This document shows positions 1 through 64,000 of a stretch of 64,000 bases of DNA, one piece after another. The notes under the pieces are model-generated. The model saw only the letters and a list, made by a program, of their open reading frames with translations, was not told the origin of the DNA and ran no database searches. Numbering within the stretch: position 1 is the first letter of the stretch; every line of letters starts with the position of its first letter. The DNA is from Terriglobus roseus (GTDB lineage: Bacteria > Acidobacteriota > Terriglobia > Terriglobales > Acidobacteriaceae): positions 806,001 to 870,000 of the forward strand of contig NZ_LT629690.1 of the NCBI RefSeq assembly GCF_900102185.1, written 5' to 3'. Both the position numbers and the translations under genes were made by a program.

Positions 1-189
1 ACCGAACGAGCGCCGTCGCTACGCGGTGTGTCGAGCCGACGGAGTGACGAGCAGATTCGGCATCAGATCCATGATGGAGGCCAGATGATGCCGCCCTTTG
101 GTGAAGCGCTTACCGAGGATGAGATTGCGCAGCTCTCGGCCTTTCTACAAGCGAAAGATGCATGGGATCTGGTGCCTCCGTCTAAGTGA
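1..189 (+). CDS. Cytochrome c, C-terminal fragment (cut by window edge)
   Basis: An open frame runs from the window edge to the TGA at 187-189 (62 residues). The translation contains HDGGQMMPPFGEALTEDEIA followed by a helix ending LSAFLQ. This is the usual end of a class I cytochrome c: a methionine heme ligand in an MMPPFG loop, then the last helix with a (T/S)xxEIAxLxAFL pattern. The CxxCH heme motif would lie upstream, outside the window. It would act in the periplasm as an electron carrier. The fragment is short and its partner unknown, but the signature is characteristic. Confidence 0.7.
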   Translation, partial: TERAPSLRGVSSRRSDEQIRHQIHDGGQMMPPFGEALTEDEIAQLSAFLQAKDAWDLVPPSK

Positions 190-203
190 CTGCGGAAGGC
201 ATC

Positions 204-791
204 TCAATGCGTCGCGGTCGCTACGGAAATGCTGACCCAGCTACGCCCCAGGTAGAGCTTCAGTCCACCTGCAGGACCGCTCAGCAGTTGTAGGGGACGA
301 GGTCGCGGCATGCTTTGGTCCAGATTGGTATCTGCCTGTAGGAGTGTGTGACCTCCCACGTCGGTGACGATGAACTTGCCGTTGACCACTCCGGCGCCGT
401 AAGCGCCCGGACCCAGGGGCCTGTCACCGATCATCAGAGTGCTTTCCGTGATCAGGTACATCTGATAAATCTCCTGCACGCTGCTGGCGTAGCCGCTGGT
501 ATCGACCATTGCCACGAGCAGATATCCGTCTGGGGTGAACCTCGCACCGGCGGAGTTGCGCAGTTGAATGGGGGCGCTCTGGCCTCGGTAATAAACAGTG
601 GCAGGCATCAAGTGCTCCACCTGTGCAGGCGTTAGCAACGTCGGTGCCGGATCGCTCGGCGTTGGGGACGTGGTGGCGCTCTGTAACCGGCTGTCTGCTG
701 GGCCAGATTTTGCATGGATTGCAGGCGCAACAGCCAGCATGAAAGAGACGGTAGCGACGGAGAATGCATTTGCCAGATGACCCATTGCCAT
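204..791 (-). CDS. Exported protein of unknown function, paralogue of the gene at 4365
   Basis: About 195 residues. An N-terminal hydrophobic stretch ends in APAIHA, a likely signal peptide. A low-complexity Ser/Pro/Thr linker follows, then a beta-rich domain. The core YLITESTLMIGDRPLGPGAYG aligns by eye with the YLLTQTTLRVGDTLVLKPGAYV segment encoded at 4365-4889, so the two are probably paralogues. An in-frame ATG at 785 is an alternative start and has AAAGG better spaced before it. The gene is divergent from the sensor kinase at 822, with only about 30 bases between starts, so the two promoters must overlap or lie inside the genes. No catalytic motif was recognised. Its position suggests a periplasmic accessory of the two-component system, which is inference. 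Confidence 0.75.
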   Translation of the reverse strand: MAMGHLANAFSVATVSFMLAVAPAIHAKSGPADSRLQSATTSPTPSDPAPTLLTPAQVEHLMPATVYYRGQSAPIQLRNSAGARFTPDGYLLVAMVDTSGYASSVQEIYQMYLITESTLMIGDRPLGPGAYGAGVVNGKFIVTDVGGHTLLQADTNLDQSMPRPRPLQLLSGPAGGLKLYLGRSWVSISVATATH

Positions 792-821
792 CCTTTATCG
801 CATGGAGAAGGCTTGGTTTGC

Positions 822-3737
822 ATGGATGGCTTGCACTCTCTGTTGCGCGAGTTCGGCGTGCGGCCTAATCTACTCCGTATGCCCGGCAGAACCGCGCTGA
901 CGCGCGCAACCCGCCAAGTTGCAAGCCAACTCCTACCGGCTTGTCTTGTTGCGGTGTTGCTGAGCATGCTGGCCGCAGCGCAGGACCTAAGGTATCTGCG
1001 ACACGGTAGCTGGTCTACGGAAAATGGGCTTCCGCAAGACAGCGTTCATCAGGTTCTGCAAACAAAGGATGGCTTCCTCTGGATTGCTACGGAGGACGGC
1101 ATCGCACGTTTTGATGGCGTGGTGTTCAAAGTTTTCAAGCACGATAACGAGCCGACGTTTGCAAGCAATGACGCGTGCTGCCTTGCGGAAGGATCTTCCG
1201 GCGATCTCTGGGTAGGAACCAATGATGGTTTGTTGCGGTTGCGACGGGGTGTTTTCAAACGCTTTAGTGAGAAAGACGGCCTTCCGTCGGCCGGCATCCT
1301 CGAACTGCAGGTAACAGATGCCGGCGATCTGCTGGTACAAACGGCGTCCGGCTTAGTCGTACAGAGCGGGGAACGTTTTCTGCCACGCGTTGGCAAAATC
1401 TCTGACAACACGGGCATTGTTCATCCAGTTGTGAAGGGCCCTCTTGGAGAAGTCTGGGCTATGTCCGGGACGGACGTAAAGCTGACGACGCCGACAGCGA
1501 CTCGGGAATGGACCATGTCAAACGGTCTGCCGGGTACACGCGTTGTGTCGCTCTTTGTAGATCGTGAGCGCAATGCATGGGTAGGCACCAACGATGGTCT
1601 CGCTGTCATCAAGCATGGGGCAGACCACCCGGAAAGTATTGCTTCGTTACGTGGCAACTCGGTCCAGCAGACCTATCAGGATCGCGAAGGTAACTATTGG
1701 ATCGGAACAGAATCCACAGGCCTGCATCTGCTGCACACGGAAGTTTTTCGTGAGGCTGCGGGACTTGCAGACCAGACGCTGACATCCATTGTTCAGGGAA
1801 GCAATGGAGGTATATGGGTAGGCACCCGGAATGAAGGTCTTCGCCGTATCCGTGATGGTCGCGTTGACAATCCGGTGCGTGCGGACTCTCTCACCAGCCG
1901 TTTCATTCTTGCGCTGGCACCCGGACGCTCCGGTGATGTCTGGGTGGGCACGCCGGACGGGTTAAATCACGTCGATGCTACCGGCAAGGTGCAGCGTTTC
2001 ACATCAGCGGACCTGCTACCGGATGACTACATTCGCGCCTTAACAACTGGATCGGACGGAGCCATCTGGGTTGGCACGCGCAAAGGCCTCCTGCGCTTGA
2101 AGGGAACCAACGCAAAGGTCTTTACAAGTGCTGACGGATTAGGCTCGGACCTGATCGGAGCTTTGCTCTCCGCCAGTAACGGGGACTTGTGGGTAAGCAC
2201 TTCCGGAGGTCTTTCAAAGCTGGCTTCAAATGGTCGATTGATCAACTACGCGACCAAAGACGGCCTACGATCTCCTCTTGTGTCAGCGCTTGCAGAGTCT
2301 CCTGCCGGAACAGTGTGGGCAGGCACCACCGACGGAAACATAAGCCGCGTAAAAGATAACCACGTCTCAACCGTGCAAAGCTCATCGTTGCTCGTGGGCA
2401 AGATCTCGGCTTTGCTTGCCGATCTGGCCGGGTTTATGTGGATACGCGGCGAACACGCCCTGTTGCGTGTTGCCGTTGCTGACCTGAACAGATGCATTGA
2501 CAGAGGAGGGCGCTGTGTTCTGCCGTTGAATCGGTACACCAAGGCGGATGGCCTCCCAGGTTCGGAAATTGTTGCTGGCGGATCGCCATTACTTTGGCAG
2601 ATGCAGGACGGCGAGGTCTGGTCGGCAACGCAGAAAGGCGCGGCAATTGCCAATGGCCAACCCATTGCAGTCACACAATCGTTCCCCGTCGTCATCGACC
2701 GGATGTTGGTGGATGGTACGGAGCAGAGTCTGCAGCAGGAGGCGTTGACTCTCGGCCCTGGCGATACGCGTGTCGACATTGAATATGCGGGACTACGTCT
2801 GGCTTCGCCGCTCCGGGTCGAGTATCGCTACCGACTCGAAGGATTTGATCGGGATTGGATAGTCGCAGGCACGCGACGAACGGCTACCTACACCAATCTG
2901 CCACCACGGATGTATACCTTTTACGTGGAAGCCAGGGCCAGTGACGGCACATGGCTTCGGTCGCCAGCGATCTTGCCGTTCCGTGTCACACCACCTGTCT
3001 ACAGACGTTGGTGGTTCATACTTTCAGCCTTTCTTCTCGCCACGGCCGCCGCCGTTTCACTGTACCGTCTAAGGCTTCGCAGGCTGCGGCGGGAGTTCGA
3101 GGCTGTGCTGGGCGAACGCAACCGGATTGCCCGTGAAATACACGACACCCTGGCGCAGGATTTTGTCGGTATCGCACTGCAGCTTGATCTCGTTTCGCAG
3201 TTCCTTGCAGGCGGTGAGCCTGCGTCTGCCCAGCGGCAGGTACAGTCAACGCGGAAACTCGTGATGCAGGGGCTTGCCGAAGCACGGCGAAGCATCTGGG
3301 ATTTACGCGCAATCAGCAGCAAGGATAGTTTGCCGACGCGTCTGGCTGCGCTGGTCGATCGATATTCGGGACCGTCCCTCGCTATCAAGCTTCAGGTGGG
3401 TGGTGCCTATCGCCAACTTCCCCTCCGAGTTGAAGAGGAAGTGTTACGCATCGCACAGGAGGCGCTATCGAACATCCAACGGCATTCTGGTGCCGAAACC
3501 GCAGACGTTCAATTGCATTTCGAAACGAATATCCTGATGATGGCTGTCAGAGATCAGGGGTGTGGTTTCAGCGTTGACGAGCAGAAGGCGTTCTTGCAAG
3601 GGCACTTTGGCGTAAGCGGCATGCGTGAACGTGCAGCGGCCATAGGAGCAACACTTCTCGTAGAAAGCGAAGTTGGCCAGGGGACAACCGTAACGCTACG
3701 CGCCAACATCGCAGGAGAAGAGGGGAGACGGTCATGA
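822..3737 (+). CDS. Reg_prop/Y_Y_Y two-component sensor histidine kinase
   Basis: A 971-residue hybrid-type sensor that detects a periplasmic signal and phosphorylates the regulator encoded next. Order: N-terminal signal/anchor ending in LSMLAAAQ; about nine Reg_prop propeller blades with the WVGTxDGL pattern (for example WIATEDGI, WVGTNDGL, WVGTPDGL); a Y_Y_Y domain (EYRYRLEGFDRDW, then YTFYVEARASDG) near residues 650-720; one transmembrane helix near 730-750; a HisKA_3 dimerisation domain with REIHDTLAQ, the phospho-accepting His being residue 774; and a C-terminal HATPase (N box EALSNIQRHSGA, G box DQGCGF). The start at 822 has GGAGAAGG about 10 bases upstream. An upstream in-frame ATG at 714 would overlap the divergent gene and lacks this site. 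It overlaps the regulator gene by ATGA. Such propeller sensors usually detect carbohydrates, but no ligand can be read here. Confidence 0.93.
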   Translation: MDGLHSLLREFGVRPNLLRMPGRTALTRATRQVASQLLPACLVAVLLSMLAAAQDLRYLRHGSWSTENGLPQDSVHQVLQTKDGFLWIATEDGIARFDGVVFKVFKHDNEPTFASNDACCLAEGSSGDLWVGTNDGLLRLRRGVFKRFSEKDGLPSAGILELQVTDAGDLLVQTASGLVVQSGERFLPRVGKISDNTGIVHPVVKGPLGEVWAMSGTDVKLTTPTATREWTMSNGLPGTRVVSLFVDRERNAWVGTNDGLAVIKHGADHPESIASLRGNSVQQTYQDREGNYWIGTESTGLHLLHTEVFREAAGLADQTLTSIVQGSNGGIWVGTRNEGLRRIRDGRVDNPVRADSLTSRFILALAPGRSGDVWVGTPDGLNHVDATGKVQRFTSADLLPDDYIRALTTGSDGAIWVGTRKGLLRLKGTNAKVFTSADGLGSDLIGALLSASNGDLWVSTSGGLSKLASNGRLINYATKDGLRSPLVSALAESPAGTVWAGTTDGNISRVKDNHVSTVQSSSLLVGKISALLADLAGFMWIRGEHALLRVAVADLNRCIDRGGRCVLPLNRYTKADGLPGSEIVAGGSPLLWQMQDGEVWSATQKGAAIANGQPIAVTQSFPVVIDRMLVDGTEQSLQQEALTLGPGDTRVDIEYAGLRLASPLRVEYRYRLEGFDRDWIVAGTRRTATYTNLPPRMYTFYVEARASDGTWLRSPAILPFRVTPPVYRRWWFILSAFLLATAAAVSLYRLRLRRLRREFEAVLGERNRIAREIHDTLAQDFVGIALQLDLVSQFLAGGEPASAQRQVQSTRKLVMQGLAEARRSIWDLRAISSKDSLPTRLAALVDRYSGPSLAIKLQVGGAYRQLPLRVEEEVLRIAQEALSNIQRHSGAETADVQLHFETNILMMAVRDQGCGFSVDEQKAFLQGHFGVSGMRERAAAIGATLLVESEVGQGTTVTLRANIAGEEGRRS

Positions 3738-4360
3738 ACACAAAGATTCGGCTCATGGTTGTCGAGGATCATCATGTCGTGCGCGAAGGTCTCGTCGCAC
3801 TCTTGTCTTCCGTCGAAGAGATCGAAGTGGTTGCTTCCGTCAGCGATGGTGATAAGGCCGTAACAAGCTTCTCCTCGCTGCATCCTGATGTAACCCTGAT
3901 GGATCTGCAACTGCCAGGCATGGGCGGCGCGGAGGCGACGCGAAAGATTCGTGAACAGGCACCAGACGCACGTGTCGTTGTGCTGACCACTTACGATGGC
4001 GATGAAGATATCTTCCGGGCGCTGCAGGCTGGCGCGTGCGGCTATCTTCTGAAAGGCATGCCGTTTGATGAGTTGGTGCAAGCCATTTACGCCGTACATC
4101 GTGGCGAGTCGCGCATTCCTTCGAAGATCGCCGACAAACTTGCGGAACGCAGCAAAGGCGAACAACTTACGCCGCGAGAGATTCACGTGCTGGAGCGTAT
4201 TGTCGCTGGCAGAGCGAACAAAGACATCGCATCCGACCTGTCTATTTCAGAGGCAACTGTGAAGACCCACGTAAACAACCTGCTTGCCAAGCTCGGCGTA
4301 GTCGATAGAACGCAGGCGGCAACGGCTGCATTACAACGCGGTTTCGCCCGTTTAAGGTAA
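3734..4360 (+). CDS. NarL/FixJ-family response regulator
   Basis: A 208-residue DNA-binding response regulator. The receiver domain spans about residues 4-120, with acidic pocket E11/D12, phospho-acceptor D57 (in LMDLQLPGM), a conserved Thr in VVLTTYDGD and Lys in YLLKGM. A LuxR-type helix-turn-helix lies near 140-200 (LTPREIHVLERIVAGRANKDIA, then SEATVKTHVNNLLAKLG). The start codon overlaps the kinase stop as ATGA, so the two are translationally coupled and almost certainly cognate. The next gene starts 4 bases after its stop, so the exported protein at 4365 is probably in the same transcript and could be part of its sensing module. Confidence 0.95.
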   Translation: MNTKIRLMVVEDHHVVREGLVALLSSVEEIEVVASVSDGDKAVTSFSSLHPDVTLMDLQLPGMGGAEATRKIREQAPDARVVVLTTYDGDEDIFRALQAGACGYLLKGMPFDELVQAIYAVHRGESRIPSKIADKLAERSKGEQLTPREIHVLERIVAGRANKDIASDLSISEATVKTHVNNLLAKLGVVDRTQAATAALQRGFARLR

Positions 4361-4364
4361 AACG

Positions 4365-4889
4365 ATGTTTGCATGCCGTGCCTGGATCTGTTCTCTGATA
4401 CTCGTGCTTGTGATGCCGTTCAACCGCGCCGAAACCGGGCCCATCTGGCGCGCCGCAAGTTCGTCGGAACTTGAGGCATTTCTTCCAGCACGTGCTCCGG
4501 TGGATAAGGAGCACATTGAGACGGAACTGCGAACTGCAACAGGCATAACGGATGGACACGGCCGTACCGTTGCCGCGGTTGTCCTGATCACCGCTGGCTA
4601 TGCGGCAGAGGGACGTTATTCGCATTACCTGCTTACTCAAACCACACTTCGCGTGGGTGACACGCTCGTATTGAAGCCCGGAGCGTATGTGATGGGTTGG
4701 ACACGTGTGGCAGAGGGATTAAACGTGCATGTGTACGACGCCCAAACCGGAGCAGAATTGGGAGCAGTGCTCGCTCATCCATATGCAACCAAGGTTCGCG
4801 TTGAACCAATTCATATCTGGCCGCCTGCTGAGAACAGCCTCATCCAGATTGGCCGCTACTATCTGACCTACCATCTTTCTGAAGGCTGA
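4365..4889 (+). CDS. Exported protein of unknown function in the sensor operon
   Basis: A 174-residue protein with an N-terminal hydrophobic segment (about residues 5-22, ending near FNRAE) that reads as a signal peptide. The rest is beta-rich. The stretch TTLRVGDTLVLKPGAYVMG matches the corresponding part of the divergent gene at 204-791, so both belong to one small uncharacterised family. The start lies 4 bases after the response-regulator stop, with AAGG just upstream, which fits operon membership. No cysteine pair, lipobox or catalytic motif is visible. A periplasmic ligand-binding or regulatory role beside the Reg_prop sensor is possible but not shown. Confidence 0.8.
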   Translation: MFACRAWICSLILVLVMPFNRAETGPIWRAASSSELEAFLPARAPVDKEHIETELRTATGITDGHGRTVAAVVLITAGYAAEGRYSHYLLTQTTLRVGDTLVLKPGAYVMGWTRVAEGLNVHVYDAQTGAELGAVLAHPYATKVRVEPIHIWPPAENSLIQIGRYYLTYHLSEG

Positions 4890-4975
4890 CGGCCGCACCG
4901 GATGGTAAGTTCCGCTTCGACACTTTACTGCAACATGCGTAACATCGGCGAGTAAGGTTTCTTGTCATCCACATC

Positions 4976-6640
4976 ATGCGGTCCAAGCCGATAGCTCGAA
5001 TCAACTCCGTCCTGTCGTATGCCAGTGTGCTGCTGGGTTTTCTGCCCGTTGGACTCTGCGTAAGCCTGCCGTCGGCGAGAGTCTGGGCGCAGACTCAACA
5101 ATCGCAGGACAAAGCCGTGCTTTCCGGACGCGTTGTTGATTCGACAGGAAAACCGGCACCCGGCGCACGGGTATATGCAGAACCACGCGATGGCGTGAAA
5201 GTCGTGCAGACAGAGGCGGGCACTTCTGGAGAGTTTCTGATCCGCTCTCTCGAGCCCGGCAGCTACACAATTCACGCGACTAGCCACGGTCTTGAGAGCA
5301 AGCAATCGACGCTCGCCATAGTGAAGGACTCTCGGCAGAACATCACGATCGTGCTGAACTCGGCGGGTGGTGCGGATACAACCGGAGCTGGCTCTGCTGC
5401 ATCCAGCGACAGCATAAGTCTCTTCGATAAGCCAAGCTTCGCCGTGGCGGGTGTCACTGATTGGACTGCGGTTGGCGGCCATGGTTCCGACGCCACGCTG
5501 CGCACCAGTGAAGAGCTAAATCGGGAAGCCTTGGCGCTGCAGGCGCAAACGCCTTCGTCTGGTATGGGCACGGCCAAAGCGGAAGAGGAAAATAAGCTGC
5601 TTGCGGTGGTTTCTGCGTCCCCTTCCAGCTACGAAGCAAACCGTGATCTCGGTTCGTTTTATGTGAAGCAAGCGCAGTTCCAGAAGGCAGTTCCAATCCT
5701 TGAAAAAGCTGCGCGTCTGAATGGTGACCAGCCTGTGGACGAATACAACCTCGCTCTGGCGTGCAATGGTGTCGGCGATCTTGCCGCAGCGCAACTTCAC
5801 ATCAAACGGGCCCTGGCTCAAAGCGATGCGGCTGAGTTCCACCAGCTATCGGGAGAGATTGAGGAGAAGCTCGGGAACCCATTGGTCGCGGTCCAACAGT
5901 TTCAACGTGCCACGCAACTCGATCCCAAAGAGGCGAATTACTTCGCCTGGGGAACTGAGTTACTGCTGCATCGCGCCATCTGGCAGGCGGGAGATGTGTT
6001 TGCCAGCGGCGCAAAAAAATACCCCACTTCTTTGCGAATGAAGACTGCGTGGGGCGCAGCACTCTTTGCTGGTGCTCTCTACGACGAGGCGGCAGAGAAA
6101 ATCTGCGAGGCCTCCGATATGGCGCCAGACGATCGTGAGCCTTACCTGTTCGCAGGCCAGATCGTCGCGACGTCATCGTCGGTCAATAAATGTGTGGGAC
6201 CAATGCTCGAGCGATTCGTTCACCAGCATCCAGATGACGCGAAAGCGAACTACTTCTACGCCATATTTCTGTCGAAGCAAGCCAGAACACCCGCGCCGGA
6301 CCGAGTCCGTCAATTACTGATGCGAACTGTTGCAGTGGACCCAAAATTCAGCGACGCCTATCTGCAACTAGGCATCCTGCAGGCCGGGCAGAAGGACTAC
6401 GGCGGAGCGATCGCTTATTACCGAAAAGCTCTGGAAGCAGATTCGCAGAACAGCGAAGCGCACTATCGTCTTGGCGTTGCCTATGACCGCACGGGCGAAC
6501 CTTCCAAGGCAAAGGCGGAATATGAGATGCATGAGCAGATCGACGCGGCTAATGCGGCACGAATGGAAACAGAGCGACGCGCGGTGAAGCAATTCTCGAT
6601 TGTTCCAAATGCCTCGTCAGCGCCTGCGAAGCCTCAGTAG
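4976..6640 (+). CDS. Exported TPR protein with N-terminal carboxypeptidase-regulatory-like domain
   Basis: 554 residues. A signal peptide ends near residue 39 (ARVWAQ). A carboxypeptidase-regulatory-like beta-sandwich follows at about 48-118 (LSGRVVDSTGKPAPGARVY, then EPGSYTIHATSHGL). A linker rich in Ser/Ala/Thr leads to a long alpha-helical array of TPR units from about residue 205 to 525; the last copies (AYLQLGILQAGQKDYGGAIAY and AHYRLGVAYDRTGEPSKA) are the clearest. Both parts are protein-interaction modules, so it is probably a periplasmic or surface scaffold. It converges on the CRTAC1 gene, with only 6 bases between their stops, and no clear terminator is seen there. Its proximity to the CRTAC1 and CRTAC1-TPR genes suggests a shared process, not yet defined. 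Confidence 0.88.
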   Translation: MRSKPIARINSVLSYASVLLGFLPVGLCVSLPSARVWAQTQQSQDKAVLSGRVVDSTGKPAPGARVYAEPRDGVKVVQTEAGTSGEFLIRSLEPGSYTIHATSHGLESKQSTLAIVKDSRQNITIVLNSAGGADTTGAGSAASSDSISLFDKPSFAVAGVTDWTAVGGHGSDATLRTSEELNREALALQAQTPSSGMGTAKAEEENKLLAVVSASPSSYEANRDLGSFYVKQAQFQKAVPILEKAARLNGDQPVDEYNLALACNGVGDLAAAQLHIKRALAQSDAAEFHQLSGEIEEKLGNPLVAVQQFQRATQLDPKEANYFAWGTELLLHRAIWQAGDVFASGAKKYPTSLRMKTAWGAALFAGALYDEAAEKICEASDMAPDDREPYLFAGQIVATSSSVNKCVGPMLERFVHQHPDDAKANYFYAIFLSKQARTPAPDRVRQLLMRTVAVDPKFSDAYLQLGILQAGQKDYGGAIAYYRKALEADSQNSEAHYRLGVAYDRTGEPSKAKAEYEMHEQIDAANAARMETERRAVKQFSIVPNASSAPAKPQ

Positions 6641-6646
6641 ACGAAC

Positions 6647-8455
6647 TTATGTGTTTCCCGGCATCGTTCGCTGCACAATTCCATGTCCTTCCCGGATGGT
6701 GAGAATCCGATTTGCAGCTACCCGGGTAAAGCGCTCTACCAGTTGCGTCGTGGGCCACTTTACCTCCACCACGTCAGCAACAGTGGCCGTACCCAGACCG
6801 AAGTGGAGGCGCAGGTCGCTTTGTGACATAACACTGGTGCCGCTGTGGACTTCGTCCATTTGGGTATGTTTTCCCGTTGTTACTTTTACCCGCGCACCGA
6901 TGGCCGTTCGGTTGCACTTTGTGCCAACCAGCTTGATCTTGATCCAGTTTCCACGATGACGGCTGACATTCTGTATTAGCGATGGAGGGTCGTTCATGTT
7001 GAGGATGAGCGCGTCTATGCCTCCATCATTGTCGTAGTCTCCGAAGGCCGCGCCGCGACTTGAAAATTTCTCCGCGATCCCAGGTCCCATGTGGGATGAA
7101 ACATCCTGAAAACTTCCATTGCCAAGATTGCGGTATACGATGCGAGGATTTTTGTAACTCTGCGAAAAGTGGTAGTTATCAATTTCGGGATAGACATGCC
7201 CGTTGATCTGCATAACATCGAGCCAGCCGTTGTTATCGTAGTCAAGGAAGCCGCAACCCCAGGCGACATACTGGTTGTTGCCACCAACGCCAGCGGTGAA
7301 GCTTACATCTGTGTAAGTTCCATCACCGTTGCAGTGATACAGGTTTGAGCTATCATCCGCGAAGTTCGTTTTGAAGATATCGAACCAACCATCGCAGTCA
7401 TAGTCCCCTACGGCAACGCCCATGCCTGCCTGCTCGTGACCGCCGTCACTGTACGCGCAGCCCGCCTCGACAGCTACATCGGTGAATGTACCGTCATGGT
7501 TGTTCTTAAACAGGATGCTGGGTTGTGAATCAACAGCTACATAGATATCGGGCCAGCCGTCGTTGTCGAAGTCGTAGGAGACAGCGGTAATGGAATAACG
7601 TGGCCCCGGCTTCAAGATGCCTGACTGATCGGAGACATCGGTAAAAGTTCCGTTGCCATTGTTGTGGAACAGGAGATTTGTGTCGGGCGGCAGACCACGT
7701 GGGCCGCACATGACTGGCACACCCTTCCACTGACAGAAGTGACTATCGTCGGACGTGTTCATGTGCTGCGGATCAAGCTTCAGATAGTTACAGACGAATA
7801 GGTCAAGGAAGCCGTCCCGGTCATAATCCAGGAAGGTGCAGCCAGCTCCCCAGCGAACCTCGTCCCGGTAAAGTCCCGCCTTTCGCGTGACATCGGTGAA
7901 GGTGCCATTTCCATTGTTGTGGAAGAGGATGTTGTGACCCCAGAAACAGCAGAACAGATCGTCCCAGCCATCGTTGTTGTAGTCGCCAACACATACGCCT
8001 GTCTGCCATCCTCTGATAGCTAGCCCCGAACCCTCAGTTACATCGGTGAAGGTGCCGTCGCGGTTGTTCTTGTACAGGTGTGACGTGGGCGCTTTACCCT
8101 TCGGCCACTGCGTGTCGAGGCGGTCACCGTTCGTCAGGTAAATGTCGAGCCAGCCGTCGTGATCGTAATCAAAAAAAGCAATCCCGCTGCCCTTCGCCTC
8201 AATGATCGAGCGCTTGTGATCAACGCCGCCCCAGACTCCAGGAGATGTAAGGCCGGCTTTCGCTGCGACGTCGACGAACTGCACTGGAGCCGTGCCTGTA
8301 GTGGACGACGGCTTCGTAGTCGTTGCCCCCGACTTCGCTATCTGCAAAAGAGACGGGTCGGTCCACTTCCACAGGGGCGTTGCCAGTGCTTCAGTTAACG
8401 CGCTGCCGAGCAGAAACGCGGATGAGCCAAGAAATCTCCGCCTTGGTAAAAGCAT
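6647..8455 (-). CDS. CRTAC1-like FG-GAP/VCBS repeat protein with ASPIC/UnbV domain
   Basis: 602 residues. The N-terminus has a twin-arginine-like signal (RRRFLGSSAF), so it is probably exported folded. Seven or so FG-GAP/VCBS blades follow, each with a calcium-type DxDxDG loop (DYDHDGWLD, DYNNDGWDD, DYDRDGFLD, DFDNDGWPD, DYDCDGWFD, DYDNNGWLD, DYDNDGGID) and a GNGTFTDV strand. The C-terminal about 90 residues form an ASPIC/UnbV domain (NRTAIGARVKV, then LRLHFGLG and VKWPTTQLVERF). Together these predict an extracytoplasmic seven-bladed propeller with an adhesion or binding role. No enzyme active site is visible. It lies downstream of the larger relative at 8490-12392 on the same strand, with a TATAAT motif just before its start. 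Confidence 0.9.
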   Translation of the reverse strand: MLLPRRRFLGSSAFLLGSALTEALATPLWKWTDPSLLQIAKSGATTTKPSSTTGTAPVQFVDVAAKAGLTSPGVWGGVDHKRSIIEAKGSGIAFFDYDHDGWLDIYLTNGDRLDTQWPKGKAPTSHLYKNNRDGTFTDVTEGSGLAIRGWQTGVCVGDYNNDGWDDLFCCFWGHNILFHNNGNGTFTDVTRKAGLYRDEVRWGAGCTFLDYDRDGFLDLFVCNYLKLDPQHMNTSDDSHFCQWKGVPVMCGPRGLPPDTNLLFHNNGNGTFTDVSDQSGILKPGPRYSITAVSYDFDNDGWPDIYVAVDSQPSILFKNNHDGTFTDVAVEAGCAYSDGGHEQAGMGVAVGDYDCDGWFDIFKTNFADDSSNLYHCNGDGTYTDVSFTAGVGGNNQYVAWGCGFLDYDNNGWLDVMQINGHVYPEIDNYHFSQSYKNPRIVYRNLGNGSFQDVSSHMGPGIAEKFSSRGAAFGDYDNDGGIDALILNMNDPPSLIQNVSRHRGNWIKIKLVGTKCNRTAIGARVKVTTGKHTQMDEVHSGTSVMSQSDLRLHFGLGTATVADVVEVKWPTTQLVERFTRVAANRILTIREGHGIVQRTMPGNT

Positions 8456-8462
8456 GACGGCA

Positions 8463-8468
8463 ATTATA
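8463..8468 (-). promoter_or_regulatory. Candidate -10 box placing transcription start at the ATG (leaderless)
   Basis: On the minus strand a perfect TATAAT lies only 7 bases before the ATG at 8455, in the short gap after the upstream gene's stop. No Shine-Dalgarno sequence is present in the intervening bases. Initiation about 7 bases after the box would start the mRNA at or next to the start codon. The -35 region is poor (AGTGAA at the usual spacing), so this is a weak, possible promoter only. Confidence 0.35.
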
Positions 8469-8489
8469 GGTGCGAGTGGCGAGGCTTCA

Positions 8490-11400
8490 CTACGGTTGTG
8501 CGTCGAGTACTGCGATGCCTTGTTTGGCTGCAGTGTTCTCAGGTTTGAGCGTTAGCAACGCCTGTAACGCCTCTCGCGCCTTTGCCCTTTGCCCTTCCAA
8601 TACGTAGAGCCGGGCCAGGTTCAAATACGACTCATCAAAGGTGGGAACAAGGTGGACGCAGGTCTGGAACTGCCGTTCCGCCTCGGCATAATTCTTGTCG
8701 TGAACGGCGAGCACTCCAAGATTATTCAAGGCTTCAGGATAGTCAGGCCGCAGAGTGATTGCCTTACGTAGGTAGTCCGTGGCCGTCTTCGATTGATTCT
8801 GCTGTGCGTACAGCATGCCCAGGCTGTAGTTAATTTCCGGATCATCTGGCTGAAGCGCAAGTGCCTGTGTAAGGTAAACTTCCGCTTCGCTGAAGGATCG
8901 CTTGCGACGGTATACGTTTCCCAGATTCAGCAGTGCGGTTGCGTAGCCCGGTCGCAGCGCAAGGGATTGGCGGAAGTTCTGTATAGCCTCTTCCATCTGC
9001 CCCTGCTGTCCTGCAAGCATGCCGAGGTTGTTCCATGCTTCCGGATAGTCCGGCTTCAAACTGAGGGTTTTTTGTAGATATTGCTTTGCCTCATCAAAGC
9101 GGTTCCGGCGCAGACTGAGTGTGCCGAGATTGTAGTAACCCTCCGCATCATTCGGTCTCGCAGCAACCACTTGCTGGAAGGACTCGGCTGCCTGTTCGAG
9201 GTACCCGTGCTGGAACATCGCTACGCCATAGGTGAAGTCATTGCGAACAAATTGAGCCTCGTGCAGTGTGCCAGGGAAGGGAAGCGCTTTCGCAAATCGC
9301 TGCTGCTGCGTTGCGGGAAGGGATCGTGCGTCGGCAACCACCTGTTGCGCACTGACTATGCCTTGATACACCTTCACGATCATGCCCTGCCGATCAAGCA
9401 GGAACGATCCAGGCAGCGGCAGGTTACGGCGACGATCGTACAGGTAGCGAAAGATGATGTTGTAGATTCCCGCAATGTCTTCGGTTGCGAAGAGCACAGG
9501 GAAGTTGAGTTTCTGCCTTGCGGCATACTCGCGCGCTTTTTGTACGCTTTCCGCTCGGTCGACGTTGACTGCCAGAAGTTCCACTCCAGCCGCTTGCATA
9601 CCTTGCCGGTCCCGCTGCAATCGCAGTAGTTGGTCACTGCAAGCTGGCGAGTCGACTGACCAGAAGTGGAGAAGCGCCACGCTGCCCCCCGTGGAGGACA
9701 ACGTCCGCATAGACCCGGCAAGATCGGGAAGGCTGAATCCAGGCGCCTTCAAGGGATCCAACAGCCAGGTGTACACAGGCTCCGCAGGAGAAATATGTGG
9801 GTCGTGTGCGGATGCCGCTGGTTCGTGTATCGCTGGACTGTTGCCGAACGGCTTCGCCGTGAAGGTGGTTGTCCCCTCGATGAGTTCCACCTGATGGTTT
9901 GCTGGTAGGTCCTTGAACTGCTGCACCAGACCGCTGGGCCAATGTACTGTCGCATCGATCGACGTTTGCGCATTGCCAATTCCAAAGAACAAGTTCTTGG
10001 AATGCTGTGCGAGAAAACCTGAACCAGCCTGCACATAACGCGTCTGCTTTAAATCTCCCACGGTAAGTGTGATTGCCGTACCGATCGCATCACGATTGCT
10101 CTTGGTTCCGCGCAGGCGAAATGCGATGGAACCGCCGATGTTCTTCAGCGTGTTGCGAAGAATGCGGATCTGCGGAGCGCTACGATTCTTCAGAATGATT
10201 TCGAGACGACCGTCATGGTCAATGTCCGCCAGAGCGAAGGAACGGCTGTCCTCCAGAAAGTCCAATCCCGCTGGTCCGGAAACTTCTGAGAAAGTGCCAT
10301 CACGGTTATTCAGAAGTAAGACATTGCGTTCGTTCCCACTCCAGGAGTTATCGGTACGGATCAACTCATTCAGTGCGTTCCAACCATGCTCATACGCCAA
10401 CGAGGGCGTTGCGTCGTCGGATGATTTTCCCACCACCTGGCGCCAGAAGAAGCTGCCGAGATCGATGTCGTTGGAGTCTTGGCTTTTGACGTTCCGCTTT
10501 GCTTCAGTGGCGGCGATCGCGTCCTGCACCGGAGCGGTGATGTAGCCGTTTGTTACATAGATGTCCTGGAAACCATCGTGGTCAAAATCAAGAAAGTCAG
10601 AGCACCAGGCCCAACGGCCCACCTCAACGTCTGCTGATGCGCTGACGTTTTGAAAGGTGCCGTCACCCTGATTGCGGTAGAGCGCGTTGCCACGGGCATG
10701 CGTGCGGTACAGTGCACGGATCGACTCCGGACTCTTCTCGTGAAACAGCTTCTGCTGTGAGACACGCTGCCCGGCCGCAGACCACATGTTGGCGACGTAG
10801 AGGTCAGCATGTCCATCGTTGTTAACGTCAGCCCAAGCTGCGCTCATCCCGGCACCAACGTCTTCAACGTGAGCCTTCGTGGAGACTGCCTTAAACGTTC
10901 CGTCTCCTTGATTGCGGTAAAGATTGTTACGGCCAAAATCGTTTACTACGTACAGGTCTGGAGAACCGGTTGTACCCGATGCGCCCCATGCGCATGCGAA
11001 GCTGTAGCGGTCATTCTCTGCACGTAGCCCGGATGCATCTGTCCGATCAACAAACGCCGCGTCGCCTTCGTTGTGAAACAGGAAGTTAGGAGGTCCGTTA
11101 CGCGCGTCAAAGTAGGGCATTGGATAGTGGTACTGATCCAATCCCAGGTAATAACTGTAGACACAAAAGTAGATGTCGAGCCGGCCGTCTCCATCGTAGT
11201 CAGCGACAGCAGCATGGGTGAACGTACCCTCTGGTGGATGGGCAAATCGGAAGGCGTCATGCTTGCGTTCGAACGTACCGTCGCCACGATTGAGAAAGAG
11301 CAATGGCCCTGTGCCACAGACCACCAGCAGGTCTTGTCGGCCAATGTTGCGGAAGTCGGCAAAAACGGCGCAGGCAGTGTTGTCCAGCACAGCCACACCG

Positions 11401-12392
11401 GCCTTCTCCGTCACATCTTCGAAAGTGCCGTCGCCACGGTTGCGGTACAACCGGTTCGGCAATCCAGCCGGCTGACACACATAGAGATCATCGAAGCCAT
11501 CACCGTCATAATCACCGACGGCCACGCCATTGTTGCCGTAGACATCAATGCCACTGGCTCCATCCAACTGCGTGCGCCATTCATCTGCGCCTCGAAGCAA
11601 CTGTTCTCTGTACGATGGAACCTCACCAAGCGACCGCTGGGTGATATCGACAAACGCGGGGCCCTGTAGAGCCGTTCGTTTTTCCGCAGTTGACTGCCAG
11701 CGGCGCAACTTCCAGGCCTCTGCATCGGTTTCGGAAGAAGTGTGACTCCAATCCATCTGCCACAATCCAACTCGCTGTTCCCGCTCATCTTTCAATGACG
11801 TCGCGACGATGCTGTATCGAACGGTCGTTCGCACGTTGAGAGGTTTGCCTGAGAGCACATCAATCGCTGTGATCTCCAACTCGGCAACTCGAATGTGCAG
11901 ACCTGACGGTAGCCAACGCTCCAACTCCTGCACCAGGCGTTCACTCGGTTGCGTGAGCGCAGAGTTGAATTCTCGCGTGGAACTGTGGATGCTGGCTTCC
12001 TGGCGCAGTGCCACCTCGTGCGTTGGAACAAACGATGCTGCTTCCAACGAACCGTGGAAAGAATTTCGGAGCTTGGCGAAATCTCGTTCTTTCAGGCAAA
12101 CGGTCCAGCTGTCGAGAATCAGCCCGATCTCGTGAGCGTAGCCCTCAGTGACAAACTCGTCTGACCCCGGACGCAGTCGGCGCAGCACATCCTCAAGCGG
12201 TGACCTGGCCGGATAGCTTGGCTCGTAGCGGAGATCAGCGAGTGACAACGACAAGGCGGCGGGCGCCGGGCTTAGAACGGAGTTCCACTCGCCGATGAGG
12301 GGCGATGAACGAAGAAGAAGAGGCGTCAACCCCAATCCCTTCAGGAGACTGCGTCGGCTCAAGTGCTGGAAACCAGTAGGTGGAAGTGCCAT
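8490..12392 (-). CDS. CRTAC1/ASPIC-UnbV - redoxin - TPR fusion protein
   Basis: 1300 residues, an unusual multi-domain exported protein. The N-terminus carries a twin-arginine-like signal (SRRSLLKGLGL). A unique region to about residue 270 precedes FG-GAP/VCBS blades (DYDGDGFDD, DYDGDGRLD, DVNNDGHAD, DFDHDGFQD, DIDHDGRLE) and an ASPIC/UnbV domain (NRDAIGTAITLTVGD). Next comes a TlpA/AhpC-like thioredoxin fold at about 870-1040: LLHFWSVDSPACSDQLLRL, then LPGSFLLDRQGMIVKVYQG with the cis-Pro loop. At the usual CxxC site it has S915-P-A-C918, so the nucleophilic first cysteine is missing and classic disulfide exchange is unlikely. The C-terminus is a run of about six canonical TPRs (for example AEGYYNLGTLSLRRNRFDEA). 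Function unknown; perhaps a secreted binding scaffold. Start at 12392 is the only sensible one before the signal. Confidence 0.88.
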   Translation of the reverse strand: MALPPTGFQHLSRRSLLKGLGLTPLLLRSSPLIGEWNSVLSPAPAALSLSLADLRYEPSYPARSPLEDVLRRLRPGSDEFVTEGYAHEIGLILDSWTVCLKERDFAKLRNSFHGSLEAASFVPTHEVALRQEASIHSSTREFNSALTQPSERLVQELERWLPSGLHIRVAELEITAIDVLSGKPLNVRTTVRYSIVATSLKDEREQRVGLWQMDWSHTSSETDAEAWKLRRWQSTAEKRTALQGPAFVDITQRSLGEVPSYREQLLRGADEWRTQLDGASGIDVYGNNGVAVGDYDGDGFDDLYVCQPAGLPNRLYRNRGDGTFEDVTEKAGVAVLDNTACAVFADFRNIGRQDLLVVCGTGPLLFLNRGDGTFERKHDAFRFAHPPEGTFTHAAVADYDGDGRLDIYFCVYSYYLGLDQYHYPMPYFDARNGPPNFLFHNEGDAAFVDRTDASGLRAENDRYSFACAWGASGTTGSPDLYVVNDFGRNNLYRNQGDGTFKAVSTKAHVEDVGAGMSAAWADVNNDGHADLYVANMWSAAGQRVSQQKLFHEKSPESIRALYRTHARGNALYRNQGDGTFQNVSASADVEVGRWAWCSDFLDFDHDGFQDIYVTNGYITAPVQDAIAATEAKRNVKSQDSNDIDLGSFFWRQVVGKSSDDATPSLAYEHGWNALNELIRTDNSWSGNERNVLLLNNRDGTFSEVSGPAGLDFLEDSRSFALADIDHDGRLEIILKNRSAPQIRILRNTLKNIGGSIAFRLRGTKSNRDAIGTAITLTVGDLKQTRYVQAGSGFLAQHSKNLFFGIGNAQTSIDATVHWPSGLVQQFKDLPANHQVELIEGTTTFTAKPFGNSPAIHEPAASAHDPHISPAEPVYTWLLDPLKAPGFSLPDLAGSMRTLSSTGGSVALLHFWSVDSPACSDQLLRLQRDRQGMQAAGVELLAVNVDRAESVQKAREYAARQKLNFPVLFATEDIAGIYNIIFRYLYDRRRNLPLPGSFLLDRQGMIVKVYQGIVSAQQVVADARSLPATQQQRFAKALPFPGTLHEAQFVRNDFTYGVAMFQHGYLEQAAESFQQVVAARPNDAEGYYNLGTLSLRRNRFDEAKQYLQKTLSLKPDYPEAWNNLGMLAGQQGQMEEAIQNFRQSLALRPGYATALLNLGNVYRRKRSFSEAEVYLTQALALQPDDPEINYSLGMLYAQQNQSKTATDYLRKAITLRPDYPEALNNLGVLAVHDKNYAEAERQFQTCVHLVPTFDESYLNLARLYVLEGQRAKAREALQALLTLKPENTAAKQGIAVLDAQP

Positions 12393-12513
12393 GATCCGTG
12401 TGCATCAGCTTGCGCTGCCTTCCAGCAAACGTAGCATACGCGTGATCTAGCGTCAGTGAGCCAGAAGCCAGCGGTGAGGCATGTTGAGCCAGACCTTAGG
12501 CCTGAAATTTATC

Positions 12514-12555
12514 TCAACCAAAAGGTTGACACGTTCAGAAAAGGGCACTTAGTAT
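12514..12555 (+). promoter_or_regulatory. Promoter with overlapping palindrome upstream of TonB receptor
   Basis: TTGACA at 12526-12531 and TAGTAT at 12550-12555, 18 bases apart, form a reasonable sigma-70-type promoter, leaving an mRNA leader of about 70 bases before the ATG at 12635. A perfect inverted repeat TCAACC-AAAA-GGTTGA (12514-12529) overlaps the -35 box, the expected place for a repressor operator. The regulator is unknown. Confidence 0.5.
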
Positions 12556-12634
12556 GGGCACCTCATACGAGCGGACCCACCGTTGGTTCTCTCTTTTTGC
12601 AAGACTTTTGATTTGCCCTGAAGGGGGTTTTCGG

Positions 12635-15600
12635 ATGGCTTTTGCGCACAGAATACTCAGCGGAGTTCGACACTTTCATCTAACCGCTCCTGTTGCCGGC
12701 ATAGTTCTTATGCTTGGGGTGGGTTCAGCCCATGCGCAGGTCGATCAGGGCGCCATCACAGGCGTGGTACAGGATTCCACCGGCGCGTCGATCCCGAACG
12801 CCGATGTGAAACTGCTGAACACCGATCAGGGAATCAGCCTTGAATCCAAGACCGGCGATAGCGGCATTTACACCTTTTCACCGGTCCGCATTGGGCATTA
12901 CACCATCACTGTTTCAGCGCCGGGTTTTTCTGCGACAACACAAGAGAACCTGACCGTGACGGTCGGCCAGAATCTGAAAGTAAACATCGCTCTCAAGACG
13001 GGCTCCACATCAGAGACAGTGACTGTTTCTACGGCGCCTCCTCAGCTGCAGGCGGACGAATCTTCCGTCGGCCAGATCGTGGATCAGCACACCATTAATT
13101 CGCTGCCATTGAACGGTCGTAACTTCACGTTTCTTGCCCAGTTGAGCGCTGGCGTAAATAGCTCTCAGGCAGATACACGTGGCAATGCGGCTTCTGGAGC
13201 GTTTACTGCAAACGGCCTGCAACCGGCCCAGAACAACTATCTGCTTGACGGAATCGATAACAATTCCAACGCTGCCGACTTTCTGAACGGCACGAATTTC
13301 GTCATCCTACCGCCGGTAGATGCAATCCAAGAATTCAAGGTACAAACGGCAGATTTCAGCGCAGAGCTTGGTCGCTCCGCTGGTGCCGTGCTGAACGCAA
13401 CCATCAAGTCAGGCACAAATTCTATCCACGGCGCAGTCTGGGAATTCTTCCGCAACGACAAGCTGGATGCAGCGGACTGGTTTGAGAACAACAACGGCCG
13501 TCCAAAGGGAAGGCTCCGGCAGAATCAGTTTGGCGCCTCAATCGGCGGACCAATCTTTAAAAACAAAGCCTTCTTCTTTGGCGATTACGAGGGCCTTCGG
13601 CGCGTGCAGGGCACGGTACTGCCCGGTTCGGTTCCCACCGCGCTGGAACGGAACAGCGGCTACACGAACCTTACAGACATGATCACGTCGCAGACAGGCG
13701 GAAATCGCACGGATTACCTGGGACGCAGCATCCCCTTTGGAACCGTCATGGATCCGGCAACCACCAGGACAGTGACCGCGGGCGTTGTTGATCCTGTCTC
13801 TGGAAGAACGGCGACAACTACCGGCTTCGCGCGAGACCCGTTCGGAACCTGCGGGCCAAACACTGCGGCGTTCACGCTGGCCGGCTGTAATCTGAACCAG
13901 CTTCCGGCAGGGCGCATAGACCCGAATGCCGTCAAGTTGTTGAATCTCTACCCCACGCCGACCTCATCGGGATATTCGAACAACTACGCCAACAGCCCCA
14001 AGCTGTATGAGCACCGCAATGCTTTCGACGTGCGATTGGACTACAACCCCGAAGACAAGGATCAGATCTTCGGCCGCTTCAGCTACGTGGACGATCCGCA
14101 GTTCGTACCGAGCATCTTTGGCGGAATCGCGGACGGCGGAGCCTTCCAGCAGGGCATTCAGACTGCACAGTCGCAACAGGCTGTGCTGGCTTATACACAC
14201 GTATTCACCCCAAGCACCATCAATGTAGCCCGTATCGGATTCAACCACCTGCACACCACGCGCTCCGGTCCGAACAGCAGTGTGAGTGGCATCCCTGCGC
14301 AGTACGGTATCCAGGGAATCCCGCAAGGTAATCTTAACGGCGGCCTGCCGGCCATCTTAATATCTGGTCTCAGCAACCTGGGCACCAGCGACTATCTGCC
14401 CTCTGATGAAATCAGCCAGACATTCCAGTTCGTCGACGATTTCACCAAGGTGTATGGCAAGAACAGCTTCAAAGCCGGTTTCGAATATCAGGATGTTCAC
14501 TTCAACACCCTGCAACCGCCATTCGGCAAGGGCGAGTTCAGCTATACCGGAAACTTCACCGGCGTTCCCAACCAGGCGGGTGATTTGACGGGTCGCGCTG
14601 CGTTCCTGCTGACGCCTACAGCTGCCACGGTTCCCAATGGAATTGGCTACGTCGGTGGCTCCAACCAGGTACAGGCTTCGGCCATCAGCAAGACCTATGA
14701 CGCACGCGGCTACTATGCCGCTTATCTGCAGGACGACATCAAAGTTACCCCGTCGTTTACCTTGAACGTCGGTTTGCGTTGGGACTACTTCACTCCCATC
14801 GCAGAGACAAATGGAGCACAGGCGAACTTTGTACAGGGTGGTCCGCCGAACGGCACACCCACCTACATCGTGCCGGCCAGCGGCAAGGCGCCACGACAGT
14901 TTTCATCCACGGCCAACAATCCTTCTCTGAATGGCGCGGGCTTCCTGGATCTGCTGGCAAAGGATGGCATCAACCTCCTGGTGACGGATCAGTACGGCAA
15001 GGGAGTGCTCCAAACGCAGAAGACCAACTTTGCGCCGCGCTTCGGGTTTGCCTGGACTGCGACGCCCAAGCTTGTGATCCGCTCAGGTATCGGACTGTTC
15101 TTCAATGCATTCGAGAACGCAGGGTACGGACCCAACATTGGACGTAATTATCCGTTCTCGTACTCTTACACTTTCCAAAACAACGGATCGGACTCAGCGC
15201 CGTTTGGCACAGGTGCGAACCCATACGGAACCTGCGGGACAGCAGGACCTGGTGGAAGTGCGACGATGGAGTCTGGCCTGACATGCGCGTCGTTTACGCC
15301 CTTGGCGGTACGCGCATCTGGTATCGGTCTATCGGGACTGCAGTTTGATTTCAAGACGCCCAATACCATCAGCAGCAACTTGAGCATTCAGTACGCGCTC
15401 ACCAACAACATGTCGTTCACCGCGGCGTATGTGTACACGCATGCCAGCCATCTGCAGGCAAGCATCGGAAACAATCGCGTGTCGCAACTGATTCCCAATG
15501 GCACGCCGTTGGTGCGTAACGTCAATAATCCTGATACACCGACCAACCATAACTACATCCCGTTCCCTGACTTCGCGACCAATGGCAGTTATCAGCGAAC

Positions 15601-16468
15601 GCTGGGTGCGAGTGTGTACAACGGATTGCAGACCAAGCTCGAACAGAGGCTCGCATACGGTTTCACCTATCTGTTGACCTACACATATTCCAAAACGATG
15701 ACGAACTCCGGAGATCTTTTGAACGGCGGCAGCGTGAGCGGCTTCCGAGCACCTTACATCCCTGGATTCGGTACGGCTGCGGACTGGAGCCTGGCGGCAT
15801 TCGATATCCGCAATGTGTTCCACGGCAGCGGTGGTTATGAACTACCTTTTGGTAAAAACAAGAAGTTCCTCGCCAACGCTGGCAAGGCGACCAATGCGGT
15901 TTTCGGCGACTGGAGCCTGCAATACATCGTTACGCTTCAGAATGGCCAGCCAATCACCATCGGCTGCCCGACTGCAGTCACAGCCGGCTCAAGCTGCTAC
16001 TCAGTGCATGCCCCTGGACAAGATCAGAAGCGGGGTATCCGTCGTGTGGTTGTGGGTAATACCTCCAACCTGTACTGGTTTAACAACCCGGCGGCCTTCC
16101 AGCAGCCCTGCCCTTACACCTTCAATGGACCTACGCCGACCATTGCGAATTGCCAGATGCTTACCGGACAGCAGGCACTTGGTGCAACCTCTGCTACGAC
16201 CTACGGACCTCCGTTCAAGCGGTTTGATTTTTCGGTGTTCAAGAACTTCAAATTTAGTGAGCGGGTGTCGATGCAGTTCCGCTCTGAGTTCTTCAACATC
16301 CTGAATCATCCCAACTTCAACGCACCGGGCTTCGGCGGAAACGGCGTAGTTGCCATCGGCAACTCCCTCAACTTCAACGACACGACGAACTTTGGGCGAA
16401 TTGGTTCAACGCGCGATGCTCCGAACGATCCGCGTCAGATTCAGTTCGCTCTCAAGCTGTACTACTAA
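12635..16468 (+). CDS. TonB-dependent receptor, Oar-like (carboxypeptidase-regulatory N-domain)
   Basis: About 1277 residues: a large outer-membrane beta-barrel that takes up substrates with TonB/ExbBD energy. The signal peptide ends GSAHAQ near residue 36. A carboxypeptidase-regulatory-like domain follows (GAITGVVQDSTGASIPNADV), then a plug region (LPLNGRNFTFLAQLSAGV, NNYLLDGIDNN) and a barrel of about 1000 residues ending ALKLYY with a terminal aromatic. The start at 12635 is chosen because AAGGGGG sits 7 bases upstream and the signal peptide begins there; an upstream ATG at 12554 lacks both. It is closely similar to the truncated receptor at 61293 (shared QVDQGA and SETVTVSTAPP). Substrate is unknown; neighbouring GH27 and PQQ genes suggest a carbohydrate or alcohol-related compound. 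Confidence 0.93.
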   Translation: MAFAHRILSGVRHFHLTAPVAGIVLMLGVGSAHAQVDQGAITGVVQDSTGASIPNADVKLLNTDQGISLESKTGDSGIYTFSPVRIGHYTITVSAPGFSATTQENLTVTVGQNLKVNIALKTGSTSETVTVSTAPPQLQADESSVGQIVDQHTINSLPLNGRNFTFLAQLSAGVNSSQADTRGNAASGAFTANGLQPAQNNYLLDGIDNNSNAADFLNGTNFVILPPVDAIQEFKVQTADFSAELGRSAGAVLNATIKSGTNSIHGAVWEFFRNDKLDAADWFENNNGRPKGRLRQNQFGASIGGPIFKNKAFFFGDYEGLRRVQGTVLPGSVPTALERNSGYTNLTDMITSQTGGNRTDYLGRSIPFGTVMDPATTRTVTAGVVDPVSGRTATTTGFARDPFGTCGPNTAAFTLAGCNLNQLPAGRIDPNAVKLLNLYPTPTSSGYSNNYANSPKLYEHRNAFDVRLDYNPEDKDQIFGRFSYVDDPQFVPSIFGGIADGGAFQQGIQTAQSQQAVLAYTHVFTPSTINVARIGFNHLHTTRSGPNSSVSGIPAQYGIQGIPQGNLNGGLPAILISGLSNLGTSDYLPSDEISQTFQFVDDFTKVYGKNSFKAGFEYQDVHFNTLQPPFGKGEFSYTGNFTGVPNQAGDLTGRAAFLLTPTAATVPNGIGYVGGSNQVQASAISKTYDARGYYAAYLQDDIKVTPSFTLNVGLRWDYFTPIAETNGAQANFVQGGPPNGTPTYIVPASGKAPRQFSSTANNPSLNGAGFLDLLAKDGINLLVTDQYGKGVLQTQKTNFAPRFGFAWTATPKLVIRSGIGLFFNAFENAGYGPNIGRNYPFSYSYTFQNNGSDSAPFGTGANPYGTCGTAGPGGSATMESGLTCASFTPLAVRASGIGLSGLQFDFKTPNTISSNLSIQYALTNNMSFTAAYVYTHASHLQASIGNNRVSQLIPNGTPLVRNVNNPDTPTNHNYIPFPDFATNGSYQRTLGASVYNGLQTKLEQRLAYGFTYLLTYTYSKTMTNSGDLLNGGSVSGFRAPYIPGFGTAADWSLAAFDIRNVFHGSGGYELPFGKNKKFLANAGKATNAVFGDWSLQYIVTLQNGQPITIGCPTAVTAGSSCYSVHAPGQDQKRGIRRVVVGNTSNLYWFNNPAAFQQPCPYTFNGPTPTIANCQMLTGQQALGATSATTYGPPFKRFDFSVFKNFKFSERVSMQFRSEFFNILNHPNFNAPGFGGNGVVAIGNSLNFNDTTNFGRIGSTRDAPNDPRQIQFALKLYY

Positions 16469-16473
16469 TAAGC

Positions 16474-16523
16474 GGCCCGGTGCTTCGGGGATGACCGAAG
16501 GGTCAGTTGTGAAGCATCGGGCC
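16474..16523 (+). terminator. Long hairpin terminator after the TonB receptor
   Basis: GGCCCGGTGCTTC (16474-16486) pairs with GAAGCATCGGGCC (16511-16523) through 13 positions with a single G-U pair. The loop contains a second small hairpin (TGACC-GAAG-GGTCA). It lies 6 bases after the receptor stop and is followed by a short T-rich run (CTGTTTC). Probably intrinsic, attenuating read-through into the next gene. Confidence 0.7.
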
Positions 16524-16561
16524 TGACTGTTTCATCCGGCTTGCTTAACTTCGCGAAGGAA

Positions 16562-17728
16562 ATGGCTATTCACGGTCGTTCATCTTTTGACCTCTTCGAT
16601 CCTCGCCTCTTGAGCCTCAACAGGCGTGAGTTTCTTCGTGATGTTGCTGGCATGGCGCTCGGTTCGGCTTTGGTTGGGGGTAGCCCTTTTCTGCACGGTC
16701 AGACGATTCGCCAGAAGCGCAAGGTGATCGTTGTGACGTTTGGAGGAGGAGCGCGGGATCAGGAAACGTTTGCGCCCGGGGGGCAGGCGAACATCCCTCA
16801 CCTGCTGCAGGAACTGGCACCTCAGTCCAGCTTCTTTACGCACATGACGAACCAGGGCATCTTGGGGCATTATGTCGCAACGGCTAGCCTGATCACCGGC
16901 GTCTATGAGACGTTTAACAACTTTTCTGCTGTTCCACCAGCAAACCCTACGGCGTTTGAATATTTCCGCAAGGACCTACGCCGGCCAGCATCGAATACGT
17001 GGGTCGTTGCCCCCAGTAACGGGTTCAACCGCATTGGTGAAAGCGACTATCGCTCCTATGGCCCGGGTTTCGGGGCAGGTGTCATTCTTCCTAAGCACTT
17101 GTTGAGTGCAGCCAGTCGCGGAAAAGTCGACAACCTGGACCATATTCTGCGCGATAACTATGAGACTCCACTCTTTACCCCGGTACTGGGAGGCGGAGAG
17201 GTCGAACTGCAGCAGCTTGAGAATGTTCTGAAGCTATCCGTGGAAGACTTCATGTCACATGCGCGGACGTTATCGAGTCCAGACGAGCTATCGCTGTACG
17301 TCGTCAAGCAGTTGATGCGTCAGCAGGCTCCCAGCTTTCTGTGGCTCACAATGCATGACATTGATGTCGCGCATACTGGTGCGTACTCGCTGTATGTTGA
17401 GGCAATCCAGCGCACCGACCGACTGTGTGCAGATCTATGGAACGCGGTTCAAAGTAACCCGGAATACGCTGGAAACACTACGATGTTCATCCTTCCGGAT
17501 TTTGGACGGGACTCTGACTTCGTGGCAGGCGGCAACGGATTTCAGCACCACAGAACGGGGGACGCGGCTTCTCGGACCACCTGGATGATGGCTCTAGGTG
17601 CAGGTGTTCGTGAGGGCGTGGTCTACGATCGCGTCGTTCAACCCATTGATCTGGTCCCCACACTGGGTTCTCTGATGGGTTTTACCGCAGGCCGTGCGCA
17701 AGGGTCGCTGATTCGAGAGTTGCTCTAG
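16562..17728 (+). CDS. Tat-exported alkaline-phosphatase-superfamily (sulfatase-like) protein
   Basis: About 388 residues. A twin-arginine motif (NRREFLRDVAG) precedes a hydrophobic stretch. The body has the feel of the alkaline phosphatase/sulfatase superfamily: an opening strand KVIVVTFGGGARD, a helix region NIPHLLQELA, a metal-site-like FILPDFGRDSDF and a later Q-H-H-R-T-G, close to the arrangement of DUF1501/sulfatase-like proteins. The usual CxPxR sulfatase signature is absent, so classic sulfatase action is not supported. Start is uncertain: the ATG at 16562 has AAGGAA directly against it (too close), and a TTG at 16541 is an alternative. The next gene starts 2 bases after its stop, so the two likely form an operon. 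Substrate unknown. Confidence 0.75.
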   Translation: MAIHGRSSFDLFDPRLLSLNRREFLRDVAGMALGSALVGGSPFLHGQTIRQKRKVIVVTFGGGARDQETFAPGGQANIPHLLQELAPQSSFFTHMTNQGILGHYVATASLITGVYETFNNFSAVPPANPTAFEYFRKDLRRPASNTWVVAPSNGFNRIGESDYRSYGPGFGAGVILPKHLLSAASRGKVDNLDHILRDNYETPLFTPVLGGGEVELQQLENVLKLSVEDFMSHARTLSSPDELSLYVVKQLMRQQAPSFLWLTMHDIDVAHTGAYSLYVEAIQRTDRLCADLWNAVQSNPEYAGNTTMFILPDFGRDSDFVAGGNGFQHHRTGDAASRTTWMMALGAGVREGVVYDRVVQPIDLVPTLGSLMGFTAGRAQGSLIRELL

Positions 17729-17730
17729 CC

Positions 17731-18933
17731 ATGCTGCCCACATCACTGGTTGCCGGTAACTTTCTGCAGTATCAGCCCGAAGCACGCGGCATCGCAGTGG
17801 CGCATCTGGAACTCTTTCGGCGGATGCCGTTAAGTTTTCTCCCCAGCCTGCTTCAGGAGCTAATTGAGTACGACCACAATTTTCCGGCAGAACGCGATGC
17901 TTTGAGCAGCGAATTGAATTACCTGAGCAATCTTTCGCCGACACAGCTGGAACACGTGTTCAAAGAGTTTGCACAGATCCAAGTGTCCGGGGAACAGAGC
18001 AAGCTTGATTGGGTCAATCAGCCCCTAACGTTCACTGAGGCCTTCTCCGCTAACTTATGGAGCACGCATCAGATGATCGCTTTTCAGAAAGCGGCCGCGA
18101 CCTATAGTGAGCAGTTGCACGCGGCTGTCCCGGCTCAATTGCCTGTTGTACCCAGGGTGGGCATCGCAGTTATCGGAGCAGGGGTGGATTCTTACTCCAA
18201 CATTCTCTTTGAGCAGCTGCGACCGCACGGTACTTATTTCAGCAACATTCAGCCCGAAGGTGGTATGGAGAAGCTGTTGGCGGCAACAGTGTCCCGCGCC
18301 GAAAGTCACCCCATTCCTTTTGGACATTGGTACGTCGATGGCGGCAAATCAGCGGGCACCAACCCGAGTCTGGCCTGTGTGTCTTACGATGCTCTCTTGC
18401 CCGCGCGCAGAGCTCTTCTGAGCAAGATTCAGAACGAGGTAAGCAAGCCCGGCACCGGGCCGGAAAGCCTGCGGAATTACATTGCGCACCTGCAGCCAGA
18501 ACAGTTGGGGCTTGGCGGAGGAACACTGGATCGATTCCAGATGAAGCTGCTGACTGATGGTTCCGGCACGCAGATATTCAGCACGACCTTTGCTCAATGG
18601 ACGACGCGCGAGGTGCTGCGACGGGCCTCAGCGACGACCCTGCTCGTACGATTTGCGCCGCGACAACGGCAAAGACCCATGAACGAGTTGCTTTCAAATG
18701 ACCAGCGCGAGGTTGAGCTTGATCCGGTTGGCTCGCTGGTCGATGCCGACATGGCTGCGTACTACCAGTGGATCAATCAGCAACGCTTGCCGGGACACGA
18801 CCGGTCAGTGTTCCTCGTCTGGTACGAAGGCCACCGCCAGGCGCTAGCAATTGGTCCTACACTTCCGCGCGGAGTTGAGTCCAAATCTGCGCTGGACCTG
18901 GGGGCATTGTTTGCTGTTGCGACGGGCACCTGA
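17731..18933 (+). CDS. Conserved-looking protein of unknown function, paired with the sulfatase-like gene
   Basis: 400 residues with no signal peptide or membrane segment. I do not recognise a family. Mixed alpha/beta content is suggested, with a Gly-rich strand-turn GIAVIGAGVDSYSNI near residue 148, and several FGHWYVDGG/LVRFAP-like segments. Its start is 2 bases after the stop of the Tat-exported protein, with GAGAG upstream, so the two are co-transcribed and probably translationally linked. A gap of about 100 bases separates it from the cytochrome c gene that follows. It could assist maturation of, or act with, its exported neighbour, but nothing in the sequence proves that. Confidence 0.75.
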   Translation: MLPTSLVAGNFLQYQPEARGIAVAHLELFRRMPLSFLPSLLQELIEYDHNFPAERDALSSELNYLSNLSPTQLEHVFKEFAQIQVSGEQSKLDWVNQPLTFTEAFSANLWSTHQMIAFQKAAATYSEQLHAAVPAQLPVVPRVGIAVIGAGVDSYSNILFEQLRPHGTYFSNIQPEGGMEKLLAATVSRAESHPIPFGHWYVDGGKSAGTNPSLACVSYDALLPARRALLSKIQNEVSKPGTGPESLRNYIAHLQPEQLGLGGGTLDRFQMKLLTDGSGTQIFSTTFAQWTTREVLRRASATTLLVRFAPRQRQRPMNELLSNDQREVELDPVGSLVDADMAAYYQWINQQRLPGHDRSVFLVWYEGHRQALAIGPTLPRGVESKSALDLGALFAVATGT

Positions 18934-19032
18934 GTCCTGATGGGAGCAGGCCTATGCAGATGAAAGATATCAAGAGTTCTACCTGGGCCGCTGTACTGAT
19001 GTGAGAGCAATGTTTTCGGAGGCGGGTGAATT

Positions 19033-19809
19033 TTGAGCAAGAATTTGCGGTTCATTTTAGGTTTCGCTCTGTCGATGTTCGCTGCTGCTTCGGCGCAGTT
19101 TCCTAAGGCAGTGGTCGATCCCGCATCGGCGGAGCGCGGCGCAAAGCTGTATGGCAGCAACTGTGCACGATGCCACGGTGACGATGCCCGCGGCACCACG
19201 GCCGGTCCGGACATGATCCGTTCTGAAGCCGTCCTCCGCGATCGCCGTGAGGCACTCCACGGTCGCGACCTTGGGCCTTTGCTCCGCACGATTCCGCAGC
19301 ATAATTTCAAATTCAGCGACAAGGAGAATGCGGACCTGTCGCAGTTTTTGACTCTTTCCATCAACAAGATTCTGCGTAGCGGCTACAACGACCAGCCCAC
19401 GAATCTGTTGAGCGGTGACGCGAAAGCCGGCGAAGCATACTTCAATGGCGCAGGCGGGTGCAGTAGGTGCCACTCGCCCACGGGAAATCTGGCGGGAGTG
19501 GGTAAGAAGTACACCACTGCGGCGCTGCAGCAGAAGTTCCTGTTTCCTGGCAGCGGAATTCGCGGTGCTACGAAGTTACTGGTCACCGTGAAGCTTCACG
19601 ATGGCAAGACGTATAGCGGAGATGTGGTTCGTATTGACGACTTCAACGTGACGCTGCGAAGCTCCGACGGGATTTCACATAGCTTCAGTCGCACGCCGGG
19701 AACAGTCGTTACCGTGGTTCATCCGTTTGCGGCGCACGAGGCCCTGCTCGATCAATACACCGATGCCGACATCCACAACCTGACTGCTTACCTGGACACG
19801 CTAAAATGA
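19033..19809 (+). CDS. Diheme cytochrome c, probable electron acceptor of the PQQ dehydrogenase
   Basis: 258 residues, TTG start. GGAGG (19018-19022) lies 10 bases upstream and the signal peptide (ending AAASAQ) begins at once, which supports TTG. Two heme-binding motifs are present: CARCH near residue 45 and CSRCH near 147. The first half resembles a class I cytochrome with a PDMIRSEAVL segment that could supply the methionine ligand; the second heme domain is followed by a beta-rich tail (VTVKLHDGKTYSGDVVRI) and a final LTAYLDTLK helix. Its stop overlaps the PQQ-dehydrogenase start by ATGA, strongly suggesting it carries electrons from that enzyme in the periplasm. Confidence 0.92.
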   Translation: MSKNLRFILGFALSMFAAASAQFPKAVVDPASAERGAKLYGSNCARCHGDDARGTTAGPDMIRSEAVLRDRREALHGRDLGPLLRTIPQHNFKFSDKENADLSQFLTLSINKILRSGYNDQPTNLLSGDAKAGEAYFNGAGGCSRCHSPTGNLAGVGKKYTTAALQQKFLFPGSGIRGATKLLVTVKLHDGKTYSGDVVRIDDFNVTLRSSDGISHSFSRTPGTVVTVVHPFAAHEALLDQYTDADIHNLTAYLDTLK

Positions 19810-21482
19810 CCGGCCTCGCGATGAAGTTACGCAACATGCCACTGTTCCTGCTTGCCGTCTACATGCCGCTTCTGGCGCAGACATCCGTGAACCAGAACAA
19901 TCCGCACGATACGACCAAGCGCGATCCGGGAGCTGTTCGCACCGCGGCAACGCAGAAGGCACCTGTGGATGCCGGCGTACCGAGCCTCGCGGCCGGAGAT
20001 TGGCCAACCTATAACGGAGATCTGTCCGGCCGTCGTTATAGCCCTCTGACGAAGATCAACACGACCAACGTCAAGCAACTGGAACTGGCATGGACCTTCC
20101 GCGTCAACGAGACGTCGGGTGGCGGACGCCGCATTTCATCCACTCCGCTTGAGGTTGACGGCGTGTTGTACTTCACCGTTCCCAGCCATGTGTGGGCGGT
20201 GGACGCTCGCACTGGCGTCAAGCTTTGGCAGTTCGACTGGAAGAGCAAGGGCGGAGAGGCAATCGGCAATCGCGGTGTGGCCGTTCGTGGCAATACGGTT
20301 TACTTTGAGACGGAAGACGATTACCTTGTCGCGATTGACCGATCCACAGGCCAGGAGAAGTGGCATGCAGAGATTGGCGAGGCTGAAGCGAACCGCGCGA
20401 AGTTCAACTTCGGCAGCGTACCGCCCACCATCATTAAGAACCACGTGATGGTAGGTGTCTCCGGTGATGACTTTGATGTGCCAGGCTTTATCGAAGCACA
20501 CGATCCGGAGACGGGGGCACTACAATGGCGTTGGTATACGCACCCCAACCCCGGGGAGCCGGAGGCGAAAAGCTGGCCTAATGATGAAGCCATGCTGCAC
20601 GGCGGTGGAATGACCTGGGTGCCCGGAACATACGATCCGGAGTTGAACCTCTACTACTTTGGCACAGGCAATGCACAGCCGGTCATCAACGGTGAAGCAC
20701 GGCCGGGCGACAACCTCTATACCGGCACCATATGCGCACTGAACCCGGATACGGGCAAGCTGGTGTGGTACTTCCAACCTAATCCGCACGACACGCACGA
20801 CTGGGATGCCGTGCAGACGCCCGTACTCATCGACGGCGTGATCAATGGCCAGAAGCGCAAGCTGTTGGCGCAGGCCAGCCGCAATGGTTGGTTCTTCGTA
20901 CTGGATCGCACGAATGGCAAAGCTCTGGTCAGCACGCCGTTTGCTCACCAGAGCTGGACGCTCGGTCTCAATAGCAAAGGCCAGCCCATCCCAAACCCAG
21001 AGAAGATGCCCAAACCAAATGGCTCGCTGGTGTCGCCCAACCAGTCAGGCGCGGCGAACTGGCATCCTCCTTCATACGATCCGCAGACCGGACTGTTCTA
21101 TGTCGCCGCATCCGACGCATACAGCGTCTACTACGTTTTCGACAACAACAAGAAGCCCGAAGGATGGGCGGGCAATGATCGAGGCGGCTACTCGAGATTT
21201 GCGTTGCGTGCGCTGGATTACAAGACGGGCAAGCTGAGATGGGAACACCCGTGGATCGCTGGCAGCGCACGCTCCGGCATGCTGACCACGGCAGGCGGCC
21301 TTCTATTCACAGGCGACACCGTCTCAAGCTTCGTTGCGTTCAACGCCGCGACGGGTGCAATCCTGTGGCACGCGGGGCTGGGTAACCCGGTGACCAACGG
21401 CCCAACGACGTTCGTGCTTGATGGGCAGCAATACGTCACGGCTGCAGCGGGCGACACACTGTATGCCTTCGTGTTGCGATAG
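19806..21482 (+). CDS. PQQ-dependent (quinoprotein) alcohol dehydrogenase family protein
   Basis: 558 residues, signal peptide ending near LLAQ. An eight-bladed quinoprotein propeller is predicted: DWPTYNGDLSGRRYSPL at the front, repeated tryptophan-docking motifs (for example TGQEKWHAEIG, TGKLVWYFQP, TGKLRWEHPW, TGAILWHAGLG) and the segment HDTHDWDAVQTP at the place of the catalytic aspartate and metal site. Methanol-dehydrogenase-like enzymes carry a vicinal Cys-Cys before the NRG motif; here the sequence is EAIGNRGVAV and the whole protein has only one cysteine, so that disulfide cannot form. It oxidises an alcohol, sugar or aldehyde in the periplasm using PQQ. No PQQ synthesis genes are in the window. 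Translationally coupled to the diheme cytochrome c before it. Confidence 0.9.
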   Translation: MTGLAMKLRNMPLFLLAVYMPLLAQTSVNQNNPHDTTKRDPGAVRTAATQKAPVDAGVPSLAAGDWPTYNGDLSGRRYSPLTKINTTNVKQLELAWTFRVNETSGGGRRISSTPLEVDGVLYFTVPSHVWAVDARTGVKLWQFDWKSKGGEAIGNRGVAVRGNTVYFETEDDYLVAIDRSTGQEKWHAEIGEAEANRAKFNFGSVPPTIIKNHVMVGVSGDDFDVPGFIEAHDPETGALQWRWYTHPNPGEPEAKSWPNDEAMLHGGGMTWVPGTYDPELNLYYFGTGNAQPVINGEARPGDNLYTGTICALNPDTGKLVWYFQPNPHDTHDWDAVQTPVLIDGVINGQKRKLLAQASRNGWFFVLDRTNGKALVSTPFAHQSWTLGLNSKGQPIPNPEKMPKPNGSLVSPNQSGAANWHPPSYDPQTGLFYVAASDAYSVYYVFDNNKKPEGWAGNDRGGYSRFALRALDYKTGKLRWEHPWIAGSARSGMLTTAGGLLFTGDTVSSFVAFNAATGAILWHAGLGNPVTNGPTTFVLDGQQYVTAAAGDTLYAFVLR

Positions 21483-21497
21483 CGACGGGAGCTGCTC

Positions 21498-23054
21498 TTA
21501 TGGCGTGACCCGCAGGAGAACCACGCCGTGAACCGGCACGGTTGCCTGATAAGGGGTTCCGCTTACGTTGACTGGTTCGTGTTTCCAGAGATCACGTACT
21601 TTGAATCCGGGGCGAGTGGAGAGGGCAGTCCAATCCAGGCTGGCGGGTGCGGGTGCGTTGCCGCGGTTGAAGAGGCCAACGACAGTCGATCCGTCTGACA
21701 TCAAGCGGGTGAGTACTTCTACGGTTCCTTGCTTCGCCTGTCGTTGTACGGGATGGACAGCGGAATCCTGATCGATGGCGATGACATCTCCGTTCATAAG
21801 GATCGATTTCGTTTCTTCAGACATGTTGCTCAGGTCATTGCCTGCGATCAACGGCGCGGACAGAAGTGACCACAGACTCATGTGCGTGCGGTACTCGTCG
21901 GCGCTCATGCCGCCGTTACCCACTTCGAGCATGTCGGGGTCGTTCCAGCGGCCCGGGTGGTTGTAGGTTGCGATGTCGATCTGCGAGAAGCCGATCCTGT
22001 CCATGGATTCCCACTGATCGCGAATGTCGCCCGTGGTTCGCCACAGGTTTCCACCGGCCTTATAGCCCCACTTCCACGGATCGTTTTCGCCGTACTGGCA
22101 AAGGCTGAAGACGATTGGACGGCCAGTGCTCTGAAGGGCCTCTCCCATTTTCTGATAAAGCGCTTGATGGATCTCGGGCGTGGATTTGTAGATATTGCGC
22201 GCGCTGCAAAGATCGTACTTTAGGTAATCGATACCCCAGGATGCATATGTCTTAGCATCCTGCGCTTCATGGCCAAAACTGCCCGTGTAACCGGCACAGT
22301 TCTTGGGTCCCGGTGAAGAATAGATCCCAAGCTTCAAACCTTTGGAATGGACATAGTCAGCAAGTGCCTTCATGTCGTGAAACTTCTGGTTCAACTGGAT
22401 GTTGCCATTGGCATCGCGGCCACCCTCCCACGTGTCATCAATGTTCACGTAGATGTAGCCCATCTTGCTCATGCCGGTGGATACAAGTGCGTCCGCAGCG
22501 GCACGCACATCTGCTTCCGTAACTCGACCTGCGAACTTGTTCCAGGAGTTCCATCCCATTGGCGGCGTACGCACCAGGCCGTTGTCTGGCAAGTCGCGTA
22601 GTGCGGGAAGCGGAAGTGGCGCGGGTGGCATGGCTGCCTCACGCGTGCTGCGCACCGCTTCGCCGGTCATGGTTTGACCGCGAAACCCAGTGGAGGTGAG
22701 AGTCATGGTGTCGCCGTGCAATGCGCCGTCGTATACCGTGGGCCGCCCACCAAAGCCGCCGGGAGTTGCATTAGGTGGTGGCGGAGGTGGGACGGTAGCG
22801 AAGTGAACCTTACCGGCTTCAATGCTCCCTTGCATGGGAATTCCGTTGGGATCGCGACCGTACCACTTGCCCGTCAAGGTATTGCCGTTCTGAGTCAGTT
22901 CGAAGAAGGTTTCGCGAAAGGTACCATCGCCGTTCGGAACTCGCAGATCCCAATATCCGGTCAGATTTCCCTGTGCATGTGCGGCCGCAGCCGTAAGCAG
23001 CACTCCAGCGGCAAAACATACAAACTTACGATCCATGCGGACGCGAATGCTCAT
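21498..23054 (-). CDS. Secreted GH27 alpha-galactosidase-like glycoside hydrolase
   Basis: 518 residues. The signal peptide ends TAAAAHAQ. Residues about 25-150 form an extra beta-rich, Pro-containing domain of unknown type (GYWDLRVPNGDGTF; a PPPPPPP linker). The GH27 barrel starts at TPPMGWNSWNKF, with the nucleophile Asp281 in YLKYDLCS and the acid/base Asp in GRWNDPDM (Asp372 or Asp374), and a C-terminal beta domain. It should release terminal alpha-galactose (or a related sugar) outside the cytoplasm. Start 23054 is chosen because GAGGAA lies 5 bases upstream and the signal peptide follows; a longer reading to 23120 has neither. It converges on the PQQ gene with 15 bases between stops. 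No regulator lies next to it. Confidence 0.9.
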   Translation of the reverse strand: MSIRVRMDRKFVCFAAGVLLTAAAAHAQGNLTGYWDLRVPNGDGTFRETFFELTQNGNTLTGKWYGRDPNGIPMQGSIEAGKVHFATVPPPPPPNATPGGFGGRPTVYDGALHGDTMTLTSTGFRGQTMTGEAVRSTREAAMPPAPLPLPALRDLPDNGLVRTPPMGWNSWNKFAGRVTEADVRAAADALVSTGMSKMGYIYVNIDDTWEGGRDANGNIQLNQKFHDMKALADYVHSKGLKLGIYSSPGPKNCAGYTGSFGHEAQDAKTYASWGIDYLKYDLCSARNIYKSTPEIHQALYQKMGEALQSTGRPIVFSLCQYGENDPWKWGYKAGGNLWRTTGDIRDQWESMDRIGFSQIDIATYNHPGRWNDPDMLEVGNGGMSADEYRTHMSLWSLLSAPLIAGNDLSNMSEETKSILMNGDVIAIDQDSAVHPVQRQAKQGTVEVLTRLMSDGSTVVGLFNRGNAPAPASLDWTALSTRPGFKVRDLWKHEPVNVSGTPYQATVPVHGVVLLRVTP

Positions 23055-23229
23055 GAACATTCCTCGAAACAGCGTGATCAGTGGAAGCCGCTCTGTTTCA
23101 CGACGGTCGCACTGGCCCACTAATGTAACTGTAGGTAAGTGACAAAACGCAAGGACTCAATCGCATGAATGCGAACCGGGCGAGAGATGACGTGTTATTC
23201 CGCTGACATCGTGTGTCGGAGCGCTTAGT

Positions 23230-23802
23230 TCAGGATGAACTGGACACCGAAGGAAGGTACTCCTTGCTCATCTCCACATATCCCTCGCGTGCAGTCTTCT
23301 TACCGCGTTCGAGGTAAAGAGCCTCATCACGAGGTTGCCACGTGTCCAGCCCGTCGACGTAGCGGTTGTACATGCAAAAGGCCGCAGCGATGAGTATTGT
23401 GTCGTGGATCTCCACGTCGGTCGCGCCTTGTGCACGGGCCTCATCGATGTCGGTAGAGGTGACGTTTTTGCCGTCGGTCTGCACCTTGGCTGCGATGACA
23501 AGGAGGGTCTTGAGCTTTGCTGAAATCTCTGCAGACATAAAATCTGCCTTCACACGCTTGACCAGATCGTAGTCGTCGTCCAGGCATGCTGCCGCAATGG
23601 ACCCGTGCACCGTCTGGCAAAAGTAGCAGTCATTCAGATAGGAGACATAAGTGGCGATCAACTCGCGATCCGCCTGTGGCAAGGAGTTTGGCGCGTGCAG
23701 CAAAACCTCCACCAGTTCATTCAGGGGCTTTGCTGTTTCAGGCCGAAACGCCATGGCGCTCCGGATGCCTTGCAGACCTTCAGGGAGTTGAATGTGTGGC
23801 AC
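23230..23802 (-). CDS. Carboxymuconolactone decarboxylase/AhpD-like peroxidase-related protein (copy 1)
   Basis: 190 residues from a GTG start at 23802. AGGAG lies 6 bases upstream, and the resulting N-terminus MPHIQLPEG matches MPHIDLPEG of the paralogue at 25256; a longer ATG reading to 23832 lacks both supports. The fold is the all-helical AhpD/CMD type: RELIATYVSYLNDCYFCQTVHG contains the redox CxxC followed by His, and AAAFCMYNRYVDGL is the second half. Such proteins usually reduce peroxides or, less often, decarboxylate aromatic-derived lactones. It is divergent from an MFS transporter, on whose far side the second copy lies. Confidence 0.9.
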   Translation of the reverse strand: MPHIQLPEGLQGIRSAMAFRPETAKPLNELVEVLLHAPNSLPQADRELIATYVSYLNDCYFCQTVHGSIAAACLDDDYDLVKRVKADFMSAEISAKLKTLLVIAAKVQTDGKNVTSTDIDEARAQGATDVEIHDTILIAAAFCMYNRYVDGLDTWQPRDEALYLERGKKTAREGYVEMSKEYLPSVSSSS

Positions 23803-23975
23803 CGATCTCTCCTGGTTACGTGGTTGCGACAAAGCATAAACCGATATCGAACGAAGAGGATAGATCTAAACCGCATATCCAACTTTAGGTTGAAGACAAA
23901 ATCGCGTCCCACTACCTACTATTCGCATGGATCAGCAAACAACCTTGAATTGCCCACAGAAGGACAGCAGAACGA

Positions 23976-25253
23976 ATGCCTGATCCACGCGCTTCTGAAA
24001 TAAGCGATGAACGCTCGATTCGGTATCCCGGCTGGGGCATAACGGCTGCCGCGTTCGTGGGTGTGATGACGAGTTTCTCGCCTATCGTCCCTTACACCTT
24101 TAGCCTTTTTCTAAATCCTCTTCATACTGCTTTTGGCTGGAAGCGCGAAGCGTTGGATGGCTCGTTTGCAATAGCAGCCATCACAGTAGCCGTGGTTTCT
24201 CCATTCCTTGGAATGCTGCTGGACCGTTTCCCGCCACGCCGCGTCATTCTTCCTTCGATCGTCGTCTTCGCATTGGCGCTGGCATCGCTCAGCCGCTTGA
24301 ATGGTGACATCCACCGCTTCTACCTGACGTTCTTCGTCCTCGGGTTAGTCGCAAACGGCACCGCGCAGTTTGCTTACGCGCGAACGGCACTTACGTGGTT
24401 TCAGAAACGACGTGGCTTGGCACTCGCTTTGATTCTGACCGGCAGCGGTGTTGGGTCGATTCTTATACCGCCTTTGACTCAGTGGACAATCACACATCAA
24501 GGATGGCGAAGCGCTTACACGCTTCTGGGTGGCATTGCCCTGGTTGGTCTGCCGCTCACTGCGTTGCTGGTTCGAAACCGTCCTACCCCCACTCTCGATC
24601 GAAGCAACGCGGTCCCCGCTGGCATGTCCGTCAAAGCATCTCTGGCGAGTACAGCGTTCTGGGTGCTTTGTGCGATCACGATATTGTCCGCCTTCAGCGA
24701 GAACGGCCTTGTCACCAATCTTGCTGCCATTCTCACGGGCCATGGACTTAGCGCAGAAAGCGCGGCACTCGCCCTGTCTGTGCGGGGCGGAGCGGGAATT
24801 ATAGGCAGGCTGTGTGTAGGTTTTCTGATCGACCGCTATTCGCCACAGCGCATCCAGACAATCATCCTGTTGATCGCCGCGTTGGGCACGCTTGTACTTG
24901 CCTTTGCCGGTTCCTCTCTCATGGCATTGCTCGGAGCTGCACTACTCGGAGTGGGTTTGGGAAGCGAAGCAGATGTACTTCCGTATCTCCTTGCGCACTA
25001 CTTCGGCCGCAAACATTTTTCAGTGTTATATGGCCTCACCTGGACGGCCTATGCAGTGGGAGGCGGCACAGGGCCCGTATTTATTGGTCATCTGTATGAC
25101 ACTGCTGGCTTCTACCATTCGCGCTTTATCGTCTACCTGGCGGTAGTTGCTGCTGGGGCTGCGGCTGTGAGTCTAGTGCTTCGAAGCGAACGCAGCACAA
25201 CCCTACACAATTCCAACCTGAATTTTGCAAATCCTGATTTATCCGAGGAGTAA
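23976..25253 (+). CDS. MFS transporter, OFA (oxalate/formate antiporter)-like
   Basis: 425 residues with 12 predicted membrane helices. It opens SIRYPGWGITAAAFVGVMTSFSP, typical of the OFA/monocarboxylate-like branch of the major facilitator superfamily, with the loop 2-3 motif GMLLDRFPPRRV and a matching loop 8-9 motif GFLIDRYSPQRI. It probably moves a small organic acid anion across the inner membrane. The CMD-family gene begins 2 bases after its stop and another is divergent upstream, so the substrate may be a compound processed by, or requiring protection from, those proteins. AGGACAG precedes the start. Confidence 0.9.
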   Translation: MPDPRASEISDERSIRYPGWGITAAAFVGVMTSFSPIVPYTFSLFLNPLHTAFGWKREALDGSFAIAAITVAVVSPFLGMLLDRFPPRRVILPSIVVFALALASLSRLNGDIHRFYLTFFVLGLVANGTAQFAYARTALTWFQKRRGLALALILTGSGVGSILIPPLTQWTITHQGWRSAYTLLGGIALVGLPLTALLVRNRPTPTLDRSNAVPAGMSVKASLASTAFWVLCAITILSAFSENGLVTNLAAILTGHGLSAESAALALSVRGGAGIIGRLCVGFLIDRYSPQRIQTIILLIAALGTLVLAFAGSSLMALLGAALLGVGLGSEADVLPYLLAHYFGRKHFSVLYGLTWTAYAVGGGTGPVFIGHLYDTAGFYHSRFIVYLAVVAAGAAAVSLVLRSERSTTLHNSNLNFANPDLSEE

Positions 25254-25255
25254 CT

Positions 25256-25813
25256 ATGCCGCACATCGATCTGCCCGAAGGTATGCCTGGAATCACTGCA
25301 GGGTTCAGCTTCCGCCCTGAGACTGCGAAGCCTATGCGCGAACTCGCCCATGTGCTTCTGCACACATCGGGCAATGACGGCTTAAGTTCTGCCGACCGCG
25401 AACTTATCGCATCGTTCGTCTCTTCACGCAACGATTGCTTCTTTTGCAAGACAAGTCACGGCGCAGCTGCGGCCCACCTTCATGAGGACGGGGAACGTGT
25501 CGTCAATGCGGTGTGCGCAGAGTACGCCTCGGCACCCATCTCAAATAAGCTCAAGGCGCTACTTGCCATCGCTGAGGCGGTTCAGATTGACGGAAAACGC
25601 GTCACAAAAGATCTTGTAGACAAATCGAAAGCAGGAGGCGCGACAGATACCGATATCCACGACACGGTTCTGATTGCGGCCGCTTTCTGTATGTACAACC
25701 GCTACGTAGACGGCCTGGGTACTTGGCAGCCGCGGGATCCCTCCGCCTACGTGGAAATGGGAAAACGCATGGCAGAACGGGGATACTCCGGCGAACCTGA
25801 ACCTCAGAAATGA
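25256..25813 (+). CDS. Carboxymuconolactone decarboxylase/AhpD-like peroxidase-related protein (copy 2)
   Basis: 185 residues, starting 2 bases after the MFS stop with GAGGAG upstream. It is a clear paralogue of the protein at 23230-23802: shared FRPETAKP near the N-terminus, DRELIA, the redox site NDCFFCKTSHG (CxxC then His) and the long block HDTVLIAAAFCMYNRYVDGL. Presumably a small cytoplasmic oligomeric antioxidant or CMD enzyme, made together with the transporter. Having two diverged copies in one locus may mean a hetero-oligomer or division of labour. Confidence 0.9.
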   Translation: MPHIDLPEGMPGITAGFSFRPETAKPMRELAHVLLHTSGNDGLSSADRELIASFVSSRNDCFFCKTSHGAAAAHLHEDGERVVNAVCAEYASAPISNKLKALLAIAEAVQIDGKRVTKDLVDKSKAGGATDTDIHDTVLIAAAFCMYNRYVDGLGTWQPRDPSAYVEMGKRMAERGYSGEPEPQK

Positions 25814-26054
25814 GGATTGGTGCGATGGCCCGCAATCCCAATCGTCCATCCGATCGGGTTGGCAACCTCTGGTAACGGTTCTGGGTCCGATCAGATTGGT
25901 TCTCACAAGACTGAAATTATCGGTACTGATTTGATGAAGAACCAATTGTCAAATGCGAAAAGATGTTCTCAACTTGTTCCTCAGCAATCCGTTCCCTTGA
26001 ACTCATTTTGCTAATATTGTTCGCACCCCCATACAAAGCAGTTCAGGCAGCTTC

Positions 26055-28607
26055 ATGTCCAGTCCGTTGGCCAAATCCGCCGCCATCGCCACCGCTAAAA
26101 CTGCGTGCGGTGCCGTCATTGGCATGGCTGGAGGTCACTTTGGCGTCCTTCTCCTGGGTGCTCTTGGCGTCGCAGGAGCCACTGCGGCTAGTGAACCAGC
26201 GAAGAAGATACTCGAATTCGCCTCCGAGAAAGCCAGCGAGATTGCTGCGGAAATTGGGCTCGAGGCCCTTCCTGAACGCGAATGGAACGACCCGCTCCAG
26301 CTCGTCTTCACCCAGTCGTTTCGCAAGGCTCTCAATGAGATTCACGCGCATGCCGCGGCCTCACCATCCATTTCTGGCTATGGTGTAGTTACCCAGGAAT
26401 TCAAAGACTGGTTTGGCAGTTGGGACCTCGCTCTTGAAGCCTCTCTTCTGGAAGACTTTGATCAGATCCTCCTTGGCCCCGATACCAGCGAGGAAGCGGA
26501 ATGTCGACTGCGTCACTGCCTTGCCCTCTTGAATGCGCAAGGAATGTTGCTCGAAACCAAAACGAAGAGAGATGCAACTCGCCGCCTAATTACCTTCCAA
26601 CAGAATCAGTTTGAAGAGCCACCGCAAGCGCTGATTGATTTGCTCAAGGACCGCCTTCCCGTCATTCTGCCGCCCATCTTCGACGACTTGCTTACCCGCG
26701 AGAACAACGATCAAGCGAACAAGCTGTACGTCAACAAGTTCATCGAACGTTTTAGGGATCAATTCGGCCCATCGATCCTCTCCATCAAACAGACTGTCGT
26801 ATCCATCAAGCAAGATACGGTCCTTATTCCTGGGATGGATGCCAAGATGGACATCTTGCTAGAGGCTCTTCAGCACAAGGATGCCCTTGAGGCCGCAGAA
26901 AACTCATCCGCTCTGGCAGATTCCCATTCGCGGCTGGTCGTTCCGATTCCTGTTTACGGAGAGTTCGATCAGCTGGACCGTTTTTCCGGTCGGCAGGACG
27001 ACCTGGATTGGCTGACGAAGGTCGGGGGAAGCTGGGAAACCAAGATCGCAGCGATCATTGGCATCGCCGGCAACGGGAAAACAGCGCTTGGCCGTAACTG
27101 GGTAAAGCAACAGATTGAAAAAGCCGGACGCAAGTTCTCCGGCGTATTTGAATGGCGATTTTATCTCCAGCGTAGCCAGGAAGAGTGCGCAGCAGAACTG
27201 GAGAAGTTCCTCACAAGACAAGTCGGAGCGTCCGAACGGCGATCCAACGAGCGCCTCGAAGATTGGCTGGCAGAACAGATAGAACGGCGGCCAATTCTGC
27301 TGTTGCTCGACGGAATTGAGGTCTTACAGACGCGAAGCGGCCAAACCGCCGGTAGATTGCAGAACGGCCCAATTCGCGATCTGCTGGAGCTGATGTGCGT
27401 TAACGAGGTTGCAACGGGACTCGCCGTCGTGACCAGCCGCACTTCGTTATCGGACTTCAAACGGCATGAGGGATTTGCATATCATGAGCGGGAACTCCGG
27501 GGACTCAGCGAAGAGGACGGTCTTGCTCTACTCAAAAACGTGCGAGATGTTGGCGAAGCGGAGAAACGAAAATATGTCCGCGATCTGAAGGGACACCCCC
27601 TTGCGTTGCGGACATTCGCCCTTATCGCGAAACAACAGCCGATGCGGTTCGGGAACGCGGCGGCTTTTCTGGCGATGAAGCTTGATCTGGTAGCAGATCT
27701 CGATCTCAAGCAGCGACTTGAGAAGATATTGAATGCCTACGAGGGCGGTCTTGAGCCCCTTGACCGCGAGATTCTGCGCACAGTCTCGGTTTTTCCGGCG
27801 GGCTGCACAGGCCAGATGATCGCGAGTCTGGTAGTAGTCGCAGCTTCGCGCGAGCGCAGGATCGACCCGAGCCAGGTGGCCCGACGTTTGCAATCACTCG
27901 TCAACGACGGGGTACTTTTCGGCGGTGGCGTCGCTTGGCGAGAAGCTCAGAACTCTTATTCGTGTCATCCGATTTACCGCGAACATTTTCGGGTAAACAG
28001 TAACGACGTGGCACGGGTTGCCGCAACCGTATTGCTTAGCGGCCACCCGTCGGGATTTCAGCCGCGCAATCCTTCCGAGGCTATGCCTTATCTGCATGCG
28101 ATCGAGATCCTTTCAGAAGCTGGGGACTTAAAAACAGCAAATTACGTTCTTGGAAACAATCTCGATTGGGCTGATACGCTGACGGCGATGGGCGAGCCCA
28201 GGCTTGCCCTCGACTGCCTGAACTGCTTTCTCGGCGATGACCGGCGCGCTGTATGTGAGGCCACGTTCAGTAGCCGATGGCTTTACGTAATGACCGAGAA
28301 GTACATCGGGCTTCTGATGGACATGGGGGAGTGGCAGGAGGCGGAACGGCAAGTCCGGCTGGCCGAGGAAGCCGGCGGTGAATGGGAGCCAGCGGGGGTA
28401 CTCGCCCATCTACGGTTCCGGATTGAAAAGGAAATCGGTTCGCCGGCGGCTGCACGCGAAAGTTTGTTGGCCTACGTGAAGCAAGGCTCGCCGAAAATGG
28501 GGCGCCCCGCAGTCTTCGATCTTGCGGAAATCGAGCGTAGGCTTGGCCGGTTCGATGAGTCCTGTCTGTTGACAACGGACTGGATTCGCGAAACCGCACG
28601 ACGGTGA
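26055..28607 (+). CDS. STAND (NB-ARC/NACHT-like) NTPase with helical repeats
   Basis: 850 residues. The first about 50 contain a hydrophobic Gly/Ala-rich stretch (GVLLLGALGVAGATAA) that could insert in a membrane. A helical region to about 285 follows. The NTPase opens VVPIPVYGEF...FSGRQDDL, with Walker A GIAGNGKT (residues 336-343, Lys342), Walker B LLLLDGIE (Asp419), sensor VVTSRTS near 458 and the GHPLAL motif near 511 that marks the NB-ARC-like clade. A winged-helix-like region spans about 555-650, then TPR-like helices to the end. STAND proteins oligomerise on sensing a ligand through the C-terminal repeats. The repeats continue in the next frame downstream, so this may be a split gene. 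About 240 bases upstream hold no gene. Confidence 0.85.
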   Translation: MSSPLAKSAAIATAKTACGAVIGMAGGHFGVLLLGALGVAGATAASEPAKKILEFASEKASEIAAEIGLEALPEREWNDPLQLVFTQSFRKALNEIHAHAAASPSISGYGVVTQEFKDWFGSWDLALEASLLEDFDQILLGPDTSEEAECRLRHCLALLNAQGMLLETKTKRDATRRLITFQQNQFEEPPQALIDLLKDRLPVILPPIFDDLLTRENNDQANKLYVNKFIERFRDQFGPSILSIKQTVVSIKQDTVLIPGMDAKMDILLEALQHKDALEAAENSSALADSHSRLVVPIPVYGEFDQLDRFSGRQDDLDWLTKVGGSWETKIAAIIGIAGNGKTALGRNWVKQQIEKAGRKFSGVFEWRFYLQRSQEECAAELEKFLTRQVGASERRSNERLEDWLAEQIERRPILLLLDGIEVLQTRSGQTAGRLQNGPIRDLLELMCVNEVATGLAVVTSRTSLSDFKRHEGFAYHERELRGLSEEDGLALLKNVRDVGEAEKRKYVRDLKGHPLALRTFALIAKQQPMRFGNAAAFLAMKLDLVADLDLKQRLEKILNAYEGGLEPLDREILRTVSVFPAGCTGQMIASLVVVAASRERRIDPSQVARRLQSLVNDGVLFGGGVAWREAQNSYSCHPIYREHFRVNSNDVARVAATVLLSGHPSGFQPRNPSEAMPYLHAIEILSEAGDLKTANYVLGNNLDWADTLTAMGEPRLALDCLNCFLGDDRRAVCEATFSSRWLYVMTEKYIGLLMDMGEWQEAERQVRLAEEAGGEWEPAGVLAHLRFRIEKEIGSPAAARESLLAYVKQGSPKMGRPAVFDLAEIERRLGRFDESCLLTTDWIRETARR

Positions 28608-28623
28608 TATTGCAGGCTATCTG

Positions 28624-31308
28624 GTGGGCCTTCCGGATGCCTACACGAATCTAGCCTACTGCCTGAGGAAGGTAAATCCGGAACAGTCCGTACGCCTATT
28701 TCGGGCGTGTGGCTGGGTGCAGGACAACTATTTTGGGTACAACGGAGAAGGGGCTCGGCGCGCGGAGTTTGAAATCGCCTATGCGGAAGAGCGGTGGGAT
28801 TTCTATGTGGAGCGCGCACGGGAATATGCCTCAGCGGTGCAACGTCAGGGAAACGCGAGTAGCGCCGCTACATGGCGGACCGCGGTCGCCGAGGGGCTGA
28901 ACAAATCCAATAAGCCGGCGGAGGCAATCCGTGAAGTGCGCCGTGCGCTGTTCGAGGTCCATCCGGAATCCTGGGCGCACCGAAGTGCGCAAGTGCAACT
29001 GGCAAAAGCGAGGCTATTGGAGCGTGACTATGCCATCGCGCTAGGCGAAGGACGTAACGTGATGGCTCTCGCCAGAAGGCTTAGTGACGTGCTCCTTCTC
29101 AGGGATGCAGCGGCCGTCGTTCGAGAAACTGGCGAGGCGCTGAGTGATTTGGGGATTGTGAGCGAGGCCGAAGCAGAGTTGGAAGCAATTCGGCGGCTTC
29201 GCAACCTTCCCAACGGGTGGGATCCCGCGCTTGATGTACTGCCGGGCGAACCAGGATGGGACGAGCACCTCTCGAAACTGCTGATCGAGGCGGCGGGCGC
29301 CAGCAAGGAAGCCCCGCAACGGCTTGACGCGGCACTTGTTCAGGCCGCAGAGCTGGGTTTGGCAACCGCCATCAAGATTCTTGCCAAGCAGGGCGCGTCG
29401 CTCACGGCAAGGGACGAAAAAGGAAATACCGTACTAGAAATCGCCGCAAAGAAGGGGCACTCGGCCGCCGTCGCAGCTCTGCTCGCCTCTGGGCTGCTGC
29501 CATCAAGTGACGGCTCGGGCTGGGTTCCGGCGATTGTGGGCGCGATCGGGGCTGGACACGACGAAATTGCGGCGCAGCTGATTGATGGTCTGGAATCGCC
29601 GGGCGACGAGCGCCTTCGTAACTGGCTACTGCGGACAACCTCAATATCAGGCCTGCGGACCGCTTCTGCCATCCTCAGGAAAGTATCGTCGATCAACGCC
29701 ACCAATAACGCCGGACTGCATCCCTTCGTGAACGCAGCACGCGAGGGTAATCTGCCACTCGTCAAGCTGCTCTTCGATCATGTGCCCCATGTGGATGTGA
29801 CGGAACCAGATGGCGAGACTGCCTTGATTGCCGCTGCAAAAGTTGGGTCGGTGCCGGTCGTCGAGTTTCTGCTGGAAAAAGGCGCCAAAATCGACACCAT
29901 TGATGATGAGGACCGGACTCCTGTACTGGCCGCCATTGAAGGTGGACACACGATGACCGCTTTCGAGTTGATCCAGCGCCAAAGCCCAGGAGAACTGCAT
30001 TCGGATCGGGTCCGGCGTGCGGTGGTAGATGCTGCAGCACGTGGCAGGCTCGATCTGGTCCGGTTACTCGAATCTATTGGCGCGCCGCTTTCAGGCCAGG
30101 ATGGCAGAGGGTGGACACCGATTGTGGCGGCTGCCAGAGCGGCGGCGGAGAGCGTGTTGCGCTTCCTTCTGGAAGCGAAGGTAGATGCTAACGAATCCGA
30201 CAGCGACGGCGAGACGCCTTTTCTGGCGGCGGCTGCATACGGGCATCTCGGGACGCTGGAGCTTCTGCGGAGCGTGGCGACAATCGATGTCCATGACAGA
30301 AGAGGGCGAACCGCCATCAGCCTTGCTGTCGAGAACGGACATCTCGCGGCCGTCCGGCTTCTGAAGAGCTTTGAGCTCGCGGCAGACTTAAAAGACCCGT
30401 CTATACAGAGCGCGCTGCGGACAGCGGCCGAGAAGGGAGACAACGAAGTTCTGCTCGAAGTGCTGCAAGATGCTTCGCCGGAAGACATGTCCGCGATCTT
30501 CCCCGATCGCCTGGATAACGTGCTCGTCGGCGGAGGGGTGGATGCGAACGCCATCCGGTCGCTGGTGGATGATTTTGCGGCCGAAAAGGATCGGGAGAAC
30601 CGTCTGCCGTCGCGAAATCCCACGACGCTTTCGGAGCCAGCGGCACAGGCTCAGATCTGCACAGTGGGACTTGCCACGAACGCGAGCTTCGGAAGGCTCC
30701 CCTTGATGCAGGCATCGCACGAGCTGACAACCGTATTCCGCGATTGGCAAAAGAAAGCCACATTCTCAAACGTCGGCGAATTCGATGTCGAAAGCCTACG
30801 TTGGGCTGCGCTGCCGTTTCTTCCAGGCTGGCGGCTTGCCCTGCTCTCTCACAAGAACGGAGTGGCAGTGCCATTCGTCGTAAAGCAGCAGGATGTCCGA
30901 CTGGCGAGGGCAAAAAATGATTGGCTCTACGACCTGAAGGACGAAACGACAGCAGAACAAAGCCCCGAAATCCTGAAAGCTTACTGCTTGTTCTTTTTTG
31001 CCGTGGTGGTGGGGGCGCGTGGCGCGTTCCGTTTTGTCGATAGGGTGGAGCAGCTTCCATGGAAGCCCAGTGCCGGACAGTCTGACCGGGACCGCGTGAA
31101 GCGGCATCTAGAGGTGCTGCGGTATGTGGGGAAGGCCTCCGATGGGCGGCACGAGCTCCGTGGCACGGTGCTGTTCAAGAACGCGCTTTTCAGCACCTCG
31201 GTGATGATCGGAGAGGACTGGATACAGGAGCTTACAAATGAAGAGCTTCTTGAGGAGGACCTGCCGGTTTATGAGGGTAGGTCGTGGGATCTGTTGGTGA
31301 ACGAGTGA
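28624..31308 (+). CDS. Helical/ankyrin-repeat protein, possible 3' part of the STAND gene
   Basis: 894 residues read from a GTG at 28624 with only a weak GCAGG upstream. Residues 1-220 are TPR-like helices that look like a direct continuation of the STAND protein (AYTNLAYCLRKVNPEQSVRLF). Roughly ten ankyrin repeats follow at about 235-620 (for example GETALIAAAKVGSVPVVEFL, DEDRTPVLAAIEGGH, GETPFLAAAAYGHLGTLELL, GRTAISLAVENGHLAAVRLL). The last about 220 residues (LRWAALPFLPGWRLALLSHK, YCLFFFAVVVGARGAFRFVD) are a domain I do not recognise. The frame extends upstream without a stop across the STAND stop codon, so a one-base frameshift could have separated the two. Ankyrin repeats bind partner proteins; with the NTPase they could form one sensor. 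Confidence 0.8.
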   Translation: MGLPDAYTNLAYCLRKVNPEQSVRLFRACGWVQDNYFGYNGEGARRAEFEIAYAEERWDFYVERAREYASAVQRQGNASSAATWRTAVAEGLNKSNKPAEAIREVRRALFEVHPESWAHRSAQVQLAKARLLERDYAIALGEGRNVMALARRLSDVLLLRDAAAVVRETGEALSDLGIVSEAEAELEAIRRLRNLPNGWDPALDVLPGEPGWDEHLSKLLIEAAGASKEAPQRLDAALVQAAELGLATAIKILAKQGASLTARDEKGNTVLEIAAKKGHSAAVAALLASGLLPSSDGSGWVPAIVGAIGAGHDEIAAQLIDGLESPGDERLRNWLLRTTSISGLRTASAILRKVSSINATNNAGLHPFVNAAREGNLPLVKLLFDHVPHVDVTEPDGETALIAAAKVGSVPVVEFLLEKGAKIDTIDDEDRTPVLAAIEGGHTMTAFELIQRQSPGELHSDRVRRAVVDAAARGRLDLVRLLESIGAPLSGQDGRGWTPIVAAARAAAESVLRFLLEAKVDANESDSDGETPFLAAAAYGHLGTLELLRSVATIDVHDRRGRTAISLAVENGHLAAVRLLKSFELAADLKDPSIQSALRTAAEKGDNEVLLEVLQDASPEDMSAIFPDRLDNVLVGGGVDANAIRSLVDDFAAEKDRENRLPSRNPTTLSEPAAQAQICTVGLATNASFGRLPLMQASHELTTVFRDWQKKATFSNVGEFDVESLRWAALPFLPGWRLALLSHKNGVAVPFVVKQQDVRLARAKNDWLYDLKDETTAEQSPEILKAYCLFFFAVVVGARGAFRFVDRVEQLPWKPSAGQSDRDRVKRHLEVLRYVGKASDGRHELRGTVLFKNALFSTSVMIGEDWIQELTNEELLEEDLPVYEGRSWDLLVNE

Positions 31309-31380
31309 GTCCGGGCAAGCGCCCGCATGAATTTCGGCGCGACATGCTGAGGCTTGCGCCGGGAGCACGGAGGTATTTTT

Positions 31381-32139
31381 ATGTCGGATATCGAAGCCAA
31401 TCACAACGTCCCGGAGCCGAGCCCGAATCTTCCGATGTTCTATCGGAAGCCGCGGCCAATGGACCGGGCGCGAGACAAGGACCTCAAAATCGCGCGTACT
31501 ACGTTCCGGTTCGCCGAGAAGACGAACGCGATTCCGATTGTGATCGACGAGTTCCCAATGGCCTCGGCCTACTACCCGATCGTGTTTGCAGCGGTTGTCG
31601 GACTTGTGAACGATTCCAATCTGTTTGTCGACGGAGAGGGACAGTGGGTGGACAGAGCCTACCTGCCCGGATATGTGAGGCGCTATCCGTTCATTCTCAT
31701 GGACGATCCTGCGCACAAGCAATTCGTCCTCTGCATTGATGAGGAAAGTGACATGCTCGGGACGGAGCGTGGAGACGCGCTTTTTGACGGAGATGAACTA
31801 AGCGACGTTACCAGTTCCATGATGGAGTTTTGTGCTGCTCTACGGCAACAGGGAGACGCCACGAACGAGTTCGTATCAGCCCTAATGGAGTTTGGCATGC
31901 TGACAGAGATGTCTGGGGCCATAGAGCTCCCAGGAGGAAACCTTCAGCTAGGTGGTTTGCTGATTATCGACTCGAAGAAGTTCGACCAACTACCGAACAA
32001 GACATTTCTGAAGTGGCGGGAGAAGGGCTGGATTGGGCTTATCTATGCCCAGCTCTTTTCGTTGCATCGGTGGCAAAACCTTGGGGCGATGACGGCGCCG
32101 GAAGTTCGCCGGGAGGCGGGTGGAACTGCAACGGGCTAA
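31381..32139 (+). CDS. SapC-family protein
   Basis: 252 residues, start chosen for GGAGG (31369-31373) 7 bases upstream. It matches the SapC family by its pattern: an early AIPIVIDEFPMASAYYPIVF, then NLFVDGEGQWVDRAYLPGYV, RRYPFILMDD and FVLCIDEESDML, followed by a helical half and the late GGLLIIDSKKFDQL. Family length is about 230-250, so it is complete. SapC proteins are poorly understood; the name comes from an S-layer locus in Campylobacter, and in other Gram-negatives they sit beside TonB receptors. Here it follows the ankyrin gene by about 70 bases on the same strand, an unusual context that suggests a shared unit. Confidence 0.85.
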   Translation: MSDIEANHNVPEPSPNLPMFYRKPRPMDRARDKDLKIARTTFRFAEKTNAIPIVIDEFPMASAYYPIVFAAVVGLVNDSNLFVDGEGQWVDRAYLPGYVRRYPFILMDDPAHKQFVLCIDEESDMLGTERGDALFDGDELSDVTSSMMEFCAALRQQGDATNEFVSALMEFGMLTEMSGAIELPGGNLQLGGLLIIDSKKFDQLPNKTFLKWREKGWIGLIYAQLFSLHRWQNLGAMTAPEVRREAGGTATG

Positions 32140-32314
32140 GAGCCGCCCTGAGTTATCGATGCTTTTTATCACGAATGGCCGAGTGAGCGTGGATGCTCAA
32201 TTAGAGCTGAAGCGATGCTCTCATACGTGCGCCGTTTATGGCCGCCCCATTCTAATGGCCGGAAATCTCGGCCAAGTTGCTCAAAGAAAAATGAAACTCG
32301 AACCAGATCGGTGT

Positions 32315-32513
32315 ATGGCAGCACCGACAATCACACCCCATCGACAGCAGGAAGCCCGTCGCGAAACAGGACCTCATCGCCGCCAACATCAAGCTCTTGA
32401 TTGAGTAGTTGTAGGCAGGATACTCGGACGCCTTGCCCCATTACCTCACCGCCATGGGGCGTTTTCACAACCACTCTATCGGAAACGTCTTGGAGATCGC
32501 ACGAAAAGCTCGT
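32315..32513 (+). pseudogene. Decayed ardC-like antirestriction gene, N-terminal remnant
   Basis: Read from 32352, one frame gives KPVAKQDLIAANIKLLIE, stop, L, stop, AGYSDALPHYLTAMGRFH and then SIGNVLEIARK. This is the ArdC N-terminal (ssDNA-binding) signature, whose usual form has IEQLEAG at the stops: CAG and GAG have become TAG at 32406 and 32412. The likely original ATG (32315) is in another frame, so a frameshift is also present. Homology fades after about 32513, and the rest of the roughly 300-residue protein, including the protease domain, is missing. ArdC proteins travel on plasmids and conjugative elements, so this marks mobile-element debris at the edge of the STAND/ankyrin/SapC block. 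A small hairpin TGGCCG/CGGCCA lies at 32256-32274. Confidence 0.75.
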
Positions 32514-32543
32514 TCGCCATTCGTTAAGAGGAGAGAAGGCTGG

Positions 32544-33308
32544 CTACCTGTGATTGAGTGCTTGAGCAATACCTTGTTCCGCAAGCGGTGTCATGATCTC
32601 GTAACCAGCTTCCGTAGGATGCACTTCGTCTGAAGACAGCCCCGGTTTCATGCCTCCCGCGTCGTCTGCCATGGCAGTGTAGTAATCGACAAAGACGAAA
32701 TTATTTTCAGCGCAGAATGTTTTGAGCCATCGGTTCACTTCGCGGATATCTGCAACGCCATTGATGCCTGGTCTCCAGCGGTATCGTGCAGCTGGCAAGA
32801 TCGACCCAATCACCAACCTGATTCCGTTGTCCTTTGCGATTGCGGCCATGGATCGGAGGTTGTCCTCAATCATCATTGGCGAAGAGGGGCCCGTGTTGCG
32901 TGCGATGTCATTTGTTCCTGCCAGCAACACAAGCACCGAAGGATGCAGGCGTACGACATCTTGCTGAAATCGAAGCAACATCTGCGGCGTAGTCTGGCCG
33001 CTGATGCCTCGGTTGATGTAACCCTTGCCAGGAAAGAATGTTCCTACCTTGCGGCCCCAACGGTCCGTTATGGAATCGCCGAGGAACACGACGCGTTGTT
33101 CGCCTGCACGTGGCGGTGGCAGTGCTTCATCTTCCGCGCGATAACGTGCGAGGTTAGGCCAGTCGGCAAGCTGTGTGCGCATACGTTCTACATCTGCTGG
33201 TGAAGGCGCAGCAACAACCGGCGTTGTCGCTGTAGATTGTGATTGTTGAGCGAAAGCGGCCGTTGCACAGAAGGACAAAAGTGCGAAGACGACATGTCTT
33301 GTGTTCAT
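32544..33308 (-). CDS. Secreted SGNH/GDSL-family hydrolase
   Basis: 254 residues. Start 33308 is preferred: TGGAG lies 6 bases upstream and the signal peptide (CATAAFAQQ) follows, whereas an earlier in-frame ATG at 33338 has no such site. All SGNH blocks are visible: VVFLGDSITDRWG (nucleophile Ser), the oxyanion Gly in NRGISGQTTPQM, LLAGTNDIARN (Asn) and DEVHPTEAGYE (Asp and His). Members cleave ester bonds of lipids, acylated sugars or platelet-activating-factor-like acyl groups. The gene lies downstream of, and on the same strand as, the TonB receptor at 33428, about 120 bases away, so it may deacetylate the glycan that receptor imports. Confidence 0.92.
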   Translation of the reverse strand: MNTRHVVFALLSFCATAAFAQQSQSTATTPVVAAPSPADVERMRTQLADWPNLARYRAEDEALPPPRAGEQRVVFLGDSITDRWGRKVGTFFPGKGYINRGISGQTTPQMLLRFQQDVVRLHPSVLVLLAGTNDIARNTGPSSPMMIEDNLRSMAAIAKDNGIRLVIGSILPAARYRWRPGINGVADIREVNRWLKTFCAENNFVFVDYYTAMADDAGGMKPGLSSDEVHPTEAGYEIMTPLAEQGIAQALNHR

Positions 33309-33427
33309 TGCGTAACTCCAGTAGCGAAGCGGGGACAAGCTTTACGCGACGACAGGCGTGAGCAAGCCATTAGTGGGAACATGCGCGTCGCTGATGTTGT
33401 GCATCGGCCACGTGCATGATTGTTGCT

Positions 33428-36400
33428 CTAGAAGGAATAACGAGCGGCGATCTGGATGATGCGTGGCGAACCTGCGCTGGTGATCTTTCCAAACTGCGCG
33501 TTGGTCCGCGTAGAGTTCGGGTTCCCAAGGTTCGCGCTGTTGAACAGGTTGAAGAACTCGCCGCGAATTTGCAGTGAGTGCTCATGCCACAATGCAATAT
33601 TCTTGAAGGCAGAGAAATCCACGTTGGAATAACCAGGACCGACCAGCGAGTTGCGAGCGACAGTTCCGTATGGAGTTCCAGCGGGAACTGCGGTGAACGC
33701 GGCAGTGTTGAAGTACTGCGCGATCTTCTCGTCGCGGCTTCGACCGCTAGGCAGATTGGGATTGCCGACCTGGTTTGGGCGATCGTTGTTATTTCCGTTC
33801 AGATTGGAATCAACGCCGGACAGGACATTGATGGGAGCACCACTTCGCAGTTGTATCAAGGCATTCGTCTGCCATCCGCCGAGAATGTTGCGGCCAATTA
33901 AGCCAAAGTGATGGATAGCTGGTAGCGAATAGGAAGCGGATGCGACAAAGATTTGTGGCACGTTGATGTTCGAAATGCCCCGGTCGCGCAACAGGTTATT
34001 GTCATCCACTAACTGTGAGCCCGAGATGCTTGCTACGTCCGCAGATGCAATGTCGATGCCCTTTTGCCAGGTGTAATTGATCAGGACGGAGAAATTGTTC
34101 TGAAAGCGGCGATTCAGTGTGACCTGCAGAGCGTTGTAGTTGCCATTGCCAATGGGGGGCAATTCATAGATGCCCGCGAAAACGTACTGCGTAGGATTGG
34201 GTTGATATGGGCGTCGATTGTTAATGCCAGCAGTTGTGGTCGAGGCGCCGGGGGAATAGATCGGAGCATTCGCATCGCGGACAACATACTGTTTGCGCGA
34301 GCTGCTTCCCACGTAGGCAATCTGTGTCTGGAAGCGACCCGGAAGCTGCTGCTCAACATTCAAGTTGTACTCCTCAACATACGGCGTGCTGCTGTTGCCA
34401 TTTGCCGGGATGCTGGCGATGCTTGCGCCCGATTGAAAGACCGGATTCGTACTGCTTACGATGTAAGGAAATGGATCCGCGGTGCTGCCGTATGGATTCA
34501 CAAGGTTCGGTGTTTTGCTGACGGTGAGATCGAGCGCGTAGGGCTGCTGTTGCAGGTTCTGATTCAAGCCAGTTTGTAGACCTTCATAAAACAGTCCAAA
34601 ACCGCCGCGCAACACTGTCTGTCCTGAGCGAAAGGCGTCATAGGCGAAGCCAAGCCGCGGAGCGACGTTGTGCCACTGCGTGCGCAGGATGCCGTTAGGA
34701 ATGCCGGGATCGTCGGAGAACAGCAGCCCAACGGGAGCAGTGGGAAAGCGGCTTGAGTGGGCGTTCGGGACGAAGGTACCGAAGGTGTGATTCGCGGTCA
34801 TGGGCGAGTAAATTTCCCAACGAACGCCTGCATTCAACGTGAGCCGATGTGTCATGCGCCAGCTGTCCTGCGCATACAGCGCGGGCTCTGTGCCATGCAT
34901 ACGGAAGTAGGTGCCAGTGTTTTGCCGAAACGTGGCTGCGTTCCCCAGGAGGAAATCTGCAAACGCATTGCCGGTGACGGCTCCGGTGAAGGTCGATACC
35001 GTGGATCCCGCGAATACGCCGGTGTCCTGATACTTCTTCCAGACAAAACTGCCGCCCATCTTCAGTTGATGATTGCCATGCGTCCACAAGAAGTTGTCGA
35101 AGATAGCCATGGCCTGCTGCGTCTTGTCATCGTTGCTGCTGGAGCCAGAGCCTGCGGTGAAATATCCCGTGATGGAGACGAAAGGTTGCGTTTGCAACAA
35201 CGCACCTTCGTTGATCGAAGATCCCAACTCAGACAGGTAGTACTTGTTGAAGATGTTCCCGATGACACTGTGGTTCAGCGAGAACGAAAGATTAAGATTG
35301 TTCAGCTTGCTGGGAGACACGATCCACGCATCGTTCAGGATCAGGTTTGTCACGCCATTGGATTGATTCGTTCCGCTGTACGAGAGGATGGTGTTGCCTC
35401 CAGCAGTAGGAGTTAGCGAAAAACCGCGATGGAAGAACGTGGACAGGGAAAGCCTGTGCGACCCAGTCAGTTGCGTATCGAAACGAGCAAAGCCCTGGTT
35501 GGCGGTGCTGTTGCCACTTGTGACCTGTTGCGGGGAGGCGCCGGTCACCGCATCAGCCTTGGGAATCAGCTTCAGGATGTTCTGGGCTACGGGGTCAAGC
35601 AAGTTCGGGCAGATAACACCCTGAACCCCATTGCAGCTGTAGACCGTCCCGTTCGCCTGTTTTGGATAGCGTGATGCTGCTAGCGTCGAGAAGTCTCCAC
35701 CTGCCTGTGCCGGCGTGGGCAGCACGATGCTGGAACTCGTGACCACTACGGGGGATGCGATGCGTATGCCCTCGTAGGAGAGAAAGAAGAAGTCTTTGTT
35801 ATGCAGGATGGGGCCGCCTAAGTTAGCTCCAAACTGGTTCTGCTTCAGCGGGGTTACGCCGTTCACGAACATCTGTTGTGAATTCAGCTTGTCGTTACGC
35901 AGGTAGTCGTAGAACACGCCGTGGTAGGCGTTGGTGCCAGATCGCGTGATCACGTTGACAACGGCACCGGGCAGGCGGCCAAACTCCGCATCGAAGTTGC
36001 TGGTCAGTACGCGGAATTCCTGCAGTGCGTCTGGATTTGGGATCAGGTTGCCACTGTTACGGAAAAACGACGTGTTGTATGCGCCATCCAGATAGAACGA
36101 GTTGTCGTTATTGCGTCGGCCGTTCACGCTGAACAGCACTCCGTTGTAGCTTCCGGTCGGCGCCGTTCCGGAGTAGTTCGTCACACCGGGTGACAGGAGC
36201 GCTAAGCCGTAGGCAGAACGACCGTTCACAGGAAGATCCTGAATCTTCTTTTGGTCGATGGTCTGTCCCAGCTGTGAGTCAGTCGCGTTGATTTCCGCTG
36301 TCTCAGCCGTGATGGTTACAGATTGGTCGACGGATCCTGCCTTCAGGGCGAAGCTGACGTGGGCGTTCCCGTTTACGTCCACCACAACGTTGGTCTGGTG

Positions 36401-36748
36401 CTGCGTCGTGAAACTGGGGGAGACGCACGTCACCTCGTAGCGGCCTGGGGGTAGCGACGGAAAGATGTAGTTGCCAGACGCGTTGCTTTGAGTCGTAAGG
36501 CTCTGCCGAGTGTCCACGTTCGTGATGGTCACTTGTGCATTCGGGATGGAGGCTCCACCCGAATCCTCAATGGTGCCGGAGACAGCGCCGGTGATCGACT
36601 GAGCGAAGGACACGGCGGACAGGGCCAGCGGAGCCAGCGAGGCGAACAGAAGTGTGAAGGTGAGCCAGGCACCTCGTCCCAGTCCCAACCGGGTGCGGAT
36701 GCAAGGGGGTATGTGGGAATGCGTCGGGGACGATTGCGGAACGGACAC
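33428..36748 (-). CDS. TonB-dependent receptor, Oar-like
   Basis: 1106 residues from GTG at 36748, with AGAGGA 4 bases upstream. After a longish N-terminal tail and a signal segment (PLALSAVSFAQ) comes a carboxypeptidase-regulatory-like domain (GTIEDSGGASIPNAQVTITN, then LPPGRYEVTCVSPSF), a plug (LPVNGRSAYGLALLSPGV) and a beta-barrel ending AARYSF with terminal Phe, the mark recognised by the BAM machinery. It is an outer-membrane importer. It is divergent from a CadC-like regulator at 36946, with two perfect palindromes in the 197-base gap, so local repression or activation is likely. The SGNH hydrolase follows downstream. Substrate is unknown but a decorated saccharide is plausible. Confidence 0.93.
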   Translation of the reverse strand: MSVPQSSPTHSHIPPCIRTRLGLGRGAWLTFTLLFASLAPLALSAVSFAQSITGAVSGTIEDSGGASIPNAQVTITNVDTRQSLTTQSNASGNYIFPSLPPGRYEVTCVSPSFTTQHQTNVVVDVNGNAHVSFALKAGSVDQSVTITAETAEINATDSQLGQTIDQKKIQDLPVNGRSAYGLALLSPGVTNYSGTAPTGSYNGVLFSVNGRRNNDNSFYLDGAYNTSFFRNSGNLIPNPDALQEFRVLTSNFDAEFGRLPGAVVNVITRSGTNAYHGVFYDYLRNDKLNSQQMFVNGVTPLKQNQFGANLGGPILHNKDFFFLSYEGIRIASPVVVTSSSIVLPTPAQAGGDFSTLAASRYPKQANGTVYSCNGVQGVICPNLLDPVAQNILKLIPKADAVTGASPQQVTSGNSTANQGFARFDTQLTGSHRLSLSTFFHRGFSLTPTAGGNTILSYSGTNQSNGVTNLILNDAWIVSPSKLNNLNLSFSLNHSVIGNIFNKYYLSELGSSINEGALLQTQPFVSITGYFTAGSGSSSNDDKTQQAMAIFDNFLWTHGNHQLKMGGSFVWKKYQDTGVFAGSTVSTFTGAVTGNAFADFLLGNAATFRQNTGTYFRMHGTEPALYAQDSWRMTHRLTLNAGVRWEIYSPMTANHTFGTFVPNAHSSRFPTAPVGLLFSDDPGIPNGILRTQWHNVAPRLGFAYDAFRSGQTVLRGGFGLFYEGLQTGLNQNLQQQPYALDLTVSKTPNLVNPYGSTADPFPYIVSSTNPVFQSGASIASIPANGNSSTPYVEEYNLNVEQQLPGRFQTQIAYVGSSSRKQYVVRDANAPIYSPGASTTTAGINNRRPYQPNPTQYVFAGIYELPPIGNGNYNALQVTLNRRFQNNFSVLINYTWQKGIDIASADVASISGSQLVDDNNLLRDRGISNINVPQIFVASASYSLPAIHHFGLIGRNILGGWQTNALIQLRSGAPINVLSGVDSNLNGNNNDRPNQVGNPNLPSGRSRDEKIAQYFNTAAFTAVPAGTPYGTVARNSLVGPGYSNVDFSAFKNIALWHEHSLQIRGEFFNLFNSANLGNPNSTRTNAQFGKITSAGSPRIIQIAARYSF

Positions 36749-36799
36749 TGTATCCTCTTATCTCTTCACGGCAAGCCGGGTTTCCGGCTGCGAGTGAAC

Positions 36800-36817
36800 G
36801 GTTGCGATAGCGCAACC
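36800..36817. promoter_or_regulatory. Palindrome in divergent receptor/regulator gap
   Basis: GGTTGCG-ATAG-CGCAACC is a perfect 7-bp inverted repeat about 50 bases upstream of the receptor start at 36748. The size and symmetry suit a dimeric repressor or activator site. Its position close to the receptor points to control of that gene. Confidence 0.45.
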
Positions 36818-36922
36818 ATAGGGGAGACTATGACCGAGCCGTATGCCTTTCACCGTGAATCGCCCGATGCAGGAACATGTGCCTTGTAATGAGATACTTG
36901 CCATCTATTAAAACTGGGCTCT

Positions 36923-36935
36923 TGTAACGGTTACA
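36923..36935. promoter_or_regulatory. Palindromic operator candidate before the CadC-like gene
   Basis: TGTAAC-G-GTTACA is a perfect 6+1+6 palindrome, 10 bases before the ATG at 36946. The half-site TGTAAC resembles LacI/GalR-type operator halves, but the odd spacing differs. It may allow autorepression of the regulator. Confidence 0.45.
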
Positions 36936-36945
36936 GGTAGGTTTT

Positions 36946-38352
36946 ATGCGCCATTCATCGAGTTCAATTCAACTGGGAACGATGGACGCTGTTCAAAATC
37001 CGACGATCGAAACAGCTAAGGCCGAATTTACAGTGGATGATCCCAGGTGGCTGCTGGTCAGGCGCATCGCGCGTTCAAATACCTTTGCCAGGGCGGATCG
37101 GTTGTCGAAGCTGTTGCTGTACGTCTGCAGGATGCATCTCTCCGGACGTGACAGCGAGGTGAATGAGCAGCGTATTGGCATTGACGTCTTTCGTCGGTCT
37201 CCCAGTTTCGACTCCGGAGCCGACACCATCGTTCGTACCCACGCCACACGACTCCGGCAGAAACTGGAGCTCTACTTCAGCACCGAAGGAGCAGATGAAG
37301 CTGTACGGCTGGAGATCCCTCGTGGCGGTTACGTCCCGCGTTTTGTCGAACATGTTCCACCCACCGTGCCCGCCAACATCCTCTCTCAGCCCTCTGAGGA
37401 GTCTGTGTCGCAGCCGGTACTACCGTTGCACCTTCCCCCGAATGCTGCTCCTGAGAGTAGAAATCCATTCGTCTGGGCGATGGGTGGGCTTCTCGCCGGT
37501 TTACTCGCTGCTCTGATGATCGCCGTTGTGCTTGTCCGTTCCGGCCACACAAGTGCTCTGTTCGGCTCGCAGAAAACATCGGTACAGACGACCGCCGAGC
37601 GACGCTTCTGGAATGGTTTGCTCCAAGGGAGTGAGCGTAGCTATGTGGTGGTGGGGGATAGTGGCCTAGTCCTGTACCAGACCTTCGCTCGCCGTGAGAT
37701 CACGTTGTCTGATTACATTGCAGGTCGCTATCGCCGACCTGAGGAGAAGAATGAGGTGGCCGCGGCGAACGTATGGGAGAACGATCTTCCTGCGCGCCGT
37801 TACACGTCGGTCGCTGACCTGAACCTTGCCGTTCGATTCACACATCTGCCGCAGTGGGAGGATCAGAGAACGGAAGTGGTTTTCGCTAGAGATCTCCGGC
37901 CTGTGGATGCGGCCAAGTCGAACCTCATTCTCATCGGGTCGCGTGTTGCAAATCCTTGGGTCTCGCTTGTCGATTCTTCGATGAACTTTACGTTAGAGCC
38001 AAGCGGCGACGGACGTTTCGCATTTCGCAATCGTCATCCGCTAAAAGGCGAACAACTAACGTACGCGCCGTCCGACACAAATAGCGGGACTACCGATTCG
38101 TCCGTATACGCACTGGTCTATTACCGTCCTGAGAGCGACGGGGTCAAAAAGATTCTGCTGCTAAGCGGTCTGTGGCAGTCTGGAACCGAGGCTGCAGGGA
38201 AATACGTTCTGACTGATCCGCAGTTTGCTGCCTATCTCTCGAAGATCGAGCGACCAGATGGGACATTCCCCCAGTTTGAACTGCTGGTGCGTGTGCACAG
38301 CGTGGCAGGAAATGCATTTGCTTCCTCCATCATCGCCAGCCGCGTGAATTAG
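36946..38352 (+). CDS. Membrane-anchored winged-helix (CadC/ToxR-like) regulator
   Basis: 468 residues, one-component layout. A cytoplasmic N-terminus holds an OmpR-type winged helix at about 55-135; SPSFDSGADTIVRTHATRLRQKL is the recognition region and LEIPRGGYVPRF the wing strand. A Pro-rich linker, one transmembrane helix (about 178-200, GGLLAGLLAALMIAVVLV) and a periplasmic C-terminal domain (SERSYVVVGDSGLVLYQ, NLILIGSRVANPW) follow. It probably senses something in the periplasm and controls the divergent receptor and hydrolase genes. An ATG at 36982 with GGGAA upstream is an alternative start. The C-terminal domain is of unknown type. Confidence 0.8.
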   Translation: MRHSSSSIQLGTMDAVQNPTIETAKAEFTVDDPRWLLVRRIARSNTFARADRLSKLLLYVCRMHLSGRDSEVNEQRIGIDVFRRSPSFDSGADTIVRTHATRLRQKLELYFSTEGADEAVRLEIPRGGYVPRFVEHVPPTVPANILSQPSEESVSQPVLPLHLPPNAAPESRNPFVWAMGGLLAGLLAALMIAVVLVRSGHTSALFGSQKTSVQTTAERRFWNGLLQGSERSYVVVGDSGLVLYQTFARREITLSDYIAGRYRRPEEKNEVAAANVWENDLPARRYTSVADLNLAVRFTHLPQWEDQRTEVVFARDLRPVDAAKSNLILIGSRVANPWVSLVDSSMNFTLEPSGDGRFAFRNRHPLKGEQLTYAPSDTNSGTTDSSVYALVYYRPESDGVKKILLLSGLWQSGTEAAGKYVLTDPQFAAYLSKIERPDGTFPQFELLVRVHSVAGNAFASSIIASRVN

Positions 38353-38601
38353 GCACAGTGCAGCTTGTCTTTTGGAAAACACACATCCGATTTCGCAGCA
38401 TAGCGTTTAAGAATCTTCCGTATAGGTCATCTTGGCACTCGTCTGGGATGGCCTTTGTTTGTTGGGGTAACGCGCCGCTAGACCTTTATCTTTCTCTGGG
38501 AACCCCATCGGCTTTTCCGCTCGGTGGTCACGTCAGGCGGATCAAGATCGTAGAACGCCGGAAGCCTGCCTTTCCCGGCATAAAAGTAGAGTAGATCCGA
38601 T

Positions 38602-40761
38602 CTAGGGGACGTGACCTTCTACTGCGTCTTCAAACTCGATTCGATTTTTTTCGAGGAGATCGCCGAGTGATCGATCAAGCGCCATTTGCGCCTTCATCCA
38701 ATCGGAGCGAGCAGCAACCTCTGTCGATCGTGCCTGTGCCAAATACGCCTGGTCTTGGATGATCATGTAGTTTGTACTAGCACCCACAGAGAACTTATCA
38801 ATCTCTGCTTGTAACAACTGCTGCTGATAGTTGCTGCTCTCCACCGCAGCTGTATAGGCCTCATGCGCATTCTCGAGAGCAATCGCAGCGTTCTCCACCT
38901 GCTGGCGAACATCATTGGCCAGCTTCTCATTGCGAGCCTCGGCACGGCGAAGTTGAATGGCATCACGCGCGGCGTCTGATTGCGCGATGCGATTTCGCAA
39001 TGGCAGATTGAGTTGAATACCGGCTTGATAGATCGTCGAGAGTCTCAGTCCACCTGTGGTGAGTGCCGCAGGAGCCTGGAGCATACCGTTTCCAGCGGAA
39101 CCGATTGTTTGATATGGCACCAAAGAAGAGCCGCGCGTCTGCACGTTTGCATACGCATTCAACATCGGTTTCACGCCGTTACGAGAACCGTTCGCTGCTA
39201 GTTCGTTGGCCTGAATCTGAAGTCCCGCCTGGGCAAGGTCCGGACGATTCGCGAGTGCATCTGCGGTCAGCGTTGGCACATCCGGTACAGGCACATCATC
39301 CGGTACCGTGATGTGATCGGTAGGAACGATGGACAGCATCTGTGCGGCGGGATCGGCCAGGTTGCGGACTAGTTGTTCCCGGAGTATGACCTCTTGCTGA
39401 CGATACAACCCGCGAGATTGGATCAGGTCCAATCGGCTGGAAGAAACCAAAGCCTGTGCCCGTGTCAGCTCTATCGGCGGTAATGTTCCCTCGTCTACCT
39501 GATTACGATCGTCTTGCAGAAGGCGTTGCGCGGCCGCCAGTGATTGCTCCTTAACAGCGATATTTTCTCCGAGTGAAACCAGGTCGTAATAAAGGCGTGA
39601 GACGCCATACACAGTTTCAAGAAGTTGCTGTTCAAACACCAAGCGAGACACTCGCTGGTCGATCCGTGCGATCCGAAGAAAACGTAGGTTAACAGAGCGT
39701 CCCCGACCGCGCAGTAATGGTTGTGTCACTGTGACGGAGGTGCTAGGAGTGTGGAATGGGTCGTACTGAGAAGTATCGCCATACAGCACGGACGGCGCGT
39801 TGCTGGCGAAAGCGTCGATCTGTGTACCGGGTGAGAAGCCTTGCTGATAATCGACGCCTGCACTGAGAAATGACAGCGGACCGGGATCAGAGGATGTGGT
39901 GCTGTCTGTAGTGTCGGTCGTGCCGATCAATGATGTTTGGTTCGAGCGATGGAGATAGCCCACTTGAGCAATGACGGTGGGATCAAACACGGGAATGTTT
40001 GGGCCTACGGAGAAGGTGTCTGTATTGTTTTGTGATAGCGTTTGCTGCTGCGTGTTGCCAATCTGCGTGACCTGCGAAAGATCTGTCACGGACGCGTTTG
40101 TGGGAGATCCATTTTGCGTTGTCGTGGTGATGAGAAGGGGAGTAGCAGTTGCCCCTACTCCCGCAGCAGTCTGCTGAATGGAATAGTCCACACCGCGAAG
40201 AGTGCCACCCCCTTTGGCCCGAAGCAGATCCGTATCCGCAAGCGCAAGGCTGTAGCGACCGACCTCGACATCGAGGTTGTTTTCAATTGCGAGTGCCAGT
40301 GCATCGTGCAATGAGAGATACAACTTTCCGTCTCGCACCAGACCTGCAAGCCGCGAGGGGGTACCGGCTGCCAGTGCTGCGACGTGTGATGCTCGATAGG
40401 CTGCGATGATATTGAATACACCGGTGCTCATTGCCGATGGCGTTTCTGCAGCGGGATGCACGTTGCTGTTCGCTGCCTTCTGCATCGCATTTGACATGCG
40501 CGCTGGCACAGGAGGTTGCGTGCTTAAAGGCTTAATCGCACGCAGATCCATAGTGCTTGCATCTGGCTGCGGCAGCGGAGCCTCGGGCGTGGATCGAGGC
40601 TGCTGCGAAGCAGGAGGCGTCTGCTGTCCCGGAGCTGATGTTGCATCGGGATGCAGTGATGGCGGGGCGGTGTAAGGCGGCGGCTGTTGTTGCGCGTGAG
40701 CGACGGCGGCCGCTCCGCATCCGGCGAACAGCAATAGCATGCGTATACGGGCGCGCTTCAT
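38602..40761 (-). CDS. TolC-family outer-membrane efflux protein
   Basis: 719 residues, longer than most TolC proteins because of a Pro/Gln-rich N-terminal region of about 130 residues after the signal peptide (ending AVAHAQ). The two OEP halves are seen, with helical coiled-coil runs such as LLQDDRNQVDEGTLPPIELTR and NEKLANDVRQQVENAAIALENA. It forms a trimeric channel spanning the outer membrane and periplasm, the exit duct of the adjacent RND pump. Its start overlaps the end of the adaptor gene by 4 bases, the last gene of the operon. The sequence after its stop holds no clear terminator. Confidence 0.95.
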   Translation of the reverse strand: MKRARIRMLLLFAGCGAAAVAHAQQQPPPYTAPPSLHPDATSAPGQQTPPASQQPRSTPEAPLPQPDASTMDLRAIKPLSTQPPVPARMSNAMQKAANSNVHPAAETPSAMSTGVFNIIAAYRASHVAALAAGTPSRLAGLVRDGKLYLSLHDALALAIENNLDVEVGRYSLALADTDLLRAKGGGTLRGVDYSIQQTAAGVGATATPLLITTTTQNGSPTNASVTDLSQVTQIGNTQQQTLSQNNTDTFSVGPNIPVFDPTVIAQVGYLHRSNQTSLIGTTDTTDSTTSSDPGPLSFLSAGVDYQQGFSPGTQIDAFASNAPSVLYGDTSQYDPFHTPSTSVTVTQPLLRGRGRSVNLRFLRIARIDQRVSRLVFEQQLLETVYGVSRLYYDLVSLGENIAVKEQSLAAAQRLLQDDRNQVDEGTLPPIELTRAQALVSSSRLDLIQSRGLYRQQEVILREQLVRNLADPAAQMLSIVPTDHITVPDDVPVPDVPTLTADALANRPDLAQAGLQIQANELAANGSRNGVKPMLNAYANVQTRGSSLVPYQTIGSAGNGMLQAPAALTTGGLRLSTIYQAGIQLNLPLRNRIAQSDAARDAIQLRRAEARNEKLANDVRQQVENAAIALENAHEAYTAAVESSNYQQQLLQAEIDKFSVGASTNYMIIQDQAYLAQARSTEVAARSDWMKAQMALDRSLGDLLEKNRIEFEDAVEGHVP

Positions 40762-42449
40762 TTGCTGTCTCCCTTGGACTTTCCATCGCTGTTCGATGGG
40801 CTTGACGAGCCGCCGCTCTTCTTGCCCTGATTGTTTGTGCTCTCACTCTTCTGATTCACGATGGACTGATCGCCGTACTGGCTTGGTCCGGCATTGGGCA
40901 CCTTATTTGTCTGCGCGCCTGCGCTCCCGTTGTTATCCTCTCCAGCCTGTGCCTGCTGCAGCGGACGAATCTTTGCACCGGGACGGATTCCATCTGTCAC
41001 TGTGGTGATGACATGATCGCCTTCGTGTAATCCGCTGAGAATCTCGACGGAAGGCCCGTAATCACGACCAATTTCTACAGGCACCAATTGCACCTTCATG
41101 TCTCGAACAATGGCAACCATGGTGCGATCCTGTCGTACGACAACAGCGTCACCCGGGATGGTGAGCGGTGCAGTTCCGCGCACCTGCACAAATGTAACGA
41201 CCGTATACATGCCCGGGGCTAGGCTGCCATTGTGGTTATCAAGATCGACTTCTGTCAGCATGGTGCGCGTGTTTTGATCGATGGCGTGTGTAAGACGAGT
41301 AACGATGCCATCGAGCGGTTTGCCCGGGCGTTCCTGAACGAAGACCTGTGCGGGCATGCTGGAAACGATGCTGCTCGCATACCCTTCTGGCACTGAAACC
41401 AAAATGCGTAGCTTATCAATCTCAGCCACCGCGAAGAGCGCGCCTCCGCTTGACTGTCCTGTAGATGGTGTTGCCGCAAGGCTTCCATTGCCGCTGGAGC
41501 CGCTGGTATTTGCACTTGCGACACCAGCAGAACCACTAGTGGGAGAAGAGGATGAGTTGGAAGGCGGTGGAGTGGAACTGCCTCCTGCTCCAACCAGGGC
41601 GCCGATATCCGTGTTGCGTTGTGTGATCACACCATCAAATGGCGCTGTCACTCGCTCATAACTTTGCAGGGCAATTGCACGGTTCAGATTGGCACGGAAG
41701 CTTTCGACATTCCGTTGCGCTGACGCGACAATCGCCACCTGAGCGCGGTAGTCGGTTTCGCGTTGATCGCCATCCTGGCGAGAGAAGACCCCTTTCGCAA
41801 CAAGCGTTCGCCAGCGTTCCCATGTCACACGTCGCAGATCTAATTGCGCTTGTTGCTGCGCCTCGTCGGCCTCTGCCTGATGTAGCTGTTGCCTCGCCTG
41901 CTCCACTTGTTGATCAAGATCAGGAGCATCGATTACTGCGAGGAGTTGGCCTTTCTTTACGTGATCGCCAATATCTACATAGCGTTTCTTCAGATAACCA
42001 TTTGCACGCGCATAGATATAGGCTTCAACAAGTGGGGCAGTCGTACCCGGCACTGTAAGCTGACCGGGCTTATTGCTCCGTTTCACCTCTGTCACAGAGA
42101 CTTGTGGTTCCTCCTGATCGCGCTCTCGCGCTGCTGCAGCTGCTTTCTTTGCTTCGGCACGGTGTGGCAGATATCCGATCAAGAAGATCAGAAGGAGCAC
42201 ACCAAGACCGATACCGGCCCATAGAAAAATCCTGCCCCAGTTGCGTCTCTGTGCGTGTTTCTTGCGGTCATATTCCTGCTGTACTTCACGGTCATGCGCG
42301 ACACTGTCGTGTCGTTTGTGCGCAGCCTGCCTTGCAAGAGATTCTTCGCGTTCCCATTCCGCGCGCGTCATCCGCCGATCAGGATCGTCCTGTATCTGGT
42401 GAAGGCGTTCGTCTTCGGGATATTCGCGTTGCTGCAGGTCATCGCTCAT
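40758..42449 (-). CDS. RND efflux periplasmic adaptor (membrane fusion protein)
   Basis: 563 residues. A charged cytoplasmic tail of about 70 residues precedes one transmembrane helix (IFLWAGIGLGVLLLIFLIGY, about 75-95). The lipoyl half-motifs are clear (EAYIYARANGYLKKRYVDIG, then LQSYERVTAPFDGVI), separated by a helical hairpin, and beta-barrel and membrane-proximal domains follow. There is a Ser/Gly-rich low-complexity insertion near residue 290 and a Ser/Asn/Lys-rich C-terminal tail, both probably flexible. It joins the inner-membrane RND pump to the TolC channel. It overlaps the TolC gene by 4 bases. Confidence 0.95.
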   Translation of the reverse strand: MSDDLQQREYPEDERLHQIQDDPDRRMTRAEWEREESLARQAAHKRHDSVAHDREVQQEYDRKKHAQRRNWGRIFLWAGIGLGVLLLIFLIGYLPHRAEAKKAAAAARERDQEEPQVSVTEVKRSNKPGQLTVPGTTAPLVEAYIYARANGYLKKRYVDIGDHVKKGQLLAVIDAPDLDQQVEQARQQLHQAEADEAQQQAQLDLRRVTWERWRTLVAKGVFSRQDGDQRETDYRAQVAIVASAQRNVESFRANLNRAIALQSYERVTAPFDGVITQRNTDIGALVGAGGSSTPPPSNSSSSPTSGSAGVASANTSGSSGNGSLAATPSTGQSSGGALFAVAEIDKLRILVSVPEGYASSIVSSMPAQVFVQERPGKPLDGIVTRLTHAIDQNTRTMLTEVDLDNHNGSLAPGMYTVVTFVQVRGTAPLTIPGDAVVVRQDRTMVAIVRDMKVQLVPVEIGRDYGPSVEILSGLHEGDHVITTVTDGIRPGAKIRPLQQAQAGEDNNGSAGAQTNKVPNAGPSQYGDQSIVNQKSESTNNQGKKSGGSSSPSNSDGKSKGDSK

Positions 42450-42463
42450 GGTCTGTTCCTGGT

Positions 42464-45400
42464 CTATGCGGTTTTCGGCTGCTGGGCACCGTTGACTTGA
42501 GGCTTATCGCCCTCGTGGTATGCCTCGTCAATTTCTTTATCCATGTCGCGCGGTGGTTCTGTTCGCAGCCACGAGTACATGATGGGAACAACAAACAGCG
42601 TGCCAAGCGTGGCAAGCAGAAGACCGCCGATCACAGCTCGTCCCAGGGGAGCGTTCTGCTCGCCGCCTTCGCCTAATGCAAGCGCCATCGGGAACATACC
42701 GATGATCATGGCAAGCGCAGTCATGCATACGGGACGTAGGCGTGTGTAGCCGGCACTGATGGCAGCTTCCACGCTATTTTTACCGGTAGCCCGCTCATCG
42801 TTGGCGAACACAACCATCAGGATGCTGTTTGCGGTCGCTACACCAATCGTCATGATGGCGCCCATCAGAGAGGGCACGTTGAACGTGGTGTGCGTGAGAT
42901 ACAGCGTCCACAGAATGCCGGAAAATGCTACCGGCAACGACATGAGAATGATCAGTGGATCAAGCCAGGATTGGAAATTCACTGCCATCAGAAAGTAAAC
43001 GAGAATGATGGCGAAGATGATGCCAATACCTAAACGAGTGAAGGAGTCACTCATCGTTTGCACTTCGCCGCGCAATGCAAGTTGTGATCCCACGGGAAGA
43101 TTGGGCTTATGCTTCTCGATGATCTTTCGAATTTCACCGGCAACGCCGCCCAGATCACGCTGATCCACGTTGGCGTAAATGTCATATACAGGCTGAATGT
43201 TGTAGTGATCGATGATGGCCGGTGTAACGTCGCGCTCAAAGTTGGCGACGTTCCCCAACAGTTGGCTCGTATTCCCAGCCGGAGACGTAACTGGGGTCCG
43301 CGATAGCGCCTGAAGAGTGTCGATACGATACTGCGGCGTTTGAACGACGACCTGATAGTTCACACCATTCTGTGGATTGAGCCACTCATTCGGTGCTGTC
43401 TGTCCTGTTCCTGTCAGCGAGATAAGCATGCTCTGGGCAATATCCTGCTGGGTCAATCCAATCTGGCGTGCTTTCAGTCGATCGACGTTCACCTGTACTG
43501 TGGGCTGTGAAAGCTGTTGATGGATATGAGCGTCTGATACGCCTGGAATGGCGCGTACCTCTTTCAACATTTCCTGTGCGGTTTGGTAGTTCTGCGGACT
43601 GCGACCGGAGATTTGTAGATCAATCGGTGCGGGGAGACCGAAGTCGAGAATCTGGTTGGTGATGTTCGCTGCGGTGAAGAAGAAGGTCGCGTCAGGGAAC
43701 TTATTGTGAAGATCTTCGCCGAGGCGTCGCTGATACATCTCTGTGTTGCGCTTGCCGGGTTCCAGGGAGACGAAAATGTCACCGTCAGAATCAGAGATGG
43801 TTGTGTTGTCGCCAAAGGCCAGGTTGAAACCGCCGTTGGGCAAACCGATGTTATCGAGGATCAGCTTTGTCGCTTCCGCAGGTATGACCTTTCGGATTTC
43901 TTGCTCCACAGCGGCAAAGTATTGCTCTGCATCCTCGGGGCGCATGCCCTGTGGTGGATAGACGTGTAGCCGAATCTGCCCCGAATCAATGTAAGGGAAG
44001 AAATCCTCTCCCATCAGAAAAACGAGTGGCAACGATAGCAATACGAAGAGCGCGAACACACCAATCGTCAGGCCTCGGCTTTCCAGCGTACGCTCCAGAA
44101 GCTTCTTGTAACCCTCACGCCGCCGTTCAAACCACCCGTCAAAACGTGTGTGCCAGCGCCAGATGAAGTTTTCTTCTGTCTCTTTTTCCGCCGCCTCCGG
44201 ATCCTGATAAAGCGCAATCTCAGCGGCCAACAGGAAGTGCATCATGGTTGGCACGAGTGTTCGAGACAGAAAATACGATGCCATCATGGCAAACACAACG
44301 GCCATGGCCAGCGGCGTGAATAGGTATTTCGCTGGCCCGCTCAGAAGTACAACAGGTGTAAACACCATGCAGATGGAAAGAGTGGAGACAAAGGCGGGTG
44401 TGGCTACCTGCTGCGCACTATCGAGAATGGCGCGCACAAGCGGCTTGTTCTCGCTCATGTTGCGATGAGTGTTTTCAATTTCGACCGTCGCGTCATCGAC
44501 CAGAATGCCGACGGCCAGTGCCATACCACCCAGAGTCATCACGTTGATGGTTTCGCCCAGCGCGGCAAGGACGATGAGCGATGTTGCGATAGACAACGGA
44601 ATAGAGACGCAAACAATGAGTGTGGAACGCCACGATCCTAAAAACAGCAGGATCATGAGCGCGGTGAGTGCTGCTGCGATCACGCCTTCGCGGATGACCT
44701 CGTTGATTGAATCACTAACAAAAACGGATTGATCGAACAGCGGCGTAATCTGAAGGCCGGACGGCAGCCCCGCCTTCACCTGCGGCAGCATCTCCTTCAC
44801 GCCCTTCACAATATCCAGTGTGGATGTCTCGCCATTCTTCAGCACTGTAAGGAGTGCAGCGCGTTTGCCTTCTTGCCGGACGACGTTCACCTGCGGAGCA
44901 TAGCCAAGTCGGACCTGCGCGACGTCCTTTACTTGAACCACGGCACCGTTGTTCGCACGTATCGGCAGATCATTCAGAGCCGACACAACGGCAGGTGAAG
45001 AGTTGAGTTTGACGATGAACTCGCGATCACCAATGCGGGCCACACCAGCGGGAAGAATCAGGTTTTGCTGATTGAAGGCCGTGGAGATGTCCGTTGCCGA
45101 AAGATGATGCGAATAGAGCAGGTTTGGATCAACATCCACTTGCACCTGTCGCACCTTGCCGCCGTAGGGTAGGGGAATCGAAGCGCCCTTTACGTTGGCG
45201 AGTCGTGGCCTGATAAACGACAACCCAAGATCATAAAGATCCTCTTCCGTGAGGCCCTGCCCTGACAGGCCCAACTGCACAATGGGGACAGTACTGGCGT
45301 CGTATTTGAGGATGTTTGGTGGGAATGTCCCAGGTGGCAACACGCGCAGAATGGTTTGCACTACGGCGGTGATCTGCGAAAGGGCGAGTTCCACCTTGAC

Positions 45401-45697
45401 GTTAGGTTGGAAGTACACCCGGATGACGGAAACGCCCTGATAACTCTCGCTGCTTGTGTGCTCAATGTCGTTGACCGTGGTGGTCAGTGCACGCTCGCAG
45501 ATGGTGACGATACGGCCTTCCATCTCCTGTGGAGGCAGGCCACTGTAGCTCCAGACGATCGTGACAACAGGAATGTTGATGTTGGGGTAGATATCTTTCG
45601 GCGTGACAATAGCAGTGCCAATACCGAGCAGCAGTATCAGCAACGAGACGACTACAAACGTGTACGGGCGGCGAAGCGCCAGCCTGACAATCCACAT
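42464..45697 (-). CDS. RND-family efflux permease (AcrB/HAE-like)
   Basis: 1077 residues, standard length for an AcrB-type pump. It opens RRPYTFVVVSLLILLLGIGTA, has twelve predicted membrane helices in two halves with large periplasmic loops, and carries the proton-relay Asp pair in TM4 (GMALAVGILVDDATVEIENT). The second half shows QSWLDPLIILMSLPVAFSGIL and GVATANSILMVVFANDE. The opening SYSGLPPQEMEGRI and the missing long charged cation motifs fit the multidrug/hydrophobic branch better than metal-ion CusA pumps. First gene of a three-gene operon, 14 bases before the adaptor. No regulator is adjacent. Confidence 0.95.
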   Translation of the reverse strand: MWIVRLALRRPYTFVVVSLLILLLGIGTAIVTPKDIYPNINIPVVTIVWSYSGLPPQEMEGRIVTICERALTTTVNDIEHTSSESYQGVSVIRVYFQPNVKVELALSQITAVVQTILRVLPPGTFPPNILKYDASTVPIVQLGLSGQGLTEEDLYDLGLSFIRPRLANVKGASIPLPYGGKVRQVQVDVDPNLLYSHHLSATDISTAFNQQNLILPAGVARIGDREFIVKLNSSPAVVSALNDLPIRANNGAVVQVKDVAQVRLGYAPQVNVVRQEGKRAALLTVLKNGETSTLDIVKGVKEMLPQVKAGLPSGLQITPLFDQSVFVSDSINEVIREGVIAAALTALMILLFLGSWRSTLIVCVSIPLSIATSLIVLAALGETINVMTLGGMALAVGILVDDATVEIENTHRNMSENKPLVRAILDSAQQVATPAFVSTLSICMVFTPVVLLSGPAKYLFTPLAMAVVFAMMASYFLSRTLVPTMMHFLLAAEIALYQDPEAAEKETEENFIWRWHTRFDGWFERRREGYKKLLERTLESRGLTIGVFALFVLLSLPLVFLMGEDFFPYIDSGQIRLHVYPPQGMRPEDAEQYFAAVEQEIRKVIPAEATKLILDNIGLPNGGFNLAFGDNTTISDSDGDIFVSLEPGKRNTEMYQRRLGEDLHNKFPDATFFFTAANITNQILDFGLPAPIDLQISGRSPQNYQTAQEMLKEVRAIPGVSDAHIHQQLSQPTVQVNVDRLKARQIGLTQQDIAQSMLISLTGTGQTAPNEWLNPQNGVNYQVVVQTPQYRIDTLQALSRTPVTSPAGNTSQLLGNVANFERDVTPAIIDHYNIQPVYDIYANVDQRDLGGVAGEIRKIIEKHKPNLPVGSQLALRGEVQTMSDSFTRLGIGIIFAIILVYFLMAVNFQSWLDPLIILMSLPVAFSGILWTLYLTHTTFNVPSLMGAIMTIGVATANSILMVVFANDERATGKNSVEAAISAGYTRLRPVCMTALAMIIGMFPMALALGEGGEQNAPLGRAVIGGLLLATLGTLFVVPIMYSWLRTEPPRDMDKEIDEAYHEGDKPQVNGAQQPKTA

Positions 45698-45983
45698 CCC
45701 AGTCCGAACCTCAGGTGGGAGATCAGATGCGGCTTTTGTTCTGAGTGCCGTAATGGAGGGTGCGCAATGACACGCCAGCTTCGAATTCGGCTGGTCGATT
45801 CTTTACTTGATCAAACGAGATTGTCCTGAACAACTACATCAGAATTATTCGATTCACAGAGTCTTGCCGACAATCTGAGACGACGATAAGATCGCCACGT
45901 CGTAGATTAGGCCTGCACGTCTGAAAGACCACCACCCCCCGAGCTTGCTTGTCATCGACGCCCAGAAGCATGGTTGATGAATT

Positions 45984-46262
45984 ATTTCAGGCGGTGGCGA
46001 AATGGGCGCCCTGATGTGCTCGTTCGATTGGAGTTCCTCGCCCTCAGCCCTCCACAACAGTGATCGCTCGCCATCCAAATGATGGTGCGGATGCTGTTAG
46101 CGAATAGTTTTCCGATCCTCCTGTGGTGGGGACCGGATTTCATCCAGCTTTACAACGACGCCTACATTGCGGTGCGCGGCAAAACACCCGCGAATGGCGC
46201 TTGGTAAGCCATTTCGGGAATACTGGTCGGAGGTGTATCACGTACTCGGCCCACTGGCTTAT
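45984..46262 (+). pseudogene. Relic of a PAS-domain sensor histidine kinase N-terminus
   Basis: Translating by eye in pieces gives GGGEMGALMCSFDWSSSP, then (frame change near 46042) LSPPQQ, stop (46061, TGA for an expected TGG), SLAIQMMVRMLLANSFPILLW and WGPDFIQLYNDAYIAV, then (frame change near 46170) ALGKPFREYWSEVYHVLGPL. This is the classic start of large PAS/GAF sensor kinases (GEMGALMR-DWS-PLGPP-W, YNDAYRP, REVW). At least three lesions disrupt it and the kinase core is gone. It lies between the RND operon and the ECF sigma gene. Bases 45698-45983 show no gene. Confidence 0.7.
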
Positions 46263-46336
46263 CCGACCAACTTGTACACACACATCGAGGGTCCGGGGTC
46301 TCGTAACATTCGGCTTTCGTGCTTTCAAAGGCGCCA

Positions 46337-46372
46337 AAGAGGTCAGCGGAACGGTAATTTCGCTGACCTCTT
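46337..46372. repeat. Perfect 12-bp inverted repeat (orphan hairpin)
   Basis: AAGAGGTCAGCG, a 12-base loop, then CGCTGACCTCTT. The stem is perfect. It sits after the PAS relic with no gene ending nearby, so it may be the leftover terminator of the lost kinase gene, or a regulatory RNA element. It lacks a U-rich tail on either strand. Confidence 0.5.
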
Positions 46373-46525
46373 GGTTTTGGCGAAAGGGCATGAGCAAGCA
46401 TTCGGTGATCTTGCACATGGGATTTTTGCGCAAATATCTGGACCCCTGCGTTCTGGATCTGAAGAAGCACTCACGAGATTTCTCTTCGTAAGTGAGGAGA
46501 ACGTCATTTGTGACGATTCTGCTAA

Positions 46526-46547
46526 TTGTCACAACGCGTTGTCACAA
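46526..46547. promoter_or_regulatory. Direct repeat TTGTCACAA upstream of the sigma-factor gene
   Basis: TTGTCACAA occurs at 46526-46534 and 46539-46547 with 4 bases (CGCG) between, and an inverted half TTGTGAC lies at 46508-46514. They are about 110-150 bases before the GTG of the sigma gene. This fits a regulator site or a duplicated ECF -35 element; no good -10 partner was found. Confidence 0.4.
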
Positions 46548-46657
46548 ACAGCGGGTCTGGGGAGTTTTCTGTACATACGATGCCATGAACCCTGCGGCGA
46601 GAACTGCCCAGGGGATAACGAGCGCAGTTCATGCGCCATGGATAGGAGTGTTTCCCA

Positions 46658-47254
46658 GTGTTTTGGTACTTTTCAAATTTGGATCGCACCCAGAGCGGAA
46701 TCCTGACGCTGAGCCTTGGCGCCGATACTGCGCGATCCGACGATCAACGAACAGTGCGTCTGGAAGAGCAGGTGGTTCGCCTTTACGACGAGCTCCGCCT
46801 GCCGCTGTTCCGTTATTTGCTATGCATGCGGGTATTGCCCGAAGAGGCGGAAGAGGTGATTCAGGAGTCGTTCTTACGGCTCTACAAGCATCTGCATGCC
46901 CAGGGGCGCGAGGACAACATCCGCGGATGGATCTTTCGCGTAGCTCACAACATAGCCAGCAGCCGCCGCAAAGAGCGCAAATTCCTCATAGAGACATCGC
47001 CGGAAGATTGGGAACGCATCAGTCTCGCCGCTTCGGATCCAGCTGCGGGCCCGGAGGAGCTATTGCTGCGTAAAGAAAAACTGATGCGTCTGCATTACGA
47101 GATTGGGGAACTATCGGAATTGCAGCAGAACTGCATCCGTCTCCGGGTTGAAGGATTTCGTTATCGCGAGATCGCTGAGATTCTCAACGTCACTACCTCG
47201 ACCGTTGCAGGATCGTTGCGGCATGCCGTGGAAAGGCTCAGCAGGGAATCATGA
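46658..47254 (+). CDS. ECF-type RNA polymerase sigma factor
   Basis: 198 residues, GTG start with TAGGAGTG about 8 bases upstream. Region sigma-2 is seen (LRLPLFRYLLCMRVLPEEAEEVIQ, then NIRGWIFRVAHNIASSRRK) and sigma-4 (LQQNCIRLRVEGFRYREIAEILNVTTSTVAGSLRHAV, read in two blocks). No sigma-3 or C-terminal extension. It overlaps the next gene by ATGA, the usual arrangement for an ECF sigma factor and its anti-sigma factor. It probably directs a small set of genes, perhaps including the TonB receptor downstream at 49247. Confidence 0.93.
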   Translation: MFWYFSNLDRTQSGILTLSLGADTARSDDQRTVRLEEQVVRLYDELRLPLFRYLLCMRVLPEEAEEVIQESFLRLYKHLHAQGREDNIRGWIFRVAHNIASSRRKERKFLIETSPEDWERISLAASDPAAGPEELLLRKEKLMRLHYEIGELSELQQNCIRLRVEGFRYREIAEILNVTTSTVAGSLRHAVERLSRES

Positions 47255-49017
47255 CGGTCAACCGCCCAATCACTACGTATCCCATCGATGGGCCAATGCA
47301 GGCAGACGGCCATTTGACCGATGCCTCTTTGCTCCTGGCAATTGATGGTGAGCTTCCCAGCTCCAATCGCGATCTGGTGAAGAAGCATGTACGGGCCTGC
47401 TGGCGCTGCCGTGCACGACGCGAACACTTGGAACACACCATTGCAGGCATCGTTGAGTATGAGCATCGCCTTGTTGCACCAGATATGCCTCCTCTAGATG
47501 GCAGTCGTGCGATCTTTCTGGCACGGCTTGATCAGACAGCGTCTGAACTTGGGAAACCATTGCTTAGTTGGCGACTGCTTATGCGAGCCTGCAGTGGAGC
47601 GTTGTCATTACGTATCCTGCGTTTTGCACTCACCTTTCTGGTGGTCGCCGGTGGGCTGTATTTGTTGCAGCAGCGTAACACTCCAGTCGTTTCTGCAAGC
47701 GAACTACTGCAGCGCGCTTTGGCGTCAGAATCACGTTCGCTTACGGGCATCAGTCAACCGGTCGTGGTCCAGAAGCTCAGCATCGACATCAATGGTCACA
47801 AGATCGCCCGAACCATCTACCGAGACGCTGTTCGCAAACGCATGGTGCAACGCAGTAACGTAACCGCAAGCGATGAACTTACCGCAGAACATGATTTCGG
47901 CCGTTCTCACTTTAGTTGGGACGATCCTCTTTCACCACAGACATACAGTGAATGGCGAGAGGGCGTGACGCAAAAACAGGACTGGGTCACGCAGTTAAAT
48001 ACCGGCGAGATACGTGTCGATACCAGAGCGAGTGCAGGTCCGGTCTCTCAGGCGTCGCTCACCCTGCGTTCGGATGACTATCACCCAGTCGCAGAAGAGA
48101 TACGCCTTCGCGACAACACGTATATCGAGGTCGCAGAGATTTCTTACGAAGTGGTTGGCCTCTCGTCTCTTGGTGATGATTTCTTCGGTTCGGCACCTCA
48201 TGTCGCCGCTGTGTCACGACTTACCACTGCACATGCGATCATTCCCACGTCTGCGCAGCTTGAGGCTGCGGAACTGGACGTATATCTCGCGCTGCATGGT
48301 TCAGCGGCAGATATGGGTGAGCAGATCACTGTGCATCGCGCTGATGGCGGGATCGAAGTCGATGGCATCACCGAAAGCGAAGCGCGCAAGCAGCAGATTG
48401 TAAGTGCTCTTGCGGGCATTCCCTTTGCTAGTCAGAAGATCGAGAGTGTTTCTGAAGCTATGACACATCTCGGCCCCAATGCACCGCGCGCGACGCACGC
48501 AACTCTGGTTACACCTACGCCTGCGCTTTTGGAAGAACAGTTGAAGCACGATTTCCCCGAGGCGAGCCAGCGCACAGAATTTGTTGCGCGCGCCATGTCG
48601 CTCTGTCAGGATGCATCGGCCCATGCATGGGCCCTCAATCGGCTGGCGGACCGCTATGTGGCGCAGGATGTAGCGCTCCTGGAACCAGAGGAGCGCTCGC
48701 GTCTGCGATCACTTCTAAACGATCATTTGTCCGCTCTGCGCGATGATGTGCAACATTTGCAGGTACACCTTGCTCCGATCGTCAGCACAGATTCCACGGA
48801 TACGAACGCAGTGGTTACAGCGCCTCCTGTCGATTGGCGCGCGGACATTCATCTTGCGCATGAATCGGTGGAATCAACAAATCAAGCCGTGTCTTCACTC
48901 CTCATCGGTGCCAGCGGAGCAGAAGATTCGGCGCACAAACTGCAATCAAGACTTCACATAACTTTGACTCGTCTTCAGAAAGAACTCGAGACATTAGAGC
49001 AGCAGAAGTATCCATAA
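47251..49017 (+). CDS. Membrane anti-sigma factor with zinc-finger (ZAS) domain and large periplasmic part
   Basis: 588 residues. Near the N-terminus His46-x3-Cys50-x2-Cys53 gives the HxxxCxxC zinc anti-sigma motif (HVRACWRC). One transmembrane helix follows at about 122-141 (LRFALTFLVVAGGLYLLQQ). The remaining about 440 residues are extracytoplasmic and much longer than in typical anti-sigma factors; the stretch with QNDEMQ-like helical repeats ends in coiled-coil-like QSRLHITLTRLQKELETLEQ. The start overlaps the sigma stop. It likely holds the sigma factor until a periplasmic or surface signal arrives. The signal and the role of the large domain are unknown. Confidence 0.85.
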   Translation: MTVNRPITTYPIDGPMQADGHLTDASLLLAIDGELPSSNRDLVKKHVRACWRCRARREHLEHTIAGIVEYEHRLVAPDMPPLDGSRAIFLARLDQTASELGKPLLSWRLLMRACSGALSLRILRFALTFLVVAGGLYLLQQRNTPVVSASELLQRALASESRSLTGISQPVVVQKLSIDINGHKIARTIYRDAVRKRMVQRSNVTASDELTAEHDFGRSHFSWDDPLSPQTYSEWREGVTQKQDWVTQLNTGEIRVDTRASAGPVSQASLTLRSDDYHPVAEEIRLRDNTYIEVAEISYEVVGLSSLGDDFFGSAPHVAAVSRLTTAHAIIPTSAQLEAAELDVYLALHGSAADMGEQITVHRADGGIEVDGITESEARKQQIVSALAGIPFASQKIESVSEAMTHLGPNAPRATHATLVTPTPALLEEQLKHDFPEASQRTEFVARAMSLCQDASAHAWALNRLADRYVAQDVALLEPEERSRLRSLLNDHLSALRDDVQHLQVHLAPIVSTDSTDTNAVVTAPPVDWRADIHLAHESVESTNQAVSSLLIGASGAEDSAHKLQSRLHITLTRLQKELETLEQQKYP

Positions 49018-49246
49018 CTAAGCCCACAACGAATTTCTAAGTTCACCACTGCGAATGTGATCGCGGAATAGATTTCTGCGCCCAAATAGATGAATTCAAC
49101 AGAAAAAGGCCACGTTACTAAAGGAGTCGCCATGTTCTCCAGGTAGTCGAAACGGCAAAGTATCAAAGCCTCTCAAGGCTGAGGAAAACGGAAACGCACG
49201 ATGATGCGTGGAATTGGTAACGAACAAGGGAAGGGAAGGATTTGAA

Positions 49247-52078
49247 ATGAATCTTCGGAACTGCGGTTTTATGGGCCTGGCAATCCTGACAGGAGTGACG
49301 ACAAATGCCATGGCACAAAGTCAGGCGATTGACGGCAATATCGATGGCTATGTTACATCGCAGGACGGCGCTGCCATCAAGCGTGCGCATCTTCGCGTGA
49401 CGAACATCAATACCGGTTTTGTGCGAGAAGCAGACACGGACGATCACGGCTACTACAGCGTTCAGCTACTGCCGCCTGGCGCTTATACGCTGATGGTTTC
49501 TAAGGCCGATTTCAGCACCGCCGTGCGAAACAATCTTGTTCTCACTGTGGGTGAAGCGCAGCGTGTGGACATGCAGCTCGCCGTGGGAGATGTCAAGACG
49601 TCCGTGGAAGTTAACAGCAATCCGCCAGTTGTTGAGGTGGAGCGAACCACCGCATACTCCAACGTGTATACCGAGCGCGATGCTCGCAATATCCCATTGG
49701 CAGCGCGCAATCCGCTGGAGTTTTACATCTTCAATCCTTTGCTGAACTCGCAGCAGAACTCCACCGGTGGCTCAGGAACACAGACTCCTTCAGTAGCTTT
49801 TGCAGGTCTTGGCACATCACAGTACAACGTTGACGGAGTCTCCAATAATCTGCAAGGTGGCGCCCGTAATGTTGTGATCAGTGGCGAAGCTGTTGCCGAG
49901 TATCAAACACTCGTAAACCCGACTGCAGAGTTTGGCCGTTCTACCGGAGCTTTCCTGAATACCATCTCACGTTCCGGAACCAATGATTGGCATGGATCGG
50001 TGTACATGTTCACCAAGCAGAAGGAACTGGCGTCGCGGCCTTATCTTCTTGCACCTACCACCGCTACACCCGGATTCAGACGCTACAACTACGGCGCCAC
50101 TGTCGCAGGTCCGGTCGTGCATGATCGTGCCTTCTTCTTCCTGAATTACGAACGTTGGGTGCAGGACAGCCCTGCGATCTCCACGTTTGGCGGTGCTCAG
50201 CAGGCGACCGTTGCGCAGCAGCTTGGCTTGCCCTTGAGTGAAGTTACAACATGGAACAACTCATTCCGCGCACATACGGTAACCGCTAAGGGGGATCTGG
50301 TTCTCAACGCCAGAAACCGGCTTGCACTGCGGTACAACATGTACAACGATCACGAGTCTGGTAGTGACAGCGGCGCTGTCACGCGCCATGAGGCTCCTGG
50401 TTTTAACGACGAACCGCAGAGTGGAACAGCTCAGCTTGTTACCGTTTTCAGCCCGTCTGTGTTGAATGAGTTCCGATTCGTCTACGCCTTCCGTCCTGTG
50501 CAGCAGCCGACGCTTTCGCCCAGCAATCCGGCCGTAAACATCTCCGGTATTGGTACCTTCAACGGCAATGCGAACGGCAACTACTGGTACCGTGAATCGG
50601 GCTATCAGATTGTCGACAACGTTACATGGAACAAAGGCCGTCACAACATCAAGGTGGGCTTTGAGATTCTGCCTGTAAATTTTCAGGACACAACGGCCAA
50701 TCTGAACGGTACGTTCACGTTTGCATCGCTGCAGCAATACCTCAACACGGTGCAGAACGTCACGAATCCTGCTACCGGTAAGCCCTATAGCTACACGCAA
50801 TTTACACAGGCAACCGGATCGCAGGTCTACGATGCCACCGTTGTGCAGCAAGGCTACTTCTTGCAGGACGATATCCGCGTGAATCCGCGGCTCAAGGTCA
50901 ACTTAGGACTTCGTTACGAGTTCTTCCTGCGCCCCGGTGGGAACCTGAATCCGGCATATCCGCTCACTGGACATATCCCTCAGCAATATGACGAGATCGA
51001 TCCGCGTCTTGGTGTTGCATGGGATCCTTTTGGTAAGGGGAAGACTGTCATCCGCGCGGGCTATGGCATTTACCATAACTTCTTCTCTCCCCAAACCTAT
51101 GAGGGCTGGGAACGTAACAACGCCATCACTGTTAAGAACATTACCGTTCTGCCTACCGATCCCGGTGCACCGGCATTCACTCTCGGTCCCGTTCCAAACG
51201 CTACAGTTGGAACCGTTGCAACACCGAACCTGAACCAATTCGATCCCAACCTCAAAGACAACATGATGCAGAGCTGGAACCTTGTGGGTGAGAAGGAAGT
51301 TATGCCCGGATACAGCCTGTCGCTTGCCTATTACGGCGCGCACATTACGCACCTTGTATATGGTCAGCTCAGCAATTTGAAACCCACGGGGCAGATTCTC
51401 TCCGACGGTCGTATCGTCTATGGCGGTCTTGCATCGCGTATCGATCCCAACATCGGAGCGATCCGTACCGTTACAAGCGAAGGTACATGGCAGAACTACA
51501 ACGCCTTCCTAGTCACCTTCACCAAGCGATTAAAGAATGGTCTGAATCTTCAGGCCGGTTACCAGCGGCAAAAAATCTCCGTCTGCCTCGACAGAGCAAC
51601 ACCTATGGCTGATGGCAGCTGCTACAACCGTGGACGGATGAGCTTCGATCAGCCCAATCGTTTCACCGCTACCGCTGTGTGGGAGCCGCGCGCAAACATT
51701 GAGAACCATGCACTGTCTTACCTCCTGAATGGGTGGGGGATCGCTAACACCACCATGATTCAGAATGGCCTGCCGTACAGCGCTCTCTCGGGCCTCGATC
51801 TCAACGGTGACTTGAATGCCAATGATCGCTCTGTCGGAGCTGTTTACGACGGCTTCCGTATGACGCCATATGTCGAAATCGATTTCCGCGTTACACGTAC
51901 CTTCCATGTGTTGGATCGAGGCAAGGTCGAGATTTATGGCGAAGGTCTCAACATTACCGATCACGCCAACATTACTGCCGTTAACACTGCTCCATCCACT
52001 GCAAGCAACCCCTTTGGTGCTCCCACCACAGCGGCTATTCCGCGACAGTACCAACTCGGCTTTCGTGCCTCTTTCTAA
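49247..52078 (+). CDS. TonB-dependent receptor, Oar-like
   Basis: 943 residues from the ATG at 49247, preceded by a strong AAGGGAAGGA (49231-49240). The signal peptide ends TNAMAQ. A carboxypeptidase-regulatory-like domain (DGYVTSQDGAAIKRAHLRVT, LLPPGAYTLMVSKADF), a plug (TVYSNVY-like and IPLAARNPLEFYIF) and a beta-barrel ending GFRASF with terminal Phe follow. It follows the sigma/anti-sigma pair by about 230 bases and precedes a type I phosphodiesterase, so it may import a phosphorylated compound. It belongs to the same broad family as the receptors at 12635 and 61293 but is shorter. Confidence 0.9.
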   Translation: MNLRNCGFMGLAILTGVTTNAMAQSQAIDGNIDGYVTSQDGAAIKRAHLRVTNINTGFVREADTDDHGYYSVQLLPPGAYTLMVSKADFSTAVRNNLVLTVGEAQRVDMQLAVGDVKTSVEVNSNPPVVEVERTTAYSNVYTERDARNIPLAARNPLEFYIFNPLLNSQQNSTGGSGTQTPSVAFAGLGTSQYNVDGVSNNLQGGARNVVISGEAVAEYQTLVNPTAEFGRSTGAFLNTISRSGTNDWHGSVYMFTKQKELASRPYLLAPTTATPGFRRYNYGATVAGPVVHDRAFFFLNYERWVQDSPAISTFGGAQQATVAQQLGLPLSEVTTWNNSFRAHTVTAKGDLVLNARNRLALRYNMYNDHESGSDSGAVTRHEAPGFNDEPQSGTAQLVTVFSPSVLNEFRFVYAFRPVQQPTLSPSNPAVNISGIGTFNGNANGNYWYRESGYQIVDNVTWNKGRHNIKVGFEILPVNFQDTTANLNGTFTFASLQQYLNTVQNVTNPATGKPYSYTQFTQATGSQVYDATVVQQGYFLQDDIRVNPRLKVNLGLRYEFFLRPGGNLNPAYPLTGHIPQQYDEIDPRLGVAWDPFGKGKTVIRAGYGIYHNFFSPQTYEGWERNNAITVKNITVLPTDPGAPAFTLGPVPNATVGTVATPNLNQFDPNLKDNMMQSWNLVGEKEVMPGYSLSLAYYGAHITHLVYGQLSNLKPTGQILSDGRIVYGGLASRIDPNIGAIRTVTSEGTWQNYNAFLVTFTKRLKNGLNLQAGYQRQKISVCLDRATPMADGSCYNRGRMSFDQPNRFTATAVWEPRANIENHALSYLLNGWGIANTTMIQNGLPYSALSGLDLNGDLNANDRSVGAVYDGFRMTPYVEIDFRVTRTFHVLDRGKVEIYGEGLNITDHANITAVNTAPSTASNPFGAPTTAAIPRQYQLGFRASF

Positions 52079-52131
52079 TACACAGAAGGCTGCTACACTC
52101 GCCGGCGTTACGTATGTCTCTTAACGAACCG

Positions 52132-52176
52132 AGCAACACCTACCGATCCCGAAGTCTGGGGTTGGTAGGTGTTGCT
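52132..52176 (+). terminator. Strong hairpin after the TonB receptor
   Basis: AGCAACACCTACC (52132-52144) pairs perfectly with GGTAGGTGTTGCT (52164-52176); a smaller CCC/GGG stem sits in the loop. It lies about 50 bases after the receptor stop and just before the next gene's ribosome-binding site, so it ends or attenuates the receptor transcript. The T-tail is weak. Confidence 0.65.
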
Positions 52177-52210
52177 TCATTCCATCAAGTCCCATTGGAG
52201 AAAACGTTCC

Positions 52211-53533
52211 ATGCCAGTAGCTCTAATACTCCTCTTGCTGGGCATTCTGCTTGCGCCAAATTCTTATGCGCAGACTGATCGGAAGGTCATCATCGTCACA
52301 CTTGATGGCTTTCCTGCATACGCCTTGCAGGACTCACGACTGCCAATGCCAACGCTGCGTCGCATGATGCGCGATGGTGCTTATGCAGACACGATGCAAC
52401 CCATCAATCTGACAGTGACGTGGCCCAACCACACTGCGATGATCACTGGTGTTGATGCTGCTAAGCATGATGTGCTTGTGAATGGCCGCATTCTCTTTGG
52501 ACCCCAGGGCACACCGCCCCACACTGAGCCTTGGATTGATCGGGACCTGATGGTTCATGCGCCGACTCTCTATGACGTCGCTTCTGAAGCAGGGCTGACA
52601 ACAGCGCAGGTGGATTGGGTCGCCATCTATCACGCCAAACTCATTAATTGGCGTTTTGCAGAATTGCCGGAGCCTGATGGTGAGATCGAGCGCGACCTTA
52701 TCACCCAAGGTTTCGTTACCGCAGAGCAGCTGAAAGACTTCAATAAGTCGAGCGCGGCATGGCGAGACCAGATTCGCATTGAAGCTGTTTCAGACATTTT
52801 GCACAAACACCACCCCAACCTTCTTCTGCTGCACCTGACGGACTTGGACAACATCAACCATGCCTACGGCCCCATGAGCGCCGCAAGCTTCTCGTCGATG
52901 AAAGCATTAGATAGCCACTTGCAAGACATCATTGACGCTGTGCGTGACAGTGGCGATCTCGACAAGACGAGTATCTTCGTTGTGTCGGATCACGGCTTCC
53001 GAACTTTCGATAAGGTTGTTCATCTCAACACGCTGTTGCGGCAGAGAGGACTCATTCGCGGTGAGGGAAGCAATGTCAACTGCGATGCCTGGGTGATGCC
53101 AGAAGGCGGTAGTGCACTAGTCTATGTGACCAACGAAAGCATGAAGGCTACTATTACTCCCCAGTTGCAGGCGCTGTTGGCTGACGTGGAAGGTGTCGAC
53201 CACATTTACGGGCCATCTGATTTCGCCACCCAAGGTATCCCTGGGACTGGCGATCAGGCTCCTGCGCTATACCTGACAGCAAAGCCTGGTTACGCACTGG
53301 AAGGCGGTGACACTGGTCCACTGATCACCTCCAGCACCGGACATGGCACACATGGTTACAGCAATGCTGATCCACAGATGGGCGCCCTCTTTGTTGCATG
53401 GGGTGCGAACATTCGCAACGGCATTCACCTGGAAACAGTGAAGAATGTCGATATCGCGCCCACTGCTGCGTCAATCCTCAGACTAAAAATGAACGAAGTG
53501 AGTGGGCAGGTTCTTAAAGAGATTCTCCGCTGA
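52211..53533 (+). CDS. Type I phosphodiesterase/nucleotide pyrophosphatase, exported
   Basis: 440 residues. Start 52211 has GGAG about 10 bases upstream and leads straight into a signal peptide (LAPNSYAQ). The alkaline-phosphatase-superfamily NPP core is visible: KVIIVTLDGFPAYAL (metal Asp), the nucleophile Thr in TVTWPNHTAMITG, LLLLHLTDLDNINHAYGP (metal Asp/His), VVSDHGFRT (Asp-His) and a late GTHGYS His. It should cleave phosphodiester or phosphonate esters, releasing phosphate, in the periplasm. A longer TTG reading to 52169 would begin inside the terminator hairpin. It converges on the receptor at 53636 with a shared terminator. Confidence 0.92.
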   Translation: MPVALILLLLGILLAPNSYAQTDRKVIIVTLDGFPAYALQDSRLPMPTLRRMMRDGAYADTMQPINLTVTWPNHTAMITGVDAAKHDVLVNGRILFGPQGTPPHTEPWIDRDLMVHAPTLYDVASEAGLTTAQVDWVAIYHAKLINWRFAELPEPDGEIERDLITQGFVTAEQLKDFNKSSAAWRDQIRIEAVSDILHKHHPNLLLLHLTDLDNINHAYGPMSAASFSSMKALDSHLQDIIDAVRDSGDLDKTSIFVVSDHGFRTFDKVVHLNTLLRQRGLIRGEGSNVNCDAWVMPEGGSALVYVTNESMKATITPQLQALLADVEGVDHIYGPSDFATQGIPGTGDQAPALYLTAKPGYALEGGDTGPLITSSTGHGTHGYSNADPQMGALFVAWGANIRNGIHLETVKNVDIAPTAASILRLKMNEVSGQVLKEILR

Positions 53534-53585
53534 ACATTGAGGGGCATCCCCATAGCTCTACCTTGTTGGAATCTCTCGTGTGATC

Positions 53586-53623
53586 AAGAATATGGGCCGC
53601 GCTTATGCGCGGCCCATATTCTT
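53586..53623. terminator. Bidirectional terminator between convergent genes
   Basis: AAGAATATGGGCCGCGC pairs perfectly with GCGCGGCCCATATTCTT across a 4-base loop (TTAT): a 17-bp stem. It lies in the 102-base gap between the phosphodiesterase stop (53533, plus strand) and the receptor stop (53636, minus strand), so it can end both transcripts. Confidence 0.8.
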
Positions 53624-53635
53624 CGTGGTGTTGAA

Positions 53636-56344
53636 TTAGCGCTTGGGTGAAAGGCCAAACGTGACTGAGAGCATTACACTGCGTCCCGGTAGCACGCTAA
53701 TGTTGTCGCCGCCGTTGATGGGTGTTTGGCCCGTGGTGTTGAAAGGATCGACATAGGTGGTGCCGTTGGCAGCGATGTTCTGTGTTGCGGCAGTCCCCGC
53801 GATCTTATCGGCGGTGATGTTGTGCGAATTGAATAGGTTATTGAAGCTGAGGCGGATCTTTGTCTGATCAAAGCGGCCACCCGAACGCACGGTGTAGTTG
53901 AAGAACAGGTTGGATACGGTGAAAGGATTGATCGTTGCCTGATTGTGATAAGCGCCGTTGTCCTGGTAGAGCGTTCCGACACGTTTGTTGAACATACCCA
54001 CGTCGAAACCTTTATGCTGCCACGTTACAGCTTCTGTTTCGGTGTCAGACGGGGTATTGGCGACCCACAGTCCTGAGGGAGCTGTGACAGTGAGTTGTGG
54101 TGCTTTGGAAGAGCATCCCGCAGTGCCTGAGGTGCAGGTAACAGCGAGATTGCCAACGTAGGTTGCGCGGCCGACAGTGGCATTGAGATATACGCTCAAA
54201 CCGTGAATGACATAGATGTTGCTCTCAGCTTCAAAACCTTTAGTGATGGAGCTTGGTTGCAGGTAGTAGACCGGTTCGCCAGTAGAGTCCAGCACTGAGG
54301 AGTAGCTGTTCTGGAAGCGAGTGCGGTAGAAGTCTGCGTCGAAGGTGACTCGTTTCAGTTTCAGAACAGAGCCAGCCTGATACGTGGTGGAGCGCTGCTG
54401 CTTCGGAAGTGTTTTAACAGGTGTGCCAGTCGGACTCTGCGCATAGTCAAACACTGCACTTGGCGGTACAACGGAGCCAGTGGACGCCTGCGCATAGACA
54501 GACCAGTTGGATTTCAACTTATAGTTGCCGTCGATGGAGGGAAGCCAAGCAGAGTAGCTTCCGTGGTTGGTGATGAAGGTGTTGGGATCATTCGTACCGA
54601 GCCCACCGATCGTCTTTCCATCATCTGCGTACTGTTTTGTGGCGATGTCGTAATGCGAGAATTTTGTGCCCAGGGTCACGTCAAACTTACGCGTGACATG
54701 AAAGTCATACTCGGCAAAAGGTTGATAGGAGTTGGTCCAGTAGCTCTCATTGAAGTTCGAAAGAGCCTGATTCGCCCAATTGTTGACCGGGTCGGAGGGC
54801 GTTTGATGACGATTGGTTGCCGCCCATTCATACCAAAATCCAGCACGCAGAATTCCGAAGCTTGACACCTGGGACAGTTGTGAAGTCTCACCATATTTGC
54901 GATAGCTGTTGTATTTGTCCACGCCGCAGGGGATGGCTGTAACGCCTTTCTTGACGACGGGGATATTACAGGGCGCGATGGTCAGGCCGTTGTAGGTCGT
55001 CGAGCCGTTGATGGTCTTAGATTCAGTGATCGGAGTGGCGTTCGTGTACTTTTCGCCATTGTCATAGTTGTAGGTGTAGGGCTTTACCTCCAACGTGAAG
55101 TTCTTGCCAAACTCAGAGTGAACGCCCACGTACTCAAAATCTGTAGGTACATGGTAGGTGTTGTATTCGTTGTTGAGGTAGTTGACCGGATCGGAGTTAT
55201 CCGTAAGCAAGAAGTTGATACCTGAACCCGCGAAGGGAGCAAGTGAGCCGGTGCAAGTGTAGCCACTGCTAGCGCCGTACATCTGGCAACGTGTTGCATT
55301 GAAGTTTGGTGTGTTGGCATCGAGCCAGATGACACCAGAGAATCCTGTCAGATAGTTCTTGTCATTGAAGCGATACTGGGCTTTGATGGCGCCTGCATTA
55401 CGTGTCTGATGGTTCCATGTTTGGTAGCCGTCCGACTGCATGTGATGCACGTCGATGGATGCGTTGAATTTGCCGTGGAACAGTGATCCTGTGTCATATA
55501 CGCCGTCATAGAGTTGGGTGTTGAAGGATCCAAAACTTACTTGCCCACGAATATTCGACACAGGCGAGAGATTCTTCGAAAGCAGATGAATAGAGCCGCC
55601 AAACGGGGCTGGCCCAATGGTGGATGCAGTGCCGGGACTGCGATCAAAGTCGATTCCACCTAAAAACTGTGATGGGAAGAATGCCCATGAATGGTGCGTT
55701 GGGGTATTGGTGTCATAAAACGGAATTCCATCAAAATCGATGTCGTAATTGCCATCAGGGAATCCGCGAAAGTACGTGCTCGACTGTCCAAGGCCAACAC
55801 CATTGCTGTTCGTGGTGAAGGTTCCTGGGGCCATCTGTACGGCTTCTCCAAAGTCGGACACCGGCGACGTAAAGTTCTGAATGAAGTGTTGTGTGATTGA
55901 TGTACGTGCTGAGCGTGCATCCAGAGATGCATCCATAGGAGCGAGCGCTGCCGCGATGGAGTGTGTTGCATCTGCCTCGACATTCACCTCAGTAGAAACT
56001 GAACCGACTTGAAGAGTGACTGGCAGGTTCGCAGTCTGTCCGTTGACGATGCTGACTTGGCGCGAAGTGAGAGCAAACCCGTTTGCGACAAACTCCAAGG
56101 TATATGTGCCAGGGTTCAATCCTGAGATGCTGTAGCGGCCCAGCGTGTCTGTGGTGACGGTACGGCTGTTAGTGCCGCCCTCCGACGTGACGCGAACGGT
56201 TGCCGTCGTGATAACTGTCCCTTTCGCATCAAGAACAGTGCCAGTAACGGTTCCGTTCGATTGAGCCAACAAGGACGCTGTAAATAGCGTTGTCGCGCAT
56301 GTTGCGAGCAGTGCAGCCTTGGAATGCGATTTCAGGATGTTCAT
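53636..56344 (-). CDS. TonB-dependent receptor (classical plug, FecA/siderophore-like)
   Basis: 902 residues, GGAG 5 bases before the ATG. The signal peptide ends SLLAQ. A carboxypeptidase-regulatory-like domain (GTVLDAKGTVITTATVRVT, LNPGTYTLEFVANGF) leads into a true plug: VSDFGEAVQMAPGTF, STYFRGFPDGNYDIDFDGIP and IDFDRSPGTASTIGPAPFGG, which is closer to classical TonB receptors than to Oar proteins. The barrel ends FGLSPKR. It lies 60 bases downstream of the PAP2 phosphatase gene on the same strand, so the two probably share a promoter with the tandem 11-bp boxes at 57280. Uptake of a phosphate-containing or metal-binding compound is plausible. Confidence 0.92.
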   Translation of the reverse strand: MNILKSHSKAALLATCATTLFTASLLAQSNGTVTGTVLDAKGTVITTATVRVTSEGGTNSRTVTTDTLGRYSISGLNPGTYTLEFVANGFALTSRQVSIVNGQTANLPVTLQVGSVSTEVNVEADATHSIAAALAPMDASLDARSARTSITQHFIQNFTSPVSDFGEAVQMAPGTFTTNSNGVGLGQSSTYFRGFPDGNYDIDFDGIPFYDTNTPTHHSWAFFPSQFLGGIDFDRSPGTASTIGPAPFGGSIHLLSKNLSPVSNIRGQVSFGSFNTQLYDGVYDTGSLFHGKFNASIDVHHMQSDGYQTWNHQTRNAGAIKAQYRFNDKNYLTGFSGVIWLDANTPNFNATRCQMYGASSGYTCTGSLAPFAGSGINFLLTDNSDPVNYLNNEYNTYHVPTDFEYVGVHSEFGKNFTLEVKPYTYNYDNGEKYTNATPITESKTINGSTTYNGLTIAPCNIPVVKKGVTAIPCGVDKYNSYRKYGETSQLSQVSSFGILRAGFWYEWAATNRHQTPSDPVNNWANQALSNFNESYWTNSYQPFAEYDFHVTRKFDVTLGTKFSHYDIATKQYADDGKTIGGLGTNDPNTFITNHGSYSAWLPSIDGNYKLKSNWSVYAQASTGSVVPPSAVFDYAQSPTGTPVKTLPKQQRSTTYQAGSVLKLKRVTFDADFYRTRFQNSYSSVLDSTGEPVYYLQPSSITKGFEAESNIYVIHGLSVYLNATVGRATYVGNLAVTCTSGTAGCSSKAPQLTVTAPSGLWVANTPSDTETEAVTWQHKGFDVGMFNKRVGTLYQDNGAYHNQATINPFTVSNLFFNYTVRSGGRFDQTKIRLSFNNLFNSHNITADKIAGTAATQNIAANGTTYVDPFNTTGQTPINGGDNISVLPGRSVMLSVTFGLSPKR

Positions 56345-56404
56345 GAGGTCTCCAAAAAGATGAAACGAACTCGATTGGCCCGATTCAATTCGGGCGAGAT
56401 TTTG

Positions 56405-57172
56405 CTAGCGCGATGCGACTGCGGTAGGAAACTTTGCGTGTAGTTCCTCCCGCGCTGCATCCAGTCGTTGGCGAAACGCCGGGTTTGACATCAGGGAACC
56501 AAATAGGACGGCAGCAAGCTGACGGCCTGCAGCAAGATCGCTGGCATAATGCACGCCACAGACCAGGCGGTTGTGTGCGTAGTCGTCGGTGCGTGCAAGA
56601 ATCTCGTCCCTGCGGCTAGGGATGAGTTCGGCCAACGTGTAGCCTTCGAGGTAGCCGGAAAGCGTATGCCCGCTCGGGTATGAGTTTGACGCCTCGGTGA
56701 GCTTGCACACCGGATGCAGGGTTTTGTCAGCCTGGTATGGCCGAGGGCGAGAGAACACAGTCTTCAGAGGCACGCTGGCCACGCTCTCTTCGTTGTGAAC
56801 ATCCGTTGAGAGTGCCGCAAGTATCGGAAGGTTTTTCGCTGTGAAAGACGCGCCAAAGATCGTGTGATAAACGAAGATGTCTTCTTCCGCGTCGTCTGCC
56901 TGAGCCGCGGCAACTTGTGCGTTTGTACGGTGGCTCTCAATCGCATGAAGTTCGCGAAGCTCGGAATCTGTAATAGTCGAATTTTGAGCAGGTGGATCTG
57001 CAATCAGCACGTTCAGGTTTAGGGTTGCGAGGTCGAGAAAACGCGAGGCATGGACTGCCTTGGTGTGCCCCGTCATCGAGTTATCAGTGCCAGTTCGGAT
57101 CTCTTCTTGTGCGTGTAGTGCACCGCACAGAAGAAGGCTGGTGAACAATGAAATCGTTGTAAGTTGACGCAT
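56405..57172 (-). CDS. Exported PAP2-family/class A acid phosphatase
   Basis: 255 residues, signal peptide ending GALHAQ. The three PAP2 blocks are present: KTVFSRPRPYQ (KxxxxxxRP), SYPSGHTLSGYL (PSGH) and NRLVCGVHYASDLAAGR (SRxxxxxHxxxD, with Asn at the usual Ser). Soluble, with no membrane helices, it resembles bacterial non-specific acid phosphatases (PhoN-like) rather than the membrane lipid phosphatases. It would release inorganic phosphate from organic phosphates in the periplasm. It lies between the two-component system and the TonB receptor, and a four-fold 11-bp CTTAAG-like array lies 108-151 bases upstream of its start. Confidence 0.92.
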   Translation of the reverse strand: MRQLTTISLFTSLLLCGALHAQEEIRTGTDNSMTGHTKAVHASRFLDLATLNLNVLIADPPAQNSTITDSELRELHAIESHRTNAQVAAAQADDAEEDIFVYHTIFGASFTAKNLPILAALSTDVHNEESVASVPLKTVFSRPRPYQADKTLHPVCKLTEASNSYPSGHTLSGYLEGYTLAELIPSRRDEILARTDDYAHNRLVCGVHYASDLAAGRQLAAVLFGSLMSNPAFRQRLDAAREELHAKFPTAVASR

Positions 57173-57279
57173 GACTGGAGCCGAAACTAGATTCCAATGT
57201 TGAACAAACAGAGAGTTATCAGTTACAGGAGCGTGAAAAGGCCGATGGCACAGGTATAGGAAGGCAGAATTCTGTTGAA

Positions 57280-57323
57280 TTTAAGGTAGATTTCAGGTCT
57301 ATTTCAGACCCTCTTAAGACCTC
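57280..57323 (-). promoter_or_regulatory. Four tandem 11-bp boxes (PmrA/PhoB-type) upstream of the PAP2 gene
   Basis: On the minus strand the sequence reads CTTAAG-N5-CTGAAA-N5-CTGAAA-N5-CTTAAA, an exact 11-bp period over 44 bases. OmpR-family regulators bind such direct repeats once per helical turn; PmrA boxes are CTTAAG-N5-CTTAAG. A -10-like TATACC lies about 21 bases beyond the last copy, so the array sits at the -35 region. The neighbouring OmpR-family regulator (58734-59432) is the obvious candidate ligand. A small CTCCG/CGGAG hairpin between the array and the kinase stop could end the kinase transcript. Confidence 0.65.
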
Positions 57324-57348
57324 GCTCCGCTCGCGGAGTCGGCTGTAA

Positions 57349-58737
57349 TCAGATGATTTCTACCGGTTGAACTGGGAAGCGGATGAAAAACGTAGAGCCG
57401 CGCTGTGGTTCGCTTTCCACTGTCAGTTCGGCGCCGTGCGCATCGGCAATCCAAAGTCCAATCGACAAGCCTAGACCGTTGCCTGCGCGTGATTTTCTTT
57501 CACGTAGGTCCGCCTGATAGTAGCGATCAAACACACGACGTCGTACAGACTCGGTCATCCCGACTCCGGTATCGCGCACGATTACGGATGGTTTGTTATC
57601 GGTGAGTAATACTTCAGCTCGGATTTCACCATCCTGTGGCGTGTAGCGGATGGCATTGTCCAGCAAGATGCCGAGTAACCGCTGTAACAGTACTTCGTCG
57701 CCTTCGACCACGACGGGCGTATCGGGAAGATACCAATCAAGCACAATACCGCTGGATTCCGCGAGATCCTCAAGGCGTCGACAACTACTCACTACGAGAT
57801 CGCAGAGATCAAGACGTTTGAACTGCGCCTCGTGAATGAAATTGTCACTCTGCGACAGCGTGAGAAGTGCGTCAAGTAGCGTGGTTGCGGTACGGCATTC
57901 CACGACGATCCCCTCAAGATCTCGGCGATATTCCTCGTCCGTCCGAGGCCGGTTCAATGAGAGTTGGGCAGTGGCAAGCATCACCGTGATGGATGTACGA
58001 ATGTCATGGGATGCATCGGCTGAGAACCGACTGAGACGCGATACCGCCGCCTCGAGGCGAGACAGCAACTGGTTCCAAGCAATGGCGAGTCTCTGGATTT
58101 CATCGCGCCCTTCGGGGACAGGGAGACGTTTCGATAGGTTTCCGATGCCAATCTCAAGCGCTGCGCTGGTCATTCGATCCACCGGTTTGAGCGCATGGCG
58201 GCTGAGAAAATAGCCGCTCACGACAGAGAGCATCATGAGCACCGGGAGGAGAAGGAACAATGCATTGCGATATTTGCGCAGAATGAAGAATTCTTCATCC
58301 ATGGCTCCGCCGATGTAGAGCAATACCGAGCGACCGTTGAGCGTGAAGATGTGACACAGGACAAGAGCCTGTTCGCCGTTCAGGGTTACAGAACTGTACG
58401 TACGATCAATACAAGACTGCGCCGTTGAAAGCTTCCAGTCCGGCGCGTGATTTGTGGGGAAGAGCCATGTCCCATCCGAATTCCGGATAAAGATCAGGTT
58501 GCCCTCATGCGTGGCGGCGGTGAAGCTCCGAAGTAGTTCCTGCTCATCAGTGCCACTTCGGGTATGTAGCAGAGCTTTGAGACGATCTTCGCGACCTATG
58601 AGGTGGGTTTCTTTTCCTTGGACTGCAGCATAGTAAAGGATGCCGTAGGTCAGAGCTCCAAAAAGCACCAGGCCCGTGAAGGCAACAGCGGTATAGAGCA
58701 GCGCAAGGCGCGCACGAACAGAGATGCTGCCAATCAA
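57349..58737 (-). CDS. Sensor histidine kinase of an OmpR-type two-component system
   Basis: 462 residues: N-terminal TM1 (about 8-35), a periplasmic sensor of about 130 residues, TM2 (about 165-185), a HAMP-like linker (LKPVDRMTSAALEIGIGNL), a HisKA domain with the phospho-acceptor His in RFSADASHDIRTSIT, and HATPase_c with N box LLDNAIRYTPQDG, D box VRDTGVGM and G box GNGLGLSIG. HDIRT replaces the commoner HELRT but is functional in this family. The gene overlaps its regulator by 4 bases. No metal-binding His/Cys cluster is evident in the periplasmic part. Confidence 0.93.
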   Translation of the reverse strand: MIGSISVRARLALLYTAVAFTGLVLFGALTYGILYYAAVQGKETHLIGREDRLKALLHTRSGTDEQELLRSFTAATHEGNLIFIRNSDGTWLFPTNHAPDWKLSTAQSCIDRTYSSVTLNGEQALVLCHIFTLNGRSVLLYIGGAMDEEFFILRKYRNALFLLLPVLMMLSVVSGYFLSRHALKPVDRMTSAALEIGIGNLSKRLPVPEGRDEIQRLAIAWNQLLSRLEAAVSRLSRFSADASHDIRTSITVMLATAQLSLNRPRTDEEYRRDLEGIVVECRTATTLLDALLTLSQSDNFIHEAQFKRLDLCDLVVSSCRRLEDLAESSGIVLDWYLPDTPVVVEGDEVLLQRLLGILLDNAIRYTPQDGEIRAEVLLTDNKPSVIVRDTGVGMTESVRRRVFDRYYQADLRERKSRAGNGLGLSIGLWIADAHGAELTVESEPQRGSTFFIRFPVQPVEII

Positions 58738-59432
58738 TGGGGAAGGCCTTCAACGGGGATTGCCTCAAAGATGTATCCGATCCCGTGAACGGTTCGAATG
58801 AGTGTCGAATCGGCATCTGTAGGGCGCTGCAGCTTTGTGCGCAGGCCGTGAATGTACACGTCCAACGTGTTTTCCTTCACGTCAGCGATGTCTCCCCAAC
58901 CGGCCTCAATAAGCTGTTCACGTGATGTAATCAAGCCTTTCCGTCGCATCAGTGTTTCCAGCAACGCAAACTGCTTTCGTGTGAGTGAGATTTCCCTGCC
59001 GTCACGCATGGCAATTCGACGACTGCGATCCAATGTGACATCGCCAACATTCAGGATCGGAGGTTCGTTGCGAATGGTTCGCCGTGCAAGCGCTGTAACG
59101 CGAGCTAAAAGAATTTCTAGGATGAACGGCTTGACCAGATAATCATCGGCCCCAAGGTCAAAAGCACGCAGCACTTTGGGGACAGCATCTACCGCAGTAA
59201 GTACCAGAACGGGCGTCTTGCATTGTTTATTCCGGGCGCGTTCCAGCACGCTAAAGCCATCAATGCCGGGCAGAAGAATATCGAGTAGCGCGACATCGAA
59301 GACTCCATTGACGAGTGTGTCTACGCCGTTGCGTCCGTCATAGCAGATTGTCACGCGATGGCCTTCTTCGCGTAGTGCGCGTTCCACTAGCGCTGCGATC
59401 CGTGTGTCGTCTTCGATGACGAGAATGTTCAT
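58734..59432 (-). CDS. OmpR/PhoB-family response regulator
   Basis: 232 residues. The receiver has the acidic pair in VIEDDTR, the phospho-acceptor Asp in ALLDILLPG (residue 51), Thr in VLVLTAVDA and Lys in YLVKPF. A C-terminal winged helix (about 130-225) shows LTRKQFALLETLMRRKGLIT, VYIHGLRTKLQ and IRTVHGIGYIF. Closest in style to PmrA/QseB/CusR regulators. It is followed by the kinase (4-base overlap) and preceded by the histidine phosphatase (27 bases), so the three likely form one operon. It probably binds the CTTAAG-type 11-bp repeats found at two sites here. Confidence 0.95.
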   Translation of the reverse strand: MNILVIEDDTRIAALVERALREEGHRVTICYDGRNGVDTLVNGVFDVALLDILLPGIDGFSVLERARNKQCKTPVLVLTAVDAVPKVLRAFDLGADDYLVKPFILEILLARVTALARRTIRNEPPILNVGDVTLDRSRRIAMRDGREISLTRKQFALLETLMRRKGLITSREQLIEAGWGDIADVKENTLDVYIHGLRTKLQRPTDADSTLIRTVHGIGYIFEAIPVEGLPH

Positions 59433-59459
59433 GCTGCACTGAGCCTTTGCGTCACAGAA

Positions 59460-60044
59460 TTACTGCGGAGCAATCGTAAGATTTTCGTGAATCAGTTCTT
59501 GGGAATCGAGTTTCCCGGTCTTGTCAAAGTGCAAAACGACGACCCAGTCAAAGACCTCATCGGGCCATTTGGCCTCGGGCAGCAACTGAGCGGGTGATGC
59601 ACCAAAAGCCTCCAGTAGCGATGGGATCTGTCCATGACGCCAGGAGATAAGCGGATACTTGCCGTGTTGTGTGGTCCGTAGTTCCGCCACAAGTCGTGGA
59701 CTTTCCTTGGTACCAATGGTGGAGTGCAATTCCATGCCAGTAGAAGCATGTAGCGGCTCTAGCGTGAGTCGAGGCCGCATGCTCTCCTCTGAGTCGGCGC
59801 CGGCGTAAAGGCCGTCGATTCCGAAGCTCTCATCATGATTATGAAAATGCTGAAAGTACTGGACATATGCCCTGGCGCGAGCCTCTCCCTGAGGTGTTAG
59901 TTCTCGTCCCTTGAGGGGCTTCTCCGCATGCCGAACGATCAAGACAGTATTGTTTGCAAGGAAGTCAGGCGTTGATTGTGCAGCCGTGGTCGATGCTGAG
60001 ATAAGAAAAGCAATTGCCACAGGTAGTAGGCGCGTGAGCATCAA
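59460..60044 (-). CDS. Exported histidine phosphatase family protein
   Basis: 194 residues, signal peptide ending TTAAQS. The catalytic RHG-type motif is LIVRHAEKP (nucleophile His), with a later SWRHGQIP supplying a second His. It is small, like SixA/phosphoglycerate-mutase-branch members, and lacks the HAE-type proton donor of phytases in a clear position. It would dephosphorylate small molecules or phospho-His proteins in the periplasm. First gene of the operon with the two-component system. A CTTAAG-type box pair lies about 55-70 bases upstream, in the gap shared with the protoglobin gene. Confidence 0.88.
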   Translation of the reverse strand: MMLTRLLPVAIAFLISASTTAAQSTPDFLANNTVLIVRHAEKPLKGRELTPQGEARARAYVQYFQHFHNHDESFGIDGLYAGADSEESMRPRLTLEPLHASTGMELHSTIGTKESPRLVAELRTTQHGKYPLISWRHGQIPSLLEAFGASPAQLLPEAKWPDEVFDWVVVLHFDKTGKLDSQELIHENLTIAPQ

Positions 60045-60085
60045 GGTAGAACTCCAACACGGACAAAAGACCGATATTGGATTCT

Positions 60086-60110
60086 AGGAATGCTTTCCTT
60101 AAGCATTCCT
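60086..60110. promoter_or_regulatory. Inverted repeat between divergent phosphatase and protoglobin genes
   Basis: AGGAATGCTT-TCCTT-AAGCATTCCT is a perfect 10-bp inverted repeat in the 150-base divergent gap. It overlaps the CTTAAG-N5-CTGAAA box described separately, so a second symmetric regulator or a two-headed site is possible. Confidence 0.5.
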
Positions 60111-60114
60111 GAAA
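60098..60114 (+). promoter_or_regulatory. Second PmrA-type box (CTTAAG-N5-CTGAAA)
   Basis: CTTAAG at 60098-60103 and CTGAAA at 60109-60114, 11-bp period. This is the same pair, in the same relative order, as the first two units of the array before the PAP2 gene. It lies 54 bases before the histidine-phosphatase start and 80 bases before the protoglobin start, so it could control either or both. Confidence 0.55.
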
Positions 60115-60194
60115 TCAGCTCACTGGAAACATGAAAAGACCATGAATATGTTTGTGTGCTGAAGGGGAGGAATTTAACTGTCCTGGAGACTTCA

Positions 60195-60800
60195 ATGCAG
60201 AAGATTGCGGATTCGATTCCTGGATACGACTACGACACGCGTTCTATTCCAAAGAGTTCAGTCACTCTTCAAGAACTTGAGGCGCTCAAGGTTACCGCCG
60301 GGTTCACTGATGAGGATGTCCATTTCCTTCGGATGGCAGGAGATGTATTACAAGATCAGACCGAAGCGATTGTTTTGCACTGGCGTAGCGGCATCATTGC
60401 TGGCATTCCGAACCTTGCCAGACACTCTAGGAGTCTGGATAACGAGCCACTGCCGGACTACCTCGCAAAGAGCAACCTCCGTTTCAGACAGTGGATTCTG
60501 GATACGTGCTTCCGCGAATATGACCAGGAATGGTTGAACTATCAGGAAGAGATTGCGGTTCGCCACACGAGCTTGAAGAAGAACGCCGTTGATGGCGTTG
60601 AATCGACGCCATTCGTTCCTTACCGTGACATCGTTGCCTTTGTCCCCGTGCTTAACGAGACGATCCGTCCTTACCTGATTGCGAAAGGGCATCCCGATGA
60701 CATCGTGACGCGGATGCACCTGGCTTGGCAGCGTTCTTTGCAACTACAGATCGCCCTTTGGTCAAAGATATATATGGGCCTCCAGACCTCCGAGTGGTAG
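60195..60800 (+). CDS. Protoglobin (single-domain globin sensor/oxygen or NO carrier)
   Basis: 201 residues from the ATG at 60195, with GGAG 6 bases upstream; an upstream GTG at 60156 would add 13 residues of no clear value. The protoglobin pattern is evident: IPGYDYDTRSIPKSSVTLQE at the N-terminus, the helix FLRMAGDVLQDQTEAIVLHW, the WILDTCFREYDQEWLNYQEE run and the proximal heme His in EEIAVRHTSLKKN (residue 124). Length matches free-standing protoglobins (about 195); no kinase or cyclase is attached. It should bind heme and small gases in the cytoplasm. It is divergent from the histidine-phosphatase/two-component operon and shares its regulatory gap. Confidence 0.92.
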   Translation: MQKIADSIPGYDYDTRSIPKSSVTLQELEALKVTAGFTDEDVHFLRMAGDVLQDQTEAIVLHWRSGIIAGIPNLARHSRSLDNEPLPDYLAKSNLRFRQWILDTCFREYDQEWLNYQEEIAVRHTSLKKNAVDGVESTPFVPYRDIVAFVPVLNETIRPYLIAKGHPDDIVTRMHLAWQRSLQLQIALWSKIYMGLQTSEW

Positions 60801-60818
60801 CGCTCTCTTGAAGTGACT

Positions 60819-60832
60819 CGCAGCTAGCTGCG
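60819..60832 (+). terminator. Short palindrome after the protoglobin gene
   Basis: CGCAG-CTAG-CTGCG is a perfect 14-base palindrome 18 bases after the stop. It could fold as a weak intrinsic terminator. The following bases (CCTCTC) are not a U-tract, so the call is tentative. Confidence 0.3.
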
Positions 60833-61145
60833 CCTCTCGACATCAGGTGTGGATCATCCATATCTGTTTCCGTTCGTTGGCTGATTGGGCGAGCCGAGGC
60901 TTGATCGTCAGCCTACAAAGAGTACATGCGAAGCAATAAACATCATCAGCCATACATCGCCGCCAAATGCTCGCATGCATAGATGGCGATACCCGCGTAG
61001 CGGTCCTCCCACAGATCCCTAACTCGATCCAAACCCCATGGATTCAGAGCCGGAGCGATCCATCCTGGACGGGGATGGACCACGTCCGGACATTCCCTCG
61101 ATTTACTTCTGGACTTGCAGATTAGTCGGTGAGATTTTAGTAAAC
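60833..61145. other. Intergenic stretch without a recognised gene
   Basis: Between the protoglobin and the final receptor. All frames contain frequent stops, and the short open frames show no family signature, codon pattern or ribosome-binding site. No tRNA-like fold was seen. The regulatory elements of the next gene begin just after it. Confidence 0.5.
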
Positions 61146-61159
61146 GTTATCGTACACGT
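61146..61159 (+). promoter_or_regulatory. Operator-like element, upstream copy
   Basis: GTTATCGTACACGT matches GTTAACGTATACGT at 61224 in 12 of 14 bases. Both have alternating ACGT steps typical of LacI-family sites. The two copies are 78 bases apart, close to a whole number of helical turns, so a looping repressor could bind both. Confidence 0.45.
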
Positions 61160-61188
61160 AGAAATGCGAGCGAGATTACCCAATAATT

Positions 61189-61208
61189 TAAGAATCTAGT
61201 GATTCTTA
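61189..61208. promoter_or_regulatory. Perfect palindrome directly before the -35 box
   Basis: TAAGAATC-TAGT-GATTCTTA has 8-bp perfect arms and ends one base before TTGACA at 61209. It sits between the two operator-like copies, the position of an activator or a second repressor site. Confidence 0.45.
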
Positions 61209-61238
61209 TTGACACTGTATTGCGTTAACGTATACGTT
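61209..61238 (+). promoter_or_regulatory. Promoter with overlapping operator for the final TonB receptor
   Basis: TTGACA (61209-61214), 16 bases, TATACG (61231-61236). The palindrome AACGTATACGTT (61227-61238) and the second copy of the GTTA-CGTA-ACGT element (61224-61237) cover the -10 box, so a bound repressor would block RNA polymerase. The predicted leader is about 50 bases. Confidence 0.55.
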
Positions 61239-61292
61239 TTCCGGCTATGAGTGGTTGCCAAGATGCGCAGGCGTCCACTTTGAGAGGCCACC

Positions 61293-64000
61293 ATGCAGAC
61301 ATTGATAACTCAGAGGTGCGAAGCGGCGCAGACCTTGTGTTTGGGCCTGTTGTTCGCATTTTTCGCGATCCTCCTCCCCACGGGGAAACTCCTGGCCCAG
61401 GTAGACCAAGGAGCAGTTACGGGAATCGTGTACGATTCCGAAGGTCGCGTCGTTCCTGGTGCCACGGTCACCCTGACCGCAGTGGATACCGGGCTTGCGC
61501 TTACGCAAACGACAAACTCGGCGGGGCTTTACACCTTCCAACCGGTAAAGATCGGTAGCTATTCCATCACCGCAGCCGCTGCCGGATTTGCGACGACCAC
61601 ACAACAAAACATCAAGGTAGATATTCAGTCTCGCGTGGGAGTCAATCTGTCTTTGAAGGTTGGTGGAGCGTCAGAGACGGTGACAGTTTCAACGGCTCCT
61701 CCTCTTCTCGAGACGCAGACGGGTGCCGTCGGCCAGGTTGTTGAAGCTAAGACAATCAACGAAACCCCTCTCAACGGCCGCAACTGGGTGTTCATTGCAC
61801 AGCTAACGAATGGCGTCACTCCTTCGCTTGGTAATACACGCGGATCGGGTAAGGGCGATTTCATTGCCAACGGACAGCGTGCCACGCAAAATAACTTCAT
61901 CCTTGATGGCGTCGATAACAACACGAACCTAGTGGACTTTCTGAACGGCGCCACGTTTGTGCAGCGGCCCCCACCGGATGCGTTGGCTGAGTTCAACATC
62001 CAGACGAGCAACTATTCCGCAGAGTTTGGACACTCCGCCGGCGCTGTGATGAACGCCAGCATCAAGTCTGGAACGAACCAGCTCCACGGCAATTTCTGGG
62101 AATACTTTCGTAGCGACAAGATGAATGCAAAGGATTGGAATGCCCTTTCCGTTCCGCGCTTTCATCAGAACCAGTTCGGTGCGACCATCGGGTTCCCGCT
62201 TATCAAAAACAAGCTGTTCTACTTCGGTGACGTTGAGGCAAACCGGATCACTAATGCGCAGGTGAATCGGCTTATGGTGCCATCTGCGTTGGAGCGGCAG
62301 GGCAACTTCACAGAGTTGCTGAATCCAACCGTCAGCGGTTTCAACCAGCCGATTCACCTGAAGCAACCGAACACCAACGGGGCGGCACCTTTGGGTGCTC
62401 CATGCGGAAACGCAGAAAACGTAATGTGCGCCGCAGATATCGATCAGAACGCGTTGAAGATTTTGAATATGTATCCCACTCCGAATAACGGATCGGGACT
62501 TCAACAGAACTATGTTCAGAATGTGCCGCGTCTGGACAGCACCACGCAATTTGATCAACGTGTCGACTGGAATGCTAGCCCAAAAGATCTGTTGTACGGA
62601 CGCTTCAGCTATGTCCATCAGATCGTGAAGAGCGCCCTTCCTCTTGGTCCTGTTCTTGATGGCAGTGGTTACGGCGGATATATCCAGAGCAATCTTGCTG
62701 AGAACGGTATGGGGTCTTATACGCATACCTTCACACCGTCGTTGATCAATGAATTCCGGTTTGGTTACAACTGGGGCGTCTTCAACTTCGACACACCGAA
62801 CGGCTTCAACGGAACCATCGCTAGCTCGCTGGGTTTCGGCAATGTTCCTTGCGTTCCCGGATTCTGCGGTCTTCCGTTGGTGCAGATCGGCGGTGCCGTT
62901 GGCCTGTCGCAATTCGGTTCCACCGGCACATCGCGCGAATCGCAGAACGTGTACCAGATTCTGGATAACCTGACCTACATCAAAGGCAAGCATTCGATGA
63001 AGTTCGGCGTGGCATTCCAGAATGTTCGTTTCTATTACACCTATGCGGACAGTCCTCGTGGGAACTTCACCTTCAACGGTCACTACACGAAGATCCCAGG
63101 AACGTCTTTGAGTTCCGGTGTCGCGGATTTCTTATCTCGACGTGTGGCCAGCGCGTACATCACGAACGCTCCAGGCATTCATGATCAGCAGTGGTACAAC
63201 TCCGCGTATGCGCAGGATGATTGGCGTCTTACGCCGAACCTAACACTCAACATCGGTTTGCGTTGGGACTTTTATCAACCTTTGGCGGAGTCGCGGGATC
63301 GTCAGGCGAACTTCATTCCCACTGCGATTGGACAGGGGACTGGGGCGGGCGTATTCCAGTTGCCAACGTCGCAGAAGAGCGTGACGCTTGCACCGGAATT
63401 CATCAACACTCTGGCTGCAAACAATGTGCAGATTCAGTATGTGGGGAATAATCGCCTAGTTACCTCGCAGAACACAAACTTCGCACCTCGTTTTGGATTC
63501 TCATACAAGGCGAATGAGAAGACTGTTCTGCGCGGTGGTGTAGGTATCTTCTATGGTGGATTGGAGAGCAACGGCAACGGAAATTTGGGAGCAAACTATC
63601 CCTATAGCCTTTCCCAGAGCTTTCCTGAGCAGAGCTGCACCGTAGGGAACTGCTCGACACCATTCCCCTACACGTTGGAAACAGGGTTGCCGACGTTGAC
63701 ACCTGTTACTGCGGCAACAGGTTTTCCTGGTTTCCATTCCACTCCTGCAAGCCTGCAGACGCCATACACGCAGAACTACAGCCTGTCAGTGCAGTATGCG
63801 TTGTCCAACAACTTGGTTAGCTCGATTGCGTACGTCGGCAATGAATCTCGCCATCTGACAACCTACTTCGCGCAAAACTCCAATGTCGCGCTGTATCAGG
63901 CAGGATTGAATACACAGCCGTATCAGCCCTTCCCAACATTGGGCGGCATTGGTGCGACGGTGTACACCGGTTACAGCAGTTACAACTCGCTTCAAGCCAA
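61293..64000 (+). CDS. TonB-dependent receptor, Oar-like, cut by the window end
   Basis: ATG at 61293 with GAGAGG 5 bases upstream; the frame stays open to the window end (902 complete codons). The signal peptide runs through a hydrophobic stretch to KLLAQ. The carboxypeptidase-regulatory-like domain (GAVTGIVYDSEGRVVPGATV), the plug (TPLNGRNWVFIAQLTNGV, NNFILDGVDNN) and the first part of the barrel (SIKSGTNQLHGNFWEYFRSD) follow. It is closely related to the receptor at 12635, sharing QVDQGA and SETVTVSTAPP. The elaborate promoter with two LacI-type elements suggests sugar-responsive control. About 300-400 residues should lie beyond the window. Confidence 0.92.
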   Translation, partial: MQTLITQRCEAAQTLCLGLLFAFFAILLPTGKLLAQVDQGAVTGIVYDSEGRVVPGATVTLTAVDTGLALTQTTNSAGLYTFQPVKIGSYSITAAAAGFATTTQQNIKVDIQSRVGVNLSLKVGGASETVTVSTAPPLLETQTGAVGQVVEAKTINETPLNGRNWVFIAQLTNGVTPSLGNTRGSGKGDFIANGQRATQNNFILDGVDNNTNLVDFLNGATFVQRPPPDALAEFNIQTSNYSAEFGHSAGAVMNASIKSGTNQLHGNFWEYFRSDKMNAKDWNALSVPRFHQNQFGATIGFPLIKNKLFYFGDVEANRITNAQVNRLMVPSALERQGNFTELLNPTVSGFNQPIHLKQPNTNGAAPLGAPCGNAENVMCAADIDQNALKILNMYPTPNNGSGLQQNYVQNVPRLDSTTQFDQRVDWNASPKDLLYGRFSYVHQIVKSALPLGPVLDGSGYGGYIQSNLAENGMGSYTHTFTPSLINEFRFGYNWGVFNFDTPNGFNGTIASSLGFGNVPCVPGFCGLPLVQIGGAVGLSQFGSTGTSRESQNVYQILDNLTYIKGKHSMKFGVAFQNVRFYYTYADSPRGNFTFNGHYTKIPGTSLSSGVADFLSRRVASAYITNAPGIHDQQWYNSAYAQDDWRLTPNLTLNIGLRWDFYQPLAESRDRQANFIPTAIGQGTGAGVFQLPTSQKSVTLAPEFINTLAANNVQIQYVGNNRLVTSQNTNFAPRFGFSYKANEKTVLRGGVGIFYGGLESNGNGNLGANYPYSLSQSFPEQSCTVGNCSTPFPYTLETGLPTLTPVTAATGFPGFHSTPASLQTPYTQNYSLSVQYALSNNLVSSIAYVGNESRHLTTYFAQNSNVALYQAGLNTQPYQPFPTLGGIGATVYTGYSSYNSLQA

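What the first reader, a model, noticed from the sequence alone, without database searches (positions are those of the whole stretch)
26055..32139. STAND NTPase - ankyrin repeat - SapC block: candidate undescribed sensing or defence unit
Three same-strand genes: an NB-ARC-like NTPase with an N-terminal hydrophobic stretch, a large TPR/ankyrin protein with an unknown C-terminal domain, and a SapC-family protein. STAND NTPases with repeat sensors act as anti-phage NLR-like proteins in bacteria (established for Avs and related families), but a partner SapC protein and an ankyrin sensor are not an arrangement I know. A dead ardC gene at its edge supports a mobile origin. Function is inference.
Basis: partly seen in the sequence, partly recalled or inferred. 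Interest (0 to 1): 0.75.

Follow-up and report, generated by a model that had tools for sequence, protein, structure and literature searches.

The report
Decaying immune-sensor block with SapC partner
A bacterium carries a foreign, partly broken copy of an immune-type sensor gene followed by a SapC gene, a pairing that recurs in distant bacteria and uses an unnamed domain also found in secretion-weapon loci.

Summary
The three genes are real. P1 is a NACHT-type STAND ATPase with an intact-looking P-loop. P2 carries ankyrin repeats and an unnamed ~200-aa C-terminal domain (CTD). P3 is clearly SapC. A 92%-identical congener aligns on both sides but lacks 25815-32502, and a dead ArdC fragment marks the edge, so the block is foreign.
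The SapC link is unlikely to be chance. In another genome of the family, SapC (60% identical) follows a single-chain STAND-ankyrin-CTD gene by 52 bp. In a contig titled Kordia, a STAND-ankyrin-CTD-CTD gene overlaps the SapC start by 4 bp, downstream of a SIR2-Argonaute gene. Yet no CTD gene was found near SapC in 79 of 80 surveyed loci, and STAND-CTD genes occur without SapC, beside patatin genes on Sinorhizobium plasmids.
The window copy looks damaged: the STAND and ankyrin halves are out of frame, and SapC lacks ~8 residues kept by all 53 aligned relatives.
Best reading: a decaying NLR-like invader sensor with SapC as accessory; function is inferred. The freshest lead is the CTD, also found alone between VgrG-metallopeptidase and PAAR genes in three genomes, where it resembles an immunity protein.

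The parts
25815..32502 (.). foreign block of about 6.7 kb
   Evidence: Congener G046 aligns to window 19478-25814 (92.3%) and 32503-37734 (91.5%), the outer ends being set by the stretches fetched; the two inner edges lie about 202 kb apart in G046. G046 has no P1 or SapC match
26055..28607 (+). P1: N-terminal hydrophobic/helical region (about residues 1-300) plus NACHT-type STAND ATPase; GIAGNGKT at residue 336, ILLLLDG at 414, TSR at 460, GHPLAL at 513
   Evidence: residues 17-264 match a TPR protein of G004, E 2e-8
28570..28607 (+). stretch where the P1 and P2 frames overlap without a stop: the frame break
28624..31308 (+). P2: helical region (by eye), ankyrin repeats (about residues 231-605), CTD; GTG start
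30694..31305 (+). CTD: unnamed C-terminal domain, two alpha-plus-beta-sheet halves in the model
   Evidence: no Pfam match; profile A3; model pLDDT 76.8, pTM 0.74 from 3 sequences
31381..32139 (+). P3: SapC family protein (PF07277), lacking about 8 residues after PIVFA (near 31588)
32331..32504 (+). remnant of an ArdC-type antirestriction gene, interrupted by stops (only 32415-32504 gave a database match)
   Evidence: pieces searched apart

Best explanation
The block is a horizontally acquired, now decaying copy of an NLR-like (STAND) invader-response gene with a SapC accessory. In single-chain relatives one long polypeptide carries an N-terminal region, a STAND ATPase, ankyrin repeats and the CTD; in two of them SapC follows closely. 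Proposed mechanism: the ankyrin array and CTD bind an invader protein, ATP-driven assembly follows, and the N-terminal region (hydrophobic here and in Kordia, DUF4062-like by eye elsewhere) damages or signals in the host cell. SapC, with no signal peptide apparent by eye, would act as a folding or control factor for the large partner. Shown: gene content, foreign origin, recurrent SapC pairing, frame break, SapC residue loss. Inferred: sensing, assembly, cell damage, SapC role, loss of function.
For: STAND and ankyrin domains. In 396 genomes of the phylum SapC is found in 3 and the CTD in 7; two genomes have both, P 0.0008, or 0.03 leaving out the window's own genome, and in both the genes are 52 or 72 bp apart. 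Kordia: 4-bp overlap with SapC, 563 bp after a SIR2-pAgo gene (1548 bits). Sinorhizobium meliloti plasmids pair the same architecture with patatin; the one tested hits PADLOC phospholipase effectors. Absence from the nearest congener plus ArdC remnant. Damage.
Against: P1 and P3 match no PADLOC model, nor do ten flanking genes; neighbours are metabolic (MFS, CMD, GDSL). G052 lies beside encapsulin- and DyP-peroxidase-like genes, named by eye. No CTD gene was found in 79 of 80 SapC loci. G204 has a STAND-like gene and a CTD gene overlapping, so a split is not proof of decay. P2 keeps a long open frame, and the P1 P-loop looks intact.
Confidence: 0.5

Rival explanations
1. A working two-gene system: P1 (STAND) and P2 (ankyrin-CTD) are made as separate, translationally coupled proteins, with SapC as third component.
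For: P1 stop and P2 GTG start are 16 bp apart, with AGG upstream of the GTG (by eye). G204 encodes a STAND-like protein (AAA_16 21.9 bits, below its cut-off of 32.6) and the CTD as overlapping genes. Long open frames persist and the P-loop is kept.
Against: In G052, G478, Kordia and two Sinorhizobium meliloti plasmids STAND, ankyrin and CTD are one chain. Both frames are open across the junction. SapC has lost residues that all 53 aligned relatives keep.
Confidence: 0.25
2. SapC is only a neighbour: a free-standing gene of other function that landed beside STAND genes by chance.
For: Of 8 plasmid SapC regions read, 4 lie behind a giant surface-type protein, one of these with a small gene between, 2 behind DUF6447, 2 behind other genes. 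No CTD gene was found in 79 of 80 SapC loci.
Against: Three pairings in two phyla, same order and strand, gaps of -4, 52 and 72 bp; in 396 genomes of the phylum, 2 of only 3 SapC genomes have it directly after a CTD gene.
Confidence: 0.15
3. The system guards against rival bacteria (T6SS effectors) rather than phages: the CTD is an immunity-type domain that binds injected effectors.
Against: These members are distant (E 9e-9 to 4e-4 with a profile lacking Kordia rows). Fold matches are below the confident range. No binding data.
Confidence: 0.2

Closest known systems
STAND / NLR-like bacterial defence ATPases (Avs, bNACHT; recalled)
   Same: tripartite plan: N-terminal region, STAND ATPase, repeat sensor
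   Different: no PADLOC hit for P1; ankyrin plus CTD sensor, SapC partner, split frame
nSTAND1 family (PF20703; named in PMC8195603, passages read)
   Same: relatives G052, G478, Kordia and Sinorhizobium meliloti carry nSTAND1 with ankyrin and CTD
   Different: window P1 is below the nSTAND1 cut-off and above the NACHT cut-off
SapC family PF07277
   Same: 190 bits, full-length match
   Different: neighbours elsewhere are giant surface-type proteins, DUF6447 or other genes; about 8 conserved-region residues missing here
VgrG-metallopeptidase / PAAR gene pairs (T6SS)
   Same: hold a stand-alone CTD protein
   Different: no ankyrin or SapC match in the ORFs of those three loci
Patatin effectors of phage defence (PADLOC 'Effector Phospholipase')
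   Same: patatin sits beside STAND-ankyrin-CTD in Sinorhizobium meliloti
   Different: none among the window genes scanned with Pfam

Membership tests
STAND NTPase, NACHT clade | NACHT profile above curated cut-off | tested here: met
   34.4 bits against 26.7
STAND NTPase, NACHT clade | P-loop and Walker-B-like motifs | tested here: met
   GIAGNGKT at 336, ILLLLDG at 414 (motif names recalled)
nSTAND1 (PF20703) | profile above cut-off | tested here: not met
   23.2 bits against 27.1
NB-ARC (PF00931) | profile above cut-off | tested here: not met
   22.7 bits against 23.5
Avs and other catalogued defence STANDs | match to a PADLOC-DB 2.0.0 model | tested here: not met
   0 families for P1 at E<=0.1; systems described after 2023 not covered
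Avs and other catalogued defence STANDs | protection against phage | not testable with these tools
   needs experiment
PADLOC candidate PDC-M72A | match over the whole model | tested here: not met
   3 stretches; the best covers model positions 202-373 of 392 and lies in the ankyrin part of P2
SapC (PF07277) | profile above cut-off over full length | tested here: met
   190 bits, positions 4-220 of 220
undamaged SapC | keeps the stretch between PIVF and VGL seen in relatives | tested here: not met
   13 residues in the compared stretch against 19-21 in all 53 aligned relatives
ArdC (remnant) | similarity to annotated ArdC proteins | tested here: met
   67% over 30 aa, E 1e-6, two plasmids; Pfam silent on the two short pieces
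CTD as SapC homologue | profile-profile similarity | tested here: not met
   hhalign probability 3.3%, E 0.013
CTD as cystatin or PepSY fold | structural match at confident Z | tested here: inconclusive
DUF4062 N-terminal domain in the relatives G052 and G478 | Pfam PF13271 above cut-off | tested here: not met
   not listed for G052 at E<=0.01; 12.4 bits against 24.7 for G478; the likeness is by eye

The most novel reading that the evidence does not exclude
The CTD is a new invader-binding domain shared by two arms of bacterial conflict: as a stand-alone immunity-type protein for VgrG-borne metallopeptidases, and as the terminal sensor of STAND-ankyrin proteins. SapC and patatin are then alternative partners of one modular NLR-like system that recognises injected or phage-spike-like proteins. 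SapC, whose predicted fold found no match in the PDB search, would gain a first proposed role in immunity.
Probability: 0.2. Interest if true: 0.75.

Novelty: new variant of a known kind. Interest (0 to 1): 0.5.

Why it matters
If true, it adds an ankyrin-sensing branch with an uncharacterised partner (SapC) to bacterial NLR-like immunity, and gives a specific, testable domain (CTD) that links STAND sensors to VgrG effector loci. It also gives the little-studied SapC family a concrete partner to test.

Tried and rejected
CTD as a divergent SapC: 10 of the 13 weak further hits shown for a CTD profile in 1113 ORFs were SapC proteins, but those printed share mostly one short local match, the SapCs are relatives of one another, and hhalign gave probability 3.3% with E 0.013. 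Rejected, though not excluded.

Shared N-terminal domain in Kordia and G204: a profile of window plus G004 rows found no Kordia match at E<=0.5, and G204 only at E 0.028. Only the G004 similarity stands; the others share just a hydrophobic start. That start is not clearly a glycine zipper: GxxxG counts were unusual in G004 (P 0.0005) and weakly in the window (0.033), not in G204 or Kordia.

Limits of counts: genome searches score only the best first-look candidates per genome (2, 7), so counts are lower bounds. The draw cannot have held G052, which has SapC. In one search SapC survived my overlap filter in 62 of 81 loci, so neighbours were listed for those only; CTD and ankyrin searches ran over the 1113 kept ORFs, not the dropped ones, and several contigs end near SapC. 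In one search, 64 of the 80 loci were checked and 11 rows with an internal stop left out of A6. One G204 row was in a wrong frame and is not used.

Full report
What is there. Three + strand genes lie at 26055-28607 (P1), 28624-31308 (P2) and 31354-32139 (P3). P1 is a NACHT-type STAND ATPase over Pfam's cut-off, with NB-ARC and nSTAND1 just below theirs. P2 has ankyrin repeats, and P3 is SapC at 190 bits. The P-loop, Walker-B-like, TSR and GHPLAL motifs of P1 are present (motif names recalled). No TPR family was listed. SapC more likely starts at the ATG at 31381, behind GGAGG.

The block is foreign. A congener, G046, matches the window at 92.3% over 19478-25814 and at 91.5% over 32503-37734 and lacks what lies between; it has no P1 or SapC match. 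Its two flanks are about 202 kb apart on one contig, so the site is also a rearrangement breakpoint. At the right edge lies an ArdC remnant: 30 aa, 67% identical to ArdC proteins on Acidisarcina and Granulicella plasmids, the latter typed as conjugative, with stops just upstream. This suggests arrival on a plasmid-like element. Of 396 genomes of the phylum, 9 match P1: its own, G004 over the N-terminal region, and seven over the ATPase part.

The copy looks damaged. The P1 and P2 frames overlap with no stop between 28573 and 28604, with no homopolymer above 3 bases. In G052, G478, Kordia and two Sinorhizobium meliloti plasmids the STAND, ankyrin and CTD parts are one chain. SapC lacks about 8 residues in a stretch that all 53 aligned relatives keep (13 residues against 19-21). 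Against this, G204 encodes a STAND-like protein and the CTD as two overlapping genes, and a sequencing error cannot be excluded. In Sinorhizobium medicae T10 the ankyrin and CTD frames are also separate, and the patatin gene appears interrupted by transposase-like ORFs (by eye).

The C-terminal domain (CTD). It has no Pfam match. A profile finds it in 7 of 396 genomes of the phylum: window, G052, G478 (STAND-ankyrin-CTD, no SapC match in the 16.7 kb read), G204 (separate CTD gene behind a STAND-like gene) and G333, G403, G431. In these last three a 226-248 aa protein with a signal-like N-terminus (by eye) lies directly between VgrG and PAAR genes (PAAR confirmed by Pfam for G333 only). All three VgrGs end in a DUF6782 metallopeptidase with HEMNH. 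With a profile that contains no Kordia rows, the Kordia gene scores 4e-26 with two copies, and the three VgrG-linked proteins 9e-9, 4e-5 and 4e-4. The CTD also occurs in three Sinorhizobium plasmids, at the end of or just behind a large ankyrin protein and as a separate gene, with patatin, and as a single gene on a Tistrella plasmid. Its model (pLDDT 76.8, only 3 sequences) shows two alpha-plus-sheet halves; the best structural matches are too weak to name a fold.

SapC pairing. In 396 genomes of the phylum SapC is found in 3: window, G052 and G255. In the first two it directly follows the CTD gene by 72 and 52 bp; G255 has no CTD match. P for the overlap is 0.0008, or 0.03 without the window's own genome. 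A family-level draw gave 1 of 200, the window's own genome. Only L096 (titled Kordia sp.; Bacteroidota) had a CTD and ankyrin match in the ORFs kept: 1813 aa, nSTAND1, ankyrin and two CTDs, overlapping the SapC start by 4 bp, 563 bp after a SIR2-pAgo gene scoring 1548 bits. The SapC sequences nearest to the window's in that scan (L036-L041, 47-61%) are not with STAND genes; five of the six have a 620-690 aa solute-binding-like gene (by eye) close downstream, and the sixth contig ends there. Of 8 plasmid SapC regions read, 4 lie behind a giant surface-type protein, 2 behind DUF6447 and 2 behind other genes. So SapC is a gene with many neighbours that is seen beside ankyrin-CTD STAND genes in three loci with different N-terminal regions. 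Its model is confident (pLDDT 88.9) but found no solved relative, so its biochemistry stays unknown.

How it most likely works. Inference from architecture: ligand binding by ankyrin repeats and CTD, ATP-dependent assembly, then action of the N-terminal region, hydrophobic here. The SapC role as a folding or control factor rests only on its frequent position beside large proteins. Defence is suggested by the SIR2-pAgo neighbour, the patatin partner in Sinorhizobium (PADLOC phospholipase effector hits) and mobile settings. It is not shown: P1 has no PADLOC hit, and neither do ten flanking genes.

Verdict. The sensing or defence idea is plausible but unproven, the window copy is probably degenerate, and the most interesting product is the CTD and its link to VgrG loci.

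Noticed in passing
L125:5553-9478, L126:8004-12039, L127:5366-9311: VgrG with C-terminal DUF6782 metallopeptidase, a signal-bearing CTD protein and PAAR in a row, in three genomes: a possible effector/immunity set.
   Followed up: partly
L034:3841-10785, L035:5313-12456: Sinorhizobium meliloti plasmids: patatin plus nSTAND1-ankyrin-CTD gene, with a divergent stand-alone CTD gene.
   Followed up: partly
L096:700-3981: SIR2-pAgo gene directly upstream of the STAND-ankyrin-CTD/SapC pair in a contig titled Kordia; possibly one joint system.
   Followed up: partly
L016:3093-4986: Encapsulin-like and DyP-peroxidase-like genes (named by eye) next to the STAND/SapC pair of G052.
   Followed up: no
L036-L041: SapC genes 47-61% identical to the window's; in five of six a 620-690 aa solute-binding-like gene (by eye) lies close downstream, and the sixth contig ends.
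   Followed up: no
window 23230-23832 (-) and 25256-25813 (+): Two carboxymuconolactone-decarboxylase-family genes in opposite orientation flank the MFS gene.
   Followed up: no
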